A stretch of DNA of 37,951 nt from Pseudomonadota bacterium (lineage in GTDB: Bacteria > Pseudomonadota > Gammaproteobacteria > Acidiferrobacterales > Acidiferrobacteraceae). Shown piece after piece: positions 1 through 37,951 of this stretch; the first letter of the stretch is position 1, and every line of letters starts with the position of its first letter. The stretch covers positions 1-37,951 of the forward strand of contig JAKAXM010000022.1 in NCBI GenBank assembly GCA_021816625.1, written 5' to 3'. The notes beneath the pieces are model-generated. The model saw only the letters and a list, made by a program, of their open reading frames with translations. It had not been told where the DNA came from and did not search any database. Position numbers and translations under genes: made by a program.

Positions 1-243
1 GAAAAGCGCACGGCTCGCCCGCAGGACGGCCGCGGCATCTCGTAGCGGAGCGGAGAGATCATGAGTTGCGCTGAGACCCCCAACTGCCAGGATAGTTGTC
101 GGTGTGCCAAGAAGTCGCTCTCTTGGGGAATAAGGAGCGACATGCTGTATCCAAGATGAGGGTAGGCCCCTCGCACGAATGGTGTCATGGCAAGCCACGG
201 CCTCGTGCGTCATCGAAGGACATGATGGGCCTGCAGCGGCCAT

Positions 244-1218
244 CTAGCGTGCGCGCCCTTTGCCCGAGGGCCGGCGAGGTCGGGCTTGCGGAGCGGCGGC
301 GACCCAGCCCTTGCGCAGACCGAGATCCACCCCTTCCGTGACCAAAAAGTCCAGGAATTCGCTGGCGGTCAGGCCAAGGTGTTTGCCTTGCAAATGGACC
401 GCGTACCAGGTGCGGCGCAAGGGAAAGCCGACGACATCGAGGATCGCCACGCGTTGCGTCTCAAGCTCCAATTCGAGGCTACTTAAGGACAGCACCGAGA
501 TGCCGAGATCGGCCATGATGGCCTGTTTTATGGCCTCACTGGAGCCGAGCTCCATGTAGGGCTCGATGCGTAGCCCATGTTCTGCGAAGAACTGGGCGGT
601 AGCGTGACGTGTTCCAGACCCCGCCTCGCGGAGCAGGAAGCGTTCCGCCCTGATCTCCTCCAAGGGAATCGCTTGGGTGCCCGCTAGGCGATGTTTCGGG
701 TGCGCGACGACCACCAAAGGATTGTCCATAAACGGGCGCACCGTAAGTTCCATGTCGTGGGGGATCTGTCCCATGACCACGAAGTCGTCTTGATTTTCGC
801 TCAAACGTTCGAGCACGCGTGCCCGGTTGGTGACGGTGAGCCGGGGCAGGACATCGGGATATGCGTGTACGAAGAGACCGAGAAAGTGCGGCATAAAAAA
901 CTTGGCGGACGTGACGACTGCGATCTTGAGAGGGCCTGCGACCTTGCCTTTCATGTCGGCCATAGAGGCCATGAGGGTCTTGAGTTGCGTCATGACGCCG
1001 AGCGCGGTCTCGTAGACCTCCTCGCCGGCGCGTGTTAAGAGCAGTTTCTTGCCGGTACGCTCGATCAGGGGTAGACCCACAGTGGCCTCTAGCCGCCGTA
1101 CCTGAATGTGTACGGCGGGTTGCGTGAGGCACAGCTCTTCGGCCGCACGGGTGTAGCTGCGATGGCGCGCCACGGCCTCAAACAGCCGCAGTTGTTGCAG
1201 TGTCCAGTGATGTATCAT
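244..1218 (-). CDS. LysR-family transcriptional regulator, CbbR-like
   Basis: This 324-residue protein has the standard LysR layout. A winged helix-turn-helix lies at about residues 5-64, with the typical run FEAVARHRSYTRAAEEL followed by LTQPAV. A linker helix and an effector-binding domain follow at about residues 93-300. Within the family it most resembles CbbR, the regulator of Calvin-cycle genes, in the VGLPL...GKKLLLT and PLKIAVVTSAKFFMPHFLGLF segments. CbbR proteins usually sit divergent from RuBisCO genes; here the divergent neighbour is a tRNA gene and no cbb gene is visible, so the target is unknown. The arginine/proline-rich tail after about residue 305 looks non-conserved. The LysR assignment is certain; the CbbR-like subtype is an inference from sequence resemblance. 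Confidence 0.9.
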   Translation of the reverse strand: MIHHWTLQQLRLFEAVARHRSYTRAAEELCLTQPAVHIQVRRLEATVGLPLIERTGKKLLLTRAGEEVYETALGVMTQLKTLMASMADMKGKVAGPLKIAVVTSAKFFMPHFLGLFVHAYPDVLPRLTVTNRARVLERLSENQDDFVVMGQIPHDMELTVRPFMDNPLVVVAHPKHRLAGTQAIPLEEIRAERFLLREAGSGTRHATAQFFAEHGLRIEPYMELGSSEAIKQAIMADLGISVLSLSSLELELETQRVAILDVVGFPLRRTWYAVHLQGKHLGLTASEFLDFLVTEGVDLGLRKGWVAAAPQARPRRPSGKGRAR

Positions 1219-1594
1219 TAACTTCGATAAATGATGACGAGGGATGATATTAAGAGTCTTTTATACGCATAGGCTATCTCCCGTCAACGCCTCGCGATGC
1301 CAACAAGGCATACAAGATGCTGATCGCGACCCAGACGGTGGCTGCTGGGCTCCCGCGGCGGCAGTGCCCGCGACGATGTACCGGGCGGTCGGCACGCAGG
1401 CCCGCTGCAAAGGCCGAGCGGGGCTGTGGGCCGGAGAAGGCCGCGAGCGGGGCAAGGATCGATTCAGGAGGGCGCTACGACCCCAGAGACACCGTGGCGC
1501 GTCGCGCGGCCATCCGGGCCGGCGCCTGTGGGCGACATGTAGGGGACGACCCCAGGTCCTCTCCGGCGCTCGACAGTTTTTTTGTCATCATGTC
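1219..1594. other. Spacer between the LysR gene and tRNA-Lys
   Basis: This is about 375 bases without a convincing gene. The overlapping short open frames on both strands lack ribosome-binding sites and encode Arg/Pro-rich sequence typical of out-of-frame GC-rich DNA. The first 45 bases next to the LysR start are AT-rich and should carry its promoter and autoregulatory site, but I cannot pick out a clear box. Confidence 0.5.
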
Positions 1595-1622
1595 TTGCCG
1601 TGAGACGAAAAGGTCTTATACT
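1595..1622 (+). promoter_or_regulatory. Sigma-70-type promoter of tRNA-Lys
   Basis: A -35 element TTGCCG (1595-1600) is separated by 16 bases from a -10 element TATACT (1617-1622). Transcription would start near 1629, a few bases before the mature tRNA 5' end at 1636, which is the normal arrangement for a single tRNA gene. Confidence 0.65.
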
Positions 1623-1635
1623 TCACCGATCAAAC

Positions 1636-1711
1636 GGGCCGTTAGCTCAGTTGGTAGAGCAGCTGACTCTTAATCAGGTGGTCCCAGGTTCGAGCCCTGG
1701 ACGGCCCACCA
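1636..1711 (+). tRNA. tRNA-Lys (anticodon CTT)
   Basis: The 76-base gene folds as a standard cloverleaf. Acceptor arm GGGCCGT pairs with ACGGCCC (1701-1707), the D-arm stem GCTC/GAGC is intact, the anticodon loop CTCTTAA carries CTT, and the T-arm contains GGTTCGA. The 3' CCA is encoded (1709-1711). It resembles the enterobacterial tRNA-Lys sequence closely. One oddity is an apparent G-G mismatch at the top of the anticodon stem (positions 27 and 43). No second tRNA follows. Confidence 0.95.
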
Positions 1712-2117
1712 ATCAATCGAGCGCGTTTAAGGTAATAACCCACTTACAAAAACGGGTCTGGGCGGCGCGCGCCAGAAATGGGTCTGCAGCGGGGACGATA
1801 AGGCGCCCCGTGCGCTCCCTGATACCCCCCCCAAACACGCGGAAAGAGAATCGACGCCGAGCGCGGACCGTAAAGCGGCCCGTTTCGCCCCCGCATGGCG
1901 ATCGGAGCCATCTGCCGGTCGCACCCGTCATCTCCAGAAAGGCCCTGTTCGGCAGGAAGCGCGATGTGACATGGATGCATGTCCGGGCCTTAAGGGGCGG
2001 CAATCAATGGAACATGAGGATAGGCAGCGCGACCCCGACGGCCATCATGAGGATGCCCGGTCGCCGCGCCGCACGGAACCCGAGAGTTGGTGTCCAGGAA
2101 CCCGGTTGCGCGAACAG
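1712..2117. other. Non-coding spacer after tRNA-Lys
   Basis: This is about 400 bases without a supportable gene. Open frames on both strands are Arg/Pro-rich, lack ribosome-binding sites and one runs through the tRNA gene. I see no clear terminator after the tRNA. Confidence 0.45.
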
Positions 2118-2597
2118 TCAGATCCCGACACCGATCCACGTCAAACCCGTTACCAGGCCCAGCATGGTGCCGAGACTGATGGCGCGGAAAATCATGAGGT
2201 GGTAGTTTCGGGTCGAGACATACAGATTTAAGCCGAGCATGGGAACCAGCATGAGCGGCAGGGTCCAGTGCCAGCGGTTGTCTGGCGATAGGCCGGTCGC
2301 CGTTTCCCTTTTTCCGACCCAGCGGCCCACGGCAAACGCGACGCTGCTCATCAGTAACAACTCCGCCAGAACAAACTGCCCCGCGTTGGCGGCAACGCCC
2401 GCCCTTGGCCACTCGAGGAACGCGATGGCGGCTATGACAAATACCGCATAGAGCCACCGGCACCACCGCTGCGTCTGCCATGACGTCCACAAGGGTTTCC
2501 CGAATCGCGCACCAACCACGCTACCGAAAGCGACTGGTAGTCCGAGCGCCATAAGCCCAGCCAAGATCCACAGACTCACCTGAAAAATCATGATCAT
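2118..2597 (-). CDS. Small multi-spanning membrane protein, function unknown
   Basis: This 159-residue protein is strongly hydrophobic, with about five predicted membrane helices (roughly residues 8-28, 48-63, 74-94, 111-127 and 140-157). There is no signal peptide cleavage site and no motif I can place in a family. The start at 2597 is preferred over the in-frame ATG at 2591 because an AGGA ribosome-binding site (2604-2607) lies six bases upstream of it. A perfect 15-base palindrome covers the start codon, which may be an operator. The gene stands alone: upstream is a long spacer and then pstA on the same strand. The membrane topology is clear; the biological role cannot be inferred. Confidence 0.7.
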   Translation of the reverse strand: MIMIFQVSLWILAGLMALGLPVAFGSVVGARFGKPLWTSWQTQRWCRWLYAVFVIAAIAFLEWPRAGVAANAGQFVLAELLLMSSVAFAVGRWVGKRETATGLSPDNRWHWTLPLMLVPMLGLNLYVSTRNYHLMIFRAISLGTMLGLVTGLTWIGVGI

Positions 2598-2607
2598 TGA
2601 TCATCCT

Positions 2608-3090
2608 TTTTCGATCCGCCTGATCGCGCCTTATGACACCGGTTACCGCAAAACGGCTGCTTGTGGCCGAGCCCGTGGGTCTATGAAAGGCGTCACGTAT
2701 CAGCGGGATGACCGCGCCAAAGCCGGCAAACCGTTCTTTACGCCCGCATTACCCGCCACGTGTCGTCCTTATCTATGCACACCGTACGGCAATACGAGCC
2801 TACTTCGCAAGACGAGGCCCCGATGGGCCTACGCAAGCCCCTTCCCGTCATGACGACAAGCTAAGTCACACCGATAACGGCAGCACATCGCAACATCGCC
2901 GCGCGCCTTTCATCTTGGCTTGGGCGAGAACGCGAAACGGCCTGCGGTATTAAAGGGCAAGGGGTCACGTTTTTTACCGTGGCGACGGGAAGGTTTTCTG
3001 TATGGGCTCTTAGAGGCAATAAGGCCCGGAGCGCGACGGGGCAGGATCTTTGTGGGGCACGACTGATAATGGCGTAAGCGGCGTGTCGCG
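2608..3090. other. Non-coding spacer between pstA and the membrane protein gene
   Basis: This region of about 480 bases separates two minus-strand genes. I see no gene with a ribosome-binding site. A 148-codon minus-strand frame at 2861-3307 overlaps the 3' end of pstA out of frame and is rejected. There is no obvious strong terminator after pstA. The promoter of the downstream membrane protein should lie here. Confidence 0.45.
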
Positions 3091-3966
3091 TCAGCGCTTC
3101 TGGGAGCCTGCGAGAGGACGGGTTCGTCGCACCAGGATGGTCAAGCCGATATTGATGAGCAGGACCATGAGGATCACGAGCAAGGCGGCCGCGAATGCCA
3201 GTGCATGGGCCGAGCGGTAAGGCTGGTTTATGAAACTCCAGATCACGTAGGTGAGATAGCCGATCGGTTCGTGAACGAGACGCCCGTTCCAGAGAAAATT
3301 GGACCATCCCGCGGTGTAGATGAGGGGCGCGGTCTCGCCCAAGGATATGGCGATCGCAAACAAGATCCCGGTCAGGATACCCGGCAAGGCGAGCGGCAAG
3401 GCGATGCGGGTGATGACGGTCAATTCACGAAAACCGAGCGCGTAACCCGCCTCGCGCAGGCCGTTTGGGACCTGGAGAAACGCGGTCTCGGTAAAACGCG
3501 CTATGTAGGGAACGACCATCAAGGCGAGCGTGATCGAGCCCGCGAGTACCGAAAACTGCCAGCCCATACCGATGACGAGCGTGACATAGCTAAAGTAGCC
3601 AAGCACGATCGAAGGCACGCCCGCCAAGACGTCGTCGAGAAAGCGCACTACCTGCCCAAAGCGGCCGCGGCCAAACTCGGAAAGATAGATTCCGGCCAGC
3701 ACCCCGACAGGCACTGCGAACACCAAAGCGCCGGAGACCAAGACCAGGGTGCCCGTGATGGCGTTTAATAAGCCCCCGGAGATGCCGTTGGTGACCTTTG
3801 TGAAAAGGGTAAACGATAGGGCCGAGAAACCCTTACGAAATACCGTAAACAGGATATCCAGCAACGGCGTTGCCACGAGCACGAAGGACGCCGCGGCGAG
3901 GGACCAGCCGAGACCGGACCACCACCGGCGTTGCGTCGTGCGCGAGAGGCTAAGTGGGCGAGACAT
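3091..3966 (-). CDS. pstA: Phosphate ABC transporter permease PstA
   Basis: This is one of the two membrane subunits of the high-affinity phosphate importer PstSCAB. The 291 residues include about six membrane helices. The cytoplasmic EAA loop is at residues 172-191 (REAGYALGFRELTVITRIALP), where the permease contacts the ATPase PstB. The length matches the family. The start lies inside the 3' end of pstC (17-base overlap), so the two permeases are translationally coupled. Downstream one would expect pstB and phoU, but a 480-base spacer follows instead, so the energising ATPase must be encoded elsewhere. The family assignment is firm. Confidence 0.95.
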   Translation of the reverse strand: MSRPLSLSRTTQRRWWSGLGWSLAAASFVLVATPLLDILFTVFRKGFSALSFTLFTKVTNGISGGLLNAITGTLVLVSGALVFAVPVGVLAGIYLSEFGRGRFGQVVRFLDDVLAGVPSIVLGYFSYVTLVIGMGWQFSVLAGSITLALMVVPYIARFTETAFLQVPNGLREAGYALGFRELTVITRIALPLALPGILTGILFAIAISLGETAPLIYTAGWSNFLWNGRLVHEPIGYLTYVIWSFINQPYRSAHALAFAAALLVILMVLLINIGLTILVRRTRPLAGSQKR

Positions 3967-4915
3967 TGCGTGCAGTCCCCGTGAGCAACCGCGCTATGAT
4001 ATTGGTGATGACCGATATGATAAAGAGGATGAGGGCGATCTCGGCCAAGGAGCGGACGGCCATGCCCGTCGGATCCTGCATGGCGCTGTCGAGCTGTGAC
4101 ACGATAAACGAGGCCATGGTCGTAATCGGGCTGTAGATATTGTCCGGGAAATAATTGAGGGCACCGCCGCTTACCATCAAGACCGCCATGGTTTCGCCCA
4201 GCGCGCGGCCGAGACCGAGAATGCAGGCCCCGATGATATTCGTCCGGACCGCAGGCAACATGGCGCGCCGGACCACCTCGAAATGGGTGGCGCCCATGGC
4301 GTAGGCCGCCTCTTTGGTTTCCGAGGGGACGCGCGCCAAGGCATCGCGGACGGTCGCGGCAATGATGGGTACGACCATGAGGGCCAGTACGATGGAGGCC
4401 GCGAGCAAGCCATAACCGCTGCCGATCGACCCCGAAAAGAAGGGTATGAAACCGAGGACGGTCCGCAGCGCGGGCCCGATGGTCCGGGACACGAGCGGCG
4501 TGAGGACCGCGTAGCCCCACAGGCCATAGACGACGCTCGGCACGGCGGCCAAGAGTTCGACTACGAAGGACAGCACGACTCGCACATTACTGCGCAGCCC
4601 TTCGGCCAAAAAGACCGCGACACCGATGCTGACCGGAATGGCGATGAGGAGCGCTATGGCGGAGGTGAGCAGGGTGCCGACAATGAAAACCAGGATGCCG
4701 TAATTGGCGCCGATTGGTACCAGCACGCCATGGCGTTTTACAGGATCGGCATAAAGATTGCCGAGGTCCCACAAGTGTCCGGTGACGAAATGCCAGCCGT
4801 TGAAGGTGAGGGCCGGCCAGGAATAGCGGGCCAGAAAGACAAGGATAGCCAGTAAAGCGAGCGGTATGAGGCTTGTAATCAGGACCAGCACGGTTCTAAA
4901 GGGTCGCAGCTTCAT
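3950..4915 (-). CDS. pstC: Phosphate ABC transporter permease PstC
   Basis: This 321-residue inner-membrane permease forms a heterodimer with PstA. It has an N-terminal helix, a long periplasmic stretch (about residues 30-70) and then the transport core. The EAA loop is at residues 202-221 (KEAAYAMGATHFEVVRRAMLP). The segment GLGRALGETMAVLMVSGG, characteristic of PstC, is at about residues 234-251. The ribosome-binding site is weak (GAGAG just upstream). The gene is separated from pstS by only 54 bases, most of which form a strong terminator hairpin, so PstC should be made at much lower levels than the binding protein. Confidence 0.95.
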   Translation of the reverse strand: MKLRPFRTVLVLITSLIPLALLAILVFLARYSWPALTFNGWHFVTGHLWDLGNLYADPVKRHGVLVPIGANYGILVFIVGTLLTSAIALLIAIPVSIGVAVFLAEGLRSNVRVVLSFVVELLAAVPSVVYGLWGYAVLTPLVSRTIGPALRTVLGFIPFFSGSIGSGYGLLAASIVLALMVVPIIAATVRDALARVPSETKEAAYAMGATHFEVVRRAMLPAVRTNIIGACILGLGRALGETMAVLMVSGGALNYFPDNIYSPITTMASFIVSQLDSAMQDPTGMAVRSLAEIALILFIISVITNIIARLLTGTARNVSPT

Positions 4916-4924
4916 AACGCTCTC

Positions 4925-4958
4925 AAAAAAAGGGCCGGGGCCTCGTGAGGCCCCGGCC
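4925..4958 (-). terminator. Intrinsic terminator/attenuator between pstS and pstC
   Basis: On the minus strand a perfect 12-base-pair GC-rich stem (GGCCGGGGCCTC paired with GAGGCCCCGGCC, two-base spacer; plus positions 4933-4958) is followed at once by seven T residues (plus positions 4925-4931). This is a textbook Rho-independent terminator. It lies inside the operon, directly after the pstS stop codon and before pstC. Confidence 0.85.
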
Positions 4959-4969
4959 GGTATGTCCCA

Positions 4970-6055
4970 TTAATGGATCTTGGCGATCTGCTTACGACTC
5001 AGGGCCGAGATCCGGGGGGGCAAGGCGATAAACCGCACCTGACGCAAGAAGCGACGGGCGTTGCCTTCCTGCGTATCGACGCACCAGGACAAGAACGCGC
5101 GCAGCGCGCTGGCCATGGCCGGGTTCGCCTGATGGTCATTTACGATCGCGTATTCGTAATTGATGATCGGGTACGAATTGGCGCCCGGGGCAAACACGAG
5201 GCTGATGCGTTCATCCGCCGGGGTCTTGGCGATGAGCTGCGCCGCTGCCGCCCCCACCGTGGCCTTGGTGGGCAAGAGGAAACGCCCGGCACGGTTCTTA
5301 AGGAGGGCCGTTCCGAGATGGGCGCGCCGCACTTCCTTCGTAAAGCTGACCCCGATATAGGCAATGGAGTAGGGGGTCTGGGCGCAGGATTGCACCATGC
5401 CCGGATTCCCTAAGGCACCCAAGCCACCGCGTACCGCCGGCCAGCTGATGGTCGTGCCGTAGCCCGTATGGGTGTTCCAGTACGGGGTCGAGAACGACAG
5501 GTACTGGCTAAAGATGAAGGTATCGCCGCTTCCGTCCGTGCGATGAATCGGCGTGATGAGGTGGTGAGGCAGACGGACGCCCGGGTTGAGGCGGGTGATC
5601 GCCGGTGCGTTCCAATAGCGGATCTGGCCGTCATAGATGCCGGCGAGCACCGGGCCGCTTAGCTTCAGGTGCACCCCGTTTAGGCCCGGAATATTGTAAT
5701 TGACGGTCTGGGCCGAGATCGCAAGCGGGATGTTCAGGATCGCCGGATTTTGCTTGACCTGCATGTTGCTCATGTAGGCGTCGGAGGCACCGATCTGCGC
5801 AACCCCAGAGATCGCCTCGGAGATACCCGTACCGCTACCCGTCCCCTGCGTGTTGATACGGACGCCGGGATGGCTATGCGTATAGGCCGGGACCCAGATA
5901 TTGAAAAGAGGGTACAGCAGGGTCGAGCCGGTTTCCGCAATGTTGATGGTGCGCGCGAAGCTCGGCGCCGACCAGAGCGTGCCGATGACGGAGAGGGCAA
6001 GCGCCGACCCCCCCACGATGCGTGGGAATGATGTCCTGCTCTTTATATTAAACAT
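4970..6055 (-). CDS. pstS: Phosphate-binding periplasmic protein PstS
   Basis: This is the periplasmic solute-binding component of the Pst importer. I place the start at 6055, giving a protein of about 361 residues. A GAGG ribosome-binding site lies six bases upstream, and the residues from MFNIKSRTSF form a good Sec signal peptide ending near APSFA. Starting further upstream would bury the signal peptide and run through the Pho box. Family motifs are GSTLLYPLF, TGSGTGISEAISG, IGASDAYM and HRTDGSGDTFIF, which contribute phosphate-coordinating Ser/Thr/Asp/Arg residues. It is the first gene of the pstS-pstC-pstA unit and is followed by a terminator, in keeping with the excess of binding protein over permease in such systems. 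Confidence 0.95.
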   Translation of the reverse strand: MFNIKSRTSFPRIVGGSALALSVIGTLWSAPSFARTINIAETGSTLLYPLFNIWVPAYTHSHPGVRINTQGTGSGTGISEAISGVAQIGASDAYMSNMQVKQNPAILNIPLAISAQTVNYNIPGLNGVHLKLSGPVLAGIYDGQIRYWNAPAITRLNPGVRLPHHLITPIHRTDGSGDTFIFSQYLSFSTPYWNTHTGYGTTISWPAVRGGLGALGNPGMVQSCAQTPYSIAYIGVSFTKEVRRAHLGTALLKNRAGRFLLPTKATVGAAAAQLIAKTPADERISLVFAPGANSYPIINYEYAIVNDHQANPAMASALRAFLSWCVDTQEGNARRFLRQVRFIALPPRISALSRKQIAKIH

Positions 6056-6079
6056 ATCTGCCTCTAGGGTTGTAAGATG

Positions 6080-6107
6080 GTCACAAAGCCTATAGTGCGT
6101 TTGTGAC
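6080..6107. repeat. 8-bp inverted repeat flanking the pstS -10 region
   Basis: GTCACAAA (6080-6087) and TTTGTGAC (6100-6107) are perfect inverted copies separated by 12 bases that include the putative -10 element. One arm overlaps the second half-site of the Pho box. The arrangement could be an operator competing with RNA polymerase, or a second half-site in the opposite orientation. Confidence 0.6.
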
Positions 6108-6120
6108 GATCCCATGACAG
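6103..6120 (-). promoter_or_regulatory. Pho box (PhoB-binding site) upstream of pstS
   Basis: Read on the minus strand the 18 bases are CTGTCAT-GGGA-TCGTCAC. They match the PhoB consensus CTGTCAT-N4-CTGTCAY in all seven positions of the first half and five of seven in the second. A -10-like TATAGG lies at 6094-6089, eight bases downstream, as expected for a class of promoters in which PhoB replaces the -35 contact. This implies induction of pstSCA by phosphate starvation. Confidence 0.75.
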
Positions 6121-6207
6121 GCTGAGCGGTGCCCATTTTAACCCAATCGCAGCGCTTTACCAGCAGGGCGCAAGGCGGTGCCTCGCGTCCTGGCCGGCAG
6201 GACGGGA

Positions 6208-7278
6208 TCAGGTGGCTGGCAGCGCACGGGTCGTCGCGGTTTCGAGGCGTGTGCGGTCCGCGGGCCGGCGCGCGAGACGGCGGCTGCGCCAGAGTCCCGC
6301 CGATAGTCCGGCAATCGCCAGGCCTACGCCGGCTGCGGCCGCAAGCGTCCCCCGGTGCAGGGTCGTCCAGACCTGCGGGCTGCGGCGAATCGAGCGGTTG
6401 GTGAAAGGTCCATGGACCGCATGGGGCCCCGGGAGGGGTTTCCAGAGATTGTTCGGGCTATTGGGGTCGGCCCGTTCCGCGGTTTGCTGGGCGCGGTAAC
6501 CAAAGCGCGCCAGATAGTGATCCAGTACGGCCGGGGCGATCTTGTTGGCCAGAATGGCCCCCACGGTCGACGCCCCGACGTCGATCTCCCGGCGGTTGTG
6601 GTGGGCCGCCCAGAGCACCGCCCGGGCCGCCACCTCGGGTTCGTAGATCGGAGGAACCGGTTGAGGTTTATGTTTCATATGGTTCTTAGACCAAGCAAAT
6701 TGTGTCGTATTCATGGCCGGCATTTGGACTACGGTGACGCGCACGCGGCTCTTGTCGTGCAGCAGTTCCGTTCGCAAGGATTCGGTGAAGCCTTCGATGG
6801 CATGCTTGGCCCCGCAATAGGCGGCCTGCAGGGGGATACCGCGATAGGCCAGGGCCGACCCGACCTGGATAATGGCCCCCTGGTCCCGGGGGAGCATGCG
6901 CTTCAAGGCAACCATGGTGCCGTAGACGTAGCCCAAATAGGTGACCTCCGTGACCCGGGCGATCTCCTCGGGCTGGAGGTGTTTTACTGGGGAGAACACC
7001 GATACCATTGCGTTATTGACCCATACCGAGATCGGGCCGAATTCCGCCTCGATGGCCCGTGCTGCGGCTTCGACCTGCTCGAAATCCGAGACGTCGGTGG
7101 GGAGCGCCAGGGCCTGGCCCCCCAGCGATTCAACCTCTCTTTTAGTCGCCTCGAGCGCCTCGCGCCCCCGGGCCAATAAACCGATCTTAGCCCCTTCGTG
7201 GGCAAACGCCCGCGCCACCGCACGTCCGTGGCCCGCGCTGGCGCCGGTAATCACTACGACCTGCTGCTGTTTTGCCAT
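6208..7278 (-). CDS. Short-chain dehydrogenase/reductase with C-terminal membrane anchor
   Basis: The 356 residues begin with a classical SDR Rossmann domain (residues 5-250). The cofactor loop is TGASAGHG (11-18), and R37 after the second strand is compatible with NADP(H). The catalytic residues are S141, Y154 and K158. The usual NNAG is present as NNAM. About 60 residues of Pro/Asn-rich linker then lead to a single hydrophobic helix (about 311-330) and a basic tail, so the enzyme is probably tethered to the inner membrane. An AGGAG ribosome-binding site precedes the start. The substrate cannot be inferred. A promoter-like element shared with the ASRT-poxB operon lies about 270 bases upstream, implying a long leader. 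Confidence 0.88.
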   Translation of the reverse strand: MAKQQQVVVITGASAGHGRAVARAFAHEGAKIGLLARGREALEATKREVESLGGQALALPTDVSDFEQVEAAARAIEAEFGPISVWVNNAMVSVFSPVKHLQPEEIARVTEVTYLGYVYGTMVALKRMLPRDQGAIIQVGSALAYRGIPLQAAYCGAKHAIEGFTESLRTELLHDKSRVRVTVVQMPAMNTTQFAWSKNHMKHKPQPVPPIYEPEVAARAVLWAAHHNRREIDVGASTVGAILANKIAPAVLDHYLARFGYRAQQTAERADPNSPNNLWKPLPGPHAVHGPFTNRSIRRSPQVWTTLHRGTLAAAAGVGLAIAGLSAGLWRSRRLARRPADRTRLETATTRALPAT

Positions 7279-7916
7279 AACGTTCTCCTTGAAAAGCGTT
7301 AAGGATTACGGGAAGGGGATCGGGCCCTCGGTGAGCGTTGCGCGAGGCCGTGCCAGGTCGCAAACCCAGACCGGCCATGCCCGTCGCCTGGGTCGGGTAG
7401 CGGGCAACGGGCTATCCCTTCGCGGATTGGACGGAAGGGGCGTCTCTGTCCGGATCAGGGCGGGCACGATCAAGGCCCTGCGGCGCTCGCGTTGGCGGCG
7501 GCCGATGCCTGCTCTCTGTGAGCCGGGTTTTGGGCTTGTCTGGGACCCTATGCTACCCGGGTGGTCCGCCGCCTTGATCCGCCTTAGGGGTGGAGCGGCG
7601 TGGCCTGCGCGCATCCACCCGGATGCGACCGCAAAGGCCCTCGAAGCTGCGGATATATGCCGTTACAATGGCCGATAGGCGCACGGCGGGATGCGGTCTT
7701 GGCAACGCTTAAGGTCGGTGACGGGGTTGCGAGCGCACGAGGCGGTGGTCACAGACCGGTTTTTGAGGCCCCGAATCCAAGGCGGCGCCGATCGCAAGAC
7801 CCGCACTACCCCCTCGAACGGGACCCTGGCGTTCTCACGGCGGATGGTCGAGAGCCCGCAGGGTCATCGGCGGCCGCGCCCGGGATATACAGATGGAGAC
7901 GGACAAGGAGCGAGAC
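7279..7916. other. Divergent intergenic region between two dehydrogenase genes
   Basis: This stretch of about 640 bases separates the minus-strand dehydrogenase from the plus-strand one. It holds copy A of the bipartite element and, near 7664-7669, a TACAAT that could be a -10 for the plus-strand gene but has no convincing -35. Open frames across it (for example 7600-7935 plus and 7306-7614 minus) are Arg/Pro-rich with no ribosome-binding sites and are not supported as genes. Confidence 0.5.
7550..7588 (-). promoter_or_regulatory. Bipartite promoter-like element, copy A
   Basis: On the minus strand the element reads CCTAAGGCGGATCAAGGC, then 14 variable bases, then GTAGCAT. It is nearly identical to copy B at 13659-13697, with one substitution and the same spacing. 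Inside it AAGGC is repeated with a 10-base period, as for a dimeric activator bound to one face of the helix near -35. TAGCAT sits where a -10 would be. It points toward the dehydrogenase gene at 6208-7278. Confidence 0.6.
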
Positions 7917-8651
7917 ATGGAATGGCAGAGCGTGAGAGGTCGAGTGGCGCTTGTGACGGGCGCATCAAGCGGTATCGGTGAGGCAACGGCGCGACTACTG
8001 GCGGCGGAAGGGATGCAGGTCGTCCTGGCCGCGCGCAATGAGCCAAAGATCGCGGCTTTGGCCCAGGAACTGGAGGGGCAGGCGGTGGCCGTGCCCACGG
8101 ATGTGGGGGATCGCGCGCAGGTCGATAGCCTCATGGCGCTCATTCGCGATCGTTTTGGAGCACTGGATCTCCTGTTCAATAATGCCGGCGTTGGGTACCA
8201 CGCCCGGTTTGCCGAGAGTCGCCCCGAAGAATGGCGTCTCATGATCGACGCTAACCTCTACGGTGTGCTCCATTGTACGCACGCGGCATTGCCGCTTTTG
8301 CGGGGCCGGCCAGGAGCCATGGTGAGCACGGTGGCAAGCGTGGGCGGACGTCACGGCATCGAGGGCTGGTCTGTCTACAATGCCACGAAATTCGCCGTTG
8401 TCGGTTTTCACGACGCCCTGCGTAAAGAGGTGGGACCTGAGGGCATCCGCGTGTCCTTGATCGAGCCGGGTGCGGTTTATACGGAATGGGGACACAACGT
8501 GAGCAAGGAGGCCATGCGCCAACGCCGTGATAGTCTCGAGGCCCTCCATGCGGAGGATATTGCGCGCGCCGTATTGTTTGCTTATGCGCAACCGCCTCAC
8601 GTCAATATCCAAGAACTGCTGATCATGCCGACGCGTCAGACCTATCCCTAG
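7917..8651 (+). CDS. Short-chain dehydrogenase/reductase, NADP(H)-type
   Basis: This is a compact 244-residue classical SDR. It has the glycine motif TGASSGIG (residues 14-21), NNAG (88-91) and catalytic S141, Y154 and K158. The motif AARNEPK after the second strand suggests preference for NADP(H), as in serine/3-hydroxy acid dehydrogenase-like members. The start at 7917 is chosen because AGGAG (7906-7910) sits six bases upstream; an in-frame ATG at 7893 has no such site. The gene is monocistronic, and hairpins follow its stop. The substrate is unknown. It is not the closest relative of the membrane-anchored dehydrogenase across the spacer, which has a long extra tail. Confidence 0.88.
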   Translation: MEWQSVRGRVALVTGASSGIGEATARLLAAEGMQVVLAARNEPKIAALAQELEGQAVAVPTDVGDRAQVDSLMALIRDRFGALDLLFNNAGVGYHARFAESRPEEWRLMIDANLYGVLHCTHAALPLLRGRPGAMVSTVASVGGRHGIEGWSVYNATKFAVVGFHDALRKEVGPEGIRVSLIEPGAVYTEWGHNVSKEAMRQRRDSLEALHAEDIARAVLFAYAQPPHVNIQELLIMPTRQTYP

Positions 8652-8666
8652 GGCTGCGGCCCTAGG
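8647..8666 (+). terminator. Hairpin at the stop codon of the plus-strand dehydrogenase
   Basis: CCTAGGGC and GCCCTAGG form an eight-base-pair stem with a four-base loop that starts in the stop codon. There is no T-tract, so termination strength is uncertain. Confidence 0.4.
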
Positions 8667-8687
8667 CCCGGCGCGCCATCTCCCTCA

Positions 8688-8710
8688 GACGGGCCCGCAC
8701 CGGGCCCGTC
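8688..8710. terminator. Bidirectional hairpin between convergent genes
   Basis: GACGGGCCCG (8688-8697) and CGGGCCCGTC (8701-8710) form a perfect ten-base-pair stem with a three-base loop. It lies between two convergent genes. No clear T-tract follows on either strand. Confidence 0.45.
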
Positions 8711-8715
8711 GCCTG

Positions 8716-8928
8716 TTAGATATGGTCATCGTCCGGCCCGGCCCATTCCATGCGCCGGGATACGACGAGTTCGTGGCAGAGACCGGCCTCCTTGAGTTTT
8801 TGGGCGACCGCTACTGCGCGATCCCCGGCCACGGCCCCTTGCGAGAGTATGTCCGCCGCGAGATGGCTTGCTTCCTCGGTGCTGAGGGCAAGGATCGCGA
8901 AATCTTTCCCTTCTGTCTCGATACGCAT
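8716..8928 (-). CDS. Small hypothetical protein, about 70 residues
   Basis: I place the start at 8928 (MRIETEGKDFAILALS) because AAGGGGG lies just upstream. The longer frame beginning at 8955 would overlap the preceding gene and lacks a good ribosome-binding site. The protein is soluble, mildly acidic and helical, with AVAGDRAVAVAQKLKEAG in the centre and an Asp-rich C-terminus. I do not recognise a family. Its start is ten bases after the stop of the next upstream small gene, so the two are very likely co-translated, downstream of the formate/nitrite-type transporter. Confidence 0.65.
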   Translation of the reverse strand: MRIETEGKDFAILALSTEEASHLAADILSQGAVAGDRAVAVAQKLKEAGLCHELVVSRRMEWAGPDDDHI

Positions 8929-8938
8929 ACAGGCCCCC

Positions 8939-9136
8939 TTAATCCCCAAAGGCATGGGGTGGTTGGGAAAAGTCGTTTTTCATGCGGTAGCCCTGTTCTT
9001 TCAGCAAATAGGCGAGATTCAGGGTCGCGCTGCCGAAGCGTTCGGCGTTCTTGATGATGGTGTCGCTCAGCGCATCCAGCTCGTCCCGCGGAAACTTAAG
9101 TAATACGCGTGTTGGTGATTGTTCCAGGATGTCCAT
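8939..9136 (-). CDS. Small hypothetical protein, 65 residues
   Basis: The gene has a strong AAGGAG ribosome-binding site five to six bases before its ATG. The product starts with a short strand-like region (TRVLLKFPRDELDALSD) and continues as amphipathic helix, with no signal peptide or membrane segment. I do not recognise a family. It sits 67 bases downstream of the transporter gene at 9204-10046 on the same strand and ten bases before a second small gene, so a three-gene unit is likely. Its good ribosome-binding site and coupling argue that it is real despite its size. Confidence 0.68.
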   Translation of the reverse strand: MDILEQSPTRVLLKFPRDELDALSDTIIKNAERFGSATLNLAYLLKEQGYRMKNDFSQPPHAFGD

Positions 9137-9203
9137 AGTCGCTCCTTGCGTTGCGTACGTGACGTATAGACAGCGGGCCCATGATGCGGTTCCTCCGGGA
9201 CCG

Positions 9204-10046
9204 TCAATCCTCGGGCGGAACGCCGGCGGTGGCTTGGGCGTGATTCAAGGCCGCAACCAGGATCACGCCGCCCACAACATTGCCGATGAAGGTGGGCAGG
9301 AGAAACCGTCCGGCATAATCCGCCAAGCTCATGCTGCCGCTCAAGACAAGATAGAAGGCCTCGACGGAACCCGCTATGAGATGGGGGAAGCCTGCGATAC
9401 TGATGACATAGGTGAGCAGCATGATAATGACAACGCGCGCGGTCTCGGCGGCCGGCAGCAGCCACACCATCAAGGCCACGAGCCACCCCGCGAATACGGC
9501 CCCAAGGAGCATGGGGCCAAAAGGCCGAATCGCCTTTTCGCTCATGACCGTGAGCGTCTGATGGACCGACGGACTAAAGAGCGACGTGTCGGCAATGGCC
9601 CAGGCAAAGAGCAGCGTGCCCAGGAGATTGGTGACGAGCACCGTCCCCCAGAGCTTCATGACCCTCCCGAATTTGCGCCAGGTGAGCTCCTGCATGAGCG
9701 GCAAGATGGGGGTCAGCGTGTTTTCGGTAAAGAGCTGTTGGCGGCCGAGAACGACGATGATAAAGCCCAGACTGTACCCAAAGCCCGCGACCAGTTTGGC
9801 CCAAGGGCTGTGTGGAAGACCATGACGGAGTATGCCTTCGCCCAGCATCGAAAACCCCATGGAGAGCCCGGCGGCAAGACCCGACCACGCAAGCGCCGCG
9901 GTCGACCGCTGCAGTTCCTGCTCCCCTTCTTCGCGGATGACCTCATGCACGATGCCGACCGAGATCGTTACGCGTTCGCGGGTCTTTTTGAGCTCGTCGC
10001 GATCCAGCTTGATGGTGTTGGGCTTGTTGTCCGGCGATCCGGGCAT
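9204..10046 (-). CDS. Formate/nitrite transporter (FNT) family protein, YfdC-like
   Basis: The 280-residue protein has a charged N-terminal region of about 45 residues followed by six membrane helices, as in the pentameric FNT channels for formate, nitrite, hydrosulfide and similar small anions. The signature QLFTENTLTPILP (about residues 104-116) is typical of the YfdC-like branch. The pore histidine equivalent is in GFPHLIAGS (about H212). In this branch the transported substrate is not established. An AGGAG lies ten bases before the ATG, a slightly long spacing. The extended N-terminus is typical of YfdC rather than FocA. The gene is followed by two small genes of unknown function on the same strand. 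Confidence 0.88.
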   Translation of the reverse strand: MPGSPDNKPNTIKLDRDELKKTRERVTISVGIVHEVIREEGEQELQRSTAALAWSGLAAGLSMGFSMLGEGILRHGLPHSPWAKLVAGFGYSLGFIIVVLGRQQLFTENTLTPILPLMQELTWRKFGRVMKLWGTVLVTNLLGTLLFAWAIADTSLFSPSVHQTLTVMSEKAIRPFGPMLLGAVFAGWLVALMVWLLPAAETARVVIIMLLTYVISIAGFPHLIAGSVEAFYLVLSGSMSLADYAGRFLLPTFIGNVVGGVILVAALNHAQATAGVPPED

Positions 10047-10182
10047 CGAATAAGGACTCCTGCGTGGCGGACGTTCTTTTAAGGAGGACGTAGTCTAGGG
10101 GTGCAGCATGGCGCGCGCATGGGTTCTTTGGGACCCGGCGCGATCGCGCGAACAGACATTCGGTCCCGTGACGCGCAACGAA

Positions 10183-10218
10183 TGGGATGGCCATTCATTG
10201 ATGGGGTGGCGATTCATT
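10183..10218. repeat. Tandem 17-base repeat upstream of the FNT gene
   Basis: TGGGATGGCCATTCATT (10183-10199) and TGGGGTGGCGATTCATT (10202-10218) match at 15 of 17 positions with a 19-base period. They lie about 140-170 bases upstream of the FNT start and could be a pair of regulator half-sites. Confidence 0.5.
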
Positions 10219-10303
10219 TCGACGCGGGGCCGATCGAAGGTGGCGCGTAGGATGGAGCGGGCGCTACGCAGGCGAGACCTCGGCCGAGGGTCCGATCCGA
10301 AGC

Positions 10304-11425
10304 CTAGGTCAGCTCGTAGGCACGCGCATCCGCCTCCTTTACACTTAGACCAAATCCGTGTCCGCCTGAGTCGGGCGTCAGGACGCCCGACTCAGGTTTC
10401 GCGCATCCTTCGAAGAGCATATGCTCGATGCGGGCATGGTCATGAAAATACTCCATATGGCGAATCTGCGCGGCGGCGGCGCATACGGGGAGATGTAAGG
10501 AAGGTGCCGTGTGCGAGGACAACGGGAGGCAACACGATTGACAGAGGGCGTCTATGCGTAGGAACTGGGTAACGCCCCCGCAACGCGTGACGTCGGCCTG
10601 CAGGACGTCTACGCGGGCCTCGTCGATCAGACGCTGGGCATCGAAGAGGTCGCCTATATATTCGCCGGCGGTTACCTCCATAGGCGCCGGGACCTGTTCC
10701 CCGATCAGGCGCAGACCGGCTGTGTCGTCACTCGATACGGGCTCCTCAAACCATGAGACCCCGTACTCGTGGAAGGCGTGCGCGAAGGCGACGGCCTGCT
10801 TGCGGTCATAGGCGCCATTGGCATCAACGAAAAGGCCCGGTGTATCACCGATGGCGCGGCGTGCTATGCGTACCCGTTCGACATCCTTAAGGGGCGTGCG
10901 GCCGACCTTCATTTTCACAGCGCCCATGCCCTGCGTGACCCAGTTCCCAAGTTGTTCGGCAAGCTGCGCCGGCGGATACGAGGTAAAACCCCCGCTGCCG
11001 TACACAGGTACGCTAGCGCGCGCCCGACCCAGGAGGTCCGACAGCGATCTTGCGAGCAGGCGGGCTTTAAGATCCCATAACGCGCAATCGACGGCCGAGA
11101 GGGCTTGGCCGCCGATTCCGGTATGGCCAAGGTTGCGCAGGGCGTCGGCCATGCGCTTCCATGCCGCCTGAATGTCGAGTGCATCGTGGCCCGCAAGTAC
11201 TGGGAATAGGTGATCGTGCATCACCGCAGCCGCGGCCTTCGTGCTATAGGTATACCCAAGCCCTGTGTGGCCACCAGAGCCGACCGCGGCGAGTACGAGC
11301 GTGGTGACGTTCCAGGCAAGTGTGCCATCGGACTCCGGGGTCTCGGTCGGTATACGAAACACCCGGACCGAGGTATGGTCGACAGGGGCCGCCGCCGGGC
11401 GAGCACCTCCCTTAGTCGCGGCCAT
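10304..11425 (-). CDS. Enolase-superfamily protein (mandelate racemase/muconate lactonising enzyme type)
   Basis: I place the start at 11425 (MAATKGGARP), giving 373 residues and a 14-base overlap with the preceding PoxB-like gene. The N-terminal capping domain spans about residues 15-135, and the barrel follows. The catalytic set is complete: the KxK pair K171/K173, metal ligands D201, E227 or E228, and E255, then D278 and H305 as the His-Asp dyad. This pattern is that of sugar-acid dehydratases, racemases and related enzymes, which abstract a proton next to a carboxylate. The substrate is unknown. As the last gene of an ASRT-PoxB-enolase operon it may prepare or clear an acid for the thiamine-dependent oxidase. 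The 3' end contains a striking perfect palindrome. Confidence 0.87.
   Translation of the reverse strand: MAATKGGARPAAAPVDHTSVRVFRIPTETPESDGTLAWNVTTLVLAAVGSGGHTGLGYTYSTKAAAAVMHDHLFPVLAGHDALDIQAAWKRMADALRNLGHTGIGGQALSAVDCALWDLKARLLARSLSDLLGRARASVPVYGSGGFTSYPPAQLAEQLGNWVTQGMGAVKMKVGRTPLKDVERVRIARRAIGDTPGLFVDANGAYDRKQAVAFAHAFHEYGVSWFEEPVSSDDTAGLRLIGEQVPAPMEVTAGEYIGDLFDAQRLIDEARVDVLQADVTRCGGVTQFLRIDALCQSCCLPLSSHTAPSLHLPVCAAAAQIRHMEYFHDHARIEHMLFEGCAKPESGVLTPDSGGHGFGLSVKEADARAYELT
10365..10396. repeat. Perfect 15-bp inverted repeat inside the enolase-like gene
   Basis: CCTGAGTCGGGCGTC (10365-10379) and GACGCCCGACTCAGG (10382-10396) are exact inverted copies separated by two bases. They lie in the coding sequence for residues about 344-354 (PESGVLTPDSG), near the 3' end of the gene. 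Confidence 0.85.
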
Positions 11426-13205
11426 GAGGGACCAGACTTTCCCATTCCTCGTTGAGCGAGGCGCGCATGACCCCGAGCGCATCGACATCGCCTTTGAGCA
11501 GCGCAGAGGTAAAATTCTTGGCCTGCTTTAAGGTGATATGGGGCGGTAGCGGGGGTATGTTGGGATCGGTGTGGGCATCGATGACCACCGGCCGGTCGGC
11601 GGCCAAGGCTTCGTCCCAGGCCGGCCCCACCGCGCTCGCCCGGTCGATAACGAGCCCTGTGAGTCCCAACATCTGGGCGTAGGCGGCATAGGGGAACTCC
11701 GGCAGATTCTGCGAGGCCTCGAACTTGGGATTGCCGGTCAGTACCCGCAACTCCCACGTGACCTGATTGAGATCGCAGTTGTTCAATACGAGAATGATCA
11801 GGCGCGGATCGGCCCACTCCCGCCAATGGCGGGCGATCGTCACCATACCGTTTAGGCCATTCATCTGTATGGCGCCGTCGCCGGTCATGGCGATGACGGG
11901 ACGATCGGGGTAGGCAAGCTTGGCCGCGAACGCGTAGGGCACGGCCGGACCCATGGTGGCCAAGGTCCCTGACAGCGAGGCCTTCATCCCGCGTTTGATC
12001 TTGATGTCTCGGGCGTACCAATTGGCGGCCGAACCCGAATCGCAGGCGAGTATGACGTTACTCGGTAGGCGCGGCGACAATTCCCAGAACACCCGCTGGG
12101 GGTTTATCGGGCGCCCTTCGTTCATGGCGCGGCCTTCCAGGACCTTCCACCATTGACGCACGCCGCTTTCGATCCGGTTGCGCCAAGCGCGGCTTTTCTT
12201 GGGTTTCAACAGAGGCAGTAAGGCACGCAGCGTAGCGACCGAATCGCCGACGAGGTTTAATTCCATCGGATAACGAATGCCGAGCATGCGGCCATCAATA
12301 TCGATCTGGATGCCGCGCGCATGGCCATCCGGGGGCAGAAACTCGCTATAGGGAAAGCTCGACCCGACCATGAGCAGGGTGTCGCATTCTTCCATCATGT
12401 CAAAACTCGGTTTGGTACCCAGGAGCCCAATGGATCCCGTCACAAACGGTAGGTCATCGGGGACGGCGGCCTTCCCAAGAAGGGCCTTGGCTACACCGGC
12501 ACCGAGACGCTCGGCAACGGCGATGACCTCGTCAGTAGCGCCCAGACAACCGGCCCCGACGAGCATGGCGACCCGCTCGCCTTGGTTTAGGATCTCCGCC
12601 GCGCGTTTGATATCAGCCTCTTCCGGGATGACGTGGGGACGGCTGTAGCTTGTCGAGGAATGGATCGTGTTGTGGGCATGGGGCGGCTTCTTGACCGCGC
12701 GCATCTCCTGGACATCGTTTGGCACGATGATGCAGGTCACAGTGCGTTCAGTAAGCGCGATGCGTACAGCCCGATCAATCACATGACGGGTCTGCACCGG
12801 ATTCATCAGGACCTCAACATATTCGCCAGCGACGTCCTTGAAAAGGCTGTGCAGATCTACCTCTTGCTGATAGTGGCCTCCCAGGACCGTACTCGCCGCC
12901 TGCCCGACGATAGCCAGGACCGGCTGATGGTCGAGTTTGGCGTCATAGAGACCGTTTAGGAGATGGATCGCGCCGGGACCCGAGGTCGCGACGCAGCAGC
13001 CGATCTGCCCTGTGTATTTCGCGTGGGCGCAGGCCATGAAGGCAGCGAGCTCCTCATGGCGTGGCTGGATAAACTCGAGACGGTGCTCGGCACGCCCCAT
13101 GGCCCCGAGCAGCCCATTGATGCCGTCCCCCGGATAACCGAAGAACCGGGTAATGCCCCAGGCGCGCAGCCTTTCGAGCATAAAATCTGCCACTGTGTCG
13201 GCCAT
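11412..13205 (-). CDS. PoxB-like thiamine-diphosphate-dependent pyruvate oxidase/dehydrogenase
   Basis: The 597-residue protein belongs to the POX/acetolactate synthase family and has its three domains. The N-terminal PYR domain includes GYPGDGING (residues 23-31) and the catalytic glutamate E51 in RHEELAAF. A central cofactor-binding domain spans about 195-335. The C-terminal PP domain has the thiamine-diphosphate/Mg motif GDG (442-444) ending in NN (475-476). The GYPGDGING signature and CVATSGPGAIHLLNGLYDAK are characteristic of quinone-linked pyruvate dehydrogenase (PoxB) rather than acetolactate synthase. A strong AGGAGG lies six bases before the ATG. It is the middle gene of an operon with an ASRT-family protein and an enolase-superfamily protein, so the true substrate may be a 2-oxo acid other than pyruvate. 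Confidence 0.88.
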   Translation of the reverse strand: MADTVADFMLERLRAWGITRFFGYPGDGINGLLGAMGRAEHRLEFIQPRHEELAAFMACAHAKYTGQIGCCVATSGPGAIHLLNGLYDAKLDHQPVLAIVGQAASTVLGGHYQQEVDLHSLFKDVAGEYVEVLMNPVQTRHVIDRAVRIALTERTVTCIIVPNDVQEMRAVKKPPHAHNTIHSSTSYSRPHVIPEEADIKRAAEILNQGERVAMLVGAGCLGATDEVIAVAERLGAGVAKALLGKAAVPDDLPFVTGSIGLLGTKPSFDMMEECDTLLMVGSSFPYSEFLPPDGHARGIQIDIDGRMLGIRYPMELNLVGDSVATLRALLPLLKPKKSRAWRNRIESGVRQWWKVLEGRAMNEGRPINPQRVFWELSPRLPSNVILACDSGSAANWYARDIKIKRGMKASLSGTLATMGPAVPYAFAAKLAYPDRPVIAMTGDGAIQMNGLNGMVTIARHWREWADPRLIILVLNNCDLNQVTWELRVLTGNPKFEASQNLPEFPYAAYAQMLGLTGLVIDRASAVGPAWDEALAADRPVVIDAHTDPNIPPLPPHITLKQAKNFTSALLKGDVDALGVMRASLNEEWESLVPHGRD

Positions 13206-13240
13206 AACTGTCCTCCTGATGGATGGGGCTTCTCGGTTCC

Positions 13241-13615
13241 TTAACCGCTGTAGGCGATCGTGCTGATGAGAGCGTTCTGAGCCTGGCGCGAGTCGAGCCG
13301 GGTTTGTTGGACGACGATCGGTACGTCTGACTGGATGATGCTGGCATAATCGATGCCGCGCGGGATCATCTCGGGGTCTTTCAGATCATTAAAGCGGATG
13401 TGTCGAGTACGCTTGGAAGCAACCGTGATGCGATACGGTCCCGCCGGGGCGCGATCGGAAAAAAACACTGTGATCTCGACGTGGGCCTCGGTTTCTCCCG
13501 CATTCAATATGCAGACAGATTCATGGCTCGTCATTTCCGGTTCGGGCCCGTGGCTCCAGGCCGGAATATGGCCGTCTGGGAGGGCCCAGCGTGTTCGTCC
13601 GATCGTTGCGCTCAT
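13241..13615 (-). CDS. ASRT-family protein (sensory rhodopsin transducer-like)
   Basis: The 124-residue protein matches the Anabaena sensory rhodopsin transducer family along its length: IGRTRWALPDGHIP near the start, SHESVCILNAGETEAHVEIT in the middle, then FFSDRAPAGPYRITV and IIQSDVPIVVQQTRLDSRQA near the end. The family fold is a small beta-sandwich that forms tetramers and has been proposed to bind small molecules such as sugars; only some members partner with rhodopsins. No rhodopsin gene is present here. It is the first gene of a unit with poxB and an enolase-superfamily gene, which supports a metabolic sensing or binding role. A GGAGGGG ribosome-binding site precedes the ATG and copy B of the bipartite promoter element lies about 45 bases further upstream. 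Confidence 0.85.
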   Translation of the reverse strand: MSATIGRTRWALPDGHIPAWSHGPEPEMTSHESVCILNAGETEAHVEITVFFSDRAPAGPYRITVASKRTRHIRFNDLKDPEMIPRGIDYASIIQSDVPIVVQQTRLDSRQAQNALISTIAYSG

Positions 13616-13658
13616 CGCCGTCCCCTCCTAGGTGGAGATCCCATCACGATTAGCCGGC

Positions 13659-13697
13659 ATGCTACTCCGGCGCCGCGTGGCCTTGATCCGCCTAAGG
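13659..13697 (-). promoter_or_regulatory. Bipartite promoter-like element, copy B
   Basis: On the minus strand it reads CCTTAGGCGGATCAAGGC, then 14 bases, then GTAGCAT, matching copy A at 7550-7588 except for one base. TAGCAT is positioned as a -10 about 40-45 bases upstream of the ASRT start codon. The upstream 18-base box would cover the -35 region. The 14-base spacers of the two copies differ in sequence, which argues that the boxes are conserved by function. Confidence 0.65.
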
Positions 13698-14024
13698 CAA
13701 GAGAGCCGCGGCGCGCGCTTTGCGTCGCGTTCCGGCCTGCGCTACCCTCGCGCCGAGGGCGCTAGCCGTGGCGTCATGACGACGCGGCCCCATAAAGGAT
13801 CATCCGCACAGGGCCTGAAGTCGCCTCAAGGAACGGGCGTTGCGATTAGGGTCGGAAGGGGTGGGGTGATTGCCGCTGGCGTGCGGGCCCGCGGCCTGGC
13901 GCGCGACACTCAGGCAGAGGGGATATGGTATGGCGACACCAGCAGGAAACGACCCCCGAGAGCGGGGGGTGCTAGCGGTGCGGAGATCGCCCGTAAACGT
14001 ACTTGGGCCGCCGGAGGGCACCCC
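13698..14024. other. Divergent spacer between the ASRT operon and patB
   Basis: About 330 bases separate copy B of the bipartite element from the chosen patB start. The patB reading frame remains open across it, but the codons are Arg/Gly-rich and unlike the conserved protein, so I treat it as non-coding. A patB promoter is expected here; I see no clear one. Confidence 0.45.
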
Positions 14025-15179
14025 ATGAGCGTCTTCGACGAGCCGGTCGAGCGCAGGGGAACGGGCAGCGTCAAATGGGATCGTTATCGCGACACGGATA
14101 TCATGCCGCTGTGGGTCGCGGATATGGATTTCAGATCCCCGCCGGCGGTCATTGCCGCCCTTGAGGAGCGTGTGGCGCATGGGGTCTTTGGCTACGGCAA
14201 TGCCCCAGCGGACTTGGCAGATACGCTCATCGCGCATCTCGAGGCGGCGCATGGGTGGGCGGTGCGGCCGGATTGGATCGTCTATCTGCCGGGACTTGTG
14301 ACCGGCATCCATCTCGCCTGCCGGGCGACGGGCACGCCGGGAGACGGCGTCCTGACGCTGACCCCCGTTTACCCGCCGTTTTTGAGCGCCCCGGCGCCAT
14401 CGGGGCGGATCTTACAGTCCGTGCCGCTCGCGCACCCGGCGGGTGGACGCTACACCTTCGATTGGGATGGTCTCGCGCAGGCCGTGACGGCTCGCAGCCG
14501 TCTACTGCTCTTTTGTAATCCGCATAACCCGGTAGGGCGCGTCTACACCCGGGATGAGCTCGAACGGCTTGGCGCCTTTTGCGAACGGCACGACCTCGTG
14601 ATCTGCGCAGACGAGATCCACGCCGGTCTCGTGCTCGATCCTGCGGCCCGCCACGTCTCGATCGCCACCCTGGCGCCCGAGCTCGCCCGGCGCACGATCA
14701 CCTTGCTCGCGCCGAGCAAGACCTACAACATCCCGGGGCTTGGCTTCTCCTTTGCCGTGATCCCGGATCCGGATCTGCGCGCCCGATTCCGGGCGCAGAT
14801 GAAAGGCATCGTGCCCGACGTGAATGTCCTGGGCTTTAGCGCGGGCCTCGCGGCCTATCGGGAGGGGGAACCCTGGCGGCAAGCCCTCATTGCCTATCTG
14901 CGCGCCAATGCCCAGACCGTGGCGCACGCTATCGCCGCTATCCCCGGCCTGTCGGTGAGCCCCGTCGAGGCGACCTATCTCGCCTGGATCGATGCGCGTG
15001 GCCTCGGGGTCGCAAATCCGCAGCGCTTCTGCGAGCAGGCAGGTCTCGGTCTGTCGGACGGTGCGGATTTTGGCGCCCCCGGCTTCCTGCGGCTCAATTT
15101 TGGATGCCAGCGGGCATGGCTCACGCAGGCCTTACGCCGCTTGGAAACCGCCGTGGCGGCGCGGCCGTCTGAGCGCTAG
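14025..15179 (+). CDS. PatB/MalY-type pyridoxal-phosphate C-S lyase (putative cystathionine beta-lyase)
   Basis: I place the start at 14025 (MSVFDEPVERRGTGSVKWDR) because GGAGG lies upstream and the family begins this way; the frame is open 390 bases further upstream without homology. The resulting 384 residues match the family length. Diagnostic segments are PLWVADMDF (28-36), CNPHNPVG (164-171), ADEIHAGL (195-202) and the PLP lysine K232 in LLAPSKTYN. These enzymes cleave C-S bonds of cystathionine or cysteine conjugates, giving a thiol, pyruvate and ammonia. The divergent neighbour is the ASRT-poxB operon, whose oxidase could use pyruvate, but a direct link is speculative. Confidence 0.88.
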   Translation: MSVFDEPVERRGTGSVKWDRYRDTDIMPLWVADMDFRSPPAVIAALEERVAHGVFGYGNAPADLADTLIAHLEAAHGWAVRPDWIVYLPGLVTGIHLACRATGTPGDGVLTLTPVYPPFLSAPAPSGRILQSVPLAHPAGGRYTFDWDGLAQAVTARSRLLLFCNPHNPVGRVYTRDELERLGAFCERHDLVICADEIHAGLVLDPAARHVSIATLAPELARRTITLLAPSKTYNIPGLGFSFAVIPDPDLRARFRAQMKGIVPDVNVLGFSAGLAAYREGEPWRQALIAYLRANAQTVAHAIAAIPGLSVSPVEATYLAWIDARGLGVANPQRFCEQAGLGLSDGADFGAPGFLRLNFGCQRAWLTQALRRLETAVAARPSER

Positions 15180-15560
15180 GGGTGGCGCGTAGGGCCCCGG
15201 AAGGGGCCGGGATCATGGCTCGCGTAGTACCGTAGGTATATTATACAAGATACTAATTATATTATGATAAACGAGATTCGGTTTTTGCGGCCACGCACCC
15301 TTCGTAAGGCCCCGGGCCCCCGCAAGAGGATCACGGCCGCCCTCCAGAGCCATGGGCCGCGGGCGCCTCACTCTTCCACACGAGCGGGCTCACGCCCTTA
15401 CGGCCGTGGCCCCGGGCGCGTCCCCTCTTTGACGGCGCGGGCAGAGCGGGCATCCGTTCCGGCCCGCACCGTCCCGCCCCTGACACGCCGCGTCAGTGTG
15501 ACCGGGCTTACCGGGGACGTCGGGGCATAAGGGCCCCTTGAGCCCCGCAGAGACGCCCGG
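15180..15560. other. Spacer between patB and maf, with an AT-rich patch and a hairpin
   Basis: This region of about 380 bases lies between convergent genes. An unusually AT-rich patch occurs at 15235-15272, including the small palindrome GTATATTATAC (15236-15246). A GC-rich hairpin (CGGGGC 15521-15526 with GCCCCG 15542-15547) lies just after the maf stop and may be its terminator. The open frame 15264-15530 is Arg/Pro-rich and has no ribosome-binding site, so I do not call it a gene. Confidence 0.45.
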
Positions 15561-16148
15561 TCACGGAATGGGGATATTTTCGTTTTCGAGCATGCGTACC
15601 AAACGAATGAGCGGCAAGCCGATCAAGGTCGTTGGGTCGTCGCCCGCCAAACGTTCGAAGAGGGCGATGCCTAGGCCCTCGGATTTCACGCTGCCGGCAC
15701 AGTCGTAGGGCTGTTCCTTCTCGAGATAACGGGCGATGCGGTCTTCATCTAATACGCGGAAGGTCACCTCGAAGGGCGCGACCTCGGTCTGCAGCCGCCC
15801 GGTGCGGGTATTTAAGAGCGCAAGGCCGGTATAGAGGCGCGCGGTCTTGCCCGAGATGCGCCGCAGCTGCCGAGCGGCTTCCGTAAAATCTCCGGGCTTG
15901 CCGACGATTTCACCGTCGTATTCGGCGACCTGATCCGAACCGATGATGAGGGCATCAGGGGCGTGCTGGGCCACGGCGCGAGCCTTGGCGACGGCCAGGC
16001 GCGCGGTCAAAGCGGGCGCCGTTTCGTGGAGTAATGGGCTTTCGTCGGCTTGCGACACGATGACCTCGAAGGGCAGGCCAAGCCGCATCAGGAGCTCGCG
16101 GCGGTAGCGTGAGCCGGAAGCGAGGACGAGGCGCAACGGGCGACCCAC
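15561..16148 (-). CDS. Maf/YceF-type nucleoside triphosphate pyrophosphatase
   Basis: The 195-residue protein carries the Maf motifs: SGSRYRRELL at residues 11-20, IIGSDQVA with the catalytic aspartate D72, GKPGD at 83-87, and YDCAGSVKSEG followed by DDPTTLIGLPLIRL. The NCAG/DCAG-K-SEG version is that of the YceF branch, which hydrolyses modified nucleotides such as 7-methyl-GTP to the monophosphate. In many Gammaproteobacteria yceF is found beside yceD-rpmF-plsX; here it has become the last gene of the pycA-pycB unit on the opposite strand, starting four bases after the pycB stop. Confidence 0.9.
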   Translation of the reverse strand: MGRPLRLVLASGSRYRRELLMRLGLPFEVIVSQADESPLLHETAPALTARLAVAKARAVAQHAPDALIIGSDQVAEYDGEIVGKPGDFTEAARQLRRISGKTARLYTGLALLNTRTGRLQTEVAPFEVTFRVLDEDRIARYLEKEQPYDCAGSVKSEGLGIALFERLAGDDPTTLIGLPLIRLVRMLENENIPIP

Positions 16149-16152
16149 GGGT

Positions 16153-18006
16153 TTACCCGATCTCCACCAAGGCCTCGTCGGGCGTCACGCTGTCACCTTT
16201 TTTGACGTGGATGTTCTTTACGATTCCACGAATGGGGGCCGGAACCTCGTTTTCCATCTTCATGGCCTCGATGACCAGGACCGGGTCCCCGGCCTTCAAT
16301 TCCTGGCCCACACTCACGAGCACATCCACGACGGTACCCGGCATCGCGCTCGTTACATCCCCGGCCTTGCGGGCCTTGGGACGGCGCGAGGCCGAGACCG
16401 GGATGTTGGGCTGCGGGGCGCCGACCGGGTCACGCGGCTCGCTGCTCACATCGGTCGGCACTATGCCCATGGTCTCCACCATGATCTCTTCGGGCATCCC
16501 GTCGACATAGACGTAGAAGGGCCGACGCTCCTCGCTCTTATGGCCGGCGCCCCGAATCTTGATGTTGTAGGTTTCGCCGTGCATGGTCACATTGAAATCG
16601 GTCGGTGCCAGATAGCAGGGCGCTGCCTGCGCCTCCGGCGGCGGCAGGAGCTCCTCGGGCCGCAGGGTACCGGCGGCGCGCTCTTCCAGGAATTGCCGAC
16701 CGATCTCAGGGAACATCGCATACGTGAGGACGTCTTCCTCGCTGCGGGCCAGTCCGCCGATCTCGGCGCGCAATTTGGCCATCTCGGGTTTCAGATCATC
16801 GGCGGGGCGGTGCGCGATCACGGGCTGCTGGCCGATCGCAAGCCGGCGAACCCCTTCGTCGACCACGCCTGGTGGCGTACCGTAACGGCCTTGCAGGTAG
16901 AGCTTGACCTCGTTTGTGATGCTTTTGTAACGCTGGCCCGTGAGCACATTCAAGACGGCCTGCGTGCCCACGATCTGCGAGGTGGGCGTCACAAGGGGTG
17001 GATATCCGAGGTCGGCGCGTACGCGCGGGATCTCGAGCAGGACCTCATCCATGCGCGCGAGCGCACCTTGTTCTTTAAGCTGGTTGGCGAGATTGGAGAT
17101 CATGCCGCCCGGGACTTGATTGACATGCACGCGGCTATCCACACCCGTATGTTCGCTTTCGAATTGGTGATAGCGCTTACGCACCGTTCGGAAATACGCG
17201 TTCACGCGCTCCAGCCGTTCGAGGTCTAGCCCGGTATCGTAGGGTGTTCCGCGCAGGCCCGCCACAAGGCTTTCTGTGGGGGGATGGCTTGTGCCCTCAC
17301 CAAAGGCCGAGAGTGCGGTATCGATCAAATAACAACCGCTCTCGATCGCTTTCCATTGGCAGATGGCGGCGAGCCCCGAGGTCGAGTGCGAATGCAGATG
17401 CAAAGGGATCTTCACGGCCTTCACGAGGGCCTTCACGAGGGTTGCGGTTTTGGTGGGGGTCAAAAGGCCCGCCATGTCCTTGATCGCTATGGTATGGCAG
17501 CCCATGGCTTCAAGTTCCCGCCCCATGGCCACGAACGCCGCGACGTTGTGGACGGGACTCGTGGTGTAGCAGATCGTCCCTTCCGCGTGCTTGCCATTTT
17601 GAAGGACCGCTTCGATTGCGACGCGCAGATTGCGCATGTCGTTCATGGCATCGAAAATGCGAAAGACGTCCACGCCATTGTCGGCGGCCTTGGCTACGAA
17701 GGCGCGCACGACATCGTCGGCATAATGGCGATAACCGAGCAGGTTTTGGCCGCGCAGTAGCATCTGGAGCCTGGTACGCGGCAGCGCCGCCTTCAGTAGC
17801 CGCAGCCGTTCCCACGGATCTTCCTTAAGATAGCGCAGACAGGCATCGAAGGTGGCACCGCCCCAGGCCTCGAGCGACCAGTACCCGATCGCGTCCAGGT
17901 CCGGGCACGCCGGCAGCATATCCTCCGTGCGCAGGCGGGTGGCGATCAGTGATTGATGGGCGTCCCGCAGGATGACGTCCGTGATTCGTACCGGTGTCTT
18001 TGCCAC
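16153..18006 (-). CDS. pycB: Pyruvate carboxylase subunit B / oxaloacetate decarboxylase alpha subunit-like
   Basis: The 617 residues comprise the carboxyltransferase barrel (about 1-300, with the metal-binding RDAHQSL at 14-20, AIKDMAGL, and HLHSHSTSG), a conserved helical domain (to about 470) and a C-terminal biotin-carrier domain with EAMKM (580-584; biotinylated K583). The sequence alone cannot separate OadA from PycB. The adjacent biotin carboxylase gene and the absence of oadB/oadG in the window favour the two-subunit pyruvate carboxylase, which converts pyruvate, bicarbonate and ATP to oxaloacetate. This is an anaplerotic role suitable for an autotroph. The gene follows pycA by 116 bases. 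Confidence 0.88.
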   Translation of the reverse strand: MAKTPVRITDVILRDAHQSLIATRLRTEDMLPACPDLDAIGYWSLEAWGGATFDACLRYLKEDPWERLRLLKAALPRTRLQMLLRGQNLLGYRHYADDVVRAFVAKAADNGVDVFRIFDAMNDMRNLRVAIEAVLQNGKHAEGTICYTTSPVHNVAAFVAMGRELEAMGCHTIAIKDMAGLLTPTKTATLVKALVKAVKIPLHLHSHSTSGLAAICQWKAIESGCYLIDTALSAFGEGTSHPPTESLVAGLRGTPYDTGLDLERLERVNAYFRTVRKRYHQFESEHTGVDSRVHVNQVPGGMISNLANQLKEQGALARMDEVLLEIPRVRADLGYPPLVTPTSQIVGTQAVLNVLTGQRYKSITNEVKLYLQGRYGTPPGVVDEGVRRLAIGQQPVIAHRPADDLKPEMAKLRAEIGGLARSEEDVLTYAMFPEIGRQFLEERAAGTLRPEELLPPPEAQAAPCYLAPTDFNVTMHGETYNIKIRGAGHKSEERRPFYVYVDGMPEEIMVETMGIVPTDVSSEPRDPVGAPQPNIPVSASRRPKARKAGDVTSAMPGTVVDVLVSVGQELKAGDPVLVIEAMKMENEVPAPIRGIVKNIHVKKGDSVTPDEALVEIG

Positions 18007-18122
18007 GATTATCTACCTATCGTCAAGAGTGCGTGATTATACCTGCCGATGCGGCGTCCGTCTCGCTCAGATCGCCCATAGACCCGCGGACCGGCCTGCG
18101 CCCGGTTGGGCGCGGCAGGTGC

Positions 18123-19541
18123 TTACAGTCCGTGATGGGCGGCGATGGCTGCCGCGATCGCCGCTGCCAGATGCGATGTCGGCCGGCGCACCGAATAATT
18201 GATGAGCTCGGGGTGATCCTCGACAAAGGCGGTGTTAAAAAGGCCGCTTTGGAATTCGGCGGTCTTTAGGATCTCCAGGTGGTAGGGGATCGTCGTCTTG
18301 ACACCCGAGACACCCATGTCGAGCAGTGCCCGCCGGGCCCGCGCCAAGGCCTTCTCCCAGGATAACGCCCAGATCGTAAGTTTGGCGCACATCGAATCGT
18401 AATACGGGGGAAACTCATAGCCCGTATAGATGGCGGCGTCGGTGCGTACGCCTGGGCCGCCAGGTGAGTAGTAGCGGGTAATGCGGCCGAAGTTTGGCAA
18501 AAAGTCGTTCTTCGGATCCTCGGCGTTGATGCGAAATTGCAGGGCAAAGCCGCGTCTTTGAATGTCGTTTTGCGTAAATGACAAGGGTTTTCCGCTTGCG
18601 ATCAGTATCTGTTCTTGAACGATGTCGACCCCGGTGATCTGTTCCGTGACCGTGTGCTCCACCTGGAGGCGGGTGTTCATTTCCATGAAATAGAAACGCT
18701 GCTCCTGATCGAACAGAAATTCGACGGTCCCCGCATTCTCATAGCCGACCGCTTGTGCCGCGCGCACGGCAAGACCGCACACTAAAGCACGCTGCTCATC
18801 GGTAAGTTGCGGCGAGGGGGCAATTTCAAGCAACTTTTGGTGGCGGCGCTGGATAGAGCAGTCGCGCTCGAAGAGATGAACGACGTTGCCGAAGCGGTCG
18901 CCTAAGATCTGGACCTCGATATGCCGCGGGTTCACTATGCACTTTTCGAGGAAGACCTCGGCGGCGCCAAAGGCCTTAGTGGCCTCGGACACTACACGCT
19001 CGTAGTGGCGGCGCAGTTCTTCCTCGGAGTCGCAGCGGCGAATACCACGCCCGCCGCCGCCCGATGTGGCCTTCAGCATGACCGGGTAACCGATGGCTTG
19101 GGCCGCGGCCGCAGCCTCGTCTTGACTTGCGACATTGCCATCGCTTCCCGGCACGACCGGAAGCCCCGCGGCGATCGCCGCCGCGCGCGCAAGCGTCTTG
19201 TCGCCCATCTGCCGGATGACCTGAGGTGACGGGCCTATGAAGATCAGGCCGCGCCGCGCGCAGATCTCGGCGAGCTCCGGGTTTTCCGACAGGAAACCAT
19301 AGCCCGGATGGATGGCGTCACAGCCGGCGCTCAAGGCAACCGTAGCCATACGATGGGCATTGAGATAGCCGCCTACCGGATCCGGCCCCAGATTGTAGGC
19401 TTCGCTCGCCTTTTTGACATGCAGGGCATGCCGGTCGGCGTCTGTGTACACGGCCACCGACTCGATACCCATCTCGGCGCAGGCGCGCACGATTCGCACC
19501 GCGATTTCGCCACGGTTTGCCACCAATATCTTCTTGATCAC
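18123..19541 (-). CDS. pycA: Biotin carboxylase subunit (pyruvate carboxylase subunit A / AccC-like)
   Basis: The start is a GTG at 19541 (MIKKILVANRGEIAVRI) with a GGAG six bases upstream. The 472 residues form the ATP-grasp biotin carboxylase: N-terminal domain with NRGEIAVR, glycine-rich loop KATSGGGGRGI (about 157-167), metal-binding EMNTRLQVEHTVTE with the catalytic arginine, and a C-terminal domain. It carboxylates biotin on the partner carrier. Because it is next to pycB rather than accB, it is most likely the pyruvate carboxylase subunit, but AccC activity cannot be excluded. A TACAAT on the minus strand (19588-19583) may be its -10 element. Confidence 0.88.
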   Translation of the reverse strand: MIKKILVANRGEIAVRIVRACAEMGIESVAVYTDADRHALHVKKASEAYNLGPDPVGGYLNAHRMATVALSAGCDAIHPGYGFLSENPELAEICARRGLIFIGPSPQVIRQMGDKTLARAAAIAAGLPVVPGSDGNVASQDEAAAAAQAIGYPVMLKATSGGGGRGIRRCDSEEELRRHYERVVSEATKAFGAAEVFLEKCIVNPRHIEVQILGDRFGNVVHLFERDCSIQRRHQKLLEIAPSPQLTDEQRALVCGLAVRAAQAVGYENAGTVEFLFDQEQRFYFMEMNTRLQVEHTVTEQITGVDIVQEQILIASGKPLSFTQNDIQRRGFALQFRINAEDPKNDFLPNFGRITRYYSPGGPGVRTDAAIYTGYEFPPYYDSMCAKLTIWALSWEKALARARRALLDMGVSGVKTTIPYHLEILKTAEFQSGLFNTAFVEDHPELINYSVRRPTSHLAAAIAAAIAAHHGL

Positions 19542-19742
19542 CCCATACTCCCGTATGCGCGCATAACTTAAGGCGGGGCGCCATTGTAAGGCTTTGCGCG
19601 CCGGTATTCACCAAGGGGCGTAGGGGCGGCCCCGCGGGGTGGAGCAGGAACCCGGATTGGTGCCCGGGCGCCCCAGGGTTCGCGGTAGGTGCGGGCCACC
19701 CGCCGGGGTGCCGCGGTACCGACAAAACCGGGTGCGGCGGTT

Positions 19743-19771
19743 TTGACAGCCCTCCGTAGCGCCTATATCAT
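19743..19771 (+). promoter_or_regulatory. Strong sigma-70-type promoter directly at the yceD start
   Basis: A consensus -35 TTGACA (19743-19748), a 17-base spacer and a -10 TATCAT (19766-19771) form a near-ideal promoter. Transcription would begin at about 19777-19779, the first codon of yceD, so the predicted mRNA has essentially no leader. Confidence 0.65.
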
Positions 19772-19776
19772 GGCGC

Positions 19777-20280
19777 ATGACCGCCGGTTCACTGCCAAAG
19801 TCCTTGGACCCGGAACGCGCCGCTGAGCAGCGTCTGGAGCTAGAGGGCGAGTTTGGGCCTGACCTGTTGCCGCGGCTGCATGAGTGCGTGGCCGGAGAGA
19901 TGGGTCCGGTAACGGGACGTCTCGTTTTTGGGCGGGATGCCTATGGACGGGCCCTGATGGAAGGCAGCGCGCAGGCGTCGTTCCCGCTCTTATGCCAACG
20001 TTGCGCCCAAGTGTTCCGGCACCAGGCGCAGGCCCATTGGCGTATGGTTTTTGCCCGCTCGGCAGCCGAAGAGCAGGCCTTGGCAGAGCACGACGCCGAT
20101 GTCTGCTATCATAATGGCCCGATCGATGTGGCCGCGCTGGTCGAGGACGAATTGCTGTTGGCTTTGCCGATGGCGCCCAAGCACCCCGGTGGTTGCGAGG
20201 CCGGGGTGCCGGTAACGAGTCACGCGAGCCCGTTTGCCGAACTGGCGGAAATGTTTGGACGCGCACCGCGCGATAAATAG
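19777..20280 (+). CDS. yceD: YceD family protein (DUF177), 23S rRNA accumulation protein
   Basis: The 167-residue protein matches the YceD family, which is linked to large-subunit rRNA accumulation and is almost always upstream of rpmF. The N-terminus (LPKSLDPERAAEQRLELEGE) aligns with other family members from the first methionine. A CxxC pair (C73, C76) and a further C140 may bind metal. The gene opens a long plus-strand operon. No ribosome-binding site is visible before the ATG, and the only good promoter would start transcription at the codon itself, so leaderless translation is likely. Confidence 0.9.
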   Translation: MTAGSLPKSLDPERAAEQRLELEGEFGPDLLPRLHECVAGEMGPVTGRLVFGRDAYGRALMEGSAQASFPLLCQRCAQVFRHQAQAHWRMVFARSAAEEQALAEHDADVCYHNGPIDVAALVEDELLLALPMAPKHPGGCEAGVPVTSHASPFAELAEMFGRAPRDK

Positions 20281-20300
20281 GAAACTGAGGAAAGCGTAAA

Positions 20301-20480
20301 ATGGCGGTACAAAAGAGCCGTAAGACACCCTCCAAGCGCGGCATGCGCCGGTCCCACGACGCCCTGTCCCGGCCGACTTTGTCCGTCGATTCGACGAGCG
20401 GGGAGACCCATCGTCGCCACCATGTGAGCGCGGACGGCTACTATCGCGGTCGCAAGGTCCTCGACACCAAGTCCGACTAG
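20301..20480 (+). CDS. rpmF: 50S ribosomal protein L32
   Basis: This 59-residue protein begins [20 protein letters not shown] and ends [20 protein letters not shown], the hallmarks of bacterial L32 in the version lacking the four zinc-binding cysteines. GAGG lies upstream of the ATG. It sits 20 bases after yceD and 19 before plsX, the canonical gammaproteobacterial order. Confidence 0.95.
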
Positions 20481-20499
20481 GCCAGTTTCGGAGCCATAG

Positions 20500-21519
20500 G
20501 TGACCATCACTATCGCCCTCGATGCCATGGGGGGTGATCATGGCCCGCGCGTGACGGTTTCCGCGGCGGTCGCGTTCGTCAGAGACGAACCCGACGCGAT
20601 CGTGGTGCTCGTGGGGCAGCCCGAGGCCATAGCAGAAGAGTTGCGCCGGCTGGGGGCCGCGTCCGAACCGCGTCTGCCGATCGTGCCGGCCGCCGAGATT
20701 GTCCGCATGGATGAGCCGCCGGCCCAGGCCTTGCGGGCCAAGCGCGATTCGTCGATGCGCGTGGCCCTAGGGCTTGTGCGCGATGGGCGTGCCGAGGCCT
20801 GCGTAAGCGCCGGCAACACCGGCGCGCTCATGGCCATCGCCCATTTTGTCTTGAAGACGCTGCCCGGCATCGACCGGCCGGCCATCGTGACGGCCTTACC
20901 GACCCGCCAAGGCCACGTCCACCTCCTCGATTTGGGCGCCAATGTGGAATGCAGCGCCGAACACCTCCGGCAGTTTGCCGTCATGGGTTGTTTGGTGGCG
21001 CAGGCCGTCGATGGCAAGGAGCGCCCTACGGTAGGGCTCCTGAACGTCGGCGTCGAAGAAATCAAGGGTAATGAGACCGTGAAGGCGGCAGCGCAGTTGC
21101 TGCGGGCAAGCGGTCTCAACTACGTAGGTTATGTAGAGGGGGATGGGATCTACGCCGGCGACACCGATGTCATCGTCTGCGATGGTTTCGTGGGCAATAT
21201 AGCGCTAAAGACGAGCGAAGGTCTGGCGCGGATGATTCGGGCCTTTATGAAAGAAGAATTCCAACGGACCCTCATGACCCGGCTCGTGGGCCTGATTGCG
21301 CGTCCGATCTTGCGCGCCTTTGCAAGCCGGGTGGATCCCAAGCGCTACAATGGTGCAACCCTCGTGGGCTTAAACGGCGTGGTCGTCAAAAGCCATGGGG
21401 GCGCCGACGCGGTGGCCTTGCGCAATGCCCTTCAGGTCGCCTTGCGCGAGGCCCGCCACAATATTCCGGAACGCATACGCCGTGAACTCGAGCCGCCGCC
21501 CCGGCGGGGGCTCGCGTGA
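20500..21519 (+). CDS. plsX: Phosphate acyltransferase PlsX
   Basis: The start is a GTG ([16 protein letters not shown]) with GGAG six bases upstream. The 339-residue protein makes acyl-phosphate from acyl-ACP and phosphate, feeding PlsY in phospholipid synthesis. Family signatures include [11 protein letters not shown] at the N-terminus, [10 protein letters not shown] and the C-terminal [12 protein letters not shown]. It lies between rpmF and fabH, and its stop overlaps the fabH start by four bases (GTGA), so translation is coupled. Confidence 0.96.
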
Positions 21520-22481
21520 GCAACGCAAGGATCCTCGGGACCGGTGGTTTTCTCCCTGCCCGAGTCGTGACTAACGCCGAGCTTGCCCAGCGCGTCGATA
21601 CCTCCGACGAGTGGATCGTGTCGCGTACGGGCATCCGCGAGCGACGCATCGCAGCGCCCGATGAGAGTACCTGCGATCTGGCGGAAGGGGCCGCGCGCCA
21701 GGCCCTGGATGCGGCCGGTTGTCTCGCCACCGAGATCGATCTCGTGATCGTGGCGACCACCACCCCCGACCGGGTCTTTCCCGGGACCGCCTGCCTTTTG
21801 CAAGACCGTTTGGGCATCCATGGGCCGGCTGCCTTCGATGTCCAGGCGGTGTGTTCGGGTTTTGTCTACGGACTCACCATTGCCGAAAAGTTCATACGCA
21901 CGGGTAGCGCCAAGCGCGCACTCGTCGTCGGGGCCGAGACTATGTCTCGGATTATCGATTGGCAGGATCGCTCGACCTGCGTGCTCTTTGGGGATGGTGC
22001 TGGGGCGGTGGTGCTCGGGGCTAGCGATGAACCCGGCATATTGTCGTCGCATTTGCACGCCGACGGCGCCTACAAGGACCTTTTGACGGCCAAGAATACC
22101 ATGACCGACAGCGGTTGCCTGTTACGCGCAGCGGGGCCTGTCACTATGCGCGGCAACGAGGTGTTTCGGATGGCTGTTACGACCCTCGATGGCCTGGTCG
22201 GTGAGACCTTGGCGGCAAGCGGCCTGCAGCAGGCCGACATCAAGTGGCTCGTCCCGCATCAGGCCAATACCCGCATCATCGCCGCCACCGCAAAGCGTCT
22301 GGGCCTGTCCATGGATCAGGTCATCGTAACCGTCGATCGCCACGGTAATACCTCCGCTGCATCCGTACCCTTGGCCTTTGATGCCGGGGTGCGCGATGGG
22401 CGCATCCAGCGGGGTGATGTGGTGTTGATGGAGGCCTTCGGGGGCGGGTTTACCTGGGGCGCTGTGCTCCTGCGTTATTGA
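21516..22481 (+). CDS. fabH: Beta-ketoacyl-ACP synthase III
   Basis: The 321-residue enzyme condenses acetyl-CoA with malonyl-ACP to start fatty-acid synthesis. The catalytic triad is present: C113 in VQAVCSGF, H248 in VPHQAN and N278 in [25 protein letters not shown] is typical of the N-terminus. It starts with GTG inside the end of plsX. Length and motifs agree with the family throughout. Confidence 0.97.
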
Positions 22482-23473
22482 TGGAAGCCATGACCGAGGA
22501 TGCCATGAACCCGCGCAAGGCCGTTGCTTTTGTTTTCCCCGGACAGGGCTCGCAGACGGTCGGTATGCTGCGCGCCCTTGCCGATGCCCACCCTATCGTC
22601 ACGGAGACCTTCGCCGAGGCCTCCGCGGTCCTTGGCTATGATCTCTGGGCCCTTGCGCAGCAGGGTCCAGAGCAGGCCTTGAACCGTACGGCGGTGACCC
22701 AGCCCGCTTTGTTGGCCGCGGATGTCGCCTGTTATCGGGCCTTTCGTGCGCACGGTGCGTTGGCGCCGGCGGTCATGGCCGGTCATAGCCTCGGGGAATA
22801 CGCAGCCTTGGTCTGCGCCGGCGCGCTCGACTATACGGATGCCGTGCGCCTCGTCGCGTACCGCGGCGAACTCATGCAGGCCGCCGTGCCCGAAGGCGAG
22901 GGGGCCATGGCGGCGATTTTGGGGCTTGCCGATGAGGCGGTCGAGGCGGTATGCCGCGAGAGCGCCGCAGGCGATACGCTCGCAGCCGCCAATTACAACG
23001 CCCCGGGGCAGGTCGTGATCGCCGGCAGCCGCGCGGCGGTCGAGCGCGCGGCCCTGCGCGCCCGGGCCGCGGGCGCCAAGCGGGCCATCGTACTGCCCGT
23101 GAGCGTTCCGTCGCATTGTGGGCTTATGGAAGGTGCGGCTGAGGCCTTTGCCGAACGCCTCGCCCCGGTGATGGTGCGGGAGCCCGCGGTGCCGGTCATC
23201 CATAACTATAATGTCCAGTACGCGTCCACGGGCACGGAGATCCGCGAGGCCCTGATAAAGCAGCTGTTTTCACCGGTGCGCTGGACTGAGACAATACGCA
23301 AGGTCGTAGGGCTTGGGGTTTGCGCGATCGTGGAATGCGGCCCGGGGAAGGTCTTGACGGGTTTGAACAAGCGCATTGCCGATTGCCCGTGCGTCGCCAT
23401 CGGGGAACCTGCTGACTGGGCCGCGGCATTGAGCCTGGGCGATGTCCCATGCGCGAGTGAGGGGAGGGAGTGA
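22481..23473 (+). CDS. fabD: Malonyl-CoA:ACP transacylase
   Basis: FabD transfers malonyl from CoA to the acyl carrier protein. Motifs are FPGQGSQ near the start, GHSLGEY with nucleophile S103, and H212 in SVPSHCGL (numbered from the 22481 start). The ATG at 22481 overlaps the fabH stop (TGATG), favouring coupled translation. The ATG at 22505 (MNPRKAVAFVFPGQG) is an alternative, with GAGG five bases upstream and a better fit to the family N-terminus. About 330 or 322 residues result, both normal. The stop overlaps fabG. Confidence 0.95.
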   Translation: MEAMTEDAMNPRKAVAFVFPGQGSQTVGMLRALADAHPIVTETFAEASAVLGYDLWALAQQGPEQALNRTAVTQPALLAADVACYRAFRAHGALAPAVMAGHSLGEYAALVCAGALDYTDAVRLVAYRGELMQAAVPEGEGAMAAILGLADEAVEAVCRESAAGDTLAAANYNAPGQVVIAGSRAAVERAALRARAAGAKRAIVLPVSVPSHCGLMEGAAEAFAERLAPVMVREPAVPVIHNYNVQYASTGTEIREALIKQLFSPVRWTETIRKVVGLGVCAIVECGPGKVLTGLNKRIADCPCVAIGEPADWAAALSLGDVPCASEGRE

Positions 23474-24216
23474 TGAAACTCAACAATGAAATAGCGCTCG
23501 TTACCGGGGCGAGCCGCGGGATTGGCGAGGCCTGCGCGCGGCGTCTGGCAAGCGAAGGCGCCCAGATCGTGGCGACCGCCACGTCCGAGAAAGGATTGGC
23601 GGCCATCGATGCCTATTTTGCGGCCGATGGTATTCGCGGCTGGTCGTTTTTGCTGGATCTTGCGAGCCGCGATTCCATCAACCGGCTGGTAGGAGAGTTC
23701 GAGAAACGCCAAGAATGGCCCACGATCCTTGTCAATAATGGGGCCATCACGCGGGATGCGCTTGCCATGCGCATGCGTGATGAGGATTGGGACGCGGTGA
23801 TCGCCACCAATCTCACCGGGACCTTTCAGTTGACGCGCAGCTGCATCAAGGCGATGACGAAGGGGCGGCGGGGACGCATTATCAATATAAGTTCGGTGGT
23901 GGGCGTTACCGGCAATCCCGGCCAGACCAATTATGCGGCTGCCAAGGCCGGGCTACTGGGATTTGGGCGGGCACTTGCCCGTGAGGTGGGCAGCCGTAAC
24001 ATCACCGTAAACGCCGTAGCCCCCGGCTTCATCGATACCGACATGACGCGGGCCTTGAGCGAGGAACAACGCCAGGCCCTGCTTGCGCAGATTCCCCTCG
24101 CGCGCCTGGGGGTGCCCGATGACGTGGCTCAGGCAGTCGCTTTTCTGGCGTCGCCCGCCGCCTCCTATATCACCGGCACGACCTTGCACATAAATGGTGG
24201 AATGTATATGAATTAA
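23473..24216 (+). CDS. fabG: 3-oxoacyl-ACP reductase
   Basis: The 247-residue NADPH-dependent reductase carries out the first reductive step of chain elongation. Motifs are TGASRGIG (11-18), the catalytic S140 or S141, Y154 and K158, and the C-terminal GTTLHINGGMYM. The usual NNAG is replaced by NNGA (88-91), with Ala and Gly swapped, a variant whose effect is unknown. The ATG overlaps the fabD stop by one base and is preceded by GGGAGGGAG. Confidence 0.95.
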   Translation: MKLNNEIALVTGASRGIGEACARRLASEGAQIVATATSEKGLAAIDAYFAADGIRGWSFLLDLASRDSINRLVGEFEKRQEWPTILVNNGAITRDALAMRMRDEDWDAVIATNLTGTFQLTRSCIKAMTKGRRGRIINISSVVGVTGNPGQTNYAAAKAGLLGFGRALAREVGSRNITVNAVAPGFIDTDMTRALSEEQRQALLAQIPLARLGVPDDVAQAVAFLASPAASYITGTTLHINGGMYMN

Positions 24217-24307
24217 TGACATGGGGTCTAAGCTAGACTTCGCCTATAGTCCTATGTTAACTATGCGCCCGCACGGGCTTTCCAAATGATTTTTCGGAGG
24301 AAACAAG

Positions 24308-24547
24308 ATGAGCAGCATCGAAGAGCGGGTAAAGAAGATCGTCGTAGAGCAGCTGGGGGTCAATGAGAACGAAGTGTCGACCGACGCGTCGTTCGTAGAC
24401 GATCTGGGCGCTGATTCACTGGATACGGTGGAACTCGTGATGGCCCTGGAAGAAGAGTTCGATTGTGAGATCTCCGATGATGAGGCGGAAAAGATCACGA
24501 CCGTGAAGCAGGCTGTCGACTATATAACGGCGCACGCGGCGAATTGA
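24308..24547 (+). CDS. acpP: Acyl carrier protein
   Basis: This small acidic 79-residue protein carries growing acyl chains on a phosphopantetheine arm attached to S37 in [11 protein letters not shown] very strong ribosome-binding site (GGAGG, seven bases before the ATG) fits its high expected abundance. A 91-base gap before it, larger than elsewhere in the operon, is AT-rich and may hold an extra promoter, although I cannot define its -35 and -10 with confidence. Confidence 0.97.
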
Positions 24548-24598
24548 CGCCACCTGCCGTTGCGCGCAGCGGATACTGAAGGCCCCAGGGGGATCTCC

Positions 24599-25840
24599 AT
24601 GAGCAAGAGGCGTGTCGTAATCACAGGACTTGGGGCAGTCACGCCTCTTGGGCTCAATGTGGCGGACAATTGGCGGCGGATCATGGCAGGCGAGAGCGGT
24701 ATCGGCCCCGTGACGCAGTTCGATGCCACAGGGTTTCCGTCGACCATCGCAGGAGAGGTCCGGGGGTTCGATACGTCGGCGTTTTTGTCCGAGAAAGAGG
24801 CGCGCAAGATGGATCGCTTCATTCAACTCGGTATGGCCGCCGGCGTCGAGGCGATAAAGGATGCCGGAATCACCGTGACCGAAGAGAATGCCGAGCGGAT
24901 CGGATGCTACATAGGTTCGGGGATCGGTGGCGTCCACACCATTGAAGAAACTACTCGTCAGTATCTCGAGAAAGGCGCGCGGCGCATATCGCCTTTCTAT
25001 ATTCCCATGAGCATCATTAACATGATATCAGGGAATCTATCGATTCTTTACGGCTTTAAGGGGCCGAATCTGGCAGTCGTGACGGCGTGCACGACCTCGA
25101 CGCATGCGATCGGCGAGGCTGGGCGCATCATCGAATACGGGGATGCCGACGTCATGGTGGCAGGTGGCGCCGAAGCCGCTGTCACGCCAACCTCCATGGC
25201 GGGCTTTGGCAACGCCCGCGCCTTGAGTACGCGTAACGACGCCCCTACAGCGGCAAGCCGCCCCTGGGATCGCGACCGGGACGGTTTCGTGCTGAGCGAG
25301 GGTGGGGCGGTCGTGGTCCTTGAGGAATTCGAACATGCCCGGGCGCGAGGCGCACGTATCTACGCCGAATTGGTCGGTTTCGGTATGAGCGGCGACGCCC
25401 ACCACATGACGAGCCCGCCGGACGATGGCGATGGGGCGGCGCGCTGCATGCGCTATGCCTTGCGTAACGCGCGTATCGACATAGGCGAGGTCTCCTACAT
25501 CAACGCGCACGGCACGTCGACCCCGCCGGGCGACAAGGCCGAAACCCGTGCCATCAAGACAGTCTTTGGCGAGCGCGCAAAAGGGCTCGCAGTAAGTTCC
25601 ACGAAGTCCATGACAGGCCATCTGTTAGGGGCCGCCGGGGCCATCGAAGCGATCTACACGGCGCTTGCGATCCATGAGCAGGTGGCACCGCCCACGATCA
25701 ATCTCGATAACCCCGACGAAGACTGTGACCTGGACTACGTCCCGCATACGCCGCGCGAGATGCCGATCCGCTATGCGCTCTCGAATTCCTTTGGGTTTGG
25801 CGGGACTAACGGGACGCTCGTCCTGGGTCGCCTGCCGTAA
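24599..25840 (+). CDS. fabF: Beta-ketoacyl-ACP synthase II
   Basis: The 413-residue condensing enzyme has catalytic C164 in VTACTTSTHA, H304 in NAHGTSTPP and H341 in MTGHLLGAAGA. The start at 24599 (MSKRRVVITGLGAVTPLG) matches the family and has AGGGGG upstream; a longer open frame from 24560 lacks support. In Gammaproteobacteria acpP-fabF is often followed by pabC; here pabB intervenes. Confidence 0.97.
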   Translation: MSKRRVVITGLGAVTPLGLNVADNWRRIMAGESGIGPVTQFDATGFPSTIAGEVRGFDTSAFLSEKEARKMDRFIQLGMAAGVEAIKDAGITVTEENAERIGCYIGSGIGGVHTIEETTRQYLEKGARRISPFYIPMSIINMISGNLSILYGFKGPNLAVVTACTTSTHAIGEAGRIIEYGDADVMVAGGAEAAVTPTSMAGFGNARALSTRNDAPTAASRPWDRDRDGFVLSEGGAVVVLEEFEHARARGARIYAELVGFGMSGDAHHMTSPPDDGDGAARCMRYALRNARIDIGEVSYINAHGTSTPPGDKAETRAIKTVFGERAKGLAVSSTKSMTGHLLGAAGAIEAIYTALAIHEQVAPPTINLDNPDEDCDLDYVPHTPREMPIRYALSNSFGFGGTNGTLVLGRLP

Positions 25841-25846
25841 CGACCC

Positions 25847-27172
25847 ATGCTGGGGCCCGGCATCGTGCAGGTGGCCCCGCAAGGCCTGAATGATCTTCTT
25901 GCGGTGCACGAGCGCATGCCCGATGCCTATCCGCACCTGCTGACCAGCACCACGGCAAGCGGCGGGCGCTACGATATCCTGTTTGCCTATCCCGAGCCTC
26001 CGCACATCCTCCCAGGCGACGCGACTGCCGCGGATGCCGTGGGTTTTTGGGCGCATTTGGATCAGGTCACGCGCCCGAACCCGCCACCCCGAGAGGACCC
26101 CCTACCGTTTCATTACGGGTATTTTCTCTATCTCGGTTATGAGCTCATGGCGACCTTCGAGCCGCGTGTGGCCTTGCCCCGGCCGGTGACCTTGCCGCTT
26201 GCCTGGTTGCAGTTTTGTCCGGGTGCCGTTATTTATGATCGCCGGCAGGAGGCGACCTATATCACGGGGCGCGATACGCAGCTCGTGGCTACAGTCGCGC
26301 GCGATTTGGCAGCCGTCGCGCCGGCTGGCAGTGTGCGCCCGATTCCCGTCGCGGGCCTGATCGAAGACCCAGAGTCCGATTTTTTGGCAGGGGTCGCAAC
26401 CATCCGAGACTATATCGCGGCCGGAGATATCTTCCAGGCCAACCTCTCGCGCCGCTATCGCGCGGCCCTGGCCCCGGAAACGTCGCCTGCCGCAGTCTTT
26501 CGGGCGCTGAGCGCCGCGAATCCCGCTGCCCTGTCGGCGCTCGCTACGCTCGGCACTACGGTGCTCGCAAGCGCCTCCCCGGAACGCTTGCTCGCGCGTC
26601 GTGGGGGGCGTGTGACGACCCAGCCCATCGCCGGGACTGCTGGCCGTCTGGCCGAGGCGAGTGCCGATGTCCGGGCGCGCACGGCCTTACAGGAAGACCC
26701 CAAGGAGCGCGCCGAGCATGTAATGCTGGTCGATCTGGAGCGCAACGATCTCGGCCGCGTGTGCGCGGCGGGCAGTGTCCGGGTCCGTGATTTTATGAGG
26801 ATCGAGACCTTGGCGACGGTCCACCATCTGGTTTCGGACGTGGAAGGGGAACTGCGCCCGGGGATCTCGACTTCGGACCTCATTAAAGCCGTCTTTCCGG
26901 GGGGCTCGATTACCGGTTGCCCGAAGATCCGCTGCATGCAGATCCTGGCTGCGCTCGAGGGCGCGCCGCGCGAGGCCTATACGGGCAGTATCGGTTATGT
27001 GAACGAATGGGGTGCGCTCGATCTCAATATCTTGATTCGGACGCTCGCACTGCGCGGGGGTGAGCTGGAGTTCCGGGTTGGGGCAGGCATTGTGGCTGAC
27101 TCCTGTCCGACGCGTGAACTGCAAGAGACGCGCGCCAAAGCAGCCGGCATGCTGCGGGCGCTTGCGCTATGA
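25847..27172 (+). CDS. pabB: Aminodeoxychorismate synthase component I (PabB-like)
   Basis: The 441-residue chorismate-utilising enzyme would convert chorismate to 4-amino-4-deoxychorismate for folate synthesis, using ammonia from a glutaminase (PabA, not in the window). PabB-like features are GYFLYLGYEL (91-100) and GDIFQANLSRRY (about 193-204). The C-terminal GAGIVADSCPTRELQETRAKA contains the conserved chorismate-binding glutamates. Motif 260-264 is PIAGT, whereas E. coli-type PabB has PIKGT with an active-site lysine; PIAGT is usual in anthranilate synthase. The following pabC supports the PabB role. It lies between fabF and pabC with a four-base overlap at its end. Confidence 0.85.
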   Translation: MLGPGIVQVAPQGLNDLLAVHERMPDAYPHLLTSTTASGGRYDILFAYPEPPHILPGDATAADAVGFWAHLDQVTRPNPPPREDPLPFHYGYFLYLGYELMATFEPRVALPRPVTLPLAWLQFCPGAVIYDRRQEATYITGRDTQLVATVARDLAAVAPAGSVRPIPVAGLIEDPESDFLAGVATIRDYIAAGDIFQANLSRRYRAALAPETSPAAVFRALSAANPAALSALATLGTTVLASASPERLLARRGGRVTTQPIAGTAGRLAEASADVRARTALQEDPKERAEHVMLVDLERNDLGRVCAAGSVRVRDFMRIETLATVHHLVSDVEGELRPGISTSDLIKAVFPGGSITGCPKIRCMQILAALEGAPREAYTGSIGYVNEWGALDLNILIRTLALRGGELEFRVGAGIVADSCPTRELQETRAKAAGMLRALAL

Positions 27173-27990
27173 TCCCGCTTGCTACATTGATCAATGGCGA
27201 TAGCCCGGGGCAGATCACGGCAGCCAACCGGGGCTTGCAGTATGGTGACGGGCTCTTTGAGACGGTAGCCGTCGTCGACGGCCGGCCGCTTTTATGGGAT
27301 GCGCATATGGCGCGTTTGCAACGCGACGCCCACCGGCTCGGATTTGATCCGCCCCCCGAAGAGCGGCTCACCTACGAGGTTGCGGCCCTCGCCCGCGTCC
27401 ACCCGCAGGCGGTATTGAAGATCGTCGTGGTGCGCGCCGCCCAAGGGCGGGGCTACCGGGGGCGCACGCGAGAAAGTGAGCGTGTCGTGACGGCGTGGCC
27501 GTGGCCTACGCTCGCGCCGGCCGGGGCGCTCGATATCGCTTGGTGCGCCACACCGCTTGCCCGTCAACCGCGGCTCGCCGGGATGAAGCATCTCAATCGC
27601 CTGGAGCAGGTCTTGGCCCAGAATGAGCTTGATCCCGCCTGTTGGGAGGGTTTGATGCAAGACACGGCAGGTTGGGTCATTGAAGGCACCATGAGCAACG
27701 TCTTTATCGTAGCCGATGGAGTGCTGGCAACACCCCGGCTGGATCAGGCGGGGGTGGCTGGGGTGATGCGCGATCAGGTCCTGCATCGCGCCCGGGAACG
27801 CGGTATTCCCGTCATAGTCGAGGCTCTCAGTCGCGAACGGGTGCTGGCCGCCGATGAGGTCTTTCTCACCAATTCCCTGATGGGGGTGCGCACCGTGCGC
27901 AGCCTGCCGGGACGTGTCTATGGCCCGCCGGTACTCGGGCCTCTGATCGGCAAGGAGCTGATGGAGCGGGGCGATGCGCGCGCTCCTTAG
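27169..27990 (+). CDS. pabC: Aminodeoxychorismate lyase
   Basis: The 273-residue class IV PLP enzyme releases pyruvate from aminodeoxychorismate to give 4-aminobenzoate. YGDGLFETV (25-33), the PLP lysine K140 in GMKHLNRLEQ and the cofactor-phosphate region EGTMSNVF are diagnostic. The ATG overlaps the pabB stop by four bases and its own 3' end overlaps mltG by 17 bases. Closely related aminotransferases share these motifs, but the position next to pabB and mltG makes PabC most likely. Confidence 0.93.
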   Translation: MIPLATLINGDSPGQITAANRGLQYGDGLFETVAVVDGRPLLWDAHMARLQRDAHRLGFDPPPEERLTYEVAALARVHPQAVLKIVVVRAAQGRGYRGRTRESERVVTAWPWPTLAPAGALDIAWCATPLARQPRLAGMKHLNRLEQVLAQNELDPACWEGLMQDTAGWVIEGTMSNVFIVADGVLATPRLDQAGVAGVMRDQVLHRARERGIPVIVEALSRERVLAADEVFLTNSLMGVRTVRSLPGRVYGPPVLGPLIGKELMERGDARAP

Positions 27991-29029
27991 GACCTTTGCC
28001 GCGCTGTTGGGCTTCGGTGCGCTCGCCATAGCCGGCTGGTATTGGCTCGCCGATTGGCCGGTTCACCCCGGCCACCGTGTCTACCGCCTGCCCACGGGCA
28101 CGACCATGCGATCTTTTGCCGAGCAGCTAAAGCGTCGCCACGTCCTTGATTTCGTCGATCCGTTCGTGGCGTTGGCCGAGATCGAAGGCTGGGGCCAGGC
28201 TCTAAAGAGTGGGGTATATCGTTTTCCGGATCCCACGACGCCCCTCGAGATTTTGCGCATGGTGGTGGACGGACGGGTCGTTGAGTACCCGGTAACGTTG
28301 GTTCCCGGATGGACCTTCCATCAGGTGCGCGTAACGCTTGGCCACGCACCCCACTTGCGTAACGATGTCCATGGCCTAAGCCGCGCCGCCATCCGTAAAG
28401 CGTTGCATCTGCATGCAAGCCTCGAAGGGAATTTTTTCCCCGATACCTACTTCTATACGACGGACGCTACGGCGCTTTCCATCTTGGCCCGCGCGCATGC
28501 CCGCGAGAAACGGCTGTTGCGGTCTGATTGGCAGGCGCGTGCGCCCGGACTACCGCTGCGTACCCCGGAACAGGCCTTGATCCTGGCCTCACTCATCGAG
28601 CGGGAGACAGCGCGGGCCGGCGAGCGCCGCAAGATCGCCGGCGTATTCGTGAACCGCTTGCGGCTTGGCATGATGTTGGAGACCGACCCGACCGTGATTT
28701 TCGGTCTTGGTAAGCGTTACCATGGCACGCTCACGAGCGCCGACCTTGCCTTTCCGAGCCCCTATAATACCTACCTGCACTATGGACTGCCCCCGACACC
28801 GATTGGGCTATGCAGCTCGCGGGCCCTATATGCCGCCCTGCACCCGGCCAAGACCAAGGCGCTCTATTTTGTGGCAACAGGGCAGGGAGGTCATGTATTC
28901 TCTGACACACTCAAGGCGCAGGATCGGGAAATCCGCAAATATGAACTCCATCAGCGGCAAGCCTCGCTTCATAACCCTCGAGGGTCTAGACGGATCCGGC
29001 AAAACCACGCAGATCGACAAAATCGTTGA
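27974..29029 (+). CDS. mltG: Endolytic murein transglycosylase MltG
   Basis: This inner-membrane lytic transglycosylase terminates nascent glycan strands. It has one N-terminal membrane helix (about residues 8-26), a LysM-like region and the YceG catalytic domain with E209 in ASLIERETA. LPPTPIG and ALYFVATGQGGHVFSDTL follow near the end. Family similarity appears to end near residue 329; the last 22 residues are Arg/Asn/His-rich and are read from DNA that also encodes the start and P-loop of Tmk. The 89-base overlap with tmk is unusually long and may reflect loss of the original stop codon. Confidence 0.93.
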   Translation: MRALLRTFAALLGFGALAIAGWYWLADWPVHPGHRVYRLPTGTTMRSFAEQLKRRHVLDFVDPFVALAEIEGWGQALKSGVYRFPDPTTPLEILRMVVDGRVVEYPVTLVPGWTFHQVRVTLGHAPHLRNDVHGLSRAAIRKALHLHASLEGNFFPDTYFYTTDATALSILARAHAREKRLLRSDWQARAPGLPLRTPEQALILASLIERETARAGERRKIAGVFVNRLRLGMMLETDPTVIFGLGKRYHGTLTSADLAFPSPYNTYLHYGLPPTPIGLCSSRALYAALHPAKTKALYFVATGQGGHVFSDTLKAQDREIRKYELHQRQASLHNPRGSRRIRQNHADRQNR

Positions 29030-29564
29030 GGTGTGCGCCGAGCATAGCCCGGCAGGCGTAGTGGTGACCCGGGAGCCGGGGGGCACGGAATTGGGAGAAC
29101 GCATCCGCCACATCCTCCTCGAGCATGCCTCGATTGAGCCTCTGAGCGAACTCTTATTGGTGCTCGCCGCGCGGGTCCAGCACGTGCACGCCGTTATCGC
29201 ACCTGCGCTGGCACTCGGGCAAACGGTGGTCTGCGATCGCTATATCGATGCGACCTACGCCTACCAAGGGGCAGGGCGCGGTCTACCCAGCCCCTTACTC
29301 GATGAGCTGGGGCGGCTGCTGGCACTGCCGACACCCGACTTGACCTTGTATTTTGATGTCCCGGTGGCCACCGCCCAGGCGCGTCGCAGAGGCCGTCCTG
29401 CCGACCGCATCGAATCCGAGGACGCCACGTTTTTTGAGCGGGTGCGGGCCGGCTATATGGCCCGGGCGGCCGCGGCCCCGGCACGTTTTGTCACGGTTCC
29501 GGCGAGCGGGACCTTGGTAGAGGTGGGCCAGTCCGTCGTTACGGCCTTGGACGGCTTATGGTAG
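28941..29564 (+). CDS. tmk: Thymidylate kinase
   Basis: The start at 28941 (MNSISGKPRFITLEGLDGSG) gives the normal length of 207 residues; the longer open frame lies inside mltG and is not conserved. Motifs are the P-loop EGLDGSGKTT (14-23), VVCDRYIDATYAYQG around the DRY motif, and the LID region RRRGRPADRIES. The enzyme makes dTDP from dTMP. The gene overlaps mltG by 89 bases and holB by seven. Confidence 0.95.
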   Translation: MNSISGKPRFITLEGLDGSGKTTQIDKIVEVCAEHSPAGVVVTREPGGTELGERIRHILLEHASIEPLSELLLVLAARVQHVHAVIAPALALGQTVVCDRYIDATYAYQGAGRGLPSPLLDELGRLLALPTPDLTLYFDVPVATAQARRRGRPADRIESEDATFFERVRAGYMARAAAAPARFVTVPASGTLVEVGQSVVTALDGLW

Positions 29565-30508
29565 AACCGCTACCGTGGCATAGGGAGGTCTGGGAGCGGC
29601 TTGCGGCTCATGAACGCCTCGCCCACGCCCTATTGCTAGTCGGACCTGCCGGGGTCGGTAAGCGGGTTTTCGCAGCCGCGCTGGCCAGGCGACTTGTGTG
29701 CGAGGAAGGGCGGGCCTGCGGCGTTTGCCGCAGCTGCCGGTTGGCCCTGTCGGATAACCACCCTGACATCCTGCCGCTTGTGCGCGCGGAGGGGGCATCG
29801 GAAATCACAGTCGACAGCGCCCGCGGGCTTCAGGATTTTGTGGCGCTCAGGCCCCACATCGCCGCCCGGCGTGTGGCACTGATACTCGACGCGGATCATC
29901 TCAACCGGTCAGCGGCCAACGCCATTCTCAAGACCCTCGAAGAGCCCCCGCCCGGGAGTTATCTTGTGCTCGTAAGCGATGCGCCGGCCCGGCTCCTGCC
30001 CACTGTACGCTCGCGTTGCCAGCGGCTGGCCCTCGGTCGCCCAAACGAGGCACAGGCCCTGGCCTATCTCGCCGATCATCAGGTTCCCGATGCCGGGGCG
30101 CGGCTGGCCTTGACCCATGGGGCGCCGTTACGGGCACAGGCCTTGCCGAGCGATGCCCCGGATATGGCAGCCCGGCTCATCAAGACCCTAGAGGATCTTG
30201 CCGGTGGCCGGCTTGCCGTCCCAGATGCGACGGAGGCATGGCAGGGTGCGGATCCGGATGTCGCCTTGGCCCTGGTCACCGACATAGGCGCAGGCCTGGC
30301 CGAATCCTGCCTCATGGGCCGCTCGCAGCGGGGCTTTAGCGACCCTGTACAGCTGAGCTTGCGCCGTCTCGCTGATCGGCTAGACTTGGAGCGAGTCTTT
30401 CGTCTCTGGGATGAGGCGCTGGACGCCCGGGCCCTCCTCGGCGCGCCGCTCGATCGGCGGCTCGTCTGGGACCGCATCTTTATGAGCGTCGATACCGAGC
30501 AGGTGTAA
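29558..30508 (+). CDS. holB: DNA polymerase III delta-prime subunit
   Basis: The 316-residue AAA+ subunit belongs to the sliding-clamp loader. GPAGVGKR (29-36) is the Walker A region, a cysteine cluster CEEGRACGVCRSC forms the zinc module, and the SRC motif is in VRSRCQRL. The start overlaps tmk by seven bases. The order tmk-holB-pilZ-tatD is conserved in Pseudomonas-like Gammaproteobacteria. Confidence 0.94.
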   Translation: MVEPLPWHREVWERLAAHERLAHALLLVGPAGVGKRVFAAALARRLVCEEGRACGVCRSCRLALSDNHPDILPLVRAEGASEITVDSARGLQDFVALRPHIAARRVALILDADHLNRSAANAILKTLEEPPPGSYLVLVSDAPARLLPTVRSRCQRLALGRPNEAQALAYLADHQVPDAGARLALTHGAPLRAQALPSDAPDMAARLIKTLEDLAGGRLAVPDATEAWQGADPDVALALVTDIGAGLAESCLMGRSQRGFSDPVQLSLRRLADRLDLERVFRLWDEALDARALLGAPLDRRLVWDRIFMSVDTEQV

Positions 30509-30513
30509 GGACC

Positions 30514-30894
30514 ATGTCAACAGCTGAACCTATCCTCCCCGAGGGCGCCAAAGGGATAGCGCGCCCAGGCGTGCTCTCGCTCGTAATCAAAGACCGCAAT
30601 GCCCTCTATACGGCCTACATGCCCTTTTTGAAGGGTGGCGGCTTGTTCATCCCCAGCAACCGGCCCTACAAGCTCGGCGACGAGATCTTCATGCTCCTTA
30701 CCCTCATGGATAGCAAGGAGAAGATCCCGGTGGCCGGGCATGTGGTGTGGGTGACGCCCGAGGGTGCCTCGCGCGGGCGGGCCGCGGGTATCGGGATTCA
30801 GTTCAGCGCCAAGGATGCTGAGGTGGCGCGCACAAAGATCGAGACCCTCTTGATCGGCCAATTGCAATCGGATCGCCCGACCCATACGATGTAG
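30514..30894 (+). CDS. pilZ: Type IV pilus assembly protein PilZ
   Basis: This 126-residue single-domain PilZ protein contains LSLVIKDRNALYTAYMPFLK and GGLFIPSNRPYKLGDEIFML, as in the founding PilZ of Pseudomonas. Like that protein it lacks the N-terminal RxxxR and (D/N)xSxxG motifs needed to bind cyclic di-GMP, so it is expected to act in pilus assembly by protein contacts. It sits six bases after holB and three before tatD. The presence of pilZ implies that type IV pili are encoded elsewhere. Confidence 0.92.
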   Translation: MSTAEPILPEGAKGIARPGVLSLVIKDRNALYTAYMPFLKGGGLFIPSNRPYKLGDEIFMLLTLMDSKEKIPVAGHVVWVTPEGASRGRAAGIGIQFSAKDAEVARTKIETLLIGQLQSDRPTHTM

Positions 30895-30896
30895 GG

Positions 30897-31670
30897 ATGT
30901 CGTTCGTCGATTCGCACTGCCATCTCCATTTCGATCCCCTGCGTCAGGACCTAGACGGGGCCATCAACCGGGCCCGGGCCGCCGGTGTCTCGCGCATGCT
31001 GTGCGTGAGCGTGGGACTCGCCGACGATTTGCCCATTCACGAGATCATGCGGACCTATCCTGATGTCTTTGGTTCGGTGGGTGTACACCCCAACGAGAGC
31101 GCCCCGAGCGACCGCCTGTATGATGATCTGCTGGCGGCCGCTTACCGCGGGCGCATGATCGCGATCGGTGAGACCGGTCTTGATTACTATCGTGTCCAAG
31201 AGGGCGAGCGACAGCCCCAGCAGGAAAGTTTCCGGCGCCACATCGCGGCGTCCCGCCATACCCATAAGCCGCTCATCGTCCATACCCGCGAGGCCGGCCG
31301 CGACACTCTCGCAATCCTGCGGGAGGAGGGGGCAGGCGAGGTTGGCGGCATCATCCACTGTTTCACCGAGGACGCGGAATTCGCGCGGCAGGCCCTCGAC
31401 CTCAATTTTTATATCTCGTTTTCCGGGATCGTGACCTTCAAGAACGCCCAGGCGCTCCGCGATGTCGCGCGTCTGATCCCCGAGGATCGTTTGCTGATCG
31501 AAACCGACGCGCCTTATTTGGCCCCGGTCCCTCATCGTGGCAAGAGTAACGAGCCGGCCTATGTCCCTCATGTCGCGCGCGGTCTCGCAGATGTGCGCGG
31601 TGTGGCCTGGGAGCGGGTGGCGGAGGCGACCTCCGCCAACTTCTTTAGACTCTTTCCTGCCGCCGCCTAA
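30897..31670 (+). CDS. TatD-family metal-dependent hydrolase (3'-5' DNase)
   Basis: The 257-residue TIM-barrel enzyme has the metal ligands expected for the family: HxH in DSHCHLHF (H7, H9), the glutamate in GETGLDYY, histidines in IVHTRE and IIHCF, and the aspartate in ETDAPYL. Members act on DNA 3' ends during repair and degradation. It closes the long plus-strand operon. It is of the TatD/YcfH type; ycfH is the E. coli gene in the equivalent position after holB. Confidence 0.93.
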   Translation: MSFVDSHCHLHFDPLRQDLDGAINRARAAGVSRMLCVSVGLADDLPIHEIMRTYPDVFGSVGVHPNESAPSDRLYDDLLAAAYRGRMIAIGETGLDYYRVQEGERQPQQESFRRHIAASRHTHKPLIVHTREAGRDTLAILREEGAGEVGGIIHCFTEDAEFARQALDLNFYISFSGIVTFKNAQALRDVARLIPEDRLLIETDAPYLAPVPHRGKSNEPAYVPHVARGLADVRGVAWERVAEATSANFFRLFPAAA

Positions 31671-31787
31671 AGCGATCTCCGGCCCGCCGGTCCCGGAGTT
31701 GCCATATTATTGAGCTATTTCATGGGCTTACGAAAATATCTTCGCATCGTATGAGACATGACGTGAGCTGTTGTTGGCAAATCCTTA

Positions 31788-32744
31788 TCAGGACATGGTT
31801 CGCTGGCGGCGGCGATCCAGTAGATAGGCAACCATGAGGTAGAGATAGACCACCATGTACATATTTGCGGTGCCCAGCATGTCGCCGCGATTGCCGGTGC
31901 TGCCCAGATGGTAGGGACCGCCCCAGCCCTCGGCCGTCGTCCATACCCCAAAGGAGTACAGGAAACCGATAGGCAGGAAGAGCCGCTGCCAGCGTTTGAG
32001 CAGAAGGCTTAAGGCCAAGATCGACTCGATGAGGGCAGCCCCGATGCCGAAGACGAGGGGGCCGACCAGCTGGATGGCGCTGATGAAGAAGCCGATATAA
32101 GCGACGATCCAGGCCGGTTGTCCAGCCTGCGACTGTTGCAAATAGCTGAGACTGTGTTCGAAGAACGCCGGTTGCCATTTCCAGAAGGCATCAAAGGCCC
32201 AGAGCAGTCCAAAGAGGATGCGTATCACCTCGATGGCACGGGGATTTACAGGCCGCTCACTCGCTCCGGCGAGACTCAAACGCCGATCGGATGGGACCGA
32301 CAAGACCGCCATGAAGATGAATGCGTAGACGATGGCCGTACCCGGATCGGTGGCTCCCGAGGTGTATGGTCCCCCCAAGCCGCCGACGGTCGACCATAAA
32401 AAGAGGGTGTAGAGGATGCCGAGTCGTGCCATAGGACGCAGCGCGAACCCGGTCAGGAGGGAGAGGGCGAGCAGGCCGTCGAGAATGACCGTCGCTATAG
32501 CGACATGACGGGGTCCAAGGGCCATCAACATATGCATGATGTCGTGAAGGTAGCTTGCGACCGGCGCAGACTGACCCTTTACGCGTTTGGCAATCGATCC
32601 CAGAAAATGATCGACGTAGGGGCGGTTGGCCTCGAGCACCGTATTGGCCACCCAGATGAGACCAAATAGGATACGTAGCGCGGCAAAACCGAGTTCCTGA
32701 TCCTTCGTGTAGCGCGATGACCGGTTCTCTAACATGGACAACAT
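31788..32744 (-). CDS. Membrane protein with two tandem DoxX/DoxD-like domains
   Basis: The 318-residue protein is an internal duplication with a constant offset of 151 residues: RILFGLIW (24-31) and RILFGLLW (175-182), LALSLL (92-97 and 243-248), GGPY (124-127 and 275-278). Each half has about four membrane helices and resembles the DoxX/DoxD type of small membrane protein, whose members include the small subunit of thiosulfate:quinone oxidoreductase in acidophiles. That link suggests a role in sulfur or redox metabolism but is not proved by the sequence. It is transcribed alone, away from the diguanylate-cyclase-like gene. It has no signal for other partners. Confidence 0.75.
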   Translation of the reverse strand: MLSMLENRSSRYTKDQELGFAALRILFGLIWVANTVLEANRPYVDHFLGSIAKRVKGQSAPVASYLHDIMHMLMALGPRHVAIATVILDGLLALSLLTGFALRPMARLGILYTLFLWSTVGGLGGPYTSGATDPGTAIVYAFIFMAVLSVPSDRRLSLAGASERPVNPRAIEVIRILFGLLWAFDAFWKWQPAFFEHSLSYLQQSQAGQPAWIVAYIGFFISAIQLVGPLVFGIGAALIESILALSLLLKRWQRLFLPIGFLYSFGVWTTAEGWGGPYHLGSTGNRGDMLGTANMYMVVYLYLMVAYLLDRRRQRTMS

Positions 32745-32807
32745 TCCTCCTTGGATTTCCGCCGATCAGGCAGCCGTTTCTTCCGCGGCCTACGACGCCC
32801 TTGCGCG

Positions 32808-32836
32808 ACTATAGTACAAGCGGCCGCGGATGCCCA
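32808..32836 (-). promoter_or_regulatory. Candidate promoter of the duplicated DoxX-like gene
   Basis: On the minus strand TGGGCA (plus 32831-32836) is followed by 17 bases and TATAGT (plus 32808-32813). The -35 is a partial match and the -10 a good one. It lies about 65 bases upstream of the start codon. Confidence 0.4.
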
Positions 32837-32951
32837 CCGCCGGCCGAGAACGGGCCCGTAGCCCCGTGGGGCAGGGCCGCATAACAGCGTGGCGGCGTAC
32901 GCCCAGGCTTAGTCGCCATGCGGTGTCTTTATAAGGAGACGCTGACGCGGT

Positions 32952-32979
32952 TTGCTCGATCTCGCGCCCTGACTATACT
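32952..32979 (+). promoter_or_regulatory. Candidate sigma-70 promoter of the GAF-GGDEF-EAL gene
   Basis: TTGCTC (32952-32957), 16 bases and TATACT (32974-32979) form a reasonable promoter. Transcription would start near 32986, about 47 bases before the chosen start codon. Confidence 0.5.
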
Positions 32980-33032
32980 GATAGATACGAGCATCGGCCT
33001 ATGCCGCAATGTACAGCCTCGGGATGTGAGCA

Positions 33033-34877
33033 TTGAGGTCGGACGCGCCCTTGATCCCCTATCAGCCAGCACCCATCCCTGACTTCGAGGCGGAACGCCT
33101 TCAGGAACTCTATGCGCTGCGGGTATTGGATACGGAGCCCGAGGAGCGCTTTGCCCGGTATACGCGTCTTGCCGCGGATATCTTTGATGTTCCGATCGCA
33201 CTCGTTACCTTAATCGATCGCAATCGACAGTGGTTCAAGGCGGCATGCGGGGTCGCCTTGCGCGAGACGCCGCGCGATGTCGCTTTCTGTGCGCACGCGA
33301 TTCTGATGCCCGAGATCTTGGTGGTGCCCGACGCCAAGAACGACAGCCGTTTTGCCGGTAATCCCTTTGTCGTCAACGAGCCCCATATTACGTTTTATGC
33401 GGGGGCCGTGGTCCGCGGGCCTACGGGTCAGCCGCTTGGCACGCTTTGTCTCGCAAGTCCGCAGACGCGCGTTTGGAGTGAACGTGACTCGAGTCGCCTC
33501 TGTGCCCTGGCGCGCATGGTGGAGGGCGAACTGCAACATCACTACCGCATCGAGGAACTCAGTCAGCAGGTCGAGTTGGCGGCCTACTATGACCCGCTCA
33601 CGGGCCTACCCAATTCCCGTTTGGTCCGCGACCGTTTGCAGCAGGCCTTAAGAGGTGAGCATCAGGAGGGTCGCCAATGGGCGGTAGTGGTCTGCGCCAT
33701 CGACCGGTTCGATGCCCTCACGCGCGCCCTCGGCGGCCACGCGGCGGATGCGGTCTTGCAAGAGGTCGCCCGCCGCCTGCAAGCCTCCGCCCGGCCGGCC
33801 TGGACGGTAGGGCGGGGGCCGGGTGATCACTTTGTGGTTCTTGCGCAGTTAAGTGGGAGCCGAGGCTCGCGTACCGCCGCCGTCCAGTCGGTGGTCAGCG
33901 CCTTCCATGCCCCGTTTCGGCTGGGCGCGGCGGACTACACCCTGACTGTGCATGTGGGCGTGAGCGTCTCTCCTGATGATGGCGATCATCCCGACGCACT
34001 CCTCGAGCATGCCACTGCTGCCATGGAAACCATCAGGCCCGGCCGGCAATCATCCTACCGGTTTTACAACAGTGATATGACGGAGGACAGAGGGCGGGAC
34101 TTTCTTCTCGAAGCAGCTTTGCGTCGCGCCGTCGCCTGCAACCAATTACACCTTGTATACCAGCCTCTGATTGATCTACGGACCGGCCGCATCAGTGGGG
34201 CCGAGGCGCTGCTGCGTTGGACCGAACCGGAGCTCGGCCCTATTGCGCCTACGGAATGCATTGCGCTTGCTGAGCAGACCGGCCTCATCATGCCCTTGGG
34301 CGACTGGGTTCTCCGGACGGCCTGCGCCCAGAGTCGCGCCTGGCAGGCCGCCGGTATGCAGGCCTTGCCGATCGCCGTCAATATCAGTAGCGTGCAGTTG
34401 CGCCAACCCGATTTCCCGCAATGGGTCCGCAGTGTCTTGACGGAAACGGGATTGGAGGGTCGTTATCTCCATCTTGAGGTGACGGAGGGGATGCTGATCG
34501 AGGATATCGAGATGGCCATTGATCATATGCGGGCGCTTAATGCCTTAGGCGTCCAGTTTGCCATCGATGACTTTGGGACGGGCTATTCCTCGCTCAGCTA
34601 TCTATGCCGCTTGCCGGTAGGGGTCTTAAAGCTCGACAAGAGTTTCGTAGATGAGCTTACAGGCGACGCCAACGAGGCGCGCATTGCCAAGGCCGTTATT
34701 GCGATCGCGCATGGCCTAAATCTCCAGGTTGTCGCTGAGGGCGTCGAAACACCCGCGCAGTTGGTCCGCCTGCGCGATTATGGCTGTGATCAGATCCAAG
34801 GGTATTACTTTAGTCGGCCGCTACCCCCAGCTCAGTTCAAGACGTGGGTCACGGAGGATAGGCAGCTTCATGGCTAA
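33033..34877 (+). CDS. GAF-GGDEF-EAL protein, probable cyclic di-GMP phosphodiesterase
   Basis: The 614 residues contain an N-terminal GAF sensor (about 20-165), a GGDEF domain (about 183-345) and an EAL domain (about 357-605). The GGDEF signature is degenerate, with PGDHF at 263-267, so cyclase activity is unlikely; such domains often act as regulatory sites. The EAL domain keeps its catalytic residues: E391 in AEALLRW, N450, E482, D512-D513 in IDDFGTGYSS, K533 and E569 in AEGVET. The protein should therefore degrade cyclic di-GMP. There is no membrane segment. The start is a TTG with a weak GGGATGTGAG upstream, so the exact N-terminus is uncertain. The presence of pilZ and pili makes motility or attachment a likely output. 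Confidence 0.9.
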   Translation: MRSDAPLIPYQPAPIPDFEAERLQELYALRVLDTEPEERFARYTRLAADIFDVPIALVTLIDRNRQWFKAACGVALRETPRDVAFCAHAILMPEILVVPDAKNDSRFAGNPFVVNEPHITFYAGAVVRGPTGQPLGTLCLASPQTRVWSERDSSRLCALARMVEGELQHHYRIEELSQQVELAAYYDPLTGLPNSRLVRDRLQQALRGEHQEGRQWAVVVCAIDRFDALTRALGGHAADAVLQEVARRLQASARPAWTVGRGPGDHFVVLAQLSGSRGSRTAAVQSVVSAFHAPFRLGAADYTLTVHVGVSVSPDDGDHPDALLEHATAAMETIRPGRQSSYRFYNSDMTEDRGRDFLLEAALRRAVACNQLHLVYQPLIDLRTGRISGAEALLRWTEPELGPIAPTECIALAEQTGLIMPLGDWVLRTACAQSRAWQAAGMQALPIAVNISSVQLRQPDFPQWVRSVLTETGLEGRYLHLEVTEGMLIEDIEMAIDHMRALNALGVQFAIDDFGTGYSSLSYLCRLPVGVLKLDKSFVDELTGDANEARIAKAVIAIAHGLNLQVVAEGVETPAQLVRLRDYGCDQIQGYYFSRPLPPAQFKTWVTEDRQLHG

Positions 34878-34897
34878 TCCGGCAAGGGCCCTGGGCG

Positions 34898-34941
34898 CTC
34901 CGCCCGACACTCGGTCCTCGGACCGTGGGCCGAGCGCGGAG
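34898..34941 (+). terminator. Possible terminator hairpin after the EAL-domain gene
   Basis: Nested inverted segments CTCCGC/GCGGAG and CTCGG/CCGAG can form a long imperfect GC-rich hairpin beginning about 20 bases after the stop. There is no T-tract, so its function is uncertain. Confidence 0.35.
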
Positions 34942-34972
34942 GGTGAACTACCATAAAGCGTCCGTTAAGGTA

Positions 34973-34988
34973 CGGTTCGAGCGAACCG
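34973..34988. promoter_or_regulatory. Palindromic operator-like site upstream of the lipoprotein gene
   Basis: CGGTTCG and CGAACCG form a perfect seven-base inverted repeat with a two-base spacer. The site lies about 20 bases upstream of the lipoprotein start codon, where a repressor would block transcription or translation. Confidence 0.4.
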
Positions 34989-35008
34989 ACTCATCGTGGG
35001 AGCACATC

Positions 35009-35197
35009 ATGCCAAAAAGCCAAGCACTCATCCGGAATGTCTTCATTCGCGGTCTCCTGGCTGTGACCAGCGCGGGCCTACTGGCCGGTTGTTTTTTTGC
35101 GCCCCCAGACGGCGACCATCGCGGCTGTTATCGCTGCGGCGAATACCACAGCCACTACCATCGTCGTGATCGCGGCGATGAGGGTGATGACGATTGA
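35009..35197 (+). CDS. Small His/Asp-rich lipoprotein
   Basis: I place the start at 35009 (MPKSQALIRN) after GGGAG; the longer open frame from 34925 lacks a ribosome-binding site. The 62-residue product has a basic N-terminus, a hydrophobic helix and a lipobox LLAGC, so it should be cleaved and lipid-anchored at the cysteine. The mature part of about 35 residues has a CxxC (CYRC), several histidines and an Asp/Glu-rich end, suggesting metal or proton binding. I recognise no family. A strong hairpin follows, so it is probably transcribed alone. Confidence 0.7.
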   Translation: MPKSQALIRNVFIRGLLAVTSAGLLAGCFFAPPDGDHRGCYRCGEYHSHYHRRDRGDEGDDD

Positions 35198-35203
35198 AGG
35201 ATA

Positions 35204-35234
35204 GATCAACCCCCGGTCATGCCGGGGGTTGATC
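35204..35234 (+). terminator. Hairpin after the lipoprotein gene
   Basis: GATCAACCCCCGG (35204-35216) and CCGGGGGTTGATC (35222-35234) are perfect 13-base inverted copies with a five-base loop, starting seven bases after the stop. The stem is long and strong but lacks a T-tract. Confidence 0.6.
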
Positions 35235-35587
35235 GTGCCCCGTATCGCACTTCATTGCCTGACCTGTCCAAACGCCTTTACCGCATCACGCTATCTGTCT
35301 GATTTCTGCGTGCGAGGAAGACCTCGGGGCGTGACGATTAGCTGTTTCGCTGGCGCCGCAGGCTACGACGACCCCCCCTTTTTTTGTCTGTCTGTGAGTT
35401 CGTATAATGTATATTATGTAAAGTTACCGGGGCGTCGCGATAAGGGTAGTTAATGCCAACTCCCTTTAAGCGCCCCACGCTGCCGTTAATGTCCACGAGC
35501 CCGCCCCTGAGGTGCGTCTCTGCCGTCTCTAGGCCATAATCTAGGGGCGCTGGCGAACGCATCGTTGGCGCACTTAAGGAGAAAACC
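35235..35587. other. Spacer between the lipoprotein gene and the DUF2892-type gene
   Basis: This stretch of about 350 bases holds no supportable gene. It contains a run of seven C followed by seven T (35372-35385) and an AT-rich segment with a perfect TATAAT (35403-35408) inside the small palindrome ATAATGTATATTAT. No matching -35 is evident. The open frame 35229-35453 starts within the preceding hairpin and is rejected. Confidence 0.45.
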
Positions 35588-35785
35588 ATGACTGCGAATG
35601 AAGGGATGTTGGATCGGGCGATACGGGTCATCCTGGGGGTCGTGCTGATTGCGCTGGCGGTGACCGGGCGCTGGGCGCCCTGGGGCTGGATCGGCGTGGT
35701 GCCGCTTATCACCGGGCTTGTCGGCTTCTGCGGGCTGTACCAACTTCTCGGTATCAAGACCTGTCCGGTTCGGGCGCCAAAGTAA
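35588..35785 (+). CDS. DUF2892-type small membrane protein
   Basis: The 65-residue protein has a short charged N-terminus (NEGMLDRAIRVILG) and two hydrophobic helices. It ends in the characteristic GLYQLLGIKTCPV, typical of the DUF2892/YgaP-like membrane domain found alone or fused to rhodaneses. The conserved cysteine near the end could interact with sulfur species, but function is not established. AAGGAG lies seven bases before the ATG, and a terminator follows. Confidence 0.8.
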   Translation: MTANEGMLDRAIRVILGVVLIALAVTGRWAPWGWIGVVPLITGLVGFCGLYQLLGIKTCPVRAPK

Positions 35786-35807
35786 TATAGACGCGACTTC
35801 GACCATT

Positions 35808-35840
35808 AAGGCGGCCCGGTCGGTGCAGGGCCGCCTTCTT
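35808..35840 (+). terminator. Rho-independent terminator after the DUF2892-type gene
   Basis: AAGGCGGCCC (35808-35817) and GGGCCGCCTT (35828-35837) form a perfect ten-base stem followed by a short CTTT tail. Confidence 0.65.
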
Positions 35841-35854
35841 TAAGGATGATAGGC

Positions 35855-36307
35855 ATGAGCGCAACAGAAACCGGTAAGACGTTCGAGGCCTGTTTGACGG
35901 GCCCGTTTCAGGGCATCGTGAGTTGGACTCAGCTCTCGCAACTATGGGAGGTCGTGTGCGCACGCGCCGAGGGCTGGTATATCTACGCCATTGGTGAGCC
36001 GCCTCCCGTCAGTCCCGCGGAAAGCGAGACCTTGATCCGCTTTACTCAGGAAATGGACGCGCTCCTGCGCCGCGAGCACCGTGAGGACTATTGCGGTATC
36101 GTCTATGCCGATGATAAGACCAATCCCACTTTTATTAAGATATTCGACCCCCATAACCTGGGGAGCTCTTGTGGTTCATCGGGTTTAAAGACGTTGCCGG
36201 GTTGGCTGTTGACGCGCATGTGCCCCGAGAGACTTACCGACCCACGCCCCCTGCCCGAAGGTCGCAAGCGTTGGTGGCGAGGGCTGTTTGCCGGTTCGTC
36301 CGGTTAA
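35855..36307 (+). CDS. Hypothetical protein, 150 residues, with SSCGSSG motif
   Basis: I choose the start at 35855 (MSATETGKTFEACLTGP) because AAGGA lies about eight bases upstream; the in-frame ATG at 35846 directly follows that site. The soluble protein has a patterned core: SWTQLSQLWEVV, WYIYAIGEPPPVSP, a helix around LLRREHREDYCGIVYADD, then KIFDPHNLGSSCGSSG and LPGWLLTRMCPE. The spaced cysteines and glycines suggest a metal or cofactor site, but I do not recognise a family. It is followed 61 bases later by a glutaredoxin-like gene, hinting at redox chemistry. Confidence 0.7.
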   Translation: MSATETGKTFEACLTGPFQGIVSWTQLSQLWEVVCARAEGWYIYAIGEPPPVSPAESETLIRFTQEMDALLRREHREDYCGIVYADDKTNPTFIKIFDPHNLGSSCGSSGLKTLPGWLLTRMCPERLTDPRPLPEGRKRWWRGLFAGSSG

Positions 36308-36368
36308 GCGGCCGTAATGTTCAGGCCAAGCGTAGATCAAATGGCCACAGGAGATCGGTGAGCGCATC

Positions 36369-36641
36369 ATGACCGAAGATCGGGCCCACGAGACGATCGA
36401 TCTCTATACGAGCCCAGGCTGTCCCGACTGCGCGGCTCTCAAAGAGTGGTTGAGTAAAGAGGGCCATGCCTTTGTCGAGCATGATCTGAGCGCACCGGGC
36501 GCGGCGGATCGGGCGAAGGCACAACTCGGGGTCCGAATCGCCCCGATCACGGTTGTGCAGGGTACTGTCATGTACGGACCGGCGGCCACCCAAATACCCC
36601 GCCTGCGTCGCCTTCTTGGTTCGTCAGAGGCGGGACCATGA
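36369..36641 (+). CDS. Glutaredoxin-like protein
   Basis: The 90-residue thioredoxin-fold protein has the redox motif CPDC at residues 18-21 in YTSPGCPDC and the cis-proline in IAPITVV. The core is of glutaredoxin/NrdH size. The final Gly-Pro-Ala stretch replaces the usual GG-D glutathione-binding loop (here MYGPAATQIP), so partner specificity may differ. The ribosome-binding site is not obvious. It lies between a hypothetical cysteine-containing protein and an MFS transporter. Confidence 0.82.
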   Translation: MTEDRAHETIDLYTSPGCPDCAALKEWLSKEGHAFVEHDLSAPGAADRAKAQLGVRIAPITVVQGTVMYGPAATQIPRLRRLLGSSEAGP

Positions 36642-36664
36642 TTTAATGTTATAGATGCAATTCC

Positions 36665-36670
36665 TATAAT
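36665..36670 (+). promoter_or_regulatory. -10 element upstream of the MFS gene
   Basis: A perfect TATAAT lies about 46 bases before the MFS start in an AT-rich stretch; the -35 region (TTTAAT, 36642-36647) is poor. Confidence 0.4.
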
Positions 36671-36715
36671 AACCGTTTGTTTTATCGCTGAAACTTAGGA
36701 CAATAAATACCGCCT

Positions 36716-37948
36716 ATGGGGCTTGCTCATCTTCCCCGCGAGGCGCGACTTCTGGTCACGATGCGGGCCGTCCGCAGCATTGGCCAGGGCGCGCTGGTCG
36801 TCGATTTTGCACTGTACCTACACGCCCTGGGATGGTCGGCGCCCGCCATAGGTGCACTTTTCATGGGCGCGCTCCTGGTGTCAGCGGCCTTGGCCTTGAT
36901 CGTGGGCCCCCTTTCCGATGCACGCGGCCGCAAGGCCTTTCTGCGCGCCTATGAATGGGCGCAGATCGCGGCCGCCCTCGTGGCCTTGCTGAGCCCAAAC
37001 GCGGGCGTGCTCGCCGTCGCGGCGATCATCGGCGGGTTTGGGCACGGATTGAATGGCGGGGCGGGCCCTTTTGCGCCCATCGAACTTGCTTGGCTTTCGG
37101 ATCTCGTCGCAACGCACGACCGCGCGAGCGTCTATAGCTTGAATACGGCCATGGGGTTTTCCGGCATGGCGGTAGGGGCGTTTGTGGCCAGTGCGCCCCA
37201 TTTCCTAAGGCCCCTCCTCCCCGGCCCACTCGCCTATCGCCCCCTCTTTATCCTTGTCTTGCTGGGTGCCCTGATTGCCTTGATGCTCTTGCGCCGCATA
37301 CCTGAGGCCGCCCGGGCACCCGTTGCCCATGAACTGGCCGACAGCGCAAATGCCCGGATCACGCGCGCCGAGAACTGGACGCTCCTCAAGCTGTTTGGCA
37401 TCAACGCCCTAAATGGGCTTGGGATAGGCTTCATGGGGCCACTGATGGCCTACTGGTTTGCGATTCGCTTTCACCATGGGCCGCTTAGCATCGGGCCCAT
37501 CATGGGTCTTGCGTTGATCGTGACGGCCGCGTCTTCGCTTTTAGTGGGGCGACTCACACGCCGTTACGGTGCGGTGCGGTCGGTCTTGGGTATGCGTTAT
37601 CTGGGTTTGCTGTGTCTTTTGCTGCTGCCGCTATCGCCGAACTTTGCCGTGGCAGCCGTACTCTATGTGGCGCGTTCGGCCCTGAATCGCGGGACCGTAG
37701 GGGCTCGTCAGGCCTTGAACCTTGGTCTCGTCCGGGGTCACCGTCACGGTCTGGCGGCGAGCCTCAACAATGTGTCAACGCAGGTGCCCCGAGCGCTAGG
37801 CCCAGTCCTCGCAGGCCTCCTCTACCATGCCGGTTTCTTGGCCCTCCCCTTCTTTATCGCCGCCGGTTTTCAGACCGCCTACCTAGTCCTGTATCGCCGG
37901 CTCTTTGCCGGCTCCGGATCCGCGCCCTTAAGTCCGCCATCGGGCTGA
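36716..37948 (+). CDS. Major facilitator superfamily transporter
   Basis: The 410-residue protein has about 12 membrane helices and the MFS motif A between helices 2 and 3 (GPLSDARGRKAFL). The second half contains a related loop (GRLTRRYGAVRSV). It is complete in the window, with its stop three bases before the end. The substrate cannot be inferred; the length and motif fit a drug or metabolite exporter of the drug:H+ antiporter kind. The ribosome-binding site is weak. Confidence 0.85.
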   Translation: MGLAHLPREARLLVTMRAVRSIGQGALVVDFALYLHALGWSAPAIGALFMGALLVSAALALIVGPLSDARGRKAFLRAYEWAQIAAALVALLSPNAGVLAVAAIIGGFGHGLNGGAGPFAPIELAWLSDLVATHDRASVYSLNTAMGFSGMAVGAFVASAPHFLRPLLPGPLAYRPLFILVLLGALIALMLLRRIPEAARAPVAHELADSANARITRAENWTLLKLFGINALNGLGIGFMGPLMAYWFAIRFHHGPLSIGPIMGLALIVTAASSLLVGRLTRRYGAVRSVLGMRYLGLLCLLLLPLSPNFAVAAVLYVARSALNRGTVGARQALNLGLVRGHRHGLAASLNNVSTQVPRALGPVLAGLLYHAGFLALPFFIAAGFQTAYLVLYRRLFAGSGSAPLSPPSG

Positions 37949-37951
37949 AAC

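Follow-up and report, generated by a model that had tools for sequence, protein, structure and literature searches.

The nearest precedent for the gene set described here is the analysis of De Souza, Iyer and Aravind (2009; PMC2739507), which, in the portion available to us, places genes of the ASRT family (transducers known from Anabaena sensory rhodopsin) beside genes for pyruvate decarboxylase/oxidase and for sugar-acid dehydratase/racemase, proposes a sugar or similar metabolite as the ligand of intracellular ASRT, and gives the family signature as SHEshChhN plus a Trp in the first strand. Anabaena ASRT has been reported to bind and loop DNA and to raise reporter expression (PMC8660804, available in part). 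Apart from De Souza et al. (2009), the matches listed in the open-licence PMC literature gave no account of this pathway or cassette, and we found no experimental test of the ordinary role of ASRT in the literature since the 2009 proposal.

We analyzed a stretch of 37,951 nt from a genome of the Acidiferrobacteraceae (G000; the whole stretch is referred to as the window), in which the same three gene types lie side by side, as they do at other loci. The module that the sequence-only reading had called unrecognised was therefore already on record in outline (De Souza et al. 2009). New here, relative to the part of that paper available to us, are counts of ASRT proximity to the gene for the thiamine-diphosphate (TPP) enzyme, a dehydrogenase triad and its exchange with a fused FAD/Fe-S protein, the split arrangement with the triad in trans, and the decay of ASRT and dehydratase in a sister genome without the dehydrogenase. 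In our reading, the three window genes are what is left, after splitting, of a widespread cassette that oxidises sugars and sugar acids, and ASRT is a metabolite-binding partner in this membrane-linked oxidation (probability about 0.5).

Table 1. Features of the ASRT locus and its surroundings (window positions).
Feature	Position	Strand	Basis
ASRT-family protein (PF07100), 124 aa, first gene of set	13241..13615	-	PF07100 E 1.2e-54
Spacer, 35 nt, ASRT stop to TPP ATG	13206..13240	-	AGGAGG ahead of ATG (sequence)
PoxB-like TPP enzyme, PRK08273/NF006129 family, 597 aa	11412..13205	-	NF006129 1030.6 bits
Enolase-superfamily (mandelate racemase subgroup type) enzyme, 373 aa from ATG 11425	10304..11425	-	PF13378, PF02746
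Formate/nitrite-transporter (FNT) family gene, downstream	9204..10046	-	PF01226 E 2e-51
SDR, PRK07109 subfamily	6208..7278	-	NF005495 485.4 bits vs cut-off 264
PatB-family C-S lyase, divergent neighbor	14034..15179	+	TIGR04350 461.7 bits; match from ORF residue 135

The earlier proposal that ASRT heads a closely spaced, overlapping set with the PoxB-like and enolase genes was borne out: the order on the shared strand is ASRT, TPP enzyme, enolase-type enzyme. The longest enolase-type ORF (10304-11488) overlaps the TPP gene by 77 nt, and the overlap is 14 nt if translation starts at ATG 11425, the more likely start, which agrees with a 3cyj alignment beginning at ORF residue 36. AGGAGG precedes the start codons of both the ASRT and the TPP gene. 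A pattern scan of positions 9000-15300 returned two promoter-like sites (1.9 in shuffles) and eight terminator-like sites (4.7 in shuffles, sd 2.1), with neither kind in the ASRT-TPP gap. The FNT gene is also downstream in G005, G011, G009, and G006 and is thus a conserved neighbor within the genus, its membership in the pathway being only putative. The window SDR is a probable associate of the gene set: the cassette SDR of locus L012 belongs to the same subfamily (NF005495, 453.9 bits), and similar SDRs are present in L012-L015, L074, L084, and L088. The PatB-family gene, conserved in the genus, is not considered part of the set.

The window ASRT belongs to PF07100 (183.8 bits, cut-off 25), is closely related to Anabaena ASRT (2ii7, E = 6.5e-55) and more remotely to TM1070 (1nc7, E = 2.9e-16), and its AlphaFold2 monomer model (pLDDT 80) matches 2ii8 at Z = 16.6. 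Both elements of the published signature are present (SHESVCILN intact, W10). Among 53 aligned rows, W10 is retained in 53, H31 in 49, and C35 in 42; S30 and N38 are each retained in 52, the sole exception being G009. C35, a predicted ligand residue, is replaced by a non-Cys residue in the intact proteins of G005 and G011. The search for a fold-level clue to function yielded, beyond ASRT/TM1070, a best match at Z = 6.7 (a carbohydrate-binding module), and further matches were a mix of carbohydrate-binding and unrelated sandwiches; since these are weak and within the tool's stated background, we conclude no function from the fold. The chances are about even that ASRT is a ligand-binding partner rather than an enzyme or a transcription factor. 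The family also recurs next to D-arabinono-1,4-lactone oxidase, whose gene has an ASRT gene on either side.

The TPP enzyme resembles E. coli PoxB (pyruvate:ubiquinone oxidoreductase), its closest solved relative (3ey9, E = 7e-92), in having the three TPP-enzyme domains and in aligning with it across residues 1-576. It differs in belonging to the PRK08273 equivalog (NF006129, 1030.6 bits, cut-off 724) and in falling below the PoxB model (NF006591, 393.6 bits, cut-off 792), so that PoxB itself was rejected as an assignment. It also has Gln481 in place of a Phe in an active-site segment of E. coli PoxB; this Gln is found in 48 of 56 TPP loci and would be compatible with a substrate more polar than pyruvate.

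The enolase-type enzyme has both MR_MLE domains (PF13378, E = 3.9e-52; PF02746, E = 1.5e-13), a KxK motif, three acidic metal ligands, and an Asp-His pair, which place it in the enolase superfamily, mandelate-racemase type. Residues K171, K173, D201, E227/E228, E255, D278, and H305, to which we assign these roles on presumed family precedent, are each present in 21 or 22 of 22 aligned rows. None of the named acid-sugar dehydratases in NCBIfam (talarate/galactarate, gluconate/galactonate, arabinonate, and others) could be assigned, the best being TalGalacDh (210.2 bits, cut-off 500). The closest solved structure (3cyj, E = 1.2e-111), which we take to be from Rubrobacter xylanophilus, has no function known to us, and offers none to transfer; among the open-licence papers listed, the one naming 3CYJ deals with a matching algorithm.

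We examined how often these genes adjoin each other across genomes. Among 28 ASRT loci in named genomes, a TPP gene was found within 10 kb (the stretch fetched around each locus) in 8, an enolase gene in 7, and both in 6; for comparison, 22 of 349 Pseudomonadota genomes carry the TPP family at E <= 1e-180. By a rough binomial estimate (20 kb of a 4-Mb genome), the chance of 8/28 is about 1e-12, even given one TPP copy per genome. Of the eight, L020 duplicates the locus of G011, which belongs to the window's genus; L015 is under the family cut-off (667.9 vs. 724), and L022 ends at a contig end. ASRT and TPP genes lie on the same strand, 28-49 nt apart, in G005, G008, G011, G009, L014, L019, and L033, that is, in the window's genus, one Nitrospirota genome, and two roseobacters (gaps measured between tblastn match ends; the window's gap is 38 nt so measured and 35 nt by sequence). 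ASRT occurs together with a TPP gene in six phyla, mostly with an enolase gene and a dehydrogenase as well. On annotated plasmids, the wider cassette with ASRT is complete in Nitrobacter (with no SDR or GH15 within the stretch), Caballeronia, and one Deinococcus, and incomplete in a second Deinococcus (no TPP gene detected) and in Croceicoccus (L088), which retains ASRT and GMC without the enolase gene; in Roseovarius (L033), ASRT and GMC are retained and the enolase gene is reduced to a short enolase-like stretch. Nineteen of the 28 ASRT loci have no TPP, enolase, GMC, or FAD/Fe-S gene within the stretch, so ASRT has other settings too.

Loci L001-L006, L020, L040-L066, and L099-L118 were left out as repeats from the marker table, both trees, and the 22-locus and 56-locus counts; L020, the repeat of G011, is still among the 28 ASRT loci. 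The excluded block is not made up of strict repeats throughout, as TPP loci L058-L063, some away from their genome's ASRT, were also dropped (L063 is a second TPP locus in the genome of L026).

The conserved neighborhood whose absence the sequence-only reading had named as telling against a three-gene module is thus present, and that part of the proposal stands. The trio as a closed functional unit does not, because the TPP gene usually occurs without the other two: in an even draw of 22 TPP loci, 18 had no enolase gene and 20 no ASRT. The TPP gene is also retained in the lineage where ASRT and the enolase gene decay. Of 8 independent pairs on the TPP tree, an average of 2.8 join ASRT with the enolase gene and 0.0 show the opposite pattern, which is not significant (median P = 0.25). 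TPP enzymes accompanied by an enolase gene do not group as a single clade (14 changes vs. a shuffled mean of 16.7, at least 8 being forced by starred branches), which implies that the enolase gene joined or left the TPP gene repeatedly; we do not claim a single origin. Five dehydrogenase-positive TPP loci have no enolase gene, two of them weak cases (L138, 27% identity; L121, a 336-nt piece).

In other phyla, the TPP and enolase-type genes are accompanied by one type of dehydrogenase, an SDR, and often GH15 or other glucan hydrolases. The dehydrogenase is either a triad (GMC, gluconate-2-dehydrogenase subunit 3, and a His-rich membrane protein) or a fused FAD/Fe-S YdiJ-like protein. Among 22 loci with an enolase gene (>40% identity), the GMC is present in 10 and the FAD/Fe-S protein in 8; none has both, and the 4 with neither are all from the window's genus. 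Judged by sequence, the two types are interchangeable flavin dehydrogenases of the cassette. The window's genome carries the triad on another contig (G000:C49 21132-24533), its GMC being 73% identical to that of the Nitrobacter cassette. Like membrane gluconate 2-dehydrogenase and the FAD-glucose and fructose dehydrogenases, this trans-encoded triad combines a GMC flavoprotein with a PF13618 small subunit, and both domains of the gluconate 2-dehydrogenase complex were found. It differs in the third protein, which has no CxxCH motif, and so does not qualify as a cytochrome c subunit, and is instead a His-rich membrane protein with no Pfam match and four His residues invariant in 17 of 17 rows (an alignment that keeps L055, L056, and L063, two of its rows, L055 and L056, repeating L019 and L033). 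Its structure model was unusable (pLDDT 40.8 from two sequences). The closest solved relatives of the GMC are glucose dehydrogenases (6a2u/8hdd, E about 2e-50) and also fructose dehydrogenases, so the carbon oxidised cannot be told from them. When seven genomes of the genus were searched for a YdiJ-like protein that could stand in, encoded elsewhere, only partial matches were obtained (E = 6e-21 or weaker, at most 43% over short stretches), which we read as other FAD-linked oxidases and Fe-S proteins.

The distribution of the triad within the genus bears on the partner of ASRT. Among 14 genomes, the triad GMC is present only in G000, G005, and G011, the same three that have an intact enolase gene, and among these ASRT is under purifying selection. 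G009 lacks the triad at the PrkA-linked site, where about 58 bp stand in for 8.6 kb of G005; its enolase gene carries a frameshift, and its ASRT remains an open frame but has lost S30 and N38. Between G005 and G009, dN/dS was 0.97 for ASRT and 0.70 for the enolase gene, compared with 0.05 for TPP, 0.07 for FNT, 0.03 for SDR, and 0.11 for PatB; nonsynonymous/synonymous changes were 55.8/18.2 in ASRT and 23.5/119.5 in TPP (Fisher's exact test: P = 1.7e-17). ASRT in G009 is thus evolving neutrally while the TPP enzyme stays constrained. In G008 (85% complete), ASRT and TPP are present and neither the enolase gene nor the GMC was found. As ASRT and the enolase gene decay where the triad is missing and TPP is kept, ASRT seems tied to the enolase/dehydrogenase branch and not to the adjoining oxidase, a pattern from one lineage that hints at what ASRT serves. 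A functional link of ASRT with the enolase gene and the dehydrogenase is, in our view, very probable.

The window's ASRT is 62% identical to Anabaena ASRT over the aligned part, as might be expected of a light-sensing relic whose rhodopsin has been lost, but the absence of a rhodopsin claimed from the window holds genome-wide (no PF01036 match in G000, 99.14% complete). Unlike the Anabaena sensory rhodopsin-ASRT pair, the locus has metabolic neighbors and does not qualify as a photosensory system. PF01036 is also absent from 33 of 36 ASRT genomes, G000 and three cyanobacteria (L016-L018) included, the exceptions being one cyanobacterium (L021) and two archaea (L027, L038); together with the purifying selection on ASRT where enolase gene and triad are intact, this rules the relic out for practical purposes. 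We also consider it unlikely that ASRT regulates its own operon by binding DNA, with the ligand as signal, as proposed for the Anabaena protein. The contact residues R109, Q110, and N113 (PMC8660804), taken to be R110, Q111, and N114 here, are present in 49, 46, and 39 of 53 rows, yet they are not specific to loci with this operon; the Anabaena KD is about 10 uM, with random sequence looped too, in the part of that study available. A crude 12-mer test found no upstream motif common to the ASRT operon and the triad operon above six shuffles.

The expectation of a sugar-acid oxidation role finds fitting gene content elsewhere (GMC/gluconate-2-dehydrogenase subunit 3, YdiJ-like D-2-hydroxyacid dehydrogenase, GH15 glucoamylase, and SMP-30 at one enolase-bearing locus), and the substrate is probably a sugar acid. 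A possible but rather doubtful alternative is an Entner-Doudoroff-like route, in which the GMC triad oxidises C1 of glucose, a lactonase then yields gluconate, a gluconate-type dehydratase (the enolase-type enzyme) converts this to 2-keto-3-deoxygluconate, and the TPP enzyme merely turns pyruvate into acetate. It accords with the glucose dehydrogenases nearest the GMC, the SMP-30/gluconolactonase genes adjoining the TPP gene in L070 and L071, and GH15 in several cassettes, but 8 of 22 loci have, instead of the triad, a YdiJ/GlcD-like protein of D-2-hydroxyacid dehydrogenase type, which suits oxidation at C2 better than at C1, and Gln481 and the score below the PoxB cut-off also tell against this route. 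That the TPP enzyme is a stand-alone, stress-type oxidase which ASRT and the enolase-type gene adjoin by convenience is less likely still: its frequent occurrence without the enolase gene, its retention where the other two decay, and its position near Mn-catalase, ferritin-like, general-stress, or glycogen genes on Pantoea and Bosea plasmids all favor this, but the same-strand spacing of 28-49 nt to ASRT in three groups and the joint occurrence in six phyla do not.

Under the preferred reading of a split oxidative cassette, a glucan- or glucose-derived aldonate would be oxidised by the membrane-linked dehydrogenase, with electrons passing to the quinone pool; the enolase-type enzyme would dehydrate or epimerise the acid; and the PoxB-like enzyme would carry out the oxidative decarboxylation of the 2-oxo acid so formed. 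With its small beta-sandwich fold and conserved polar cleft, ASRT would bind a sugar acid or lactone of the route; it may sense or handle the metabolite as a partner of the dehydratase/dehydrogenase step and not of the TPP enzyme, and the earlier suggestion that it senses or delivers the substrate is possible. We infer the substrate, the order of reactions, and the mechanism of ASRT; C2 oxidation followed by oxidative decarboxylation is a tentative order, and we would sooner bet against it. More speculative, and improbable as a whole, is an iterative chain-shortening of aldonic acids, in which C2 oxidation by the membrane dehydrogenase and TPP-dependent decarboxylation give the next shorter acid, ASRT is a dedicated and possibly catalytic handler of sugar acid or lactone (lactone opening or mutarotation), and the Anabaena rhodopsin partner was recruited from it later; if it were true, the lactone oxidase with two flanking ASRT genes would be a second lactone setting.

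The name ASRT comes from a light sensor, but nearly all the ASRT genomes examined have no rhodopsin. The decay pattern offers a testable answer, namely that the partners of ASRT are the enolase-type enzyme and the membrane dehydrogenase and not the adjoining oxidase, and the wider cassette points to an uncharacterised respiratory sugar-acid route in bacteria as far apart as Nitrobacter, Caballeronia, and Deinococcus.

The ASRT (PF07100), PoxB-like and enolase-superfamily genes run together in the window with short spacing and overlap, as the sequence-only reading had it. ASRT lies 35 nt from the gene for a PRK08273-type thiamine-diphosphate enzyme (TPP), AGGAGG stands ahead of the TPP ATG, and TPP overlaps the mandelate-racemase-type enolase-superfamily gene (enolase gene) by 14 nt counted from the probable start of the latter, or by 77 nt from its longest ORF. 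The window ASRT is a close relative of Anabaena ASRT (E = 6.5e-55), with Thermotoga TM1070 more distant (E = 2.9e-16). The claimed absence of a rhodopsin extended to the whole genome of the window, in which a profile search found no PF01036; the same was true of 33 of the 36 genomes with ASRT that were searched, counting that of the window. The Nostoc and Calothrix genomes whose ASRTs (loci L016-L018) are 69-70% identical to that of the window likewise gave no PF01036 match. Elsewhere in the window, biotin carboxylase and PYC_OADA/biotin-lipoyl subunit genes (16153-19541) form a two-subunit pyruvate-carboxylase-type pair, and ketoacyl synthase, chorismate-binding enzyme, class IV aminotransferase, YceG, DNA polymerase III delta' and TatD genes (24560-31670) are ordinary genes in series.

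Coordinates of the features discussed (plain numbers, window; L-numbers, fetched loci; G000, the genome of the window)
Feature	Coordinates	Strand	Remark
ASRT	13241-13615	minus	
TPP	11412-13205	minus	thiamine-diphosphate enzyme, PRK08273 family
Enolase gene	10304-11488	minus	enolase-superfamily enzyme; probable start 11425
HYP	L158:6133-7167 = G000:C49 21132-22166; also L089:5704-6708		membrane protein, ~330 aa
ASRT / lactone-oxidase-like / ASRT	L030:2920-4897		
ASRT / lactone-oxidase-like / ASRT	L038:10001-12053		
ASRT / lactone-oxidase-like / ASRT	L039:10001-11925		
ASRT / lactone-oxidase-like / ASRT	L086:9995-12026		
ASRT / lactone-oxidase-like / ASRT	L075:9980-12125		

The sequence-only reading also called the module unrecognised. 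Its observation was right, its interpretation partly right, and the novelty did not hold: ASRT next to pyruvate oxidase and sugar-acid dehydratase genes has been known as a kind of neighbourhood since De Souza and colleagues (2009; PMC2739507). According to PMC3198991, many genomes without such a rhodopsin still hold ASRT homologues. Among the matches listed, no experimental test of the neighbourhood was found in open-licence PMC papers. The present work adds a dehydrogenase exchange, a triad in trans and a natural knock-out.

We searched named genomes with the ASRT protein and obtained 28 loci (stretches of up to 10 kb on each side, six of them <15 kb). Within the fetched stretches, TPP accompanied ASRT at 8/28 loci, the enolase gene at 7/28 and both at 6/28, and 19/28 held none of TPP, enolase, GMC oxidoreductase or FAD/Fe-S genes. 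The eight loci with TPP include one (L020) that repeats genome G011 of the window's genus, one (L015) whose TPP scores 667.9 bits against a family cut-off of 724, and one (L022) cut by a contig end. Same-strand adjacency of ASRT and TPP (28-49 nt) was found in the window's genus, one Nitrospirota genome and two roseobacters; once plasmid records are added, the pairing spans six phyla (Pseudomonadota, Nitrospirota, Gemmatimonadota, Thermodesulfobacteriota, Acidobacteriota, and Deinococcota). Of 349 Pseudomonadota genomes drawn evenly, 4 held ASRT and 22 the TPP family. Seen from the TPP side, the ASRT/enolase link was weak: the 22 TPP loci of this draw included the enolase gene in 4 and ASRT in 2, own genome counted once in each. 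On contig 19 of a Flavipsychrobacter genome (G398; L097, L023), ASRT is separated by ~12 kb from TPP, enolase and FAD/Fe-S genes, which puts them just beyond the counted stretch.

Around TPP and the enolase gene, other loci carry either of two dehydrogenase types. The first is a triad of GMC oxidoreductase, gluconate-2-dehydrogenase-subunit-3 protein and a membrane protein here called HYP; the second is a fused FAD/Fe-S protein like D-2-hydroxyglutarate dehydrogenase YdiJ and GlcD (448.4 bits against a cut-off of 1350). Further cassette genes are a PRK07109-type SDR and, in many cases, GH15 or other glucan hydrolases. The two dehydrogenase types are swapped: at 22 enolase-gene loci (identity >40%), we found GMC at 10, the FAD/Fe-S protein at 8, both at 0 and neither at 4, all four in the window's genus. 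At 56 TPP loci, a dehydrogenase was present in 16/20 with the enolase gene vs. 5/36 without it, two of the five being weak (Fisher P = 1.4e-6, related loci not being independent). Croceicoccus (L088) and Roseovarius (L033) retain ASRT and GMC without the enolase gene, which argues against a simple rule, as does a label test on the TPP tree (not significant). In Roseovarius spongiae (L033), ASRT, TPP, GMC, subunit 3, HYP, SDR and GH15 are all there, with a mere 33-residue enolase match right after TPP (L033:12207-12305); Sedimentitalea (L019) differs. At three loci without the enolase gene (L083, L080, and L082), TPP is close to Mn-catalase, ferritin-like, general-stress, phosphoketolase or glycogen genes, which suggests a second role for this TPP family.

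In an alignment of 22 rows, residues K171, K173, D201, E227/E228, E255, D278 and H305 of the enolase-type protein, the set typical of mandelate-racemase-type acid-sugar dehydratases, are each kept in all rows or all but one; the protein falls below the cut-off of every named dehydratase model. Residues 1-576 of the TPP enzyme align with E. coli PoxB; position 481, which faces the substrate in pyruvate oxidases, is Gln at 48/56 loci and Phe in PoxB.

The GMC triad and the FAD/Fe-S protein may catalyse a common reaction. Because the FAD/Fe-S protein is similar to D-2-hydroxyacid dehydrogenases and the triad to gluconate 2-dehydrogenase, the simplest common step is oxidation of an aldonate at C2; the 2-oxo acid so formed would then feed the TPP enzyme for oxidative decarboxylation. 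The main rival is an Entner-Doudoroff-like order with C1 oxidation; the best solved relatives of GMC are glucose and fructose dehydrogenases. A role for ASRT is suggested by its cleft (De Souza 2009, PMC2739507) and by its decay in one lineage.

A GMC search within the genus placed HYP, subunit 3 and GMC on contig 49 of G000 (21132-24533), in the Nitrobacter/Caballeronia order, the GMC being 73% identical to that of Nitrobacter; in single-contig G005 this trans location is ~220 kb from the ASRT-TPP-enolase locus. HYP has an internal repeat (EHxRG/LHFRG and GFHxY motifs, each twice) and four His invariant in 17/17 aligned rows, two rows repeating others; it has no Pfam or NCBIfam match and no CxxCH motif. 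We infer that HYP is a candidate new haem-b membrane anchor of GMC dehydrogenases.

Among 14 genomes of the genus (own and 13 others), the triad GMC occurs only in G000, G005 and G011, exactly the three with an intact enolase gene; ASRT occurs in these, G008 and G009, and TPP in all five, G001 and G006 (frameshifted). G008 is 85% complete and its contig ends within TPP; the enolase gene and GMC were not found in it. G006 (L096:6703-8492), without ASRT and enolase genes, retains FNT and SDR beside its frameshifted TPP. G009, which the TPP phylogeny places as sister to G005 (SH-aLRT 99), lacks the triad: both flanks match, and ~8.6 kb of G005 (the triad and further DNA that matches neither G011 nor G000) correspond to ~58 bp. 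Loss is likelier than gain because in G000 and G011 this PrkA-linked site is occupied by the triad. Joint decay is visible in G009, where the enolase gene is frameshifted and the ASRT frame is open, yet S30 and N38 are changed, although each is conserved in every other row (52/53); position 35 is not Cys, as in intact G005 and G011. Between G005 and G009, dN/dS was 0.97 for ASRT, 0.70 for enolase, 0.05 for TPP, 0.07 for FNT, 0.03 for SDR and 0.11 for PatB (nonsynonymous/synonymous: ASRT 55.8/18.2, TPP 23.5/119.5; Fisher P = 1.7e-17).

ASRT also occurs in other settings. Two ASRT genes flank a D-arabinono-1,4-lactone-oxidase-like gene in archaea, one Bacteroidota genome and Sinorhizobium; the signature His is missing in 4/53 ASRT copies (L075.2, L091.1, L028.1, and L039.2), all in stretches with such a gene. 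On a Klebsiella pneumoniae plasmid (L087:4085-10369, the one examined of six matching Klebsiella records), ASRT stands beside genes for a sugar porter and an SDR and beside one of the mandelate-racemase family with only 29% identity to the window's enolase-type gene.

In G009, one lineage and one four-contig assembly, it looks as if ASRT was no longer needed once the dehydratase and dehydrogenase were gone, though the adjoining oxidase was retained. With this natural knock-out, and with the exchange of dehydrogenases and the triad in trans, the ordinary function of ASRT becomes testable.
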